A stretch of DNA of 44,500 nt, from contig JAKFXL010000035.1 of assembly GCA_021731365.1 (NCBI GenBank), positions 1-44,500 on the forward strand, written 5' to 3'. This document shows positions 1 through 44,500 of this stretch, one piece after another. The notes under the pieces are model-generated. The model saw nothing but the letters and a program-made list of their open reading frames with translations, was not told the origin of the DNA and searched no databases. The first letter of the stretch is position 1; every line of letters starts with the position of its first letter. The position numbers and the translations under genes are program-made. The DNA comes from Gammaproteobacteria bacterium. GTDB taxonomy: Bacteria > Pseudomonadota > Gammaproteobacteria > Tenderiales > Tenderiaceae.

Positions 1-49
1 TCTTTGAGATCAATATTGGCCCACACGTGCCATTCAAGAGGGTGACGGA

Positions 50-2824
50 ATGTCGCTGCTGACAGTTGTTCTGATCGTGTTCATCGCGGCTCTCGCGGGG
101 GTGTTGTGGGGGCCAGGGCCTGCGCTCATGGGGGCGGCGTTGGGTTATGTGATTGGCACGGTGCAATCGTTAGCGGCGCGCATTGCTCAGGTCGAACAGC
201 GTCAGGAGGTAATGGCCAGCGGCTATAAAAAACGTTTGTCGGTGCTCGAAGAGGGGTTGCGACAGCAAGCCGCCCAGCTTGCCGCAGTATCTGAGACGCC
301 CGATGTTACAGACGAGAATCCCACCGCCGGGCGCCAACCAGCAGCGCCCGTACAGCAGCCACACCCGATTGAAGCGCTGCCTAAGGTAGTGAGTCAGAAG
401 GCGTCAGTAGCAGTTGAATCGACCCCGCAAGATCCATGGCTCGGTGCACCTGCCACCACCACCCATAAACCTGAAGCAGCACGTGCACCAAATCTGCTTG
501 ATCACGTTATCGGCTTTTTTACGCGCGGCAATCCCGTTGTCCGAATTGGTATTGTGGTGCTCTTTTTTGGCGTCTCATTCCTGCTTAAGTATGCGGCCGA
601 ACAGAATCTGGTGCCCATCGAGTTGCGCCTCAGCGCCGTTGTGTTGGCGGCGTTGGCGGTACTGGTGCTGGGGTGGCGATTACGGGCGCGCTCCGGCAGT
701 TACGGTCTGGTCTTGCAGGGTGGTGCGATTGGTGTGTTGTACCTCACCGTGTTTGCCGCGGCCAAACTCTACCTGTTACTACCGCCTGGTTTTGCTTTGA
801 TCATCATGGTTGCGCTGGTGACACTCTCTGGAGTGCTGGCGGTATTGCAGGATGCCCGTGCCCTGGCGGTGTTTGGCAGTGCCGGTGGTTTCCTCGCGCC
901 GGTGCTCACCTCTACGGGCGGTGGATCGCATGTCATGCTCTTCTCCTATTTTGCGCTGCTCAATGTTGGCATCTTTGGTATCGCCTGGTTCCGTGCCTGG
1001 CGTGAACTCAATGTGCTCGGTTTTCTTTTTACCTTTGTGATCGGCGCAAGCTGGGGTTATCAATTCTATCGCCCCGAGCTGTTTGCCAGCACCGAACCAT
1101 TTCTGCTGCTTTTTTTCCTGCTCTATGTCGCCATCGCGGTGTTGTTTGCCGTGCGCCAGCCGCCGCAGCTCAAAGGGTATGTTGATGGCAGTCTGGTGTT
1201 TGGTGTGCCGCTGGTGGGCTTTGGTCTGCAAGCCGGTTTGGTAAGCGATGTTGAATTTGGTCTGGCCTACAGCGCACTGGCGTTGGCGCTGTTCTACCTG
1301 GTGCTGGCGTCGCAACTGTGGCGCCGTGCCGCGCCGGGTTTGCGGCTGATTACCGAGGCCTTCCTCGCACTCGGGGTGGTGTTTGGCAGTCTGGCCATAC
1401 CGCTGACACTGGATGGTCATTGGACGGCAGCGGCTTGGGCGATGGAGGGGGCGGCACTGGTCTGGATCGGTGTGCGTCAGCAGCGTCGTCTGGCGCGTGC
1501 CTTTGGTGTGCTGTTGCAGCTGGGCGCTGGCACTGCGTTTCTATTGGCGTTAAATGACTCGGTTGGTTTGATGCCGATTTGGAATGGGTTCTTTTTGGGT
1601 GGCCTCATCATCAGTGTGGCGGGCATGTTTTCGGCGTGGTATCTGCAATGTCATCGCACCTTGCTTAGTGGCAAGGCGCAGCTGCTGTCGCCCATTTTGC
1701 TGGGGTGGGGGCTGCTCTGGTGGCTGGGCACGGGCGCTCGCGAAATCGATGTGTTCCTCTACGGTAGCGATGTTACCAATGCCATGATTCTGTTGCTTGC
1801 CGGCAGTGCGGTTGCGATGGCCTGGCTGGCGCAACGGATTGAGTGGCCGGACCTGCGTTATCCACCACTCGGGCTGTTGCCGTTGCTGGGTTTTCTGCTG
1901 CTCTATGAGCTGGAGTCATATCTGCATCCACACGCCTTTGCCGGTTGGGGCTGGCTGGCCTGGATACTGGCGCTGGCGGCAAACTATCGTTTGCTGTGGC
2001 GACTCGAAATGGACTGGCCGCCACGGTTGACCATGCTCTGGCATGCGCTGGGGCTGTGGTTGTTGGTGCTGCTTTTGAGTTGGGAGCTCGACTGGGCCAT
2101 TCGCCAAATGCTGCCAGGGGCGGAGACCTGGCGCACGATTGCCTGGGCGGTGGTGCCGGGTATGGTGATGGCGCTATTGATGAAGTGGGGGCCGGCGTTG
2201 CGTTGGCCGGTGTTTAAACATAATCATGCTTATCTTGGGCTGGGTCTTGCGCCGATCGCGCTCTATCTGTTTCTGTGGTTATTGGGCGCCTGTCTGAGAC
2301 AAGGTGCTGCCGATCCTCTGCCCTATGTTGCACTCATCAACCCACTCGATCTGGCGCAAATTTTTGTGCTGTTGCTGCTGGCGCGTTGGCTGTTGTGGCT
2401 GCGCGATAGCGACATGCCTACAAGATATCGACCGCCCGCTGAGCTGCTCTTTGGTGCGCTGGCGTTAGGTGGATTTGCCTGGCTCAATGCCGCCGTGGCG
2501 CGTGCTGTGCACTTTTGGGGTGGGGTCGATTTTACCGTGGCAGCGCTGAGTAATTCGGTACTGTTTCAGGCGTCGGCGTCGATCCTCTGGACACTCACCG
2601 CACTGCTGGTGATGGTGGTTGCCACCCGTCAGGCACGGCGTCCAATCTGGTTTGCTGGTGCTGCGCTGCTGGCGGTGGCCGTCATCAAGCTCTTTATTGT
2701 TGATCTATCCGGCATTGGAACCATGGCGCGTATTGTCTCCTTCCTGGTGGTGGGGGGGTTGATGCTGGTGATTGGTTACTTCTCGCCACTGCCACCGCGC
2801 ACTCAAGAGGAGGCCACAGCATGA
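50..2824 (+). CDS. DUF2339 multi-pass membrane protein
   Basis: The 924-residue product matches the DUF2339 (COG5373) type of very large bacterial inner-membrane proteins, whose biochemical role is unknown. The N-terminus has one hydrophobic helix (about residues 3-25), then a probable coiled coil (about 40-80, QVEQRQEV region) and a Pro/Ala-rich linker to about residue 150. The rest is an almost continuous series of some two dozen membrane helices rich in Leu, Trp and Ala. The ATG start follows a GAGGGTGACGGA ribosome-binding region. The stop overlaps the ATG of the next reading frame (ATGA at 2821-2824), as expected for translational coupling, but that partner is broken here. The family call is firm; the function is unknown. 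Confidence 0.88.
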   Translation: MSLLTVVLIVFIAALAGVLWGPGPALMGAALGYVIGTVQSLAARIAQVEQRQEVMASGYKKRLSVLEEGLRQQAAQLAAVSETPDVTDENPTAGRQPAAPVQQPHPIEALPKVVSQKASVAVESTPQDPWLGAPATTTHKPEAARAPNLLDHVIGFFTRGNPVVRIGIVVLFFGVSFLLKYAAEQNLVPIELRLSAVVLAALAVLVLGWRLRARSGSYGLVLQGGAIGVLYLTVFAAAKLYLLLPPGFALIIMVALVTLSGVLAVLQDARALAVFGSAGGFLAPVLTSTGGGSHVMLFSYFALLNVGIFGIAWFRAWRELNVLGFLFTFVIGASWGYQFYRPELFASTEPFLLLFFLLYVAIAVLFAVRQPPQLKGYVDGSLVFGVPLVGFGLQAGLVSDVEFGLAYSALALALFYLVLASQLWRRAAPGLRLITEAFLALGVVFGSLAIPLTLDGHWTAAAWAMEGAALVWIGVRQQRRLARAFGVLLQLGAGTAFLLALNDSVGLMPIWNGFFLGGLIISVAGMFSAWYLQCHRTLLSGKAQLLSPILLGWGLLWWLGTGAREIDVFLYGSDVTNAMILLLAGSAVAMAWLAQRIEWPDLRYPPLGLLPLLGFLLLYELESYLHPHAFAGWGWLAWILALAANYRLLWRLEMDWPPRLTMLWHALGLWLLVLLLSWELDWAIRQMLPGAETWRTIAWAVVPGMVMALLMKWGPALRWPVFKHNHAYLGLGLAPIALYLFLWLLGACLRQGAADPLPYVALINPLDLAQIFVLLLLARWLLWLRDSDMPTRYRPPAELLFGALALGGFAWLNAAVARAVHFWGGVDFTVAALSNSVLFQASASILWTLTALLVMVVATRQARRPIWFAGAALLAVAVIKLFIVDLSGIGTMARIVSFLVVGGLMLVIGYFSPLPPRTQEEATA

Positions 2825-3143
2825 AACGTTTTGTAATTATCGGGTTGCTCTGTGTTGTGCCGCTGCCCGTCTTTGCATTGACGCCTGACGAGTTTGCCTT
2901 CGCGGGGCGCGGGGCCGTTCCTGCTGGCGGTAGGTTCCAGTAGCGTGACCGCGCCGAGCGCTGTTGTGGACCAGCTGCTCGCACGCATTGAGACAGAGAA
3001 TCCGGGTGATTTTATCGGCAGCGCCAGCCCAAAATCTGCGATTCACTGCCGCTTACGTTAAGGAGTTGAAAAGTGCTGCCGGTAGTGCCACTTACCCCGC
3101 TAAAAATGATGTGGGTAGTGTAATGGTTCGCTTCATGTTCTAA
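2821..3143 (+). pseudogene. Degenerate remnant, probably of a DUF3999-type partner
   Basis: A reading frame opens at 2821 with a good signal peptide (MKRFVIIGLLCVVPLPVFA) and stops at 2943 after only 40 codons. DUF3999 periplasmic/membrane proteins commonly follow DUF2339 genes and start like this, so I infer it is the surviving 5' end of such a gene. A second open stretch ends at 3143 with a Phe-terminated tail (VMVRFMF), like an outer-membrane protein C-terminus; it could come from another gene joined by deletion. No frame spans the region. The DUF3999 assignment rests on context and signal peptide only. Confidence 0.45.
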
Positions 3144-3170
3144 ATTTTGGTAGCAGTTCTGTTTTTTGAA

Positions 3171-3192
3171 CCCCGCCTGATGCGGGGTTTTT
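3171..3192 (+). terminator. Rho-independent terminator
   Basis: CCCCGC (3171-3176) and GCGGGG (3182-3187) form a perfect 6-bp GC stem with a 5-nt loop, followed by TTTTT. It lies just after the remnant tail ending at 3143 and would end transcription from the DUF2339 unit. Confidence 0.85.
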
Positions 3193-3221
3193 ATGAGCGG
3201 GACACTGTGATCAAGCGATGG

Positions 3222-3345
3222 AGCCTCTGAATAAGTCCTCCTCTCTTAGTGATCTTGTCGAACCATGAGTGGAGGGTGGTTAACAATCAATACGTTACGT
3301 CACCAGCCTTCGACAGGCTTAGGGCGAACGGGGTTTTCAGAGGCT
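3222..3345. repeat. MITE-like palindromic element, about 124 bp
   Basis: Perfect 9-bp inverted ends, AGCCTCTGA at 3222-3230 and TCAGAGGCT at 3337-3345, bound the element. Inside are a second inverted pair (TGTCGAA near 3256 and TTCGACA near 3309) and a CTTCGACAGG...GGGCGAACG block, a sequence type seen dispersed in many bacterial genomes. It has no coding capacity. The right end supplies the last two codons and the stop of the photolyase gene. Mobility is inferred from structure; other copies cannot be seen in this window. Confidence 0.55.
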
Positions 3346-4785
3346 GCCTATCTCCCTTCTTATTGCAGCCTTGGCGGTGGCAATCGCCTGTTGGCGGGTG
3401 ATGCTCAGATCGAGCACTGGAGATGGGTAGCTGTTGCCAATGGTTAGTCCGAGTTGTTGTTGAGCATCGTTGCTGATCTTCCAGGGTTGGTGGATCAATT
3501 TTTTGGGCGCTGCATTTAATTCTGGCAGCCAGTGGCGTAGATATTCACCCTCGGCATCAAAGCGTTCGCTTTGGCGTACCGGGTTAAAAACCCGGAAGTA
3601 AGGCGAGGCATCTGCACCACACCCGGCGGCCCACTGCCAATTAAGGCTGTTGCTGGCGAGGTCGGCGTCGACCAGCGTATCCCAAAACCAATTCGCCCCT
3701 TCACGCCAGTGGATGAGTCCGTTTTTACACAGGAACGAGGCGACCACCATGCGTACCCGGTTGTGCATCCAGCCGCTGTGCCAGAGTTGGCGCATGCCGG
3801 CATCGATGATGGGGAAGCCGGTTTTTCCCTGCTGCCAGGCGTGCAGTAGCGCCGGGTTGTTGTGCCAGGGGAAGGATTGATAGCGCTCATTGAGTGGCGC
3901 TTCGGCGGTGTGGGGGTAGTGGTAGAGGATATGGTGGGCAAACTCGCGCCATCCCAGTTGGCGGATGACGGTTTCTACACTACTGGCGCTGCTGTGGTTG
4001 CCTATGAATTGGGCCATCAAGGCTGCACTGATCTGGCGCGGGGTGATATCACCATTGGCGAGATAGGGGGAGAGGCTGGAGGTGCCTGGCTGGGCAGGCA
4101 GATCACGTTGTTCAGGATAGTGGTTGAGTGCTTCATCACAAAATTGCGCCAGCCGTTGCTGGGCGTGCGCCTCACCCGGTTGCCAGCACTGCTCAAGCCC
4201 TTGATCCCAACGGATGGTCGGGAGTAGCGCCAGTGCTGTCAGTGGCAGGCTGGCGAGTGGGCTGGGGTGGAGCCGTGCGGGTCTGGGCAGTGGCGCATCC
4301 CCCAATCCCTGTTTTTGGCATTCGCGCCAGAAGGGGGTGAATACTTGGTAGGGTTTGCCGGTCTGGGTGCGGATGCTGCCGGGGGGGTAGAGCAGGTTGC
4401 CATCGCTGCTGTGACACTCAACCCCTTGTTCCGCCAGCCGTTGTTCAATCAGTTTGTCGCGTTTGATTAGCGCCGGCTCGATGCTGCGATTCCAATAAAC
4501 AGTGTAGGCGCTGCTTTCTGCCAGTACGGTTTGCAGCGTGGCCAGGCTTGGCCCTTTGCGCAGGATCAGTTTTCCGCCCAATTTTTTTATGCTCTGTTGC
4601 AGGGCGGCGAGGCTGTGATGCTGCCACCACTGTTTGGCGGCGCCGGGTTGCCAGGGTGCGGCCTCATCGGGGGCATGTATATAGAGTAGTGTCACCTGCC
4701 TGTGCTGGCGTAGCGCCTGGTGCAGGGCGGGGTTGTCTGCGAGGCGCAGGTCCTGGCGAAACCAGACGATGGCGTTATCGGTCAT
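3337..4785 (-). CDS. phrB: Deoxyribodipyrimidine photolyase (CPD class I)
   Basis: This flavoenzyme repairs UV-induced cyclobutane pyrimidine dimers using light. The 482-residue product has the N-terminal antenna domain (IVWFRQDLRLADNPAL, residues 6-21) and the C-terminal FAD domain. The photolyase signature (NWQWAAGCGADASPYFRVFNP region, about 382-402) is intact. Trp residues at 307, 360 and 383 match the electron-transfer triad of E. coli PhrB. Length is normal (E. coli 472). The ATG overlaps the stop of the upstream MerR gene by 4 bp, so the two form an operon. The last codons (Ser, Leu, stop) lie in the end of a MITE-like element, so the native C-terminus may have been slightly altered. 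Confidence 0.95.
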   Translation of the reverse strand: MTDNAIVWFRQDLRLADNPALHQALRQHRQVTLLYIHAPDEAAPWQPGAAKQWWQHHSLAALQQSIKKLGGKLILRKGPSLATLQTVLAESSAYTVYWNRSIEPALIKRDKLIEQRLAEQGVECHSSDGNLLYPPGSIRTQTGKPYQVFTPFWRECQKQGLGDAPLPRPARLHPSPLASLPLTALALLPTIRWDQGLEQCWQPGEAHAQQRLAQFCDEALNHYPEQRDLPAQPGTSSLSPYLANGDITPRQISAALMAQFIGNHSSASSVETVIRQLGWREFAHHILYHYPHTAEAPLNERYQSFPWHNNPALLHAWQQGKTGFPIIDAGMRQLWHSGWMHNRVRMVVASFLCKNGLIHWREGANWFWDTLVDADLASNSLNWQWAAGCGADASPYFRVFNPVRQSERFDAEGEYLRHWLPELNAAPKKLIHQPWKISNDAQQQLGLTIGNSYPSPVLDLSITRQQAIATAKAAIRREIGSL

Positions 4786-5693
4786 GATTGCTCCGGTGGT
4801 TGAGTTGTATGAAGTGTGGCGGCTATTCGTGTTAAGGCGTGCTGGATATCGGTGCCGAGTGCAATGGCCCCAGCCTGTTGAATGGCATTGTGGTGGCGCA
4901 GGGCGGTGGGGCCGCCGATGAAAACCGGGATGTTCAGCTGCTGGACCAGACGGGGGAGTCTGTTGTGCAGCAGATCGGTGCTGGGGTCGATGGCGCTGGA
5001 GAGCAGCACAGCGGCGGCATCGCTGCGTTTGGCGGGAATGGCCAGCTCTTCCAGCGGTGTGTCGCCCCCGAGTAGAACGATGCGGTAACCGTGGGCCATC
5101 ATCGATAGGCAGACCAGTAGCAGCCCAACCTCATGGTGTTCGCCGGGCAGACAGGCGGCGAGCAGTTTAGGACCTTGTGCCCGGCTGGACTCATGGTGAA
5201 AACGCGCCCCGAGTTTGTTCCTCAGGTAGGCACCAAAAAAGTGCTCCTCTGCCACGCTCCCTTCGGCGCTGCTCCAGCGTTCCCCCAGGTGTTGCAGTAG
5301 CGGCAAGATCAGTTGCTGGGTAGCCATCTCAATGGGATAGAGTGAGAGCACCTCGTTGTAACACCCCTCCAGGGCGCGGTCATCAAAACGGATCACGGCA
5401 TTTAACATGCGCTGCTGGTAGTCGCCCCAAGGGCCGTGGTTAGGGTCTGTCTGTTGGCGAGCCTCCAGATGGGGTTTAACCTGGCTGATGGCCATACCCT
5501 TATTCAGGAGCGCTACTACCTGGTTGATGAGGTTGATGTCGGCCTGTGAATAGAGTCGATGGCCCTTGGCGGTGCGCTCTGGTTGCAGCAGACCGTACCG
5601 CCGCTCCCAGGCCCGAATAGTCACGGAGTTGACCCCCGTCAGGCTGGAGACGGTGCGTATGGGGAAGAGTCCATTATCGTTGTCTATGGTCAT
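4782..5693 (-). CDS. MerR-family B12-dependent photoreceptor regulator (LitR/CarH type)
   Basis: The 303-residue protein has an N-terminal MerR winged helix (about 10-80; IRAWERRYGLLQPERT) and a C-terminal cobalamin-binding region. The W-x9-EH motif of adenosylcobalamin photoreceptors is present (W140, E150-H151), as is the E-x-H-x-x-G motif carrying the lower axial histidine (E185, H187, G190). In CarH/LitR, AdoCbl holds a DNA-bound tetramer in the dark and light breaks it, relieving repression. The gene is translationally coupled to phrB. It diverges from gpx, and the intergenic DNA carries four 11-bp repeats that are likely operators. Light control is inferred from motifs and context. Confidence 0.88.
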   Translation of the reverse strand: MTIDNDNGLFPIRTVSSLTGVNSVTIRAWERRYGLLQPERTAKGHRLYSQADINLINQVVALLNKGMAISQVKPHLEARQQTDPNHGPWGDYQQRMLNAVIRFDDRALEGCYNEVLSLYPIEMATQQLILPLLQHLGERWSSAEGSVAEEHFFGAYLRNKLGARFHHESSRAQGPKLLAACLPGEHHEVGLLLVCLSMMAHGYRIVLLGGDTPLEELAIPAKRSDAAAVLLSSAIDPSTDLLHNRLPRLVQQLNIPVFIGGPTALRHHNAIQQAGAIALGTDIQHALTRIAATLHTTQPPEQS

Positions 5694-5725
5694 GATCTGG
5701 GGGTTGCTCTTGTGCGAGTGATGAA

Positions 5726-5788
5726 CTATTGTATAACTATTGTAGAGAATAGGTGGGATTTTTCAACATTTGTGTAATTATTGTATAA
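5726..5788. promoter_or_regulatory. Two pairs of 11-bp direct repeats, candidate LitR/CarH operators
   Basis: CTATTGTATAA (5726-5736) is followed directly by CTATTGTAGAG (5737-5747). CATTTGTGTAA (5767-5777) is followed directly by TTATTGTATAA (5778-5788). All share an ATTGTRTAA-like core in exact 11-bp register. CarH is known to bind 11-bp direct repeats overlapping promoters. One pair lies 33 bp before the regulator start and the other 23 bp before the gpx start, and both overlap TATA-rich likely -10 regions, so binding should repress both directions. Confidence 0.6.
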
Positions 5789-5811
5789 GTATTTTCAACC
5801 AAGGAGTGTAT

Positions 5812-6357
5812 ATGAACAAACTCTTCGCTGTTGTGGTTTTATGGCTGTTGGTACCGTTGCGTCTAAGCGCGGCCGAGTGTGCGGAGCTGCTTAACTTTGA
5901 GCGCCAGCCGCTGGCCAAAAAAGAGCAGGTGGTCAATCTCTGTCAGGCGTATCAGGGCAAGGTGATCCTGCTGGTGAATACCGCTAGCAAATGTGGTTAT
6001 ACCCATCAGTATGAAGGGTTAGAGACCCTGTATCGCCGTTATCAGGCACAAGGGTTGGTGGTATTGGGCTTCCCTTCTAATGACTTTTCCGGTCAGGAGC
6101 CGGGGACTTCGGAGCAGATTCAGGAGTTCTGCCGCCTCACCTATGGGGTGAAGTTTCCAATGTTTGAAAAGAGCCATGTAGCAGCCGGTACCGATGATCC
6201 ACTGTTTAAGGCGTTGGCAGCTGCGTCGGGCAGTTACCCCGGCTGGAATTTTCATAAGTATCTGATTGGCCGTGATGGCAAGCTGGTGGCCAGCTATCCA
6301 AGTCGTAGCGAACCACTGGGCAGGGATCTGGTCGGCGCTATCGAGAAGCTGTTATGA
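5812..6357 (+). CDS. Exported glutathione peroxidase family protein
   Basis: The 181-residue product is a thiol peroxidase of the GPx/BtuE family that reduces peroxides, in bacteria often with thioredoxin. A signal peptide (about residues 1-21, ending LRLSAAEC) predicts a periplasmic location, unlike cytoplasmic BtuE. The catalytic residues are present: Cys61 in NTASKCGYT, Gln95 in FPSNDFSGQEPG and Trp145-Asn146 in PGWNF. Cysteine replaces selenocysteine. I chose the ATG at 5812 because AAGGAG lies 6 bp upstream. Its stop overlaps the next ATG by 4 bp. The operator-like repeats just upstream suggest control by the divergent B12 photoreceptor regulator, consistent with protection against light-driven oxidation. 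Confidence 0.9.
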   Translation: MNKLFAVVVLWLLVPLRLSAAECAELLNFERQPLAKKEQVVNLCQAYQGKVILLVNTASKCGYTHQYEGLETLYRRYQAQGLVVLGFPSNDFSGQEPGTSEQIQEFCRLTYGVKFPMFEKSHVAAGTDDPLFKALAAASGSYPGWNFHKYLIGRDGKLVASYPSRSEPLGRDLVGAIEKLL

Positions 6358-7304
6358 GGCCCCGTTTAGGCATCAGTGCCTGTCTGCTGGGGCAGCCGGT
6401 CCGATTTGATGGTGGCCACAAACGTGCGCCGTGGGTGGCCGAGACCCTTGGGCAGTTTTTTGATTTTGTGCCGCTCTGCCCGGAGATGGCGATTGGCCTG
6501 GGTGCGCCGCGCCAGACCTTGCGCCTAAAGGCGGTGGCAGATGGGGTGCGGGCGGTGGGCAACCGGGATGGGGTGGATGTGAGCGAGGCGCTGACAGCAT
6601 TTGGACGCCAGACAGCAGCCCGGTTGCTGGCCGCGCCGGAGCGGGTGGCTGGTTTTATCGTTAAAAAAGAGTCCCCCAGCTGTGGCATGGCGCGGGTACG
6701 ACTCTATGGTGATAACGGTATCCAGAGCCGTGAGGGGGTGGGGCTGTTTACCCATGAACTGTTAACGGCACACCCTTGGCTGCCGGTGGAGGAGGAGGGG
6801 CGGCTGCAGGATCCAGCACTGCGCGAGAATTTTATAGAGCGGATTTACGTCTGCCAGCGCTGGTGGCAACTGTCTGTTGAAGGTATTACGGCGGCCCGCC
6901 TGGTGGCATTTCATACCGAACATAAATATATGGTGATGGCGCGGGGGGCGATCCCCTATCGTCAGCTGGGACAGCTGGTGGCGACGGCGGGTGAGGGTGG
7001 GATTGAGGCGCTGGCGCAACGTTACTTTGAGGCATTGATGACGGCACTGCGTCCGTTGGCCAGTCGTGGCAACCATACCAACGTGCTGGTCCACCTGATG
7101 GGGTATTTAAAGCGTCAGATTGTGGCGCGGGAGAAACACGAGCTGCTGGGGCTGATTGACCGGTACCGCCTGGGTGGGGTGCCACTGGTGGTGCCAATGA
7201 CGCTGCTGAAACACCATCTTGGTAGACACCCTAACGCCTATCTGCAGCAGCAGCACTACTTCGATCCTTATCCCGAGGCCCTGCAGTTGCGAAACGGGAT
7301 TTGA
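6354..7304 (+). CDS. DUF523/DUF1722 protein (YbgA-like)
   Basis: The 316-residue protein joins an N-terminal DUF523 domain (about 1-145; GISACLLGQPVRFDGGHKR and KKESPSCGM) to a C-terminal DUF1722 domain (about 190-305; FHTEHKYMVMARG, RQIVAREKHELL). E. coli YbgA, encoded next to phr, is a DUF1722 protein. Related DUF523-DUF1722 proteins occur in photolyase/LitR clusters of many proteobacteria, and a role in DNA repair or light response has been suggested only by context. Conserved cysteines (Cys10 in SACLLG, the Cys of SPSCG) could bind metal or a thiolate. It is translationally coupled to the upstream peroxidase. Molecular function is unknown. Confidence 0.88.
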   Translation: MRPRLGISACLLGQPVRFDGGHKRAPWVAETLGQFFDFVPLCPEMAIGLGAPRQTLRLKAVADGVRAVGNRDGVDVSEALTAFGRQTAARLLAAPERVAGFIVKKESPSCGMARVRLYGDNGIQSREGVGLFTHELLTAHPWLPVEEEGRLQDPALRENFIERIYVCQRWWQLSVEGITAARLVAFHTEHKYMVMARGAIPYRQLGQLVATAGEGGIEALAQRYFEALMTALRPLASRGNHTNVLVHLMGYLKRQIVAREKHELLGLIDRYRLGGVPLVVPMTLLKHHLGRHPNAYLQQQHYFDPYPEALQLRNGI

Positions 7305-7313
7305 GGATTGCCC

Positions 7314-8033
7314 CTAGGATAGATTGGAGAGCTGGCAGCCGCCGGCATCGCAGCGCAAAACGCTCTGCTGCTGATACCAGTCGCCCAGCACAATGCGCTG
7401 TGCCGGATGTAGATCAACCGTCAGTTCGTGTAGCGCCGGGCGGTGGGTATGGCCGTGAATGAGTTGGCTAATGCCGTGGGCCGCCATCGCCTCGATGACG
7501 GCGGCGGCGTTGACATCCATAATCTCCTGAGTCTTGCCCTGATTGCGACGGCGACTCTCCTCCCGGTAGTGGCGGGCAGTGGCGAGCCGTTGTTCAACAC
7601 TTTGGCTTAAAAACTGCTGCTGCCACGCTGGGTTACGCATCTGTGCACGAAACTGGAGGTACTCATGGTCATCGGTGCAGAGGCTGTCGCCATGCATCAA
7701 CAGCGTCGGTTTGCCGTATAGGTCGATCACAATTGGATCGTCGATCAGGGTACATCCGGTCTCGGTGGCAAATTGGCTGCCGAGCAGAAAGTCGCGGTTG
7801 CCGTGCATCACGTAGGCCGGCACGCCGCTCTGGGTGAGCTGTTGCAGTGCGGTGATGGCGGCGGCGTGTTCTGGCTGATGGCCGTCGTCGCCAATCCAGA
7901 CCTCAAACAGATCACCGAGGATGTACAGTGCTGTGGCGCGGCTGGCCTCGTCGTACAAAAAATCACAGAAACGGGGGCTGATCTCTGGGTGTTCGTTGCC
8001 CAGGTGGATGTCGGCGATAAACAGGGTGGTCAT
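7314..8033 (-). CDS. lpxH: UDP-2,3-diacylglucosamine diphosphatase
   Basis: LpxH hydrolyses UDP-2,3-diacylglucosamine to lipid X on the cytoplasmic face of the inner membrane, the fourth step of lipid A synthesis. The 239-residue protein has the full calcineurin-like metallophosphatase motif set: FIADIHLG, LGDLFEVWIGDD, MHGNRDF, MHGDSLCTDD and HGHTHRP. A longer frame reaches 8105, but the ATG at 8033 gives the standard N-terminus MTTLFIADIHLG. The gene lies downstream of a cyclophilin gene and near cysS, the arrangement seen around E. coli lpxH, ppiB and cysS. Confidence 0.95.
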   Translation of the reverse strand: MTTLFIADIHLGNEHPEISPRFCDFLYDEASRATALYILGDLFEVWIGDDGHQPEHAAAITALQQLTQSGVPAYVMHGNRDFLLGSQFATETGCTLIDDPIVIDLYGKPTLLMHGDSLCTDDHEYLQFRAQMRNPAWQQQFLSQSVEQRLATARHYREESRRRNQGKTQEIMDVNAAAVIEAMAAHGISQLIHGHTHRPALHELTVDLHPAQRIVLGDWYQQQSVLRCDAGGCQLSNLS

Positions 8034-8055
8034 GGCAGATCCAGTGGTGGTGTGT

Positions 8056-8078
8056 CGCCCCTCCTGGCAGGAGGGGCG
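8056..8078 (-). terminator. Strong hairpin between ppi and lpxH
   Basis: A perfect 10-bp stem pairs CGCCCCTCCT (8056-8065) with AGGAGGGGCG (8069-8078) around a 3-nt loop. No T-tract follows on either strand. It may therefore act as an mRNA-stability or attenuating element between the cyclophilin and lpxH genes rather than as a classical terminator. Confidence 0.5.
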
Positions 8079-8088
8079 GCGAGACGGA

Positions 8089-8676
8089 TTATTTGTCAGT
8101 AACAACAGTGGCCTTGTTGATGATCACCTTCTCTTTGGGGACATCACTTGGGAATGGGCCGCCACGTCCGGTGGGCAGGGCGCGGATCTTGTCGACGGTA
8201 TCCATCCCCTCTACCACCTTGCCAAAGACTGCGTAGCCCCACCCCTGTGTGGATGGTGCGGTGTAGTCGAGAAAACCGTTATCCACGGTGTTGATGAAAA
8301 ACTGGGTGGTGGCGGAGTGAGGATCGCCAGTGCGGGCCATGGCGATGGTGCCACGGCTGTTTTTTAAACCGTTATTGGCCTCGTTTTTGATCGGGACACG
8401 GGTCTTTTTCTGGTTGTAGTCCGTACCAAAACCGCCACCCTGGACCATAAAGTCACTGATCACGCGGTGAAAGATGGTGCCGTTGTAGGTGCCGTCCTCG
8501 ACATATTTGATGAAGTTGGCAACGCTGTTGGGGGCTGCCTTGGCATCCAGCTCTACTGTGATGTTGCCCATGTTGGTCTGTAGCTGGACACGGGGGTGGT
8601 CGCCGGCAGCGCTGGCGCTGAGGGAGAAGAGGGTGGTCGCACCGGCCAGGATCAGGGTTTGGAACAGCTGTTTCAT
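8089..8676 (-). CDS. Periplasmic peptidyl-prolyl cis-trans isomerase (cyclophilin)
   Basis: The 195-residue protein is a cyclophilin that accelerates proline isomerisation during folding. A cleavable signal peptide (about residues 1-24, ending SASAAGDHP) places it in the periplasm, as for E. coli PpiA. The cyclophilin core is clear: FHRVISDFMVQGGGF, NSRGTIAMAR, TQFFINTVDNGFLD and YAVFGKVVEGMD. The ATG at 8676 is chosen because it begins the signal peptide; the frame upstream gives a long unlikely extension. It is divergent from cysS. By sequence it could be named ppiA or ppiB, so no symbol is given. Confidence 0.93.
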   Translation of the reverse strand: MKQLFQTLILAGATTLFSLSASAAGDHPRVQLQTNMGNITVELDAKAAPNSVANFIKYVEDGTYNGTIFHRVISDFMVQGGGFGTDYNQKKTRVPIKNEANNGLKNSRGTIAMARTGDPHSATTQFFINTVDNGFLDYTAPSTQGWGYAVFGKVVEGMDTVDKIRALPTGRGGPFPSDVPKEKVIINKATVVTDK

Positions 8677-8835
8677 TGAGACATACCTATATAGTGGATA
8701 AGGCCGTCCATGATATCGGTTTGGTCGGCGGCTGTCATGGTAACCGTTGGCGTGGTCGATGGAATAGCGCCGCGGGGGAGTGTTGGCTACAATGGCGGCC
8801 TTTGTTTGTGTCAACACAGCTGCAGGATATCCCCC

Positions 8836-10224
8836 ATGTTAAAGATTCATAACAACCTTAGCCGCCAGAAAGAGGTGTTTACCCCCATCACGCCGGGCAA
8901 GGTGGGGCTTTATGTCTGTGGCATGACGGTGTACGACTACTGCCACATTGGTCATGCCCGGGTGTTGGTGGTCTTTGATATGGTAGTGCGCTATCTGCGC
9001 CACAGCGGTTATGAGGTCAATTACGTCCGTAACATCACCGATGTCGATGACAAAATCATCAAACGCGCCCATGAAAACGGTGAGCCGATGGCGGCGCTGA
9101 CCCAGCGTTTTATTGATGCCATGCATCAGGACGCAGCGGCGCTGGGGGTGTTGCCGCCGGACCAGGAGCCAAAGGCGACCACCTCAATGGAGCTGATCAC
9201 GGCGATGATCACAACCCTGGTTGAAAAGGGGTACGCCTATCCCGCCAGCAATGGAGATGTCTATTACGATGTCAGCAAGTTTGATGGTTACGGCAAACTA
9301 TCGGGCAAAAAACTGGAGGATCTGCGGGCCGGTGAGCGGGTAGCCGTGGATGAGGTCAAGGATGATCCCATGGACTTTGTCTTGTGGAAGGCGGCAAAAC
9401 CGGATGAGCCGAGTTGGGACTCCCCCTGGGGCGCGGGCCGTCCCGGCTGGCATATCGAATGTTCTGCCATGTCCACGGACTGCCTTGGCAACCATTTTGA
9501 CATCCATGGCGGCGGGCTTGATCTACAATTTCCACACCATGAGAATGAGATTGCCCAGTCTGAAGCGGCCACTGGCTGCCAATTTGTAAATGTCTGGATG
9601 CACAACGGTTTTGTGCAGATCAACGAAGAGAAGATGTCCAAGTCACTCAACAACTTCTTCACCCTGCGCGAAGTACTCAAACAGTACGCGCCCGAAGTGA
9701 TTCGTTACTTCATTCTCGCCAGCCACTATCGCAGTGCGCTCAACTATTCAGATCAAAACCTCGACGGTGCCAAGATCGCACTTGAACGTTTCTACACTGC
9801 GTTGCGTGGTGTCGAGACCGTAGTGATCCAGAACGGTGGTGAATATGAGGCGCGCTTTTGCAACGCCATGGATGATGATTTTAATAGCGTTGAAGCACTG
9901 GCAGTGCTGTTTGAAATTGCCAATGCCCTGAACAGGGCCAAGGCCGATCACAATGGCGCGGCGGCGATTCAGCTGGCAGGCCAGCTCCGTTATCTGGGCG
10001 GGGTATTGGGGCTGTTGCAGGATGATGCGGATGTATTTCTTAAGGGCGGCGCACAGAATACAGGTGGCTTGAGTGATGCTGATATCGACGCCCTTATCCA
10101 GCAGCGCCTTGACGCCCGTAAAAACAAAAACTGGGCCGAAGCGGACCGTATCCGTGATGAGCTATTGACGCAGAAGATAATTCTGGAAGATGGTGCCGGC
10201 ATTACCACTTGGCGGCGCGGTTAA
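8836..10224 (+). CDS. cysS: Cysteinyl-tRNA synthetase
   Basis: This class I synthetase charges tRNA-Cys in the cytoplasm. The 462-residue product has normal length and all hallmarks: the zinc ligand Cys in [12 protein letters not shown], the HIGH motif (CHIGHAR), the further zinc ligands in HIECSAMS and [11 protein letters not shown], and the KMSKS loop (EKMSKSLNN). The frame is open from 8710, but the ATG at 8836 gives the family N-terminus [16 protein letters not shown] strong hairpin follows the gene. Confidence 0.97.
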
Positions 10225-10238
10225 TCAGGGGTGACAGT

Positions 10239-10267
10239 GGCGTGGGCAGAGTGCGCTTGCCCACGCC
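10239..10267 (+). terminator. GC-rich hairpin after cysS
   Basis: A perfect 10-bp stem pairs GGCGTGGGCA (10239-10248) with TGCCCACGCC (10258-10267) around a 9-nt loop, 14 bp after the cysS stop. There is no strong T-run. A second stem (CTGCCTC 10279-10285 with GAGGCAG 10292-10298) lies next to it and overlaps the stop codon of the convergent gene, so the pair probably separates convergent transcripts. Confidence 0.65.
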
Positions 10268-10288
10268 GGTTGTGCAGACTGCCTCAGG

Positions 10289-10621
10289 TTAGAGGCAGGG
10301 ATCAACCACCGGCTCTGTGCCGGTTAAAAAGGTCATGGTCTGGGTAAACGAGTCGCCCAGTATGATCTGCACGATCTGCATCAGACCGGAGGTGAAACTG
10401 AAACACTGGGAAAAAGTGTCCGTTTCCATATTTTGATTAATGGTGGTGCCGTTGCTGGACATGCTGAACGAACCGCCAAAACTACCAGAGAAGACGGGGC
10501 CAGTACCGTTGTTGGTTGTGCTGTTGTTGTTGGTATTGTTGTTGGTACTGGTCTGGGCCATCGCCGTGCCGGTGATGGCCAGTGACAAAATAGCACTCAG
10601 AATAATGTGTTGTATTTTCAT
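10289..10621 (-). CDS. Small secreted Asn/Thr/Ser-rich protein, hypothetical
   Basis: This 110-residue product is not recognised. It has a clear Sec signal peptide (about residues 1-22, ending GTAMAQ). An Asn/Thr/Ser low-complexity stretch (about 23-40) and a Gly/Ser/Phe segment follow (VFSGSFGGSFSMSSNG). The C-terminal half is more hydrophobic with two cysteines (QCFSF and DPCL), which could form a disulphide. The low-complexity stretch is coded by ACC/AAC/AAT-type triplets, a tract that can change length by slippage. The gene stands alone, convergent with cysS. A surface or periplasmic location is the only inference I would make. Confidence 0.65.
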   Translation of the reverse strand: MKIQHIILSAILSLAITGTAMAQTSTNNNTNNNSTTNNGTGPVFSGSFGGSFSMSSNGTTINQNMETDTFSQCFSFTSGLMQIVQIILGDSFTQTMTFLTGTEPVVDPCL

Positions 10622-11052
10622 GACTAAACCTCATATGTGAAGTGTTGTGAAGTTGATAGTGAATAAGGCAGCATCCGTGTCTTAGTCAGTGTGTGGTGCA
10701 GGCATCCTGAACTCCTCTGCCCGCCTATCATACTGCTATTTACTGGCGTTGGTTGGGATGTGGCGGGCCAGCAGGGGTGTTGCGAGACTGGTAAAGAGTG
10801 TGTGATACATGGTTAAGCTGTTGTGAATATTGATATTTTTTGGCCCATAAGCAAAAGTATTCAATTGTTAAATTTTAGTTCGGCGCTGAGTGCTTGTTCT
10901 ATTTCGGGCGTAGTGTGGCGATTTGGTCTATTGGGTTGGGGATAGTGTGTTAGCCCGTGCCTACTTGGTTTTTTAATGGTGACAATATAGCTCTTTATAT
11001 TTAAGGGTTTTAAAGTGTTCCGGTTCACGGTTTATATATAAAGGTATCTTTT
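10622..11052. other. 430-bp AT-rich intergenic region
   Basis: This separates two divergent genes, the small secreted protein (leftward) and the amidotransferase (rightward). I see no coding frame, tRNA or clear terminator. The part nearest the amidotransferase is AT-rich (TTTATATATAAAGG just before the start), with AAAGG as the likely ribosome-binding site. It should hold both promoters, but I cannot assign a specific box. Confidence 0.4.
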
Positions 11053-12834
11053 ATGTGCGGCATTGCTGGTGAAGTGAAGTTTGACGGTAGCAGACCGGAT
11101 CCAGCAGTGATAGAGCGTATGAAGGATGCGCTGCGGCGACGTGGCCCGGATGCGGAGGGTACTTTTCTGGAGGGGGCGGTGGCGCTGGGCCATCGACGCC
11201 TGTCGATTATTGACCTCTCTGATCGTGCGGCGCAGCCGATGGTTGACGATGTCGCGGGGCTGGCCCTGGTATTTAATGGCACTATCTACAATCACCCTGA
11301 GTTACGTGCCCTGTTGCAGCAGCGTGGTCATCATTTCGTCAGTAGTAGTGATACAGAGGTGATCCTGTGTGCCTATGCCGAGTGGGGTGAAACGTGTGTG
11401 GAGCATCTGCACGGCATGTTTGCCTTTGCCATCTGGGACCGCCAGCGTCAGCAGCTCTTTTGCGCCCGTGACCGGGTGGGTATTAAACCGTTCTATTTTT
11501 CGCAAACAGGCAACTCCTTCCGTTTTGCCTCCAATACCCAGGCGCTGTTAACGGCTGGAGGTGTTGATACCTCGATCGACTCGGTGGCGCTGCACCATCA
11601 GCTGACACTGCACGCAGTGGTGCCGGCACCACGCACACTATTAAAAGGGGTGCGTAAACTGGCACCGGGTACGACCCTGACGATCGATCTGCACGGCAAG
11701 GTGACTACTCGTCAATACTGGCACCTCTCGGCACAACGTCCCGCCCAACCACGCAGCGAGGAGGAGTGGACGCAGTTGATCCATGACTCACTGGCCAATG
11801 CGGTGCGGCGTCGCCACGCCATTGCCGACGTGCCGGTGGGGGTGCTGCTCTCCGGTGGTCTCGACTCAAGCCTGCTGGTGGCACTGCTGGCAGAGCAGGG
11901 GGTGAAAGATATCATCACCTTCTCCATCGGGTTTGAGGACCACCCGGAAGAGCGTGGCAATGAGTTTGAGTACTCCGACGCAGTGGCCCAGCACTTTGGT
12001 ACTCGTCACCACCAATACCACATCGCCAACAGTGAGGTGTTGCGACGCCTGCCTGAGGCGATTGATAACATGGCGGAGCCGATGGTCGGGCAGGACGCCG
12101 TTGCTTTTTATCTACTGTCGGAGGCGGTCTCCAAAGAGGTGAAGGTGGTATTGAGCGGACAAGGGGCCGACGAGGCCTTTGGTGGATACTTCTGGTATCC
12201 AAAGATGGCGGCAGAGGACGAAGGCAGCGCCCTGGACCGTTTCCGTCGCCACTACTTTGACCGCGATCATGATGAATACCTGCAGACCGTCACTGCTGCC
12301 TATCGTGAGGCCGACTACAGTGGTGAGTTGGTGGCAGCACGCCTGACCCAGCCAGAGGCAGATGAGTATATCGATCAGGTGTTGCGTATGGATGTCACCA
12401 TGCTGATTACTGATGACCCTGTAAAACGCGTGGACAATATGACCATGGCCTGGGGGCTGGAGGCGCGTGTGCCCTTTCTGGACCATCAACTGCTGGAGCT
12501 GGCGGCACAGATGCCGTCAGAGCTTAAGCTTGGCTCAGGCGGCAAACATATACTCAAAAAAATTGCCCGTGGTTGTCTGCCAGACAAGGTTATCGATAGG
12601 CCCAAGGGGTATTTCCCCATGCCGGCACTCAAATTTGTGGGTGGAGAGTTCCTGGCGTTGATGCGCGATACCCTCGATTCCCAGGCGTGCCGCGAGCGTG
12701 GTTTGATCGATCGTGGCTACATTAATAAGCTGCTTGCCGCCCCCGACCGCTACTTTACCCGGTTGCAGGGGAGCCATCTCTGGCACCTGGCGCTGCTGGA
12801 ATTATGGCTGCAGCGCAATGTTGGCTCGCGATAA
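11053..12834 (+). CDS. Glutamine-dependent amidotransferase, AsnO/NAGGN-like
   Basis: The 593-residue protein has an N-terminal class II glutaminase domain with nucleophile Cys2 (MCGIAGE) and a C-terminal asparagine-synthetase domain with a PP-loop (SGGLDSS, near residue 266). Segments such as HAVVPAPRTLLKGVRKL and RPKGYFPMPALK resemble the N-acetylglutaminylglutamine amide (NAGGN) synthase AsnO rather than housekeeping AsnB. NAGGN is a compatible solute of halotolerant proteobacteria. The usual partner (Ngg, an acetyltransferase/ATP-grasp protein) is not adjacent: the carboxysome operon follows directly. Amidotransferase activity is firm. The NAGGN assignment is from recall of family sequence and could instead be another amidation, for example in surface polysaccharide synthesis. 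Confidence 0.85.
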   Translation: MCGIAGEVKFDGSRPDPAVIERMKDALRRRGPDAEGTFLEGAVALGHRRLSIIDLSDRAAQPMVDDVAGLALVFNGTIYNHPELRALLQQRGHHFVSSSDTEVILCAYAEWGETCVEHLHGMFAFAIWDRQRQQLFCARDRVGIKPFYFSQTGNSFRFASNTQALLTAGGVDTSIDSVALHHQLTLHAVVPAPRTLLKGVRKLAPGTTLTIDLHGKVTTRQYWHLSAQRPAQPRSEEEWTQLIHDSLANAVRRRHAIADVPVGVLLSGGLDSSLLVALLAEQGVKDIITFSIGFEDHPEERGNEFEYSDAVAQHFGTRHHQYHIANSEVLRRLPEAIDNMAEPMVGQDAVAFYLLSEAVSKEVKVVLSGQGADEAFGGYFWYPKMAAEDEGSALDRFRRHYFDRDHDEYLQTVTAAYREADYSGELVAARLTQPEADEYIDQVLRMDVTMLITDDPVKRVDNMTMAWGLEARVPFLDHQLLELAAQMPSELKLGSGGKHILKKIARGCLPDKVIDRPKGYFPMPALKFVGGEFLALMRDTLDSQACRERGLIDRGYINKLLAAPDRYFTRLQGSHLWHLALLELWLQRNVGSR

Positions 12835-12856
12835 CCCTCCCCGAGATGCGCATACA

Positions 12857-12875
12857 CAGCCCTTTTGGGGGGCTG
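12857..12875 (+). terminator. Possible terminator after the amidotransferase gene
   Basis: CAGCCC (12857-12862) pairs with GGGCTG (12870-12875) around a 7-nt loop, 22 bp after the stop codon. Outer CACA/GTGTG bases could extend it across a bulge. No T-tract follows, so termination is uncertain. Confidence 0.45.
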
Positions 12876-12895
12876 GAAGTGTGAATTAAAGTCTC

Positions 12896-13124
12896 ATTTA
12901 GCTAAATAAAGACGCTTAATGGTTGCAATAAAGTGCCAATTGCACAATCATATGACGCGATTTAAACCCCCGGTGACCATTTGCCGGGACTGTTTCCTGG
13001 AGTATTTCGCCTGACATTGCCAATCATCAATAGGGCACATTCAAATGTTCGATTGGTAATCAATGCTGAGCGTGATACCTTGGCACCCGAAGATTCCACA
13101 CAACCACAGCAGGAGTGACTGACT
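12896..13124 (+). promoter_or_regulatory. cbbL promoter/leader region with candidate CbbR sites
   Basis: Two dyads lie 180-230 bp before cbbL: ATTTAGCTAAAT (12896-12907), a perfect 12-bp palindrome, and TGCAAT (12924-12929) with ATTGCA (12939-12944). AT-rich dyads of this kind are typical LysR-family sites, and a CbbR-like gene lies in the same island. The leader beyond can fold: CCAATC (13020-13025) pairs with GATTGG (13051-13056), enclosing ACATT/AATGT. AGGAG precedes the cbbL ATG by 9 bp. CbbR binding is inferred, not shown. Confidence 0.45.
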
Positions 13125-14537
13125 ATGGCAAAGACATACGATGCCGGTGTAAAAGAGTACCGCGATCTATATTGGACCCCGGACTATGTTCCGCTCGATA
13201 CAGATTTGCTGGCCTGTTTCAAAGTAACGCCCCAGGACGGCGTACCTAAGGATGAGGCCGCAGCAGCTGTTGCCGCTGAATCATCTACAGGTACTTGGAG
13301 TACCGTCTGGTCAGAACTGTTGACCGATATGGAGTTTTACAAGGGACGCGCCTACCGTATTGAAGATGTTCCAGGCGACAAAGAGAGCTTCTATGCCTTT
13401 ATTGCTTACCCACTTGACCTGTTTGAAGAGGGTTCAATCGTTAACGTACTGACCTCATTGGTAGGTAACGTATTCGGCTTTAAGGCTGTTAAACACCTGC
13501 GTTTGGAAGATATTCGTTTCCCGATTGCCTTTGTTAAGACCTGCATGGGACCACCTAGTGGTATCCAGGTTGAGCGTGACAAGCTGAACAAGTATGGTCG
13601 TCCTCTGTTGGGCGCAACCATCAAGCCAAAGCTTGGTCTGTCTGCTAAAAACTACGGTCGCGCTGTATACGAATGTCTGCGTGGCGGTCTGGATCTGACC
13701 AAAGATGATGAAAACGTAAACTCACAGCCATTTATGCGCTGGCAGAACCGTTTTGAGTTTGTTGCCATGGCTGTTGAAAAGGCTAAGGCTGAAACAGGCG
13801 AAGTGAAAGGCCATTACCTGAACGTAACCGCCAACACCCCTGAAGATATGTATGAGCGTGCTGAATTCGCTAAAGAGCTGGGTCAGCCAGTGATCATGCA
13901 TGACTTCCTGACCGGCGGTTTCACCGCTAACGGTGGTCTGGCCAAGTGGTGCCGTAAAAACGGCATACTGCTGCATATCCATCGTGCAATGCACGCTGTA
14001 ATCGATCGTCATCCTAAGCATGGTATCCACTTCCGTGTTCTGGCCAAGTGTCTGCGTCTGTCAGGTGGTGACCATCTGCATACCGGTACTGTTGTTGGTA
14101 AGCTGGAAGGTGACCGTGCGTCAACACTGGGTTATGTTGATCTGCTGCGTGAATCATTTGTTCCTGAAGATCGTCGTCGCGGTATCTTCTTTGACCAGGA
14201 TTGGGGTTCTATGCCTGGTGTATTTGCAGTTGCCTCCGGTGGTATCCACGTTTGGCACATGCCTGCGCTGGTCAACATCTTTGGTGATGACTCAATCCTT
14301 CAGTTTGGTGGTGGTACACAGGGTCACCCATGGGGTAACGCTGCAGGTGCTGCGGCCAACCGTGTGGCGTTGGAAGCGTGTGTTAAGGCCCGTAACGAAG
14401 GTCGTGAGCTTGAGCGTGAAGCTAGGGACATCCTGGAAGGCGCTGCTCGTAACAGCCCAGAACTGGCCATCGCGATGGAAACTTGGAAAGAGATCAAGTT
14501 CGAATTCGAAACTGTGGACAAGCTGGACGTCGCCTAA
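13125..14537 (+). CDS. cbbL: RubisCO large subunit, form IA, carboxysomal
   Basis: The catalytic subunit carboxylates ribulose-1,5-bisphosphate in the Calvin cycle. The 470-residue protein aligns by eye with proteobacterial form IA enzymes throughout. The carbamylated lysine and Mg ligands are intact ([12 protein letters not shown]; Lys193, Asp195, Glu196), and the loop-6 lysine is Lys326 in GTVVGKLEG. Linkage to cbbS, csoS2 and the shell genes means it is the carboxysomal type. The gene starts 34 bp before cbbS with only a short gap after it. Codon choice (frequent CGT, GGT, CTG) is that of a highly expressed gene. Confidence 0.98.
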
Positions 14538-14571
14538 AGTCCTTAACGTCGCCAATTAAGAGGAGCAAACA

Positions 14572-14922
14572 ATGAAAGCAACTATCAGCACAATGGGTGA
14601 TTACCGCACCACGCAGACTTTGGAGACCTTCTCCTTTCTGCCACCGCTGACCCAGCAAGAGATCTACGACCAGATCAGCTACATGCTGAGCCAGGGTTTG
14701 ACACCTGCGATTGAGCACGAACATCCTGCCCAATCCACTAATCATTACTGGACCATGTGGAAGCTGCCTTTCTTCGGTGAGAAAGAGCTGGGCAACGTAG
14801 TGGCTGAGCTGGATGCGTGTCATCGCGCATATCCTGATCACCATGTACGTCTGCTTGGTTACGACAACTACACCCAGAGTCAGGGTGTCTGCTTTGTCGT
14901 TTATCGCGGCAAAACGTGGTAG
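14572..14922 (+). CDS. cbbS: RubisCO small subunit, form IA
   Basis: The 116-residue small subunit caps the L8 core to form L8S8. Family motifs are clear: the N-terminal [10 protein letters not shown], the [11 protein letters not shown] region and a C-terminal ending YRGKTW. AAGAGGAGC precedes the ATG. It is the second gene of the carboxysome operon. A 15-bp perfect hairpin begins 3 bp after the stop, separating the abundant RubisCO subunits from the shell genes. Confidence 0.97.
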
Positions 14923-14924
14923 GC

Positions 14925-14959
14925 GGATTGACCGTGGCGCAAAACGCCACGGTCAATCC
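14925..14959 (+). promoter_or_regulatory. 15-bp perfect hairpin between cbbS and csoS2
   Basis: GGATTGACCGTGGCG (14925-14939) pairs perfectly with CGCCACGGTCAATCC (14945-14959) around the loop CAAAA. Only scattered Ts follow, so it is probably an attenuator or 3'-end-protecting structure rather than a full terminator. It would raise cbbLS mRNA relative to downstream shell mRNA, matching the excess of RubisCO over shell proteins. Confidence 0.75.
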
Positions 14960-14990
14960 TGGTTTCTCAGTTTAAAATGGGATAACAGTT

Positions 14991-16916
14991 ATGGCTATTC
15001 AAGATCTGTCAGGACGTAATGTCGCCAGAGCACGCCGTAATGCTCAAATTAACGGCAAGGCGGCACTGTCAGCCAAAGCTGGAGCCAGTGTGGTCTCAAA
15101 GGCTCCCGTTCAAGCGACTGTGCAGACACCTGTTGCTTCACCCGTGAAGCCAGCTGTACAAGCATCTCCCCGATCTGTTGTGGTTGCCAAGAACAGCGGA
15201 CGTGAAGCTTCACGTGCCCGTCGTCAGGCGATGTCAGAGCAGGGCAAGGCTGGTGTGGTTACTGATCGTATTGCTAACGCCAAACGCATGAGCCGTGTTG
15301 CAGAGAAAGACTGCGGCTGTGGTGATGCTAAGACAGCACGGGAAACTGCGCCAATGTTGGCAGTGCCTAAAGCAACCAACAGTCCACGTCGTAATGATGT
15401 CAAGGCTGTAGTTGCCAGTAGTGCTGGCCGTCTTAACTCCAAACTGCGCCGTGAGGCGTTGGCAGCACATGGTAAAACAGGTGCCGATGCTTATCGCAAA
15501 GGTGTCAGTTCAGCACAGATGGTCAGGCATCAAAATCCTGACATATCGGGCCGTGATCTTGCTCGTACACTGCGTACTCAGCGTAGCAGCAGTGGCGGTA
15601 ATGGCAGCGGCACCACACAGCCTGCTGGGCGTGTGGCAACTGCGGGGCGTCGTCGCCCGGAGCGTCAGAACAATGGCGTTAGTGGAACGCGTGTTTCACA
15701 CAGTGAACGTACTACAGGTGATGAGACGGGACTCTGTCGCGCAGTGACCGGTACGGATTATTTTTCGGGTGATGTGTTTACAGAGTTTTGCCAGAAAGAA
15801 GCACCGTTTGTACCGCGTAAGGTTGAATCCAGCGAAAACCTCAGTGGTGGTGTAATTACTGCCAGTGGTAAGGTTGGGCTGAGTGAAAAAGTGACTGGTA
15901 ATGAGCGTGGTAGCTGCCGCACAGTAACAGGTGTGGAGTATGTAGGGCGTGAGCAGTACGACGATTTCTGCAAAAGCAAACCAGAGCCGGGTGTTGCCAA
16001 GGTGAGTTTCTCGCAAACTACACGTGGTCAGATCATCTCCGGTTCTAAACCGGCGCGTTCTCATCAGGTAAGTGGTGGTGAGGCGGGTACTTGCAGTGCC
16101 GTTACTGGTACGCCTTATGCCGGGTCAGAGCAGTTCCGGGACTTTTGTGCTCAGGATGATGTAACTCTTTCCGAAGTACGGAATCAGCGCCGTACCGGTG
16201 TTGCTGGTCGTGATATCACCGGTATGCAGCCTGGGTATTCTGGATTGACCGGAGCTACCAAGGGTGCCTGTCGTGATGTGAGTGGTACTGCGTATGTGGG
16301 TGTTACTCATCACCAGCAGGTATGTGGTGCTGTGCCAGCACAAGTGGGTGAGCCTGATTTTCCAAAGCCGATGGCAGATGCACCTTGGGGTGCGTTTAGC
16401 CTGATACAGCCTAACCAGCTGCCTGTTCATGCCAGTCAAAAAACAGCGGCGAAAGAGGGTGTCACAGGTGTGCGTTATGAGCAGGGTCGTGTGAGCGGCA
16501 CCTTCTCGTTAGGTGAAGGCAAAATCACGGGTACTGAGCAGTTTCGTTCAAGCGAAGGCAGGGCACGGGCAAATGCAAGAGAGTCAGTGGTTGCCTCTGC
16601 GGTAGCTAGAGTTGCTCCTGCAGTAGCCAAAATCGATAACGTAAAGGAAAAACGTGTTACTGGTGAAGGGATGGAACTCAGTATGAAAATTACGGGTAAC
16701 GACTGGAATCGTGGTGACCGTGTGACCGGTACCGAGGGTACTTCGGCTATCAAGCGTAATCCGACTCGACGTGGTCCAGTGAGTGCCATGTTGAATGCAG
16801 CGCCAAAGCGTAACGAAGAAGTTGATCGTAGCGATATTAACGTGACCGGTGGTGGTGGTAGTGGAACCTCTGATAAAGGTGCCCCGATTACACTTTCCGG
16901 TGGTGCTCGCGGTTAG
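14991..16916 (+). CDS. csoS2: Carboxysome assembly protein CsoS2 (short form)
   Basis: CsoS2 is the disordered scaffold that binds RubisCO through its N-terminal repeats and the shell through its middle and C-terminal repeats. The 641-residue protein has four N-type repeats (SGRxxARARR-like; near 6-25, 70-90, 143-160 and 185-200). About three full M-type repeats follow (TGDETGLCRAVTGTDY, TGNERGSCRTVTGVEY, SGGEAGTCSAVTGTPY) plus a diverged one (GACRDVSGTAYV), each with a paired Cys about 18-20 residues on. The C-terminal domain ends ITLSGGARG. The Halothiobacillus protein is about 870 residues with six M repeats, so this one is compact. An A6 run at the M/C boundary (16438-16443) could be a slippage site. 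Confidence 0.95.
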   Translation: MAIQDLSGRNVARARRNAQINGKAALSAKAGASVVSKAPVQATVQTPVASPVKPAVQASPRSVVVAKNSGREASRARRQAMSEQGKAGVVTDRIANAKRMSRVAEKDCGCGDAKTARETAPMLAVPKATNSPRRNDVKAVVASSAGRLNSKLRREALAAHGKTGADAYRKGVSSAQMVRHQNPDISGRDLARTLRTQRSSSGGNGSGTTQPAGRVATAGRRRPERQNNGVSGTRVSHSERTTGDETGLCRAVTGTDYFSGDVFTEFCQKEAPFVPRKVESSENLSGGVITASGKVGLSEKVTGNERGSCRTVTGVEYVGREQYDDFCKSKPEPGVAKVSFSQTTRGQIISGSKPARSHQVSGGEAGTCSAVTGTPYAGSEQFRDFCAQDDVTLSEVRNQRRTGVAGRDITGMQPGYSGLTGATKGACRDVSGTAYVGVTHHQQVCGAVPAQVGEPDFPKPMADAPWGAFSLIQPNQLPVHASQKTAAKEGVTGVRYEQGRVSGTFSLGEGKITGTEQFRSSEGRARANARESVVASAVARVAPAVAKIDNVKEKRVTGEGMELSMKITGNDWNRGDRVTGTEGTSAIKRNPTRRGPVSAMLNAAPKRNEEVDRSDINVTGGGGSGTSDKGAPITLSGGARG

Positions 16917-16922
16917 TAGTTC

Positions 16923-16978
16923 TACATCCAAAAGATGTATATGTAGTGGGTTTGGTTGATGAGGCCATTTATGGCCTC
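16923..16978 (+). promoter_or_regulatory. Two small hairpins between csoS2 and csoSCA
   Basis: TACATC (16923-16928) pairs with GATGTA (16934-16939). Further on, GAGGCCA (16961-16967) pairs with TGGCCTC (16972-16978) around TTTA. Neither has a strong T-tract. They probably shape mRNA processing or partial termination between the scaffold and the carbonic anhydrase genes. Confidence 0.5.
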
Positions 16979-17037
16979 GTTGACCTGATTTTGAGTGAAT
17001 AGACATTTAATGAATTTTTGGGAATGGATTAAAAACC

Positions 17038-18558
17038 ATGTTCAACACCAGATCAAAAAGCAGACGTGCACCGCAGGGGTTTCAGCCTCCGCAGCGTGGC
17101 GCACTGCCCCAGGGGCGTGCAGCTGCCGCCCATGGCTGGTCGTCGAACAGTCAGTTACATCCGTTTACCCGTAAAGATGAAAATAGCCGGTTGTTTCATT
17201 ATGAACAGAAGGTTAAACAGGCATTTGCGGAGATTGAGCCGACGTTACGTATGCTGTCAGCGGCACAGCATGAGGCGGATTTTGTTGGCCGTGCTCAGGC
17301 GCTAGTCAAAAGTGAACTGGGATTGGAGTTGCCTGAGTCGTTGTTGGTAGATAGCTGGATAAAACCGCTGGATATTGGCCGCCTGTATGCTTGGTGTGTA
17401 TTTGAGACGTTCCGTCAAATGTCGGACGAGTTTTTTGATACCAGGCCGTTGGCCGATGCGGATGATTTTGAGTTTCAGAGATTTCTGGAACAGTGCGGGT
17501 TTCATACGTTGGATGTCTCTCCTTGTGCGGATGGCCGTCTAGCCCATGTGATCCGTTATGTTTTGCGACTGCCTTACAAAGCTGTACGGCGCAAGTCCTA
17601 TGCCGGTGCCATGTTTGATGTGGAAGATAGCCTGCAGAAATGGATCGAAACCGAGATGTTGCGCCACCGTGAAGGTAGCCCTAATCAAGCGGCTGTTCCG
17701 ACCCGTTACTTAAAGGCTGCTGTGTATCACCACAGTTCATCCAAGCCAGAGAGTGAAGGGTGCGCGGCACATGGCAGTGATACCCAGAAAGCGGCTGCGG
17801 CTGCGTTAGCAAAGTTACAGGCGTTTCGCCAGAGTGTTGAGAACGGCTTTTGTTGTGGCGCTTCGATTGACTTGCTGCTGATTGGCATGGATACAGACAA
17901 CGATGTGATTCGGCTACATCTGCCGGACGCCAATGGTGAAATGGATGTGGATCGTTATGTGGATGCGATAGATCTCTTTAACGCCACCCGTAACAGTAGT
18001 GGGCTCGATGCTGAGGCAGCAGTAAAGCGTTATCTTGAGGACATGAGTTTGGCGTGCGGTGTTTCACAACCAACTGCCGGAATGATGCGTTTATCAGCGC
18101 GCCTGCTGTGTGGAAATTTGTCGCAGATTGATTATGTACGTCAATACCACGGTGGTTGTTACAGTGATATCGGCCATCAAGAGCGCTTTATCGGTATGGG
18201 CATTGGTTTTGAGGAAGTTCAGCTACGCAATCTCACCTACTTTGCTTATTTGCAGACAGTAGAAGAGGGTGCCAAGGATATGGACGTTGGTATCAAAATA
18301 TTTACCGGCCTGAACGCCAGACGCGGCCTGCCTATCCCGGTGGTGATTCGTAATGATTACCACGGGCAAGTGCCTGGTGCACGAGACAGGGCTGAAGCGC
18401 GTTGCCATCAGCTGGATAACGCTCTTCGTAACCGCTTTCGTGATTTTGCCGATCGTGGTTTGTTGCATACGTTGTTAATGGTGCGTGACTGTCAAAATGA
18501 CGGTATGGCTGAAGTGGTCGGCAGCTCTTTGGATCTGCAGCAACAGGAGGCCCACTGA
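17038..18558 (+). CDS. csoSCA: Carboxysomal carbonic anhydrase CsoSCA
   Basis: This divergent beta-class carbonic anhydrase (formerly CsoS3) converts bicarbonate to CO2 inside the carboxysome. The 506-residue length is normal. The Arg/Gln-rich N-terminal tail (about 1-45), which in the family binds RubisCO, is present. Active-site residues are visible: Cys163 with Asp165 and Arg167 in SPCADGR, His231/His232 in VYHHSS and Cys242 in EGCAAHGSD. The C-terminal half is the degenerate second catalytic-like domain. The stop overlaps the csoS4A start by one base (TGATG). Confidence 0.97.
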   Translation: MFNTRSKSRRAPQGFQPPQRGALPQGRAAAAHGWSSNSQLHPFTRKDENSRLFHYEQKVKQAFAEIEPTLRMLSAAQHEADFVGRAQALVKSELGLELPESLLVDSWIKPLDIGRLYAWCVFETFRQMSDEFFDTRPLADADDFEFQRFLEQCGFHTLDVSPCADGRLAHVIRYVLRLPYKAVRRKSYAGAMFDVEDSLQKWIETEMLRHREGSPNQAAVPTRYLKAAVYHHSSSKPESEGCAAHGSDTQKAAAAALAKLQAFRQSVENGFCCGASIDLLLIGMDTDNDVIRLHLPDANGEMDVDRYVDAIDLFNATRNSSGLDAEAAVKRYLEDMSLACGVSQPTAGMMRLSARLLCGNLSQIDYVRQYHGGCYSDIGHQERFIGMGIGFEEVQLRNLTYFAYLQTVEEGAKDMDVGIKIFTGLNARRGLPIPVVIRNDYHGQVPGARDRAEARCHQLDNALRNRFRDFADRGLLHTLLMVRDCQNDGMAEVVGSSLDLQQQEAH

Positions 18559-18809
18559 TGAAAATTTGTAAGGTTGAAAAGCCGTTGGTGGCAACTAATC
18601 GTGTCCCCAGCATGGAGCACAAACATCTACAGGTTGTTTTGGATGGCAAGGTTCGTTTGGTTGCGGTTGACTCTGTTGGCTGTTCGCCGGGTGATTGGGT
18701 AATTTGTGTTGGCAGTTCTGCGGCGCGTGAAGCGGCAGGCAGCAAAGAGTATCCAAGTGATCTCACTATCGTTGGAATTATCGATTATTGGGATGAGGCA
18801 TCGACCTGA
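18558..18809 (+). CDS. csoS4A: Carboxysome shell vertex protein CsoS4A
   Basis: This is a BMC-P (CcmL/EutN family) protein whose pentamers close the twelve vertices of the icosahedral shell. The 83-residue product has the family landmarks: MKICKVEKPLVATNR, VAVDSVGCSPGDWVICVGSSAAR and the ending TIVGIIDYWDE. It overlaps csoSCA and csoS4B by one base at each end, so translation is coupled. Confidence 0.95.
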   Translation: MKICKVEKPLVATNRVPSMEHKHLQVVLDGKVRLVAVDSVGCSPGDWVICVGSSAAREAAGSKEYPSDLTIVGIIDYWDEAST

Positions 18810-19081
18810 TGGATATTTTGCAGGTGGAAGGTTCACTGGTGTGCACACTACGCCATCCTGAACTTTATCAAACCAGTCTGCGGGTCCTGCGTGATGTAAA
18901 TGGCAAAAGACAGGTGGCAGTTGATACCTGTGGCTGTCGCCCAGGCAATTGGGTTTTTGTAGTAAGTGGCTCGGGTGCGCGATTTGCATGTGGTGATTTT
19001 GCGGTGTTAACGGACCTGGCCATTGGTGGAATTATCGACTATTGGGATGAAGAAGCAGGACAGACACAGCAGGTTGTTTGA
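18809..19081 (+). CDS. csoS4B: Carboxysome shell vertex protein CsoS4B
   Basis: This second BMC-P pentamer protein (90 residues) is a paralogue of CsoS4A. It shares QVAVDTCGCRPGNWVFVVSGSGAR and GGIIDYWDE, with an N-terminus of its own (MDILQVEGSLVCTLRHPELY). It starts inside the csoS4A stop (TGATG). In the family the two vertex proteins are made in low amounts, and the lack of a separate ribosome-binding site fits translational coupling. Confidence 0.94.
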   Translation: MDILQVEGSLVCTLRHPELYQTSLRVLRDVNGKRQVAVDTCGCRPGNWVFVVSGSGARFACGDFAVLTDLAIGGIIDYWDEEAGQTQQVV

Positions 19082-19155
19082 GACTGGACAGAAAATTTTG
19101 GTGCGGAAGTTTTTAATTAACGAGCAATGATTTACATCAAGACGGAGATAGAGAA

Positions 19156-19473
19156 ATGAGCGAACACAACTACGGTATTGCACTGGGCATGATTGAAACA
19201 CGCGGTCTGGTTCCTGCCATTGAAGCAGCAGACGCCATGACTAAAGCAGCCGAAGTGCGTCTGATTGGACGTGAGTTTGTTGGTGGTGGTTATGTCACCA
19301 TTCTGGTACGTGGCGAGACAGGTGCGGTTAACGCTGCTGTGCGTGCTGGTGCCGATGCTTGTGAACGTGTTGGTGATGGCCTGGTGGCTGCTCATATCAT
19401 CGCCCGTCCACATAAAGAAGTAGAGCCAGTGTTGAGCATGGGTCTTAGCACTAGTCCTGACCGGACAATGTAA
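19156..19473 (+). CDS. csoS1: Carboxysome major shell protein CsoS1 (copy 1)
   Basis: This BMC-H protein forms the hexamers that tile the shell facets. The 105-residue product has the full domain (YGIALGMIETRGLVPAIEAA, REFVGGGYVTILVRGETGAV). Its 86-residue core is identical to that of the next gene. It differs by a longer C-terminal tail (VLSMGLSTSPDRTM), like the CsoS1B-type extension in Halothiobacillus. GGAGATAGAGAA precedes the ATG. A 74-bp AT-rich gap after csoS4B may hold an internal promoter that allows high expression. Confidence 0.96.
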   Translation: MSEHNYGIALGMIETRGLVPAIEAADAMTKAAEVRLIGREFVGGGYVTILVRGETGAVNAAVRAGADACERVGDGLVAAHIIARPHKEVEPVLSMGLSTSPDRTM

Positions 19474-19504
19474 TTTTAAACCATCCACAGAGGAGTAGAA
19501 AACC

Positions 19505-19801
19505 ATGGCAACTGAACATTACGGTATTGCATTAGGCATGATTGAAACCCGCGGTCTGGTTCCTGCTATTGAAGCAGCAGACGCCATGACCAAGGCGGCT
19601 GAAGTACGTCTGATTGGACGTGAATTTGTTGGCGGCGGTTATGTCACCATCCTGGTACGTGGCGAGACAGGTGCGGTTAACGCTGCTGTGCGTGCCGGTG
19701 CTGATGCATGTGAGCGTGTTGGTGATGGCCTGGTGGCTGCACACATCATTGCTCGTCCGCACAAAGAAGTTGAGCCAATCCTCAACAATACAACGGTATA
19801 A
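19505..19801 (+). CDS. csoS1: Carboxysome major shell protein CsoS1 (copy 2)
   Basis: This second BMC-H hexamer protein has 98 residues, the usual CsoS1A/C size. From YGIALG to KEVEP it is identical in protein sequence to copy 1, while the DNA differs at many third positions, so the two are kept alike by selection or occasional conversion. An AGAGGAG site precedes the ATG. Two copies are fewer than the three (C, A, B) in Halothiobacillus. Confidence 0.96.
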   Translation: MATEHYGIALGMIETRGLVPAIEAADAMTKAAEVRLIGREFVGGGYVTILVRGETGAVNAAVRAGADACERVGDGLVAAHIIARPHKEVEPILNNTTV

Positions 19802-19812
19802 AACAATGCAGG

Positions 19813-19858
19813 GCTTGGGTGTGATGAGAACAGCGAGAGCGACTCCTCACATCCAGCT
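19813..19858 (+). terminator. Imperfect hairpin after csoS1
   Basis: The arm at 19815-19828 (TTGGGTGTGATGAG) pairs with 19843-19856 with one mismatch and two G-T pairs, around a 14-nt loop. TTTG follows a few bases later. It probably limits read-through or protects the abundant csoS1 mRNA, reducing expression of the bacterioferritin-like gene behind it. Confidence 0.5.
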
Positions 19859-19890
19859 CTAATTTGTTTCAGTTGAAGTAATAGATACAG

Positions 19891-20343
19891 ATGACATACA
19901 ACCCGGCTATTTTAGGATATTTAGGACGCGCCTTGAGCTTTGAGCTGTCGGCCGTTCAACAGTATCTGTCGCTGGCAAGACTACTTGAAATACGTGGTAT
20001 GGCTAAGGCGGGTGAGAAATTTCGTCGTGAAGCTCAAGAGGAGATGCAACACGTTGACCGTATCATTGGTCGTATGTTGGCCTTGGGTGTTGCGCCGAAC
20101 GCCAGTTGTTTACGTCCGTCACAGTTAGATGGGGCGTTAGCGGAACTGGTGAAACATGTTGCCGATCTCGAAGCGGAGATCATTGGGTTTTATACCCAAG
20201 CGGTAAACCATTGCCATCTCATGGAAGATCATGAGAACAGGATTTTTTTTGAACTGCTGCTACGTGAAGAGCAGCAACATGCTGCTGATATTAGTACGTG
20301 GTGGCAGGACGTTGTGGCCGGACAACCGACCGCTTTGATTTAA
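19891..20343 (+). CDS. Bacterioferritin-like protein of the carboxysome locus
   Basis: The 150-residue protein belongs to the ferritin-like four-helix family found in most proteobacterial alpha-carboxysome operons; its exact role there is unknown. The di-iron-type pattern is visible: Glu in LSFELSAVQQYL, E-x-x-H in EEMQHVDRII, and a second E-x-x-H in LREEQQHAADI, with Glu in EAEIIGFY. It is slightly shorter than true Bfr, and the heme-binding Met is not evident. Possible jobs are iron storage or redox protection. Confidence 0.88.
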   Translation: MTYNPAILGYLGRALSFELSAVQQYLSLARLLEIRGMAKAGEKFRREAQEEMQHVDRIIGRMLALGVAPNASCLRPSQLDGALAELVKHVADLEAEIIGFYTQAVNHCHLMEDHENRIFFELLLREEQQHAADISTWWQDVVAGQPTALI

Positions 20344-20359
20344 TCGGGGAAGATCAGCC

Positions 20360-20617
20360 ATGAGCGATAAGTGGGTAGAGCGTAAGCGTCCAGCGCGTCT
20401 TGAATGTCGTTTCGAGTTTACTGACTACGAGAAGACACGGGACTTTCTTGACAAGGCGGCTGAGCTGTCTGAGCAGCGGGGTTACTATCCGGATATGAGT
20501 TTTGGGCGTACCCATGTCTCTATTACGTTGACATCGCCGGATCAGCCTGACGAAGTGAGTGAAGAGCTGTTTGAATATGCCCGTCAACTTGATGCGCTGG
20601 TGCCTGTTGCGATTTAA
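20360..20617 (+). CDS. Alpha-carboxysome RubisCO assembly factor (PCD-like, acRAF)
   Basis: The 85-residue protein is a pterin-4a-carbinolamine-dehydratase-like fold found in alpha-carboxysome operons and known as acRAF, a chaperone for form IA RubisCO assembly. Features fitting the fold are CRFEFTDYEKTRDFLDKAAEL, the GYYPDMSFGRTHVSITL strand pair and the C-terminal helix SEELFEYARQLDAL. The canonical PCD active-site motif is degenerate, as expected for a non-enzymatic member. GGGAAGAT precedes the ATG. It lies 16 bp after the bacterioferritin-like gene. Confidence 0.88.
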   Translation: MSDKWVERKRPARLECRFEFTDYEKTRDFLDKAAELSEQRGYYPDMSFGRTHVSITLTSPDQPDEVSEELFEYARQLDALVPVAI

Positions 20618-20659
20618 CTAACCAATTTGAATTGATGAGTGATAAAGAAGGAAAGCGAG

Positions 20660-20815
20660 ATGAGCACCAATAAAAACGAAAGCAGTACTGCAAACACAGC
20701 GGCTAAACCAAGTGCTGATGCCAAGAGCAAAAGTACAGTGGCTACACCGCAGAGCAAAACGACTAAAGAAGAGACAACTGTTAGATTTCCTTCCCGCCGG
20801 GTTTGGCCTGACTGA
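20660..20815 (+). CDS. Small disordered protein, possible orphan McdB
   Basis: This 51-codon gene has a good ribosome-binding site (AAGGAAAGCGAG, then ATG). The product is almost wholly Ser/Thr/Lys/Ala, hence disordered, and ends in a distinctive hydrophobic-basic tail with a near-terminal tryptophan (RFPSRRVWPD). Alpha-carboxysome McdB proteins are disordered and share an invariant tryptophan near the C-terminus; they space carboxysomes together with the ParA-type ATPase McdA. Position in the operon fits, but no mcdA lies in this window. The coding call is fair; the McdB assignment is inference from composition, tail and location. Confidence 0.6.
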   Translation: MSTNKNESSTANTAAKPSADAKSKSTVATPQSKTTKEETTVRFPSRRVWPD

Positions 20816-20842
20816 GCTGATCGTAGTATTACGGTTGGTGAC

Positions 20843-20915
20843 ACGTTGATTGTCATCAATGTAAGGTATTCAAACTATCGATTGGCATCAGCGACTACAG
20901 GTTGAAATACTGTAG
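20843..20915 (+). promoter_or_regulatory. Inverted repeats upstream of sbtA
   Basis: ACGTTGAT (20843-20850) and ATCAATGT (20855-20862) form a dyad with one mismatch. CTACAG (20895-20900) and CTGTAG (20910-20915) form a perfect dyad, a 15-bp centre-to-centre spacing typical of LysR-family sites. Both lie in the 142-bp gap before sbtA, so a CbbR-responsive promoter for sbtAB is plausible. Confidence 0.45.
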
Positions 20916-20957
20916 GTACTTTATGACCAGTGGCCAATAAGTTCGCGGAGGATTAAT

Positions 20958-22001
20958 ATGTCAAGCCTGAGTAATCTGTTGTTGCCTGCAGTGCTGTTTT
21001 TCGCGCTTGGTGTTATTGCTAGGCTGATTAAGTCAGATCTTCGTTTTCCTCCCGATTTGGCCAAGGTTCTCTCCATCTACCTCTTGATGGCGATTGGCCT
21101 CCATGGTGGTCACGCATTGGCCTCGGCCGATATGATGACGGCTATTAACGCTATTGTGTGGGCTTTAATTCTCGGGTTTAGTTTGCCTGTTATTGGCTAT
21201 TTGATATTGCTGGCAACACGCAAGGTGAGCCCGCTGGATGCCGCTGCAATTTCTGCCCATTACGGTTCTGTGAGTGCGGGTACTTTTTTAACCGCTATTG
21301 CTTACCTTGATAGCAGTGGTGTTCCTCACGAGACCTACCCGCTGATTATGCTTGCGGTGATGGAGTCTCCGGCAATTATTGTAGGTCTGTTACTGGCGGC
21401 TAAGGCGAGACAGACTATAGCTGCAAAGGGTGACAAACTATCGTCCACTGTTGTTGATGGCAGTGATGATGACGATGATGACTACAGTGATGTGAAACAT
21501 GGCAACAATACTTTTGGGGCCTTGTTGCGCGATGCCTTCACTAATGGCAGTGTGGTAATATTGATTGGCTCCATGATTATAGGGGCGATCTCCGTGCCGT
21601 CGGGCATGGCTAAGCTTACCCCTTTTGTCGAAGAGATATTTATGGGGGTTCTCTGCCTGTTCCTGTTTGAGATGGGGATGGTGGCCGCGCGGCGCTTAGG
21701 TGATCTTCGTCAGGTGGGTATGGTGTTGGCAATCTTTGGTGTGGTTATGCCACTGATTGGTGGTGTTGTGGGCGCGTTTGTTGGCCACAGCATTCTTGGA
21801 TTCAGCGTTGGTGGCGCTACGTTGGTAGCTGTGTTGGGTGCCAGTGCTTCGTATATCGCGGTGCCTCCGGCGATGCGGTTGGCGGTTCCTGAGGCTAACC
21901 CCTCATTCTATTTGACGCTGTCGCTGGGTATTACCTTTCCATTTAATGTTGTTGTTGGGATTCCGCTTTATCACAATCTGGTGCAGGCTATGGCATCTTG
22001 A
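20958..22001 (+). CDS. sbtA: Sodium-dependent bicarbonate transporter SbtA
   Basis: SbtA-family inner-membrane proteins take up bicarbonate with sodium to feed carboxysomes. The 347-residue product has about ten membrane helices in two similar halves: LSIYLLMAIGLHGGHAL and ISAHYGSVSAGTFLTAIAYLD in the first, FEEIF-like FVEEIFMGVLCLFLFEMGM and LGASASYIAVPPAMRLA in the second. A cytoplasmic linker (about residues 150-185) contains six consecutive Asp (DGSDDDDDDYSD). CGGAGG precedes the ATG. The PII-like sbtB follows 37 bp later, a pairing diagnostic for this family. Confidence 0.93.
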   Translation: MSSLSNLLLPAVLFFALGVIARLIKSDLRFPPDLAKVLSIYLLMAIGLHGGHALASADMMTAINAIVWALILGFSLPVIGYLILLATRKVSPLDAAAISAHYGSVSAGTFLTAIAYLDSSGVPHETYPLIMLAVMESPAIIVGLLLAAKARQTIAAKGDKLSSTVVDGSDDDDDDYSDVKHGNNTFGALLRDAFTNGSVVILIGSMIIGAISVPSGMAKLTPFVEEIFMGVLCLFLFEMGMVAARRLGDLRQVGMVLAIFGVVMPLIGGVVGAFVGHSILGFSVGGATLVAVLGASASYIAVPPAMRLAVPEANPSFYLTLSLGITFPFNVVVGIPLYHNLVQAMAS

Positions 22002-22038
22002 AGCTGATTTGTTTATGCGCTTAAAAGGAAGGTGATCT

Positions 22039-22359
22039 ATGGTGAAGTTGTATCCTGAAAAATTGCTGAATATCATTACCAATGATTCGATGGAAGAGCG
22101 CTTGGTCTTGATGTTTAAAAAATACGGTGTCAGCGGTTATACGTTGATACGTGCAGGCGGTGAGGGTTCTTCCGGCCTGGAATCAGACATGACTGGCTTT
22201 GGTGGCAATATCCTGGTGAAGGTGATTCTCTCCCCGGAACGTATGGAACCCCTGCTGGAAAGCCTTGAGCGTAAGTTACGTAAAGGTTACCACCTGACTG
22301 TCTTTATCTCTGATGTGATGGTGATGACACCAGAAAAGTTCGATAAGCGATTGCGTTAG
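22039..22359 (+). CDS. sbtB: PII-like bicarbonate-uptake regulator SbtB
   Basis: SbtB proteins are trimeric PII-like sensors that bind adenine nucleotides (including cAMP and AMP in cyanobacteria) and gate SbtA. The 106-residue product has the ferredoxin-like fold and a T-loop segment (RAGGEGSSGLESDMTGFGGN, about 38-57). The ending is VMVMTPEKFDKRLR. The C-terminal redox CGPxGC motif of some cyanobacterial SbtB is absent. AAAAGGAAGGTG precedes the ATG. Coupling with sbtA is the strongest evidence for the assignment. Confidence 0.88.
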   Translation: MVKLYPEKLLNIITNDSMEERLVLMFKKYGVSGYTLIRAGGEGSSGLESDMTGFGGNILVKVILSPERMEPLLESLERKLRKGYHLTVFISDVMVMTPEKFDKRLR

Positions 22360-22395
22360 ACATGAGATGTCGTTTCGACACTCGTGGGGCTGTTA

Positions 22396-23421
22396 ATGGC
22401 TGAGCAGAACAGTTCCAGATTCAAGGGTGGCCTGCCAGATTATCTGGTTCGCCATACCACCTTCAGACAGATGCAGATATTTGAAGCGATTGTGCGCCTG
22501 GGTAGTTTTACCCGTGCTGCAGAAGAGCTTTTTTTAACGCAACCGACGGTATCCACCCAGTTAAAAAAATTGACTGATGTGATGGAGTTGCCGCTGCTGG
22601 ACCAGTCAGGGCGTCAGCTTAAACCAACGGAGGCAGGTGAGGCGTTGTATCGCGCTGTGTTGCAGATATTTGACTCGCTGTCGAACCTTGATACACGCAT
22701 TGCCGGACTTAAAGGGTTGCATCGTGGGCGCTTGCGCCTGGCTGTTATTACGACAGCTAAATATTTTGCACCTGAGATCCTGGGCGATTTTTGGCGGTTA
22801 TATCCGGGTGTGGACATTTCGCTCAAGGTTGCCAATCGTTATCGCATTATTGAACGTATCCAGAATAATGATGATGACCTCTATATCCTGGGTCAGCCAC
22901 CGGAGAAGTCACTGAATCTGACGGCGTACCCTTTTGCGCCTAACCCATTGGTGGTGATGGCGTCGTCTGACCACCCCCTGGCTAAAGAGTCCAATATTTC
23001 GATTGAGCGTCTGGCTCAGGAGCCATTTATTTCGCGTGAGGTGGGCTCGGGCACCCGTGATGCCATTATGAAACTGTTTCATGAAAAAGGGCTGGAGCCT
23101 AATGTGCGGATGGAGCTGGGGAGTAACGAGGCCATCAAACATGCGGTGGTAGGTGGGTTGGGTGTGGCGATATCGTCACTGCATACGTTGGTATTGGAAG
23201 GGGCCAATGGTCCGTTGGATGTGCTTGATGTTGAGGGCTTTCCCATCGAACGTAAGTGGTACCTGGCTCATAACAATGACAAGGAGCTGTCGCCGATTGC
23301 TCAGGCATTTCTTGAGTTTGCACGGGCAACCGAGCCTGTTATTAGTGAGCGAATGTTGAACCTCTATAATCAGTTTGCGCTGCGCCATGAACGTGCGTGC
23401 GCTAAATCCAAATCTGATTAA
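22396..23421 (+). CDS. cbbR: LysR-type regulator, probable CbbR
   Basis: The 341-residue protein has an N-terminal winged helix-turn-helix (about 17-75; LRHTTFRQ-like region, GSFTRAAEELFLTQPTVSTQLKKL) and a C-terminal LysR effector domain. CbbR proteins activate Calvin-cycle operons in response to NADPH, RuBP or similar metabolites. Its position between sbtB and csoS1D inside the carbon-fixation island supports the name. The usual divergent position next to cbbL is not used here. The frame opens with GTG at 22384; ATG at 22396 gives a normal start with a GGGG-rich site upstream. A CcmR/CmpR-like role over sbtAB is possible. Confidence 0.87.
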   Translation: MAEQNSSRFKGGLPDYLVRHTTFRQMQIFEAIVRLGSFTRAAEELFLTQPTVSTQLKKLTDVMELPLLDQSGRQLKPTEAGEALYRAVLQIFDSLSNLDTRIAGLKGLHRGRLRLAVITTAKYFAPEILGDFWRLYPGVDISLKVANRYRIIERIQNNDDDLYILGQPPEKSLNLTAYPFAPNPLVVMASSDHPLAKESNISIERLAQEPFISREVGSGTRDAIMKLFHEKGLEPNVRMELGSNEAIKHAVVGGLGVAISSLHTLVLEGANGPLDVLDVEGFPIERKWYLAHNNDKELSPIAQAFLEFARATEPVISERMLNLYNQFALRHERACAKSKSD

Positions 23422-23471
23422 TCGGTGGCATTAAATTGATGAGATCTAAAAAGTAGTGTGTAAAGGTTTAT

Positions 23472-24101
23472 ATGATTAAGTTACGGACATATGTTTTTAT
23501 TGACTCCCTGCAGCCGCAGCTTGCGGTCTATCTGGGAAGTGTGTCGCAAGGATTTTTACCTGTTCCTGGTGATGCTTGCCTCTGGCTTGAGGTTGCACCG
23601 GGAATGGCTATTCATCGCCTGAGTGATATCGCGCTCAAGGCGACACGTGTCCATCTTGGCCAGCAGGTGGTGGAGCGTGCCTTTGGTTCGATGGTATTCC
23701 ATCACCGTGATCAGAGTGATGTGATTGAAGCGGGCCGTGCTGTGCTGAACCAGCTTGGTACATCAGAAGACTCACGTCAGAAAGCTCGAGTTGCCTGGGG
23801 TGAAATTGTGCGGGCGATTACCCCGGACCATGCCGTACTGATCAATCGTCAGGACCGCAAGGGCTCTATGATCCTTCCAGGGCAGAGCATGTTTATTCTT
23901 GAGACCGAGCCGGCAGGTTATATCGTCTATGCCGCCAATGAGGCCGAAAAGGCCTCCAATATCACGCTGGTGGAGTGCCGTGCCGTGGGTGCATTTGGTC
24001 GTCTTACGCTTGCCGGGAAAGAGGCGGATATCAGTGTTGCGGCCCATGCAGCGATGGAGGCAATACGCAGTCTTAGTGGTGTGCCCGGTGATGATGCGTG
24101 A
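23472..24101 (+). CDS. csoS1D: Carboxysome tandem-domain shell protein CsoS1D
   Basis: CsoS1D is a BMC-T protein with two fused BMC domains. Its trimers stack and form a large gated pore thought to pass RuBP and 3-phosphoglycerate. The 209-residue protein has [20 protein letters not shown] and [15 protein letters not shown] in the first domain, and [20 protein letters not shown] followed by [19 protein letters not shown] in the second. It is somewhat shorter than the ~256-residue cyanobacterial version, which has an N-terminal extension. Its place after cbbR, apart from the main shell genes, is seen in other proteobacteria. AAAGG precedes the ATG. Confidence 0.93.
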
Positions 24102-24137
24102 TGAGCGTTGCCGCCCTGATCTTTTGAGATGAGTATC

Positions 24138-24689
24138 TTAGTACACCAGGCGGCGGGTCTTTTGTACCATGCGGTAGAGGGAGCGGGCGTTGTTGAGGCG
24201 GGGCACCTGTTCCAGCGCTGCCCAGCCGATCTGGTGTGACTCATCATTGCCCGGCAGCGGGATTGAATCGTCAAGTTCAAGCAGAAAGCGAATGTCAAAA
24301 TGTTCATGGCGCGGGTCATGCTGATTGGCATGCACAATATGTACATCCACATCAAAGATCTCATTTCTCACCAGCGTAAATGCGCTGATGTCGACGCCGG
24401 ACTCTTCTGCCGTCTCTTTTAATACCACCTGCACAATATCGGATTCGCCGTCGGCATGGCCACCCAGCTGTAACCAGCGGTTGAGCTTGCGGTGCAGCAT
24501 CATAAGCACGTGTGTGCGTGCTGGATTCACCACCCAGGAAGAGCCAGTAACGTGGCCGGTGAACAGTGTGCGGTCAAAACAGTTGGGGTGCTGCATCACA
24601 AAACGGCGAGTACGCTCAACCATGGCGGCCTCTTCCATATGTGCTGTTTTGTAACGCGCGAGTAAATTAAGCAGGTCTTGTCGGTGCAT
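24138..24689 (-). CDS. Nudix hydrolase
   Basis: The 183-residue protein carries a Nudix box (GGHADGESDIVQVVLKETAEESG, about residues 76-98) in which Lys replaces the usual Arg of the RExxEE core. Such enzymes hydrolyse nucleoside diphosphates linked to another group; the substrate cannot be told from sequence. A preceding helical N-terminal part (1-35) and a late YRMVQKTRR segment are present. It is convergent with csoS1D, 36 bp away, so it is separate from the carbon-fixation island. Confidence 0.88.
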   Translation of the reverse strand: MHRQDLLNLLARYKTAHMEEAAMVERTRRFVMQHPNCFDRTLFTGHVTGSSWVVNPARTHVLMMLHRKLNRWLQLGGHADGESDIVQVVLKETAEESGVDISAFTLVRNEIFDVDVHIVHANQHDPRHEHFDIRFLLELDDSIPLPGNDESHQIGWAALEQVPRLNNARSLYRMVQKTRRLVY

Positions 24690-24786
24690 TTTTTTTTAAC
24701 GTGGCTATATACCCCGTCACGATACTATTTTCAGCCGTTAAATGACACGTTTATTCACGGTTTTTACCATTGTGATCTTCTATGCA

Positions 24787-24810
24787 AACCATTGTCAGTT
24801 ACCAATGGTT
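24787..24810 (+). promoter_or_regulatory. Perfect 8-bp inverted repeat upstream of yaaA
   Basis: AACCATTG (24787-24794) and CAATGGTT (24803-24810) are separated by 8 bp, and AAGGTTTTTT follows, so the structure looks terminator-like on the plus strand. No plus-strand gene ends nearby (csoS1D stops nearly 700 bp before, beyond an opposing gene). It may be an operator or attenuator for yaaA. Confidence 0.4.
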
Positions 24811-24903
24811 AAGGTTTTTTGTGATTAACGGATGATTCGCCGACACCTACAGGGGCAGTGACTTTATAATGCAAAATTATCAATTGAACGGTTGTGAGCC
24901 AAT

Positions 24904-25674
24904 ATGCTGTTAGTGATCTCGCCAGCTAAAACCCTGGATTATGAAACCCCTGTGAGTACTGAGTCACACTCAATGCCAGCCTATCTCAAGGACTCCAGGC
25001 AGCTGGTGGAGCGGGCGCGCCGCTACTCTGAGCTTGATTTAATGGAGGTGATGGCGGTCAGCGCCAAGATAGCGGGATTAAATGTTGAACGCTTCCAGCA
25101 TTGGCGAACCCCTTTTACGCTTGGCAATGCCCGGCAGGCGCTGTTTGCCTTTAAGGGGGATGTATATGGTGGCCTCTCTGCCGAGAGTCTGAGCGCTGAG
25201 GATATTGAGTTTGCCCAGGCGCATCTGCGTATCCTGTCGGGCCTCTATGGCCTGTTGCGGCCACTGGACCTGATGCAGCCCTATCGCCTTGAGATGGGGC
25301 GTAAAATCGATACCGAGCGTGGTAAAAATCTGTACGCGTTTTGGGGTGAGACGATTACCCAGGGGTTGAATCAGCAGCTGCAGCAGATCGGTTCCGAGAC
25401 GCTGATCAATCTGGCCTCCAACGAGTACTTCAAAGCGGTCAAGCCCGCCCTGTTGCAGGCACAGATTATCACCCCGGAGTTTAAAGATTATAAAGATGGT
25501 AGCTATAAGATGATGGGCGTTTACGCCAAACGTGCCCGCGGATTGATGAGTCGTTACATCATCCAGCAGCGCATCACTGAGCCAGCCGCGTTGCAGGCGT
25601 TTGCGGTGGAGGGGTACTCTTTTAATGCCAAACTTAGCAACGAAAACCAGTGGGTATTCACTCGTAAGCAGTGA
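24904..25674 (+). CDS. yaaA: Peroxide stress protein YaaA
   Basis: YaaA (DUF328) lowers free iron and limits DNA damage during hydrogen peroxide stress in E. coli, where OxyR controls it; the fold binds DNA-like ligands but the mechanism is not settled. The 256-residue protein matches over its full length: LLVISPAKTLDYETP at the start, FKGDVYGGL, HLRILSGLYGLLRPLD, NLASNEYFKAVKP and the ending ENQWVFTRK. The 214-bp gap before it, shared with the divergent Nudix gene, contains an inverted repeat. Confidence 0.95.
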   Translation: MLLVISPAKTLDYETPVSTESHSMPAYLKDSRQLVERARRYSELDLMEVMAVSAKIAGLNVERFQHWRTPFTLGNARQALFAFKGDVYGGLSAESLSAEDIEFAQAHLRILSGLYGLLRPLDLMQPYRLEMGRKIDTERGKNLYAFWGETITQGLNQQLQQIGSETLINLASNEYFKAVKPALLQAQIITPEFKDYKDGSYKMMGVYAKRARGLMSRYIIQQRITEPAALQAFAVEGYSFNAKLSNENQWVFTRKQ

Positions 25675-25717
25675 TGTTTAATCCATTGCCACGGCCTCTC
25701 ATTTTAGTAGGTGATTT

Positions 25718-26950
25718 TTGACAACATCCCCGCAAACGCCCGGCCACTCCGTCGCCATTATTGGTGGTGGTCCCGCTGGATTGATGGCGGCAGAGGTATT
25801 GGTGTCTGCGGGCTTGAACGTGGCACTGTATGACGCCATGCCCTCGGTGGGGCGCAAGCTGCTGATTGCTGGCAGAGGTGGCATGAACATCACCCACTCA
25901 GAGCCGTATGAGCTGTTTGTCAGCCGTTATGGTAATCGTCAGCAGCAACTTAAACCGATGCTTGATCTGTTTGGCCCTGATGAGCTGCAGGCGTGGCTGC
26001 ACGCCCTCGGCATACAGACGTTTGTAGGGACATCACGACGTGTCTTTCCGGTCGACTTTAAGGCCGCGCCTTTTTTACGTGCCTGGCTGCACCGATTGCG
26101 CCAGGCGGGGGTACGTTTCCACGTACGCCATCGCTGGGTCGGCTGGACGGAGGAGGGGTTGTTGAGGTTTGATACATCCGCCGGTGAGCTGCTGGCAGAG
26201 CACGATGCAGTGGTGATGGCACTGGGCGGCGGGAGTTGGGCCAAGCTCGGGTCTGACGGTGCCTGGCTGCCGTTGCTTGCGGCGCGTGGGGTGGCGGTAG
26301 CACCACTGCTGCCTGCCAACAGCGGTTTTGAGGTGGGCTGGAGCGACCACTTTAGTGAGCGGTTTGCCGGGTATGCAGTGAAATCGGTTGTGGCCAGCTT
26401 GGATGGTGTGCAGCAGCAGGGTGAGATGATGGTCACGGCCACGGGCATTGAGGGGGGGCTGATCTACGCCCTGTCGGCAGCGCTGCGTGATGGGATTATG
26501 AAATATGGCAGCGCCACACTGCATCTTGATCTGGCACCGGGGCGGAGTGAAACACGGCTGCTGAGCGAGCTATCCAAACCACGCGGCTCCAACTCCATGG
26601 CCAAACATCTACGCAGCCGCGCCGGTATTGAGGGGGTGAAGGCGGGGCTGCTGCGAGAGCAACTCTCCGTGGCTGAGCTTGCCGATCCAGGGCATCTGGC
26701 CAGAACTATCAAAGCATTACCGCTACGTCTGCAGGCCACACGTCCGCTTGATGAGGCGATCAGCAGTGCCGGTGGTGTCTGTTTTGATGCCCTGGATGAA
26801 CGCTTAATGCTCCGGTTGTTGCCGGGTGTTTTTTGCGCCGGTGAGATGCTGGACTGGGAGGCCCCCACGGGTGGATACCTGTTCACCGCCTGTTTTGCCA
26901 CCGGCCGACATGCCGGGTATGGGGTGCTGGAGTGGTTGCAACAGCGTTGA
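25718..26950 (+). CDS. NAD(P)/FAD-dependent oxidoreductase, HI0933/TIGR03862 type
   Basis: The 410-residue flavoprotein has an N-terminal dinucleotide-binding motif (IIGGGPAGLMAAEVL, about 14-28), the GRKLLIAGRGGMNITHS motif of the HI0933/YhiN group and a C-terminal FAD site (MLDWEAPTGGYLF, FATGRHAG). Function in this family is poorly known. The start is a TTG (25718) with AGGTG upstream; no in-frame ATG gives the Rossmann motif its normal spacing. A hairpin (26951-26974) follows immediately. Confidence 0.88.
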   Translation: MTTSPQTPGHSVAIIGGGPAGLMAAEVLVSAGLNVALYDAMPSVGRKLLIAGRGGMNITHSEPYELFVSRYGNRQQQLKPMLDLFGPDELQAWLHALGIQTFVGTSRRVFPVDFKAAPFLRAWLHRLRQAGVRFHVRHRWVGWTEEGLLRFDTSAGELLAEHDAVVMALGGGSWAKLGSDGAWLPLLAARGVAVAPLLPANSGFEVGWSDHFSERFAGYAVKSVVASLDGVQQQGEMMVTATGIEGGLIYALSAALRDGIMKYGSATLHLDLAPGRSETRLLSELSKPRGSNSMAKHLRSRAGIEGVKAGLLREQLSVAELADPGHLARTIKALPLRLQATRPLDEAISSAGGVCFDALDERLMLRLLPGVFCAGEMLDWEAPTGGYLFTACFATGRHAGYGVLEWLQQR

Positions 26951-26974
26951 TTCATCCACCCTTCTGTGGTTGAA
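26951..26974 (+). terminator. Weak hairpin after the flavoprotein gene
   Basis: TTCATCCAC (26951-26959) pairs with GTGGTTGAA (26966-26974) with one mismatch around a 6-nt loop. Only a loose T-rich stretch follows, so termination is likely partial. Confidence 0.4.
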
Positions 26975-27057
26975 TGGGGTACTTTTACTGGGGTTGTGGC
27001 GCTTCTGGGGAGGAGTGGCACAACCCTTTTCTGTTATATGAAGAGGGAGAGGGGTAT

Positions 27058-27348
27058 ATGAAGAATATGGTCACATGGCTACGAATGGTTGCCATCCTGG
27101 AAGGTATTTCACTATTGGCATTGCTGTTTGTCGCCATGCCACTTAAATATCACTACGGCATGCCCGAGGCCGTCTCACTGGCGGGGGCCGCTCACGGCGG
27201 GCTGTTTCTGGTGTTTAGCGGAGTCTTGATCGTTGTCAGCCAGCGCCACGCCTGGACAGACCGGTTTTCGTTTATGGTCTTCCTGGCCTCAATGATCCCG
27301 TTTGCCAGCTTTGTAATGGATCGTCGCATCAAGGCGCTGCACGGTTAA
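27058..27348 (+). CDS. DUF3817 small membrane protein
   Basis: The 96-residue protein has three to four membrane helices (WLRMVAILEGISLLALLFVAM, the AGAAHGGLFLVFSGVLIVV segment and FMVFLASMIPFASFVM) and matches DUF3817. In longer proteins this domain is fused to transporters. Function is unknown. A GAGGGAGAGGGG site lies just upstream of the ATG at 27058; the frame is open further upstream but without support. Confidence 0.82.
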   Translation: MKNMVTWLRMVAILEGISLLALLFVAMPLKYHYGMPEAVSLAGAAHGGLFLVFSGVLIVVSQRHAWTDRFSFMVFLASMIPFASFVMDRRIKALHG

Positions 27349-27524
27349 TACCCCGGCGCTATGGGTGTATATGGCCCCTCTCTACTGACTGATAGGCGAG
27401 GGGGTAGGGCGTGGAGCCTCTCAGCCATGGCAAATAGGGCGGAAAAATGTGATCATACAGCACTGACAATCCCCCGGTGTGTCCGTCCGGGTATGTATTC
27501 ATCAACAGAGTTTAGGAGTTATCC

Positions 27525-28019
27525 ATGGCGCGCGGCATTAACAAGGTAATTTTAGTAGGTAATCTGGGTAAGGATCCTGAAGTTCGTTACATGCCCAGCG
27601 GTGGTGCGGTGGCCAATTTGACAATAGCCACCTCTGAAAGCTGGAAAGATAAAACATCTGGTGAGCAGAAAGAGCAGACCGAATGGCATCGTGTTGTCAT
27701 GTTTGGTCGTTTGGGTGAGATTGCCGGTGAGTATCTGAAAAAAGGTTCGCAGGTCTACATCGAAGGTAAATTGCAGACCCGGAAGTGGCAGGATCAGCAG
27801 GGCCAGGATAAATATACCACCGAGATTGTAGCCAGCGAGCTGCAGATGTTGGGCGGTCGCAGTGGCGGCGGCGGTGGCTCCTCCGATTTCGATAACTCGT
27901 CACAGGGCAGCAGCCAGCCACAGTACAACTCACCAAAAAAGCAGGCACCGGCGACCCCCACTCAGAGCAGTGGTAATAACAACGGCTTTGATGACTTCGA
28001 CGACGACATTCCCTTTTAA
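27525..28019 (+). CDS. ssb: Single-stranded DNA-binding protein
   Basis: SSB binds single-stranded DNA as a tetramer in replication, repair and recombination. The 164-residue protein has the OB fold (about 1-110; [44 protein letters not shown]). A Gly/Ser/Gln/Asn-rich linker follows, then the acidic tip DFDDDIPF that recruits partner proteins. AGGAG precedes the ATG. The 176-bp gap upstream contains a GC-rich dyad (CCCCTC/GAGGGG) and no LexA box that I can see. A clear terminator follows. Confidence 0.97.
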
Positions 28020-28049
28020 TACATTCTGAATTTTATAAAACGTAGAGCG

Positions 28050-28083
28050 GCCCGGTTGACCCAGTGTTAATCGGGCTTTTTTT
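28050..28083 (+). terminator. Rho-independent terminator of ssb
   Basis: GCCCGGTTGAC (28050-28060) pairs with GTTAATCGGGC (28066-28076), allowing two G-T pairs, around a 5-nt loop. Seven Ts follow (28077-28083). Confidence 0.9.
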
Positions 28084-28175
28084 ATGGCTGGGTGCGCGTG
28101 GTATGCTGGTTCAAATCGGGTTGTGCCTTTGAGGGCTGTGAATCAAACGCTTGAGCGACATATTAGAGGAGGGGA

Positions 28176-29198
28176 ATGGACATGAAAATAGCCGTTTGCA
28201 GCGCCCAATCTTATGACCGTGAGTTTTTGTTGGCTGCCAATGCCAGCTTCAACCATGAGCTGGTGTTTTTCGATGTTCACTTGGCTGAAGAGTCGGTGCA
28301 GCTCTTCACCGGTTTTCCGGTTGTCTGCGCATTTGTAAATGATGTTTTAAACGATAGTGTACTGAAAACCATGGCAGGCCATGGCCTGCGTCTGGTTGCG
28401 TTACGCTGTGCTGGTTTTAACAATGTCGATATAGCGGCGGCAGCAAAATATGGAATCCGAGTGGTGCGTGTGCCCGGCTATTCGCCGAATTCGGTGGCCG
28501 AGCATACACTGGCGTTGATGCTTACCCTTAACCGAAAAACACATCGTGCCTTCAATCGCACCCGTGATGGAAATTTTTCACTTGAGGGATTGATGGGTTT
28601 TGAATTACATGGCCGAACCGTCGGTATCATCGGTACAGGGCGTATCGGCCAGGCAGTAGCGCAAATTCTGGCTGGATTTGGTTGCCGCCTGCTGGCCTAT
28701 GATGTATCTCAGAACGATCAGTGTAAGGCGTTAGGAGTCAATTACGTAGAGCTCGCCGAGCTGTATCGCGAGAGTGACATCATTACGTTGCATTGCCCAC
28801 TCAATCAACAGACTCATCACCTGATCGATGCCATTGCGTTGAGTCAGATGAAACGTGGCGTCATGCTCATCAATACCAGTCGTGGTGGTGTGGTGGATGC
28901 GAGTGCAGTGGTCGCCGCGCTTAAATCCGGTCACATCGGACATCTTGGGTTGGATGTATATGAACAGGAAGGTGATCTGTTTTTCCATGATTTATCCGAC
29001 CAAGTGATACAGGATGACGTTTTCCAACGCTTGCTGACATTCCCAAATGTGCTGATCACAGGGCATCAGGGATTTTTTACCAGGGAGGCCATGTCGAACA
29101 TTGCCCAAACCACACTGCAAAATATCAGCCGGTTTGAGGAGGCAGGGCAGTGCCAGAATGAGGTGACCGTAGAGTTGATTAATTCAAAACCGCAATGA
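28176..29198 (+). CDS. 2-hydroxyacid dehydrogenase, D-lactate dehydrogenase type
   Basis: The 340-residue protein belongs to the D-isomer-specific 2-hydroxyacid dehydrogenases and resembles fermentative LdhA (NADH-dependent reduction of pyruvate to D-lactate). Visible features are the Rossmann motif (GIIGTGRIGQAV, about 150-161), the catalytic Arg in INTSRGGVVD, Glu in DVYEQEGDLFF and His in ITGHQGFFT. The segment LRCAGFNNVDI is typical of LdhA. GAGGAGGGGA precedes the ATG; a second ATG six bases on is also possible. It stands alone. Substrate is inferred; another 2-keto acid is possible. Confidence 0.88.
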   Translation: MDMKIAVCSAQSYDREFLLAANASFNHELVFFDVHLAEESVQLFTGFPVVCAFVNDVLNDSVLKTMAGHGLRLVALRCAGFNNVDIAAAAKYGIRVVRVPGYSPNSVAEHTLALMLTLNRKTHRAFNRTRDGNFSLEGLMGFELHGRTVGIIGTGRIGQAVAQILAGFGCRLLAYDVSQNDQCKALGVNYVELAELYRESDIITLHCPLNQQTHHLIDAIALSQMKRGVMLINTSRGGVVDASAVVAALKSGHIGHLGLDVYEQEGDLFFHDLSDQVIQDDVFQRLLTFPNVLITGHQGFFTREAMSNIAQTTLQNISRFEEAGQCQNEVTVELINSKPQ

Positions 29199-29245
29199 TT
29201 GATGTGGTCAGCAGAGATGTTGGGTTTTATTTGTATTAGTTCAGA

Positions 29246-30078
29246 CTTGATCTGACACCTGACTTGAAAAAGAGAGGGTTACCGGTTTTGATGGAAGTGC
29301 AAGCTAACCATTAAGACCAAAGAGAGGTAACCCCCATGTTAAATAGTAACGAGAGAATCATCAAGCACAAGGTCGGGCTGCTGAATCTGGCAGAAGAACT
29401 CGGCAATGTCTCGCAAGCCTGCAAAGTGATGGGGATGTCGCGAGAGACCTTCTACCGCTACAAGGCGGCCGTCGAGGGCGGGGGGCACAGCGCCTCTGGC
29501 CAACTGCGTACCCGTAACGAGTTGAGAAAGCTCGGCGTCTTCCGTCTCCCCCAGCGGGGTTGTAGTGGCATAGTTAATTTGGCCGCTCCACTCCAAGGTC
29601 GCCTTTGCCAAGCTCTACACGACCAAGACGCTCATCACCTCAGCTGATCTGCTCAATGACCGGATACTGCCTTTCTTTGAAGAGCATGGACTGCCGATGC
29701 TGCGGATACTCACTGATCGCGGCACCGAGTACTGCGGCAAGGTGGAGCGCCGTGATTACCAGCTCTATCTGGCGTTGAATGAGATCGAGCACACCAAGAC
29801 CAATGGCATCTGTGAACGGTTCCACAAGACCATCCTGCAGGAGTTCTATCAGATCACTTTCCGCAAGAAGGTCTACACAGATATAGAATCACTACAGTGT
29901 CGATCTGGACATCTGGCTGGTGCACTACAATAATGAACGGACACATCAAGGTAAGGTGTGTTGTGGCCGAACGCCGATGGCAACACTGGAGGACGGTAAG
30001 AAAGTCTGGTAGGAAAAATTCGTGAACTGAATTTGACTTGACAGCCACTTCGGCAAAATCGGTAACTGTCAGATCGAG
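29246..30078 (+). mobile_element. Decayed IS481-family insertion sequence
   Basis: Imperfect terminal inverted repeats bound the element: CTTGATCTGACA (29246-29257) and TGTCAGATCGAG (30067-30078), 11 of 12 matching. At 833 bp it is shorter than the usual IS481 length (about 1-1.3 kb) because the middle of the transposase gene is deleted. I see no certain target duplication. It is probably no longer able to move. Confidence 0.8.
29336..30012 (+). pseudogene. Transposase of IS481 type, broken
   Basis: The N-terminal HTH (KHKVGLLNLAEELGNVSQACKVMGMSRETFYRYK) is intact. The reading frame is then joined by a deletion to a shifted frame (RTRNELRKLGVF onward). A different frame carries the DDE core: ILTDRGTEYCGKVE with the second Asp, then NGICERFHKTILQEF with the Glu. 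The linker normally between HTKT and NGIC is missing. A further frameshift near 29900 precedes the C-terminal NNERTHQGKVCCGRTP. At least two frameshifts and one deletion mean no functional transposase is made. Confidence 0.85.
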
Positions 30079-30107
30079 TTTCGACTACTACAGATTAAGT
30101 AACTGGG

Positions 30108-30698
30108 TTACTGTTTTGCAGTCTTAAACAGTTCATAGAGGGTTCCCTGATCGGGTAGCCCCGTTTGGGGTTGCTGAATATTTTTTTGAAACTTTTTAAC
30201 GGCAATTTTAAGCTTTTCATCGTACTGTACGTCATTAACATTGCCACTGTAGAGATTGCGTGATTTCAGCGCATTTTTGATACGTTTTACAACCTCTTCC
30301 TGATATACGTATTTATCAATAGAGATAAACTTGCCGCCTTGGGTGACTTTCTGTGGCATAAGCTCAGCAATGAGTATTTGAACAGCCGATTGAAATGTCA
30401 TGTCTGGTTTTTGTTTGCAGAGTGCCTCGGCCGCTATTAACATGAGCTGCGTTGATTGCCATGGGGCCAAGTCAAAAGTATTGGCCTGTTGTTGATTGAT
30501 GGCTGTGAGGTAGCCTTCCAGCCAGCCGCCGAAAACCAGATAAATATCATCTTTTTTCTGATGGAACTCTATAAACTTTGAACATTTTGCAATGCCCGCC
30601 CCTTTTATAGCAAAGGCGTCATTACTGTCCGCGGCAAAAGAGATTGAAGGGAATATCAGTGCACAGAAGACCCAGATTGAAACATTTTTAAAACTCAT
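30108..30698 (-). CDS. Periplasmic protein with peptidoglycan-binding-like domain
   Basis: The 196-residue product has a signal peptide (about 1-23, ending PSISFAADS). A helical domain follows (about 30-125; Cys in AKCSKFIEF and EALCKQ, motif GGWLEGYLTAIN), then a C-terminal PG_binding_1-like repeat (about 150-190; FQKNIQQPQTGLPDQGTLYELF). Such proteins are often linked to cell-wall or polymer processes; the exact function is unknown. I start it at 30698 because the frame further up runs through the terminator at 30735-30766. It may depend on read-through from the PEP-CTERM gene or on a short promoter in the 36-bp gap. Confidence 0.72.
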   Translation of the reverse strand: MSFKNVSIWVFCALIFPSISFAADSNDAFAIKGAGIAKCSKFIEFHQKKDDIYLVFGGWLEGYLTAINQQQANTFDLAPWQSTQLMLIAAEALCKQKPDMTFQSAVQILIAELMPQKVTQGGKFISIDKYVYQEEVVKRIKNALKSRNLYSGNVNDVQYDEKLKIAVKKFQKNIQQPQTGLPDQGTLYELFKTAKQ

Positions 30699-30734
30699 GG
30701 CATAGTACTCTGGTTGCGATGGTGCTAAAAACGA

Positions 30735-30766
30735 AAAGGGCCGCACTTATGTAAGTACGGCCCTTT
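30735..30766 (-). terminator. Terminator of the PEP-CTERM gene
   Basis: AAAGGGCCGCACTTA (30735-30749) and TAAGTACGGCCCTTT (30752-30766) form a stem with one mismatch. On the minus strand the T-rich run after the stem (revcomp of 30727-30737) completes a Rho-independent terminator; a weaker T-run lies on the plus side. Confidence 0.85.
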
Positions 30767-30788
30767 CTGTAACGATGTTACTGGTGCG

Positions 30789-31667
30789 TTATGCTGTCTT
30801 ACGACGGCGTGCAGCGGCAACACCCATTCCCAGTAGACCAGCGCCTAACAGTGCCAATGAGGTTGGCTCAGGGATAGAGTCAGCACGGTAGGTGTTACCA
30901 CCGGTCAGACTAAGCCCTTCTGGGCAGGTCGCAGTGGCGGCGCAAGAACGTGGGTTAAATTGCGAGGTGAAACGGAAGTCACTGTCGTCTACTTGGCTGT
31001 CAGTATTGAAGTTCATGGCGGCTGCACCACCAACAACGTCCATCTGTCCGAAGCCATTCCCGCCTTCAGTACCAGTTCCCAGTGCTCCAGTGGTGAGAGT
31101 GGAGAACAGTGTGCCATTCAGAGTGCTGGAGCCAAAGGTGGCGGTCAGTGTATGACCAACCAAGCTTAACCAAAGGGCGTTAGCTCCGCCTTCATCACTA
31201 CCTGATGCTGATGCGCCGGAGTTGAAGTCAGGTGTGTAATCGACGTAAAACTTACTCCAGCCACCAGTGAATGAGATGTGGTCGCCAGCATTTGCCGCGC
31301 CATTACTGTCCACATCAAGCAGCTCGTTCAGGAAGTAGCCACCAAACTCATAAGTGAGCTCACAGCCTGGGCAGAAAGTAGTGGTATCGCCATTGATATT
31401 GGTGATCTTGCCGTAGCCCTTGAGTTCAGTGCTGGTGCTGAACGCGTATTTGGTAGGAACGCCTGGGGCGCCTGGGCTAATTAATGTCAGTGGGCCAGTC
31501 GGGGTTGCTACTGATTCGTATAATGTATCAGTGGCGAAAAAATCGTCAAAGTTGTCTGGATCCCAAACAACACCACCAACGTTTATGGGGCCGGCTTGTG
31601 CCTGCATTGCAAAGGCCAACGCGGCAGTGGCGGCTGCTGTTTTAAATATATTGCTGTAATTTGCCAT
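30789..31667 (-). CDS. PEP-CTERM sorting domain protein
   Basis: The 292-residue protein has a signal peptide (about 1-26, ending MQAQAGP) and a C-terminal sorting signal: Pro-Glu-Pro in SIPEPTSLALL, a hydrophobic helix and a basic tail RRRKTA. This is the substrate type of exosortase A, which cuts after PEP and likely attaches or releases the protein at the surface together with exopolysaccharide. The body is rich in Gly, Ser, Thr and Asp, with a Cys pair FCPGC near residue 100. It is positioned next to the XrtA EPS locus. A sigma-54-type promoter lies upstream. A possible adhesive or matrix protein. Confidence 0.95.
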   Translation of the reverse strand: MANYSNIFKTAAATAALAFAMQAQAGPINVGGVVWDPDNFDDFFATDTLYESVATPTGPLTLISPGAPGVPTKYAFSTSTELKGYGKITNINGDTTTFCPGCELTYEFGGYFLNELLDVDSNGAANAGDHISFTGGWSKFYVDYTPDFNSGASASGSDEGGANALWLSLVGHTLTATFGSSTLNGTLFSTLTTGALGTGTEGGNGFGQMDVVGGAAAMNFNTDSQVDDSDFRFTSQFNPRSCAATATCPEGLSLTGGNTYRADSIPEPTSLALLGAGLLGMGVAAARRRKTA

Positions 31668-31760
31668 GGTATTTAACTCCTGAAAGCGAGTGTCTGTTTT
31701 GTTAAGCGCTACGAGGTTGGATTGTCCTGTAGTTCCAAAATTATTTCTCGATTAGAGTAA

Positions 31761-31776
31761 AGCACATGCCGTGCCA
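31761..31776 (-). promoter_or_regulatory. Sigma-54-type promoter of the PEP-CTERM gene
   Basis: On the minus strand the sequence TGGCACGGCATGTGCT matches the -24/-12 consensus (TGGCACG-N4-TTGCW) at all but one consensus position, with the GG and GC in the correct spacing. It lies about 95 bp upstream of the ATG. PEP-CTERM genes in floc-forming proteobacteria are known to depend on RpoN and the PrsK-PrsR system, so this site is plausible in function too. Confidence 0.7.
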
Positions 31777-31806
31777 TTTTTGTTTTTTTAACGTAACTAA
31801 TTGTTT

Positions 31807-32937
31807 CTATTTGATATTTTTTGTTGGTGACATTTCTTGTTGGGTTGGCTTTTGCCGTGGTTGTAAAAAATCCTGACAATGAGTGGATGTTTTTAAAAAG
31901 CTGTCGATGGGGCGGCGCTGGTTGTAAATGGTTTTACTCCTGTGTGTGGTGATACCCGTTCGCAGAAGGATCAGTCCTTGGTGATGGCCTGATATTGCCT
32001 GCATTAGCGTGCCTATTTTTTGGCAGCGGGGGGGGAGTGCTGCAGGCGTTTGTATAAAACCCAGTGAAAAAATTCCTGCCGCAGCAAAGGGTTGTAGCGA
32101 TAAATTATGCGTGGTGGCATTTAGCCAGACACGCTGTAGTGCTTGCCCAGCCATGATGATGCTTGCCCGGTCTGTCTGTTTTATGGTGAGAAGGGCGAGC
32201 GCGGGCGAGAGCAGTGTGGGTAGTACTGTTGAGCGAAACCCTACCAGGTAGTTTCCTCCCACACAGTTTAATAGGCGCATTATTTTCCAGTGGCGAAGTA
32301 ATTTGAAGAGCGGGCGCATGGGTGGCTCTATCGATAGGGTGGCTGGGGCTAGCCCCTCCTGGCTGGTTGAGTGGCTGTCTAGATCAAAATGGATGCTGGA
32401 AAACAGTTCCTGGTGGAGCTCTTTTGTGCTGAAGCGGAGGCTTTCCGCTAGCCACATGGCTTTAAGGGCTGTTTTATAACGGGGAGTGTCATCTAGCCAA
32501 TGTAGCGTTATCCCTTCCTGTTTTTTGGCTTCATTAGATAGGGTCTGTTTGGTGGTGGCTGTGATGGGGCCTTTCCAAGGAAAGCTACGGCTTGTGTGGC
32601 GCTTGGGGATGGAGGCGGCCAGAGGTGCGTGTTGTGCAGGTGTGGGTAGAAACGTGAGGCTTGCAGCCCAAAGCGGTTCTTTGTCAGGCGAAGGGAGATA
32701 GGTTGCCTGACATGTGTGGTTGTGTGAGTGCGCACAAATGGTAATATTTTCGATGCAGCAGCCTATGGCGAGGTCGCTCAGTACAAAACGTTGGTCGGAG
32801 ATGCCGCCACTGCGGCTGTTATCAATCCAGAGCTCAAGTGTCTCGTCATTCCAGCGGTAGAGCCATGGTTGCGAGTTGTCTGCTGACGGCGCAAGAATGG
32901 CGGCCTCTATAAGCTGTTGCTTTAATTCGGATTCCAT
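31807..32937 (-). CDS. Nitroreductase-family protein
   Basis: The 376-residue protein resembles nitroreductase-type flavoproteins (FMN-binding; LIEAAILAPSADNSQPWLY at the start, which is the family's N-terminal motif). A second half carries TSRSFPWKGP-like and MAGQALQRVWLNATTHNLSLQPFAA segments, typical of the larger oxidoreductases that act on small molecules or peptides. The ATG at 32937 starts the motif and leaves 13 bp after the upstream ThiF-like gene. It is the third gene of the acyltransferase-ThiF-nitroreductase cassette. Substrate is unknown. The C-terminal 30 residues are basic and poorly conserved. Confidence 0.82.
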   Translation of the reverse strand: MESELKQQLIEAAILAPSADNSQPWLYRWNDETLELWIDNSRSGGISDQRFVLSDLAIGCCIENITICAHSHNHTCQATYLPSPDKEPLWAASLTFLPTPAQHAPLAASIPKRHTSRSFPWKGPITATTKQTLSNEAKKQEGITLHWLDDTPRYKTALKAMWLAESLRFSTKELHQELFSSIHFDLDSHSTSQEGLAPATLSIEPPMRPLFKLLRHWKIMRLLNCVGGNYLVGFRSTVLPTLLSPALALLTIKQTDRASIIMAGQALQRVWLNATTHNLSLQPFAAAGIFSLGFIQTPAALPPRCQKIGTLMQAISGHHQGLILLRTGITTHRSKTIYNQRRPIDSFLKTSTHCQDFLQPRQKPTQQEMSPTKNIK

Positions 32938-32950
32938 AGCGATTTGCCGA

Positions 32951-33823
32951 TTATTGGGTGGGTGGGCGTTTGCGGAGTATTCGCCGGGCGATGATTTTGG
33001 CAATCTTCAGTGTGGGGTGCCGCACTCCGCCGGGACGCCATGTGTGTGCCAGTTTGTTGCGGTAGGCATCGAACTGGAGGCCGTGAGGGGCGCTACGAAC
33101 GCCCTTTCGGTTGAGTAATATTTTGAGCGCTTCGGTGGCGGCCAGTCCGGCGCAGAGTTCGCAGGCCATGGGGGTGGAGGGGCCGCGGTGCTGCTCAAAG
33201 TCCACCGTGGATGGGTCGGCAAGGTAGGTGCGTTGTAACATTGCTGGGGAGAGACCGACCAGAAAGTTGAGTAGCTGCTCCTTTTCTGGCAGCCCATCCA
33301 GGCGGAAGTACTCTTCAAAGGTCATTTTGCCGGGCAGAAAGTTGAGCAGTGCGGCCCCCATTCCTAGTGGTGCTGCGGTGATGGCGGGGATCTGTTTCTG
33401 GGCACATGCCTCAAACACCATGCGGCGGGCGGATACGGCAAAAAAGTCTAGTCCATCGACATACAGGTCAACCCCGGCCATGAATTCGTTGATATTGTCA
33501 GGCAAGATGCCGCCTGCAAACCGGGTGATATTGAGTTCAGGATTGATATCCAGTACCGCCTCGGCCATCGCATCAACCTTGGGGCGGTTGAGGTTGCTGA
33601 TGTTCGCGCCCGCCTGCCGGTTGAAGTTGGCAAGTTCAAAATGGTCAAAATCGGCTATGTGAAAGTTGCCGATCCCAAGGCGTGTCAGTGTTAACAGATG
33701 GCTGCCACCAACGCCGCCCATTCCGCCAATAGCGATACGTTTACTGCGTAGGAGTTGCTGCTCTTCTGCGGTGACCCAGCCGGTATTGCGTGAAAATGCA
33801 TGGGTATAGTCAAACAGGCTCAT
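32951..33823 (-). CDS. ThiF/E1-like adenylyltransferase protein
   Basis: The 290-residue protein is an E1/ThiF/MoeB-family Rossmann protein. It has the nucleotide loop GGMGGVGGSH (about 33-42), the Asp and Asn-Arg residues of DFDHFELANFNRQ (about 58-70), Lys in RPKVDAMAE and Asp in DGLDFFAVSARR. Relatives adenylate the C-terminus of a carrier protein or peptide. Only one CxxC (ACELCAG) is visible, whereas MoeB and ThiF have two zinc-binding pairs, so it is divergent. Its start overlaps the stop of the upstream acyltransferase by 4 bp (ATGA), and the nitroreductase follows 13 bp later. In Rv1355c-type proteins ThiF and nitroreductase domains are fused, supporting a shared pathway. Confidence 0.87.
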   Translation of the reverse strand: MSLFDYTHAFSRNTGWVTAEEQQLLRSKRIAIGGMGGVGGSHLLTLTRLGIGNFHIADFDHFELANFNRQAGANISNLNRPKVDAMAEAVLDINPELNITRFAGGILPDNINEFMAGVDLYVDGLDFFAVSARRMVFEACAQKQIPAITAAPLGMGAALLNFLPGKMTFEEYFRLDGLPEKEQLLNFLVGLSPAMLQRTYLADPSTVDFEQHRGPSTPMACELCAGLAATEALKILLNRKGVRSAPHGLQFDAYRNKLAHTWRPGGVRHPTLKIAKIIARRILRKRPPTQ

Positions 33824-34572
33824 TTTTGTGGGGTTGCCTGCTGGGACGTGGTTTCCAGCTGACGCTGAATGTTGTGCAGCAGCTCAACCAGATCGGGTTT
33901 GAGGTTGCTGAATAGACTAGCACGGCTGATGTAAAACGGCGCTCGTGTGCCACGGTGCTCGATAGTATCACCGGTCTGTTCAAACAGGATGCCAAAGCGG
34001 CGCAGTTGCCGCGCAAGGCGGGGTTCCATCATGGCAAATACACCGTCCAGCCCTTGATTGAGGCCCATGGCGGTGATTGCGACGTAGAGTCCCAGTGCGA
34101 CGGAGGGGAAGCGGCGGCGCGCATCATCGTCCTGGTTGTCGATGGATTCGCTACCACCATCGGGGTATTGGGATTCGCCGCGACGGCGGCGGAAGTTTGC
34201 GGTGATGGCTAGTCGTGATATTTCACCATATTGGCTTCGTTCGTTGCCTGATGGGCCGTCAAACGCCCATTTGAGCTTCTCATTGCAGGCATTTTCCAGT
34301 GGAAATTTGGCGTTAGCGTCATGGCTGTCGGCCAGGATCAGCCGAATGCAGCCAGCGTAGGTTTGGCTTGGCTTGTGGAATAGTAGGCAGTGGATTGAGC
34401 GCAAGTCGTAATCGTCAAACTCCAGATGGTTGGCCCGTTGCGCCTCATAGCCAAGCTCTTCGCAATAGACCTGGTGGCGGATTGTGTATACCTTTTTTAT
34501 GAGGTCTTCGCTGCTGGCCGGGATGACACTGAAATAGCCATCAAAGAGTGTCGCAATGGTGGGTGCGGTCAT
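33820..34572 (-). CDS. PEP-CTERM/exosortase-associated acyltransferase (copy 1)
   Basis: The 250-residue protein belongs to the group of acyltransferases found with exosortase systems (TIGR03694), related to the LuxI-type autoinducer-synthase fold. Typical segments are VYTIRHQVYCEELGYE (about 26-41), GCIRLILAD, GEISRLAITANFRRR and MEPRLARQLRRFGI. The members probably move an acyl group from ACP or CoA; the acceptor is unknown. The frame opens with TTG at 34584; I chose the ATG at 34572. It is first in the leftward cassette and translationally coupled to the ThiF-like gene. A charged insert (about 140-155, SQYPDGGSESIDNQDDDARRR) follows the active-site region. Confidence 0.87.
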   Translation of the reverse strand: MTAPTIATLFDGYFSVIPASSEDLIKKVYTIRHQVYCEELGYEAQRANHLEFDDYDLRSIHCLLFHKPSQTYAGCIRLILADSHDANAKFPLENACNEKLKWAFDGPSGNERSQYGEISRLAITANFRRRRGESQYPDGGSESIDNQDDDARRRFPSVALGLYVAITAMGLNQGLDGVFAMMEPRLARQLRRFGILFEQTGDTIEHRGTRAPFYISRASLFSNLKPDLVELLHNIQRQLETTSQQATPQK

Positions 34573-34818
34573 GGTTATGTGCAACTCTGCCTGCTGGTGA
34601 TGGGTTAATAGAAGGTGGCTCGCGAAGAGTATATATTAAAAGTTTAAATAGGGGTGGTGTGGTAATTGCTTACCGGTTTGGTGGGTTGCAGGGAGGGGGA
34701 TTATTGGTTATATAATGCCCGGTGATTCAGGCGGTGTGGTTGTGTTAAGAGGGTGTCAGGATGATGTCTTGCTTTTCCGTGCTGCTAAATAATAGTCTCG
34801 TGTAAAGGGAGTGATGGG
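34573..34818. promoter_or_regulatory. Divergent promoter region of two acyltransferase genes
   Basis: The 246-bp AT-rich gap holds GGTAA (34661-34665) and TTACC (34670-34674), a dyad that could be an operator, and TATAAT (34711-34716) with TTGCAG 19 bp before it as a possible sigma-70 promoter for the rightward gene. The assignment is weak. Confidence 0.35.
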
Positions 34819-35574
34819 GTGATTTTTGATGACCGTTATGAGGTCTTTCTTGCGGATACAAGGGAGGCAATGAGCCTTCACTATCACTTGAGGTATCAGG
34901 TCTATCACGTTGAAACAGGTTGGGAGTCAGATAAACATCTGGTTGGTGGTAAGCTTGAACGAGATCAGTATGATGCCTTTTCCAAACATTTTCTGGTGCG
35001 TGATCGATTAACTCGTGAGTGGGCAGGGGGGATGCGTCTGGTTGTCTCGGGTTTTAATGAGTTGCCTCTGGCGCGGGTGAGTCAACTTGACCGTATTGCT
35101 GGCATCGAGTTTGATCAAAGCCATTGTGTTGAGGTTTCCCGTCTGTTTGTTTTGCCTGATTACCGCGGTGGTCGCCGTTATGGTGAGGTTTCCGCGGTGA
35201 AAAAACGTACGTCAGCCTCTTATTTTGAGGTAATGCTCGGACTGATCCGGGCTGCCCGTTCGTTTGGGTTGCATAACGGTTTGAAAAGTTGGTACTTTTT
35301 GGTGGAGCCAGGGTTGGCTCGGAGTATCCAACGTTTGGGTATTGACCTTTACTGTTGTGGTCCGGAGGTTGATTATCGCGGTATCAGGCGTCCCTACTAT
35401 GGCGAGGTCTCCAGTTGTTTTGACCGCATATTGTCCGCTCCTTCTGAGCTGTCCACGATGTTTTCCCGCAAGGAGGCCTACCGGTCTTTTTCCCGCTCGT
35501 TCATTGAGCCTCCCAGCCTTGATGCTGTTAATGGTTGTTTTGGAGCGTTAAATTGTTCGGGTATGGGGGCTTGA
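34819..35574 (+). CDS. PEP-CTERM/exosortase-associated acyltransferase (copy 2)
   Basis: The 251-residue protein is a second member of the exosortase-associated acyltransferase group, only loosely similar to copy 1. It shares the arrangement LHYHLRYQVYHVETGWE (about 20-36), AGGMRLVVSG, CVEVSRLFVLPDYR and LVEPGLARSIQRLGI. It starts with GTG at 34819; AAAGGGAG and TGGGG lie upstream and the nearby ATG is out of frame. Divergent from the acyltransferase-ThiF-nitroreductase cassette and pointing towards the EPS operon, from which it is separated by 209 bp. Confidence 0.85.
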   Translation: MIFDDRYEVFLADTREAMSLHYHLRYQVYHVETGWESDKHLVGGKLERDQYDAFSKHFLVRDRLTREWAGGMRLVVSGFNELPLARVSQLDRIAGIEFDQSHCVEVSRLFVLPDYRGGRRYGEVSAVKKRTSASYFEVMLGLIRAARSFGLHNGLKSWYFLVEPGLARSIQRLGIDLYCCGPEVDYRGIRRPYYGEVSSCFDRILSAPSELSTMFSRKEAYRSFSRSFIEPPSLDAVNGCFGALNCSGMGA

Positions 35575-35783
35575 ATGTATCCGTACGGAAATAGCTAACC
35601 TATATTTGTCTCTGTGTATATGGGGGCTGCTGCGGCGAGAATTAAAGGGAGATGGAGTTTATCTGTCCTATTCATGGAGGGTTGCAAACTGTTACAATTT
35701 GCGGCTAAAAACAATTAGTTGTTAAAGTACTCTCCCGGTTTGTCGAAAACACATTGAACGTGTCTGTGTATAAGGAAAACAAC

Positions 35784-36413
35784 GTGCAAAATTACCGTCA
35801 CAAGGCTATGGCCTGTATCTTTTGTTTGGTTGTTGGCGTCTGGGGACTGAGTGGCTGTGCTACCACTAGTGTGCCCTTGATGGATGAAGAGTTAAGCAAG
35901 GTTAATGATTATAACTACATTATTGGGCCGGGTGATAATGTCAATATCTTTGTCTGGCGTAACCAAGAGGTCTCCATGTCCGTGCCGGTTCGCCCTGACG
36001 GCAAGATCACCACACCATTGGTGGAGGATTTGCAGGCCAGTGGTAAAACCCCCGCAGCGCTTGCGCGTGATATAGAAAAAGTACTCTCTGCGTATATTAA
36101 GGACCCGGCGGTGACTGTGATAGTGACGGGGTTTATTGGCCCTTACGATCAGCAGGTCCGTGTTGTGGGTGAGGCAACTAAACCCCAGGCGCTGGCTTAC
36201 CGGACACGCATGACGCTGCTTGACGTTATGATTGCGGTGGGTGGTTTAACTGAGTTTGCAGCGGGTAATCGTACAACGTTGGTGCGTCGTATTAATGGTC
36301 AGGAGCAGAAGTATCAGGTCCGTGTTAATGATCTGATTAAGGACGGGGATATAGGTGCCAATGTTTATATGTTGCCCGGTGATGTATTAATCATTCCGGA
36401 ATCATGGCTCTAG
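35784..36413 (+). CDS. XrtA-system polysaccharide export lipoprotein (Wza-like)
   Basis: This outer-membrane polysaccharide export protein of the Poly_export/SLBB type forms the exit channel. The 209-residue product has a lipoprotein signal with lipobox LSGC (Cys about 27) and the export motif YNYIIGPGDNVNIFVWRN. An SLBB-like region (GEATKPQALAYRTRMTLLDV) and the ending MLPGDVLIIPESWL follow. I chose the GTG at 35784 because AAGGA is 7 bp upstream; a TTG at 35754 is also in frame. It is the first gene of the EPS operon. Members of this type are the smaller exports found with XrtA. Confidence 0.9.
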   Translation: MQNYRHKAMACIFCLVVGVWGLSGCATTSVPLMDEELSKVNDYNYIIGPGDNVNIFVWRNQEVSMSVPVRPDGKITTPLVEDLQASGKTPAALARDIEKVLSAYIKDPAVTVIVTGFIGPYDQQVRVVGEATKPQALAYRTRMTLLDVMIAVGGLTEFAAGNRTTLVRRINGQEQKYQVRVNDLIKDGDIGANVYMLPGDVLIIPESWL

Positions 36414-36456
36414 TGCCGCTAAGATTAAAGATTGACGTGGGCACCTAGAGGGGCGT

Positions 36457-38034
36457 ATGCAGGAAATTCTGGTCCAAATGTATGGTTACCTCCGTGGTAT
36501 CTGGCGGAGACGTTGGCCGATGTTGCTCATGGCATGGTTTGTTTGTCTTATTGGTTGGGGCTTTGTACTGAAAATGCCCGATCAATACGAGGCATCGGCA
36601 AAGGTATATGTCGATACCGGCTCCATGTTGCAACCACTGCTGCGTGGTATTGCTGTTGAAAGCAATATGGGTGAGCAGATTGAACTGATCACCAAAACAC
36701 TCTTTTCCCGCCCCAACCTTGAGCAGGTTGCACGTATGACAGATCTGGACCTGCAGGCAAAAAATGAGTTAGAGAATGATGAGCTGCTGGAGTCTATTAA
36801 GAAACGGGTGACTCTGGATGGTGGTGGGCGGCAGAATATCTTCACTATTGGTTATGTTGATGAAAACCCTGAGATGGCCAAAAAGGTAGTTCAGGCGTTT
36901 TTGACGATTTTTGTGGAGAGCTCTTTAGGTACCACGCGTAAAGATAGTGACGTTGCCCAAAAGTTTATTGATGCTCAGATTCAGGAGTATGAAACCCGTT
37001 TGTTGGAGGCGGAGGAGCGGGTTAAGGAGTTTAAACAGAAGAATGTCGGCATGATGCCTGCGACATCAGGTGGGGACTATTTTTCCAGACTGACCGCTGA
37101 ACGGGCCAGCTATGAGGCGGCGCAGCAACGGCTGGAAGAGGTGATGAGGCGCCGCGATGAGATTAAACGCCAAATCCTGGGTGAGGAGCCCACGTTTGGT
37201 CTGGCGCCGTCGGCCAATATCTTCTCGGGAGGGGTCTCCCATCCGTTGGATGGGCGGATCGCTGAGATGGAAAAGCAGATAGATGAGTTGCTATTAAAAT
37301 ATACCAATAAGCACCCGGATGTGGTGTCACTGAAAGATACGGTACAGCGTTTAAAACAGCAGCGTCAGCGTGAGCTGGACGAGGCGAGAAAAAAGATGCC
37401 GGAGTTGATGGATGCGGGGCCAGCGCTGCAACAGAACCCGGTGTATCAACAGATGAAAATATCCCTGGGGCAGGCGGAGGCGGAGGCGGCATCTCTTAAT
37501 GTGCGTGTCAGGCAGGCTCGTGAGTCTTTGGCTCAACTGGAGCGTTTGGTTGATACCATTCCGTCAGTAGAGGCAGAGTTCCAGCGTCTTAATCGAGATT
37601 ACAGCATTGTTAAATCCAATTATGAGCAACTGCTCTCCCGGCGTGAATCGGCACGTGTGGGGCAGGATGCTGAAGCGTCAGGGGACAGTGTTAAATTTAA
37701 GGTGGTTGACCCACCACGTGTGCCGCTGGAGCCAACAGGGCCAAATCGTAGGCTATTTGTAAGTGTGGTGCTGCTGGTTGGTTTAGGGGCTGGCATTGGA
37801 TTGGCGCTGTTTATGTCTCAGGTAAAACAGACGTTTGATACACGAGCGACTCTGCGAGAGGCAACGGGCTTACCGGTGCTTGGCAGTGTCTCAATGGAGT
37901 GGACTCCGGCGCAGCGAATGCGCTTGCGAATTGAAACAGCTGTGTTTATGGGTGTTAGCTCATTTCTCCTACTAGTGTTTGTAGTGGTCCTATTGTTGCA
38001 GGAAAAGCTTGCGGGCTTAGTGGGGCGGATATGA
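36457..38034 (+). CDS. XrtA-system chain-length determinant (Wzz/GumC-like)
   Basis: The 525-residue inner-membrane co-polymerase has two membrane helices (about 23-40, MAWFVCLIGWGFVL, and about 430-450 or the last 497-518) and a long periplasmic part. The coiled coil spans roughly residues 165-400 (EERVKEFKQK, LPELMD-type repeats). A Pro-rich motif DPPRVPLEPTGPNR lies just before the second helix. Such proteins control polymer length and pass the chain to the export lipoprotein. It overlaps the kinase start by 4 bp, so the two are translationally coupled. Confidence 0.9.
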   Translation: MQEILVQMYGYLRGIWRRRWPMLLMAWFVCLIGWGFVLKMPDQYEASAKVYVDTGSMLQPLLRGIAVESNMGEQIELITKTLFSRPNLEQVARMTDLDLQAKNELENDELLESIKKRVTLDGGGRQNIFTIGYVDENPEMAKKVVQAFLTIFVESSLGTTRKDSDVAQKFIDAQIQEYETRLLEAEERVKEFKQKNVGMMPATSGGDYFSRLTAERASYEAAQQRLEEVMRRRDEIKRQILGEEPTFGLAPSANIFSGGVSHPLDGRIAEMEKQIDELLLKYTNKHPDVVSLKDTVQRLKQQRQRELDEARKKMPELMDAGPALQQNPVYQQMKISLGQAEAEAASLNVRVRQARESLAQLERLVDTIPSVEAEFQRLNRDYSIVKSNYEQLLSRRESARVGQDAEASGDSVKFKVVDPPRVPLEPTGPNRRLFVSVVLLVGLGAGIGLALFMSQVKQTFDTRATLREATGLPVLGSVSMEWTPAQRMRLRIETAVFMGVSSFLLLVFVVVLLLQEKLAGLVGRI

Positions 38035-38948
38035 GCACGATAGAAAAGGCACTGGAAAAACTCAGGCAAAGTTCCGGCCAGCTAGCAGGCAAGGTGGCGG
38101 CTGCCCCAGCAAAAGCAGTCGGTGCTCCGGTGGTTATGCCAGATCCGTCTGGTAACAGCGTTTCAGCTCAGCACTCCGCCGAGACTGCACCATCCAGCAG
38201 TGCAGCGAAGAATAGTCATCGGATGGTCTTGGATCTGCTTCGACTTGAGAAAATGGGATTTCTTACGCCGGAGTCTGGCAGGAGTCAGCTTGCCGAGGAG
38301 ATGCGCCATATTAAACGTCCGTTATTGTTGAATGCGTTTGGTGATCATGTCGATTTTGGCAGCAATAATCTCAATCTAATTATGGTTACCAGCTCGAGGC
38401 CGGGGGAGGGGAAGACCTATACCTCGTTAAATCTGGCGATGAGCATTGCTAAAGAGCGTGATAAAACGGTGTTGTTGGTTGATGCGGATGTTGCCAAACC
38501 GGGTGTCACGCGTGTTTTGAATATGGAATCAGCTAAGGGTCTGGTTGACTATCTGCTCGATGATACCTTGTCTATTCCTGATGTTATGATGCGAACCAAC
38601 GTACCTAATCTGCGATTTATTCCCGCAGGCAAGAGACATATTCACTCGACTGAGTTGCTTACGAGTGAAAACATGAAACAGCTGACGGAGGAGTTGGCCA
38701 CACGTTATCCCGATCGTGTTGTGATTTTTGATTCCCCTCCACTATTGGCTACCAGCGAAGCGTCGGTGGTGGCGGAGCTGGTGGGGCAGATTGTCATGGT
38801 GGTTGAGGCGGAGCAGACCTCTAGTGACGAGGTGCGGGAGGCGCTGAGTCTCATTGCGGAAAATAAGATACTGGGGTTGATATTAAACAAGGCCCGTGGC
38901 TCATTTGGCACCGACTATTACGGCTATTACGGTAAGTACGGTGAGTGA
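38031..38948 (+). CDS. XrtA-system tyrosine autokinase
   Basis: The 305-residue bacterial tyrosine kinase is of the Wzc/CapB type (TIGR03018). It has a Walker A loop (SSRPGEGKT, about 121-129), a Walker A' region (LLVDADVAKPG, about 148-158) and Walker B (VIFDSPPLL). A Tyr-rich tail YYGYYGKYGE is the likely autophosphorylation cluster. Phosphorylation would control the neighbouring chain-length protein. The N-terminus (1-60) is Ala/Ser-rich and disordered. ATG overlaps the previous stop. Confidence 0.92.
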   Translation: MSTIEKALEKLRQSSGQLAGKVAAAPAKAVGAPVVMPDPSGNSVSAQHSAETAPSSSAAKNSHRMVLDLLRLEKMGFLTPESGRSQLAEEMRHIKRPLLLNAFGDHVDFGSNNLNLIMVTSSRPGEGKTYTSLNLAMSIAKERDKTVLLVDADVAKPGVTRVLNMESAKGLVDYLLDDTLSIPDVMMRTNVPNLRFIPAGKRHIHSTELLTSENMKQLTEELATRYPDRVVIFDSPPLLATSEASVVAELVGQIVMVVEAEQTSSDEVREALSLIAENKILGLILNKARGSFGTDYYGYYGKYGE

Positions 38949-38966
38949 AAAGTTGAGTTGCCTGTG

Positions 38967-40457
38967 ATGGGGACGTGGGATAAACCAGGATGGTTTTTGG
39001 CATTGTGTGTTGTAGGGTTGGCGCACGGTGAAACTGCGCTTGCTATTGAGTGGCAGGTCGCACCGCAGGTTGACGTTGCTGAAACTTACAGTGACAACAT
39101 CACTCTGGCACCTGATACCGCTATTGCCAATGAGGACTATGTTACTCAGATAGCGCCAAGTATAGCTGTTAAGGGTAAGGGGAACAGGCTAACCCTAGAC
39201 TCCCGTTATACGTTACAAAATCTCTATTACGCTGAGGACTCTGGCCGTAATCAGAGCCATAATCAATTTCATTTGGCGACGGACGCAGAGTTAATTGATC
39301 AGTTTTTTTACCTCTCTGCCAGCGCCCAAATTGTCCAGCAGCAGTTAACGGCAGGCGGTGTAGTGGCGGATAATCTGAATGTTAACTCCGGGCGTGGCGA
39401 TGTAGTGACCACTCGTATTGAACCTAGAGTCAAGCGTAGGCTGGGTAAGTTTGTTGAGTTTGATCTCTCTTATTCAGAGGGGCGGATTAATTATGACAGT
39501 GACTCCATTGCCGATGGGCGATTAGAGGAGACTAAGTTGTTGCTGGGACGTAGCCAGGATTCAACAAAGCTGGATTGGCAGCTAAGGTACAGTCAATCAG
39601 AGCAGTGGGTGACGGATACATTGAGTGTTGAGCGCCAACAGAGCGCGGCTACATTTCGATACCCTGCCTTTGACTCCGTCAGTCTGGTTGCTAATGGTGG
39701 CCGGGAGGAGGGGCGTATTAGTAACTCCAGAAACTATCAAGAGGGCGCTTACTGGAGCGCAGGTCTTCGTTGGGATCCATCGCCCCACTTTTCACTGGAG
39801 GCAGCGAGTGGTGACAAGGATCAACAGGCGCGCTTGTCGTGGATCCCAGGTATTAGAACCTCCGTGAATGTCAGTTACTTGAATCGTGATGTTGGTGTGC
39901 GCGTCAGTGATATCTGGACCGCCACATTTCAACACACAACACGCCGCACACGCTGGCTGTTTACCCGCTTTAAAGAGATAACAAACGATGCCACCCTGGC
40001 GATTGTGGATGTTAATGGCGATCTGATTCGTGGAGAGAGTTATTTGAGGATTATTAGTTACTTTGGCATTACTGAAGAGAGTTTTGCCCGCACCAGCAGT
40101 GAGGGGAGCGTGATGTATGGGGCTAGAAGAAATGACTTTAGCTTAGGGATCAATAGTGAACAGCGTGACTATCAGTTGAGTGGTCGTCAGGCGCAGTTGC
40201 ATGGTGGCTATCTGGGATGGGGATTTAAGTTGTCAGCCAAGGCCAGCTCGGATTTGAAATACCGCGTGGATCGCTCCACGGGAAATAGTGGTGGTAATGA
40301 CATTGAAACAGTGAGTCTGGCGTGGTCACTGAAGCGTTCATTTGGAAAACAGATCAGCGCCGGGCTTGAAATGAGAACAACTGAGATTGATGGTGGTGTG
40401 GCAAACGTAAACCGCAGCGAAAACCGTCTCTCTGCTAATGCAAGAGTGATTTTCTGA
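38967..40457 (+). CDS. XrtA-system outer-membrane beta-barrel protein
   Basis: The 496-residue protein is of the TIGR03016 type (outer-membrane protein of PEP-CTERM EPS loci). A signal peptide (about 1-26) is followed by repeated amphipathic strands (DLSYSEGRINYDSD, TKLDWQLRYSQSEQWV, SVSYLNRD-like), ending in Phe (NARVIF), as expected for a BAM substrate. I chose the ATG at 38967; TTG at 38958 is also in frame. It lies between the kinase and the AAA ATPase genes and has only a 2-bp gap after its stop. Its role in polymer passage is unproven. Confidence 0.88.
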   Translation: MGTWDKPGWFLALCVVGLAHGETALAIEWQVAPQVDVAETYSDNITLAPDTAIANEDYVTQIAPSIAVKGKGNRLTLDSRYTLQNLYYAEDSGRNQSHNQFHLATDAELIDQFFYLSASAQIVQQQLTAGGVVADNLNVNSGRGDVVTTRIEPRVKRRLGKFVEFDLSYSEGRINYDSDSIADGRLEETKLLLGRSQDSTKLDWQLRYSQSEQWVTDTLSVERQQSAATFRYPAFDSVSLVANGGREEGRISNSRNYQEGAYWSAGLRWDPSPHFSLEAASGDKDQQARLSWIPGIRTSVNVSYLNRDVGVRVSDIWTATFQHTTRRTRWLFTRFKEITNDATLAIVDVNGDLIRGESYLRIISYFGITEESFARTSSEGSVMYGARRNDFSLGINSEQRDYQLSGRQAQLHGGYLGWGFKLSAKASSDLKYRVDRSTGNSGGNDIETVSLAWSLKRSFGKQISAGLEMRTTEIDGGVANVNRSENRLSANARVIF

Positions 40458-40459
40458 TT

Positions 40460-41449
40460 ATGTATGAGTCATTTTACAAACTGAATGCCAAACCTTTCCA
40501 GCTTAGTCCGGATCCCCGTTTCTTTTTTGGGAGCCAGGGCCATAAGCGGGCGATGTCCTATTTGCGTTACGGACTCTCTCAGGGCGAGGGATTTATTATA
40601 ATTACTGGTGGTGTGGGGACGGGTAAAACCACGCTGGTTAGAGCTTTGTTTGAAGATTTGGCTAAAGAGAATGTGGTCGCTGCACAATTGGTCACAACCC
40701 ATCTTGAAGCGGATGATACCTTGCGGATGGCAGCGGCTTCGTTTGGACTTGCCCATGAGGGGGCAAGTAAGGCGGCGATTCTTAAAAACCTGGAGACATT
40801 TTTGTTAGCACGGACGCGCGAAGGCAAACGTGTTCTGCTGGTGATTGATGAGGCGCAAAACCTGCCGGTAGCTTCGCTTGAAGAGTTGCGTATGCTCTCC
40901 AACTTTCAGGAAGATGGTCGGGCATTGTTGCAAAGTTTTTTGTTGGGACAAGAAGAGTTCAAAGCAACCCTGCAGCTTGACGGTCTGGAGCAGTTGCGCC
41001 AGCGAGTGATTGCCGCCTATCACCTTGAGCCATTATCGGCAGAGGAGTCACGAGAGTATATTGAACATCGCCTTAAACTGGTTGGCTGGAATCGCGATCC
41101 TGAAATTACTGCCGCTGCTTATGGCGAAATATTTACCTATACCACGGGTGTGCCACGCAAGATAAATACCTTTTGCGATCGGCTGATGTTATTTGGCTAC
41201 CTGGAAGAGCTACATAAGCTCGATATTGAGCAGGTGCGCGAGGTGATAGCAGAGCTGCGGCAGGAGAGCCCTGTAATGGAGGCGGTGCTTGGCCGGCCTG
41301 TGGACACACCAACCACGCCGGTTGGGTTCTCTTATTCGCAGGAGAGAGAGCAGCGCGATGGGCTGGAAGATCGCGTCAGTATTCTTGAGGGTCGTATAGA
41401 TATCCTGGAAAAGGCTTTCCGCCGACTGCTCGAAACGGGGCGACGTTAG
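40460..41449 (+). CDS. XrtA-associated AAA ATPase, ExeA-like
   Basis: The 329-residue AAA ATPase is of the TIGR03015/ExeA type. It has a Walker A motif GGVGTGKTT (about 50-58) and Walker B VLLVIDEAQN (about 124-133). The start MYESFYKLNAKPFQLSPDPRFFF is the group signature, and the C-terminal part ends in a coiled coil (about 295-329; LEDRVSILEGRIDILEKAF). ExeA proteins help type II secretion assembly; here it probably drives EPS or PEP-CTERM transport. It starts 2 bp after the beta-barrel stop. Confidence 0.92.
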   Translation: MYESFYKLNAKPFQLSPDPRFFFGSQGHKRAMSYLRYGLSQGEGFIIITGGVGTGKTTLVRALFEDLAKENVVAAQLVTTHLEADDTLRMAAASFGLAHEGASKAAILKNLETFLLARTREGKRVLLVIDEAQNLPVASLEELRMLSNFQEDGRALLQSFLLGQEEFKATLQLDGLEQLRQRVIAAYHLEPLSAEESREYIEHRLKLVGWNRDPEITAAAYGEIFTYTTGVPRKINTFCDRLMLFGYLEELHKLDIEQVREVIAELRQESPVMEAVLGRPVDTPTTPVGFSYSQEREQRDGLEDRVSILEGRIDILEKAFRRLLETGRR

Positions 41450-41468
41450 ATTGAATGGGACGGCAGCT

Positions 41469-42608
41469 ATGATGCATGACGATAACAGGGTCAAAATAGT
41501 CTGTGTTGTGGGTGCACGGCCCAATTTTATGAAAATTGCCCCGATCATTAGTCAGATGCAGCGTCAGGAGAGCCGGTTAATGCCTTATCTGGTTCACACC
41601 GGGCAGCATTATGACAACGAGATGAAACACAGTTTCTTTGAGCAGTTGGGTATTCCTGAGCCGGATGTTGATCTGGGAGTGGGGTCAGGCAGCCATGCTG
41701 TGCAAACGGCAGAGGTGATGCGTCGTTTTGAGCCTGTATTGGATGAGCAGCAACCGGCCGCGATCCTCGTTGTGGGCGATGTAAACTCAACCATTGCCTG
41801 TGCGCTGGTGGCGGTTAAAAAAGGTGTGCCGGTTATTCATGTTGAGGCTGGACTGCGTAGTTTTGATCGCACCATGCCGGAAGAGATTAATCGCATCTTG
41901 ACGGATCAGATCTCCGATTACCTTTTTACGACCGAGCGTGCAGCGGCGGATAACCTGACACGTGAAGGTATTGGTGGCGAGCGGGTTCAGTTTGTTGGCA
42001 ACGTCATGATCGATACCTTGCTTAATAATTTGAAACGGGCCACCCCCTTTGACAAAACGTTGGCTAAGTACGTTAAAGATCAAACACTCTATCGTGACGG
42101 ATTTGGTTTGTTAACCATGCATCGTCCCTCCAATGTTGATGATGGGGTTGTGTTAGAGCGGTTGTTAACGGCGGTAGGGAAGATAAGCCATGACCTCCCC
42201 ATTCTGTTTCCTGTGCACCCACGAACGGCCGCGAAAATTGAACAGTTTGGTTTGCAATCCTTGTTTAATGCAGTACGTATCCAGCAGTTGCCCCCTCTAG
42301 GGTACCTCGATCTGCTCGGTATTATGGCAGAAGCAAAGTTGGTATTGACCGATTCTGGCGGTATTCAGGAGGAGACCACGGCGTTAGGCGTGCCATGTAT
42401 TACGTTGCGTGAAAATACTGAGCGCCCTATTACGGTTGATGAAGGGACAAACACTATTGTGGGTACAGATGCCCAGCGTATTGTGGATGTTGCTTATGAA
42501 GTCATTACACACGGTGGCAAGCGAGGTTGCGTGCCTGAGTATTGGGATGGCCGGGCGGCGGAACGCATTGTGGCATTTTTAGAGCAACGTTTTGCCGGAC
42601 AGGTATGA
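41469..42608 (+). CDS. wecB: UDP-N-acetylglucosamine 2-epimerase
   Basis: WecB interconverts UDP-GlcNAc and UDP-ManNAc in the cytoplasm. The 379-residue protein has VVGARPNFMKIAPI at the start, HTGQHYDNEM, VVGDVNSTIACALVA, HVEAGLRSFDRTMPEEINR, TMHRPSNVD, and TDSGGIQEET with LRENTERPIT. Length and motifs are standard for the family. The frame opens with TTG at 41451; ATG at 41469 has GGGA 8 bp upstream. It overlaps the deacetylase gene by 4 bp. It supplies a sugar for the EPS repeat unit. Confidence 0.95.
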   Translation: MMHDDNRVKIVCVVGARPNFMKIAPIISQMQRQESRLMPYLVHTGQHYDNEMKHSFFEQLGIPEPDVDLGVGSGSHAVQTAEVMRRFEPVLDEQQPAAILVVGDVNSTIACALVAVKKGVPVIHVEAGLRSFDRTMPEEINRILTDQISDYLFTTERAAADNLTREGIGGERVQFVGNVMIDTLLNNLKRATPFDKTLAKYVKDQTLYRDGFGLLTMHRPSNVDDGVVLERLLTAVGKISHDLPILFPVHPRTAAKIEQFGLQSLFNAVRIQQLPPLGYLDLLGIMAEAKLVLTDSGGIQEETTALGVPCITLRENTERPITVDEGTNTIVGTDAQRIVDVAYEVITHGGKRGCVPEYWDGRAAERIVAFLEQRFAGQV

Positions 42609-43444
42609 CAGTGGCGCTGCGGAATGCAATGACAGTAGATGTAGAGGACTATTTTCAAGTCTCCGCGTTTGAAAAACATATTGACCGTGCCGATTGGGAC
42701 CGCTTGCCTCATCGGGTTGAACAGAATACCCACCGTATTCTCGACCTATTTAATGAGCATGATGTTAAGGCTACTTTTTTTACATTGGGTTGGGTTGCAG
42801 AGCGTTATCCTGACTTGATAAAACGGATGGTGAAAGAAGGCCATGAACTTGCCAGCCACGGTTATTCCCATGTGCGCGTGACCCAACAGACCCCCGCTGA
42901 GTTTCGGGCGGATGTGATTAAGACAAAAATGTTGCTGGAGGATCTCTCAGGCGTTGTGATTAAAGGGTATCGTGCAGCCAGCTACTCCATCAATGAGTCC
43001 AACATGTGGGCGTTGAAGATTCTGGAGGAGACGGGGCATCTGTATAGCTCCAGCATCTACCCGGTAAAACATGATCTATACGGTGTGCCTGATGCGCCAC
43101 GTTTTTCATTCAGGCCTCATGGTGATAGTGGAATCCTTGAAATACCGATTACCACTATTGAGCTGTTTGGAAAAAAACTGCCCTGTGGTGGCGGTGGCTT
43201 TTTTAGACTCTACCCTTACCCGTTTTCGCGTTGGGCGATCAACCGGATCAATCAGCAGGATGGGCAGTCAGGTATTTTCTATTTCCATCCCTGGGAGATC
43301 GATGTGGATCAGCCACAACAGCGTAACATTGGTATGAAGACCCGGTTTAGACACTACTTAAATCTCGGGAAAATGCATAATCGCCTCTCCAGACTGCTTC
43401 ACGATTTTGCATGGGATCGAATGGATAAGGTCTTTGGTGTCTAG
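42605..43444 (+). CDS. XrtA-system polysaccharide deacetylase
   Basis: The 279-residue protein is a NodB-homology deacetylase with a DUF3473 extension (TIGR03006 type) and probably removes acetyl groups from the EPS. It has the metal-site Asp in TVDVEDYFQV (about 10-19), TFFTLGWVAERYP, the H-x3-H site GHELASHGYSHVRV, KGYRAASYS and a C-terminal YFHPWEIDVDQPQ. The ATG at 42605 overlaps the wecB stop. The protein lacks a signal peptide, as usual for the group, so a cytoplasmic or peripheral location is possible. Confidence 0.92.
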   Translation: MTVALRNAMTVDVEDYFQVSAFEKHIDRADWDRLPHRVEQNTHRILDLFNEHDVKATFFTLGWVAERYPDLIKRMVKEGHELASHGYSHVRVTQQTPAEFRADVIKTKMLLEDLSGVVIKGYRAASYSINESNMWALKILEETGHLYSSSIYPVKHDLYGVPDAPRFSFRPHGDSGILEIPITTIELFGKKLPCGGGGFFRLYPYPFSRWAINRINQQDGQSGIFYFHPWEIDVDQPQQRNIGMKTRFRHYLNLGKMHNRLSRLLHDFAWDRMDKVFGV

Positions 43445-44500
43445 TGTTGAAATAGCGGTTGATAGCCGTCCGCCCCTGCTATTTCTGGTCCATCGCATCC
43501 CCTATCCACCCAATAAAGGTGACAAGATCAGGTCGTTTCACTGGTTGAGTGCTTTGTCACAACGGTATCGAGTGTTTCTGGCAACATTTGTCGACCACGA
43601 TGCCGATTGGCAATATGTTGATGTAGTGAAACACTACTGTCAGGATGTCTGTATTGTAGGATTGTCGCGCCAGCGGCTGTTGTGGCGTGCAGGACTGACC
43701 TTCCTGACAGAGCAGCCGATAACAACCCTGTGTTATCAGCATGAAAAGATAGCCACGTGGGTGAGTCGGGTGGTTGAAGAGCATCAGATAGAGGATGTAT
43801 TGGTATTTTCGTCATCCATGGCTCAATATGTGGACAGTGAACGTTATGGACAGTTGAATCGTGTGATCGATTTTGTGGATGTGGATTCAGATAAATGGCA
43901 ACAGTACGCAAAATTCAAACCATGGCCTCTATCATGGGTTTATAGACGTGAAGCACAGCGGCTGTTTAATTATGAACGTCATATCAGCGCCGCGTTTCGT
44001 AAAGTATTTTTTGTCTCCAGGGAAGAGGCCCGGTTGTTTGCAGATAAAACGAGCGGAGAGCACCATTGGATAGAACATGTGAATAATGGTGTTGATATGC
44101 CCGCTGCTGGCCATGCCGATGTGGGCAACCCGTTTGAGGGCGACGGTGATGGTTATAATATTGTTTTTGTGGGGACCTTGGATTACTGGCCAAACGAAGA
44201 TGCAGTATTGTGGTTTGTAAACAAGATATATAACGTTATTGTTAAAAGCGATACCAGTATTCGATTTTACGTGGTGGGTAGCAATCCGACGGCACAGATT
44301 CAAGCGCTTGAGCGCATCGGTGGTGTGCAAGTGGTGGCAAATGTTGCTGATATAAAGCCCTATCTGCTGTATGCAGACGTTGCGGTTGCGCCATTGCGGG
44401 TGGCCCGTGGTGTTCAGAACAAAGTATTAGAGGCGTTGGCGGCAGGTGCGCCCTGTATCGCATCTCACAAGGCAATGGAGGGGATTGATATTGAGTGCGA
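43437..44500 (+). CDS. XrtA-system glycosyltransferase (partial at window end)
   Basis: The frame runs from a GTG at 43437 (TAAGG 6 bp upstream) to the end of the window without a stop, giving at least 354 residues. It has the start LLFLVHRIPYPPNKGDKIRS that marks the TIGR03087 (stp1) sugar transferases of PEP-CTERM EPS loci, and a GT4-like C-terminal part: VFVGTLDYWPNEDAVLWF, FYVVGSNPTAQIQALE, VAPLRVARGVQNKVLEALAAG. The nucleotide-sugar site RGVQNKVLEA is intact. It overlaps the deacetylase by 8 bp. The exosortase gene itself, expected nearby, is not in the window. Confidence 0.88.
   Translation, partial: MSSVEIAVDSRPPLLFLVHRIPYPPNKGDKIRSFHWLSALSQRYRVFLATFVDHDADWQYVDVVKHYCQDVCIVGLSRQRLLWRAGLTFLTEQPITTLCYQHEKIATWVSRVVEEHQIEDVLVFSSSMAQYVDSERYGQLNRVIDFVDVDSDKWQQYAKFKPWPLSWVYRREAQRLFNYERHISAAFRKVFFVSREEARLFADKTSGEHHWIEHVNNGVDMPAAGHADVGNPFEGDGDGYNIVFVGTLDYWPNEDAVLWFVNKIYNVIVKSDTSIRFYVVGSNPTAQIQALERIGGVQVVANVADIKPYLLYADVAVAPLRVARGVQNKVLEALAAGAPCIASHKAMEGIDIEC

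Follow-up and report, generated by a model that had tools for sequence, protein, structure and literature searches.

Gene organization of the locus

The window, which is the whole 44,500-nt stretch of DNA analyzed here, contains three leftward genes encoding an N-acyl amino acid synthase (NAS1), a ThiF-like protein, and a nitroreductase-superfamily oxidase (FDO), which are arranged as a single unit (Table 1). A second synthase gene, NAS2, diverges from NAS1 across about 246 bp and heads an XrtA-type exopolysaccharide (EPS) operon. The sequence confirmed the coordinates, the 4-bp overlap, the 13-bp gap, and the divergent second acyltransferase gene given in the original prediction. Alignment with relatives indicated that an in-frame ATG at 34572 is a likelier start for NAS1 than the TTG codon. 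The mechanically called FDO ORF from 33003 merely uses a longer upstream start, and the ATG at 32937 was adopted.

The PEP-CTERM protein encoded next to the FDO gene has the tail IPEPTSLALLGAGLLGMGVAAARRRKTA. Its gene probably belongs to the same unit, since a downstream PEP-CTERM gene is typical of the family of the ThiF-like protein, the putative cyclase (such genes are on its downstream side in 59 of 66 cases; p 2e-11). The hairpin that follows may mark the end of the unit; the number of terminators in the region did not exceed that in shuffled sequence, and the same was true of sigma-70 promoters. Control of the cassette by sigma-54 was rejected: one site with one mismatch was found upstream of the PEP-CTERM gene, and 2.8 were expected by chance in the window. 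There was no Rfam match within positions 28000-36500.

Table 1. Features of the NAS1-ThiF-FDO cassette and its surroundings
Feature	Position	Strand	Basis
NAS1 (exosort_acyl N-acyl amino acid synthase)	33820..34584	-	TTG start
ThiF-like protein, putative ATP-dependent cyclase (PRK08223 family)	32951..33823	-	ATG start
FDO, predicted FMN-dependent oxidase/desaturase, nitroreductase superfamily	31807..32937	-	ATG 32937
NAS1 stop/ThiF start ATGA overlap, 4 bp	33820..33823	-	sequence
ThiF stop-to-FDO start gap, 13 bp	32938..32950	-	sequence
NAS2, second exosort_acyl synthase	34819..35574	+	GTG start
PEP-CTERM protein gene, directly 3' of FDO	30789..31667	-	PF07589 and TIGR02595 over cut-off
Terminator-like hairpin, 15-bp stem, after PEP-CTERM gene	30734..30767	-	consensus scan
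XrtA-type EPS operon	35754..43444	+	seven NCBIfam models over cut-off

Families of the encoded enzymes

Both synthases scored above the cut-off of TIGR03694 (exosort_acyl; 111.95 bits), NAS1 at 238 bits and NAS2 at 142 bits. NAS1 also matched the Pfam families FeeM and Autoind_synth; its putative catalytic Glu is E121 of the 254-aa ORF, which lies within a GEISRL motif and is invariant against the FeeM domain of a fusion protein of Nitratidesulfovibrio vulgaris described below. NAS2 retains this residue (CVEVSRL). In the NAS tree, NAS1 was placed inside the clade containing every ThiF-adjacent NAS, and NAS2 grouped (100/100) with the NAS encoded upstream of the EPS genes of loci L038 and L041. 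The two synthases belong to separate lineages, with NAS2 being of the EPS-operon type, and the N-acyl amino acid that NAS2 supplies to that operon is probably a different one. The original prediction had placed the second acyltransferase in the same pathway; this was not borne out, since NAS2 falls in the other, EPS-tied lineage, and the tree likewise disfavors NAS2 as a part of the NAS1-ThiF-FDO cassette.

The ThiF-like protein scored 432 bits on NF006077/PRK08223 (cut-off, 266). The features of its ATP site, namely a GMGGVGG loop, R12, R69, K82, and D126, are invariant in 26 relatives, and we infer that D126 corresponds to D217 of TrzS. The protein has three Cys residues (140, 221, and 224), the last two of which form the single CxxC noticed earlier. 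A structure model (pLDDT 91.7) gave VIA Z values of 26-27 to AclA, ThiF, and MoeB, and the structure comparison listed E1-like proteins as the only family; the nearest sequence profile was that of TcdA.

The FDO scored under the cut-offs of NF047509 (Acg family; 142 bits versus 199) and NF005901 (the Rv1355c/TrzS family model; 152 bits versus 476). Its best Foldseek match was Acg (2ymv; E 3e-15), indicating an Acg fold, and in the FDO tree it belongs to a minority class. The FDO partner of the cyclase has been exchanged repeatedly: the cyclase tree rejects the wider FDO sets (9 rows and 21 rows) as one clade. The core A3 FDO clade of four was discarded as evidence of exchange because the cyclase tree allows its members as one clade (p-AU 0.39). 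Such exchange suggests a modular means of altering the product with the cyclase unchanged.

Conservation of the cassette and its link to the XrtA/PEP-CTERM system

Our survey covered 80 loci related to the window's cyclase, 47 of which are full-length. ThiF and FDO were fused in 20 of the 80 and adjacent in 45; with 65 loci thus having them fused or no more than 200 bp apart, the arrangement is not due to chance. In N. vulgaris, a single 989-aa chain (NC_008741.1, WP_011787321.1, PRK14852) carries FeeM, ThiF, and nitroreductase domains, and its gene adjoins XrtA EPS and PEP-CTERM genes. Conserved co-occurrence and gene fusion, the two features by which the original prediction proposed that it be judged, were therefore both found. 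The NAS profile detected a synthase in only 34 of the 80 loci, which may mean that the acyltransferases serving some cyclases are distant or unrecognized ones. A plasmid search for the cassette yielded matches in N. vulgaris and Bdellovibrio only and thus gave no sign of a widely mobile cassette. WP_011787321.1 is annotated just as a "ThiF family adenylyltransferase."

Of 40 genomes with the cyclase, 34 had the XrtA EPS marker, compared with 44 of the remaining 329 genomes (odds ratio 37; Fisher p 2e-20), the genomes not being phylogenetically independent. A PEP-CTERM gene was present at 57 of the 80 cyclase loci, with the background density taken from the window's own genome alone (13 over-cut-off matches in 3.4 Mb), and 42 of the 47 full-length loci contained PEP-CTERM, PrsT-like, or EPS genes. 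The window's own genome has an XrtA/PEP-CTERM system, comprising the XrtA exosortase (TIGR03109, 317 bits versus 208; at G000:C26), the EPS operon, and PEP-CTERM proteins. The products of the EPS operon are an export protein, a chain-length determinant, a tyrosine autokinase, a TIGR03016 outer-membrane protein, an ATPase, WecB, and a polysaccharide deacetylase. There is a tight association between the cyclase family and the XrtA/PEP-CTERM system, and this genomic link, which agrees with the connection originally proposed, is strong and apparently unreported. Disruption of NAS in Methylomonas LW13 blocks normal polysaccharide-band formation (PMC11072679).

Candidate oxazolone pathway and alternative readings

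NAS1, the ThiF-like protein, and the FDO very probably constitute an oxazolone-type (Oxz/Tyz/Trz-like) lipid pathway, which would serve the XrtA/PEP-CTERM exopolysaccharide system as an accessory branch. The cassette encodes a FeeM/LuxI-fold NAS with the Glu, an intact predicted ATP site, and an Acg-like FDO adjoining the cyclase. As its family and conserved Glu suggest, NAS1 would acylate the amino group of a probably aromatic amino acid, with acyl-ACP or acyl-CoA as the donor of the fatty acyl chain. The ThiF-like protein would adenylate the free carboxylate, and attack by the amide oxygen would close the oxazolone ring, a step to which its family, its conserved ATP site, and the published chemistry of OxzB, TyzB, and TrzS point. 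The FDO, using FMN and O2, would introduce the alpha-beta carbon double bond; the order of cyclization and desaturation differs among the characterized oxazolone systems. The product would be a 4-ylidene acyl-oxazolone or the N-acyl dehydro-amino acid formed by its opening. The acylated, amino acid-derived small molecule proposed earlier is thus supported by a known pathway (PMC10404671, PMC12856293, PMC12479983), whereas the function in signaling or surface modification that the original prediction gave it is conjectural.

As a kind, this set of three enzymes is already known from the Oxz/Tyz/Trz oxazolone systems published in 2021-2025, and our comparison of the window proteins to OxzB, TyzB/TyzC, and TrzS rests on family models and descriptions. 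OxzAB of Pseudoalteromonas rubra is an oxazolone synthetase (de Rond et al. 2021, as cited in PMC10404671 and PMC12856293). As cited there, it is likewise gammaproteobacterial, with acyltransferase, ThiF, and nitroreductase/FDO modules; however, OxzB is one fused protein, whereas ThiF and the minority-class FDO are separate in the window, and XrtA linkage goes unmentioned in what these two papers say of it. TyzA, TyzB, and TyzC of Mycobacterium tuberculosis (tyzACB) are three separate proteins as in the window, an N-acyltransferase, a ThiF cyclase, and a single-domain Acg-like FDO, but tyzA is encoded on the strand opposite to tyzC-tyzB, in the vicinity of cysK1/cysE and mmpL9, and an exosortase or EPS context is not described (PMC10404671). 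TrzA-TrzS of mycobacteria and rhodococci has the same three activities as proposed for the cassette, and its chemistry was published with D217A and R540A mutants; unlike the window proteins, TrzS is an actinobacterial ThiF-FDO fusion acting on tryptophan (PMC12856293). The clusters of Massilia kyonggiensis, Thalassotalea sp., and Stieleria spp. contain the same operon-like trio of NAS, ThiF, and nitroreductase genes, overlapping or closely spaced; their known products are N-acyl dehydrotyrosines, and no XrtA link is reported there (PMC12479983). The PRK14852 fusion shares the XrtA EPS/PEP-CTERM neighborhood of the window but is a single chain in an anaerobic host.

An oxazolone-type pathway has also been proposed for thalassotalic and kyonggic acids and the stieleriacines, and it is possible, if clearly less probable, that the final compound is an open-chain N-acyl dehydro-amino acid of that type, with the oxazolone merely a transient intermediate. 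Producers carrying NAS, ThiF, and nitroreductase genes gave open-chain dehydro-N-acyl-tyrosines, and oxazolones were not seen (PMC12479983). However, oxazolones are opened by acid or methanol during work-up (PMC12856293), which may make the open form an artifact, and milder quenching revealed oxazolones in mycobacteria and rhodococci.

It seems unlikely that the minority-class FDO, instead of desaturating the cyclized product, has another redox role that would leave a saturated ring or an acyl amino acid. With only approximately 22% identity to most cyclase-linked FDOs, the window FDO may catalyze a different reaction or act on a different substrate; minority-class FDOs are never fused to the cyclase in this set of loci (0/21), and the closest solved relative, Acg, is of unsettled function. 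On the other hand, the FDO gene occupies the same position as in majority-class loci, the invariant residues A16, P17, N21, R113, R117, R269, W271, and P283 are common to the window FDO and the majority class, which share a fold family, and TyzC, likewise an unfused single-domain FDO, desaturates (PMC10404671).

Still less credible is a RiPP-like pathway in which the substrate modified by the ThiF-like protein and the FDO is a peptide or protein, such as the neighboring PEP-CTERM protein, rather than an N-acyl amino acid. The E1-like proteins MccB and PaaA of RiPP pathways have the same fold, and the PEP-CTERM gene lies immediately 3' of the cassette; however, such neighbors come from several unrelated families, the 4-bp overlap and 13-bp gap are too small for a precursor gene, and a search of the gaps flanking the cassette found no convincing short ORF for a precursor peptide. 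The N. vulgaris protein, which unites all three domains in one chain, also disfavors a peptide target.

A housekeeping function of the ThiF-like protein in thiamin, molybdopterin, or tRNA t6A metabolism, with incidental linkage, is extremely improbable: although the protein reaches 59-89 bits with the models for TcdA, MoeB, and ThiF, every score is far under the equivalog cut-off (MoeB, 79 versus 266; ThiF, 89 versus 275; TcdA, about 60 versus 304), two MoeB-type proteins and one TcdA are encoded elsewhere in the genome, only one CxxC is present, and NF006077 exceeded its cut-off in 40 of 369 genomes of the class, unlike expectation for a housekeeping gene. The sub-cut-off scores and separate genes led us to reject a housekeeping E1 role; they uphold the original view that the protein is not MoeB or ThiF and largely refute the cofactor role named there as its counter-reading.

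The reason for the presence of N-acyl amino acid synthases alongside the PEP-CTERM/exosortase system has been an open question since Craig et al. 2011 (as cited in PMC4897644 and PMC11072679); what acyl-oxazolones do physiologically has been called a major unresolved question (PMC12856293). Should the oxazolone-type cassette prove to serve the XrtA EPS system as an accessory, the two questions become testable in the same bacteria. Janthinobacterium, Methylomonas, Nitrosospira, and N. vulgaris would be tractable hosts, with biofilm read-outs and mild-quench lipidomics. The enzyme set is known; its neighborhood of biofilm-polysaccharide and PEP-CTERM surface-protein genes in many bacteria is a testable clue to the purpose of the lipid. 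A highly conjectural reading, to which we attach slight probability, is that the oxazolone serves as an electrophilic activated acyl donor at the cell surface, acylating free amines, either on the deacetylated XrtA exopolysaccharide or on PEP-CTERM proteins, with FDO class, PEP-CTERM family, and EPS evolving together as a result. Pointing to this reading are the deacetylase of the EPS operon, the PEP-CTERM gene following the cassette in most loci, and one PEP-CTERM family that tracks the FDO class of the window (5 of 9 versus 2 of 62; p 2e-4).

The cassette and its probable oxazolone pathway

Both the leftward trio and the fourth, divergent gene lie at the positions originally predicted (table), and profile models identified an XrtA exopolysaccharide (EPS) set downstream of the second synthase, NAS2.

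Genes of the cassette and its flanks
Feature	Position	Strand	Remarks
NAS1	33820-34584	minus	likely start ATG 34572
ThiF gene	32951-33823	minus	ATGA overlap with NAS1
FDO gene	ATG 32937 to end 31807	minus	start 13 bp past ThiF stop
NAS2	34819-35574	plus	divergent across ~246 bp
PEP-CTERM gene	30789-31667	same strand as FDO	3' of FDO; terminator-like hairpin at its end

The ThiF protein scored 432 bits against a PRK08223 cut-off of 266 and reached no housekeeping E1 cut-off among the profile models. The housekeeping E1 slots are filled by other genes of the genome, two of MoeB type and one TcdA. The prediction that this protein is neither MoeB nor ThiF was thus upheld, as was its single CxxC. 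The protein keeps the E1 adenylation site, its glycine loop, R12, R69, K82 and D126 being invariant among 26 relatives; we take these to be equivalent to residues of MoeB/ThiF. Its nearest sequence profile is TcdA, which adenylates a carboxylate before ring closure, and its structural model (pLDDT 91.7) matched AclA, ThiF and MoeB at Z 26-27. The FDO matched the Rv1355c, Acg and PRK14851 models, all below cut-off; its structural model (pLDDT 85) best matched Acg 2ymv (Foldseek E 3e-15, TM 0.68/0.77), and its motifs are conserved and common to other cyclase-linked FDOs. NAS1 and NAS2 both scored above the TIGR03694 cut-off, and each retains the Glu that was proposed as catalytic for FeeM and has been tested in Nas354 (PMC4897644).

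Amino acid acylation, ATP-dependent cyclization and O2-dependent desaturation have been described for OxzA/OxzB of Pseudoalteromonas rubra (as cited in PMC10404671), TyzA/TyzB/TyzC of M. tuberculosis (PMC10404671) and TrzA/TrzS (PMC12856293), and producers of dehydro-N-acyl-tyrosine carry NAS, ThiF and nitroreductase gene trios (Sauer et al. 2025, PMC12479983). The NAS1-ThiF-FDO trio is this published oxazolone toolkit, an enzymatic kind already known; because it matches these systems and trios, we treated the cassette as a member. NAS1 would acylate an amino acid, the ThiF protein would activate the carboxylate of the acyl amino acid and close the oxazolone, and the FDO would desaturate it.

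A sigma-54-like site, TGGCACGGCATGTGCT (31761-31776, minus strand, one mismatch), lies 5' of the PEP-CTERM gene; by chance, the window would be expected to hold 2.8 sites of this kind. A short helix-turn-helix ORF at 29336-29647 (plus strand) resembles an N-terminal remnant of an insertion-sequence transposase. Translations of genes at 13125-20343 (plus strand) resemble RuBisCO large subunit, carboxysome shell, CsoS2 and carbonic anhydrase, which suggests an autotrophic host.

Linkage to the XrtA/PEP-CTERM system

Among 80 related loci from other genomes, the ThiF and FDO genes were fused in 20, within 200 bp of each other in 45 and within 5 kb in 5. Of the 34 loci with a NAS gene, 13 have it immediately upstream and on the same strand. 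XrtA-set EPS genes occurred in 17 loci, a gene for a PrsT-like TPR protein in 25 and one for a PEP-CTERM protein in 57. At least one of these last three was found in 42 of the 47 full-length loci. Most PEP-CTERM genes (59/66) lie downstream of the cyclase, the order seen in the window. Across 369 genomes of the class, the cyclase model NF006077 exceeded its cut-off in 40, the XrtA EPS ATPase model TIGR03015 in 78 and both in 34 (odds ratio 37, p 2e-20, a value inflated by genome kinship, though many families are involved); in 15 of these 34 the two were within 25 kb of each other on one contig. The genome itself carries XrtA, at the start of another contig, and gives 13 PEP-CTERM hits over cut-off. 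This XrtA exosortase, with a fused EpsI domain, occupies 317-1828 of contig C26, which, from gene order, may be the direct continuation of the window on its right.

All three activities are united in one chain in Nitratidesulfovibrio vulgaris, whose megaplasmid (NC_008741.1, 9062-12031) encodes a 989-aa protein with FeeM (43-198), ThiF (316-565) and nitroreductase (from 609) domains. Its neighbours are XrtA ATPase, autokinase, chain-length, export and glycosyltransferase genes and THxN PEP-CTERM genes, so that the fusion ties the trio to the XrtA context in another phylum. The host is a sulfate reducer; since the published desaturation is O2-dependent, an anaerobe with the full set would have to use an electron acceptor other than O2 or employ the set under microaerobic conditions.

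The conserved linkage and gene fusions proposed as checks were both found, and the link of this cyclase family to XrtA/PEP-CTERM is strong and apparently unreported in the literature searched, which lacked two key papers. The original interpretation, an acylated signal or surface-modifying compound, is supported in part, namely in a probable acylated, amino acid-derived small molecule and in the XrtA link. We propose that the lipid would serve the matrix or envelope built by the XrtA system, because of the genomic linkage and one published phenotype: in Methylomonas LW13, disruption of a NAS of the cyclase or EPS kind loses a distinct polysaccharide band (PMC11072679). The lipid may instead act in signalling, as a surfactant, in the membrane or as an acyl donor.

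Oxidase partners and synthase lineages

Relatives share 60-70% identity with the window cyclase, but most of their FDOs about 22% with the window FDO. A fully supported branch of the FDO tree sets a majority class of 50 rows apart from a minority class of 21; fusions number 20 in the former and none in the latter (p 3e-4). Explaining the minority label on the cyclase tree takes 14 changes, and a single origin of the label was rejected for all 21 rows (p-AU 1e-70) and for the nine nearest the window (2e-7); for the four-member core with the window, one cyclase clade was not rejected (p 0.39). These changes and rejections show that the cyclase has swapped its oxidase partner repeatedly. The window's PEP-CTERM family tracks the nine-row group (5/9 versus 2/62, p 2e-4, on small numbers). 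Grigg et al. described a minor FDO subcluster holding TyzC in Actinobacteria, Betaproteobacteria and Hydrogenophilalia; from its similar taxonomic range, the minority class could be TyzC-like. One fused cyclase-FDO on a contig filed as Planctomycetota (L057) groups with gammaproteobacterial ones, by horizontal transfer or binning error. Identical cyclase-FDO proteins in two genomes named as different families (L074 and L077) likely reflect misnaming or contamination.

One clade (27 rows, support 100/98) contains NAS1 together with each of the 13 NAS genes that immediately precede a cyclase. EPS-upstream synthases lie outside it, NAS2 grouping at 100/100 with those of L038 and L041, two loci whose layout is identical to the window's. 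A third exosort_acyl NAS of this genome (C45:25541-26233; 5482-6300 in locus L124) also groups with the EPS-upstream synthases; by their translations, its neighbours are a sensor histidine kinase, a small lipoprotein-like ORF and a sigma-54-type response regulator. Long, divergent NAS ORFs of 417-438 aa in L043, L049, L052, L108 and L110 form their own branch and may, like Nas343/Nas354 (PMC4897644), be NAS-PilZ fusions.
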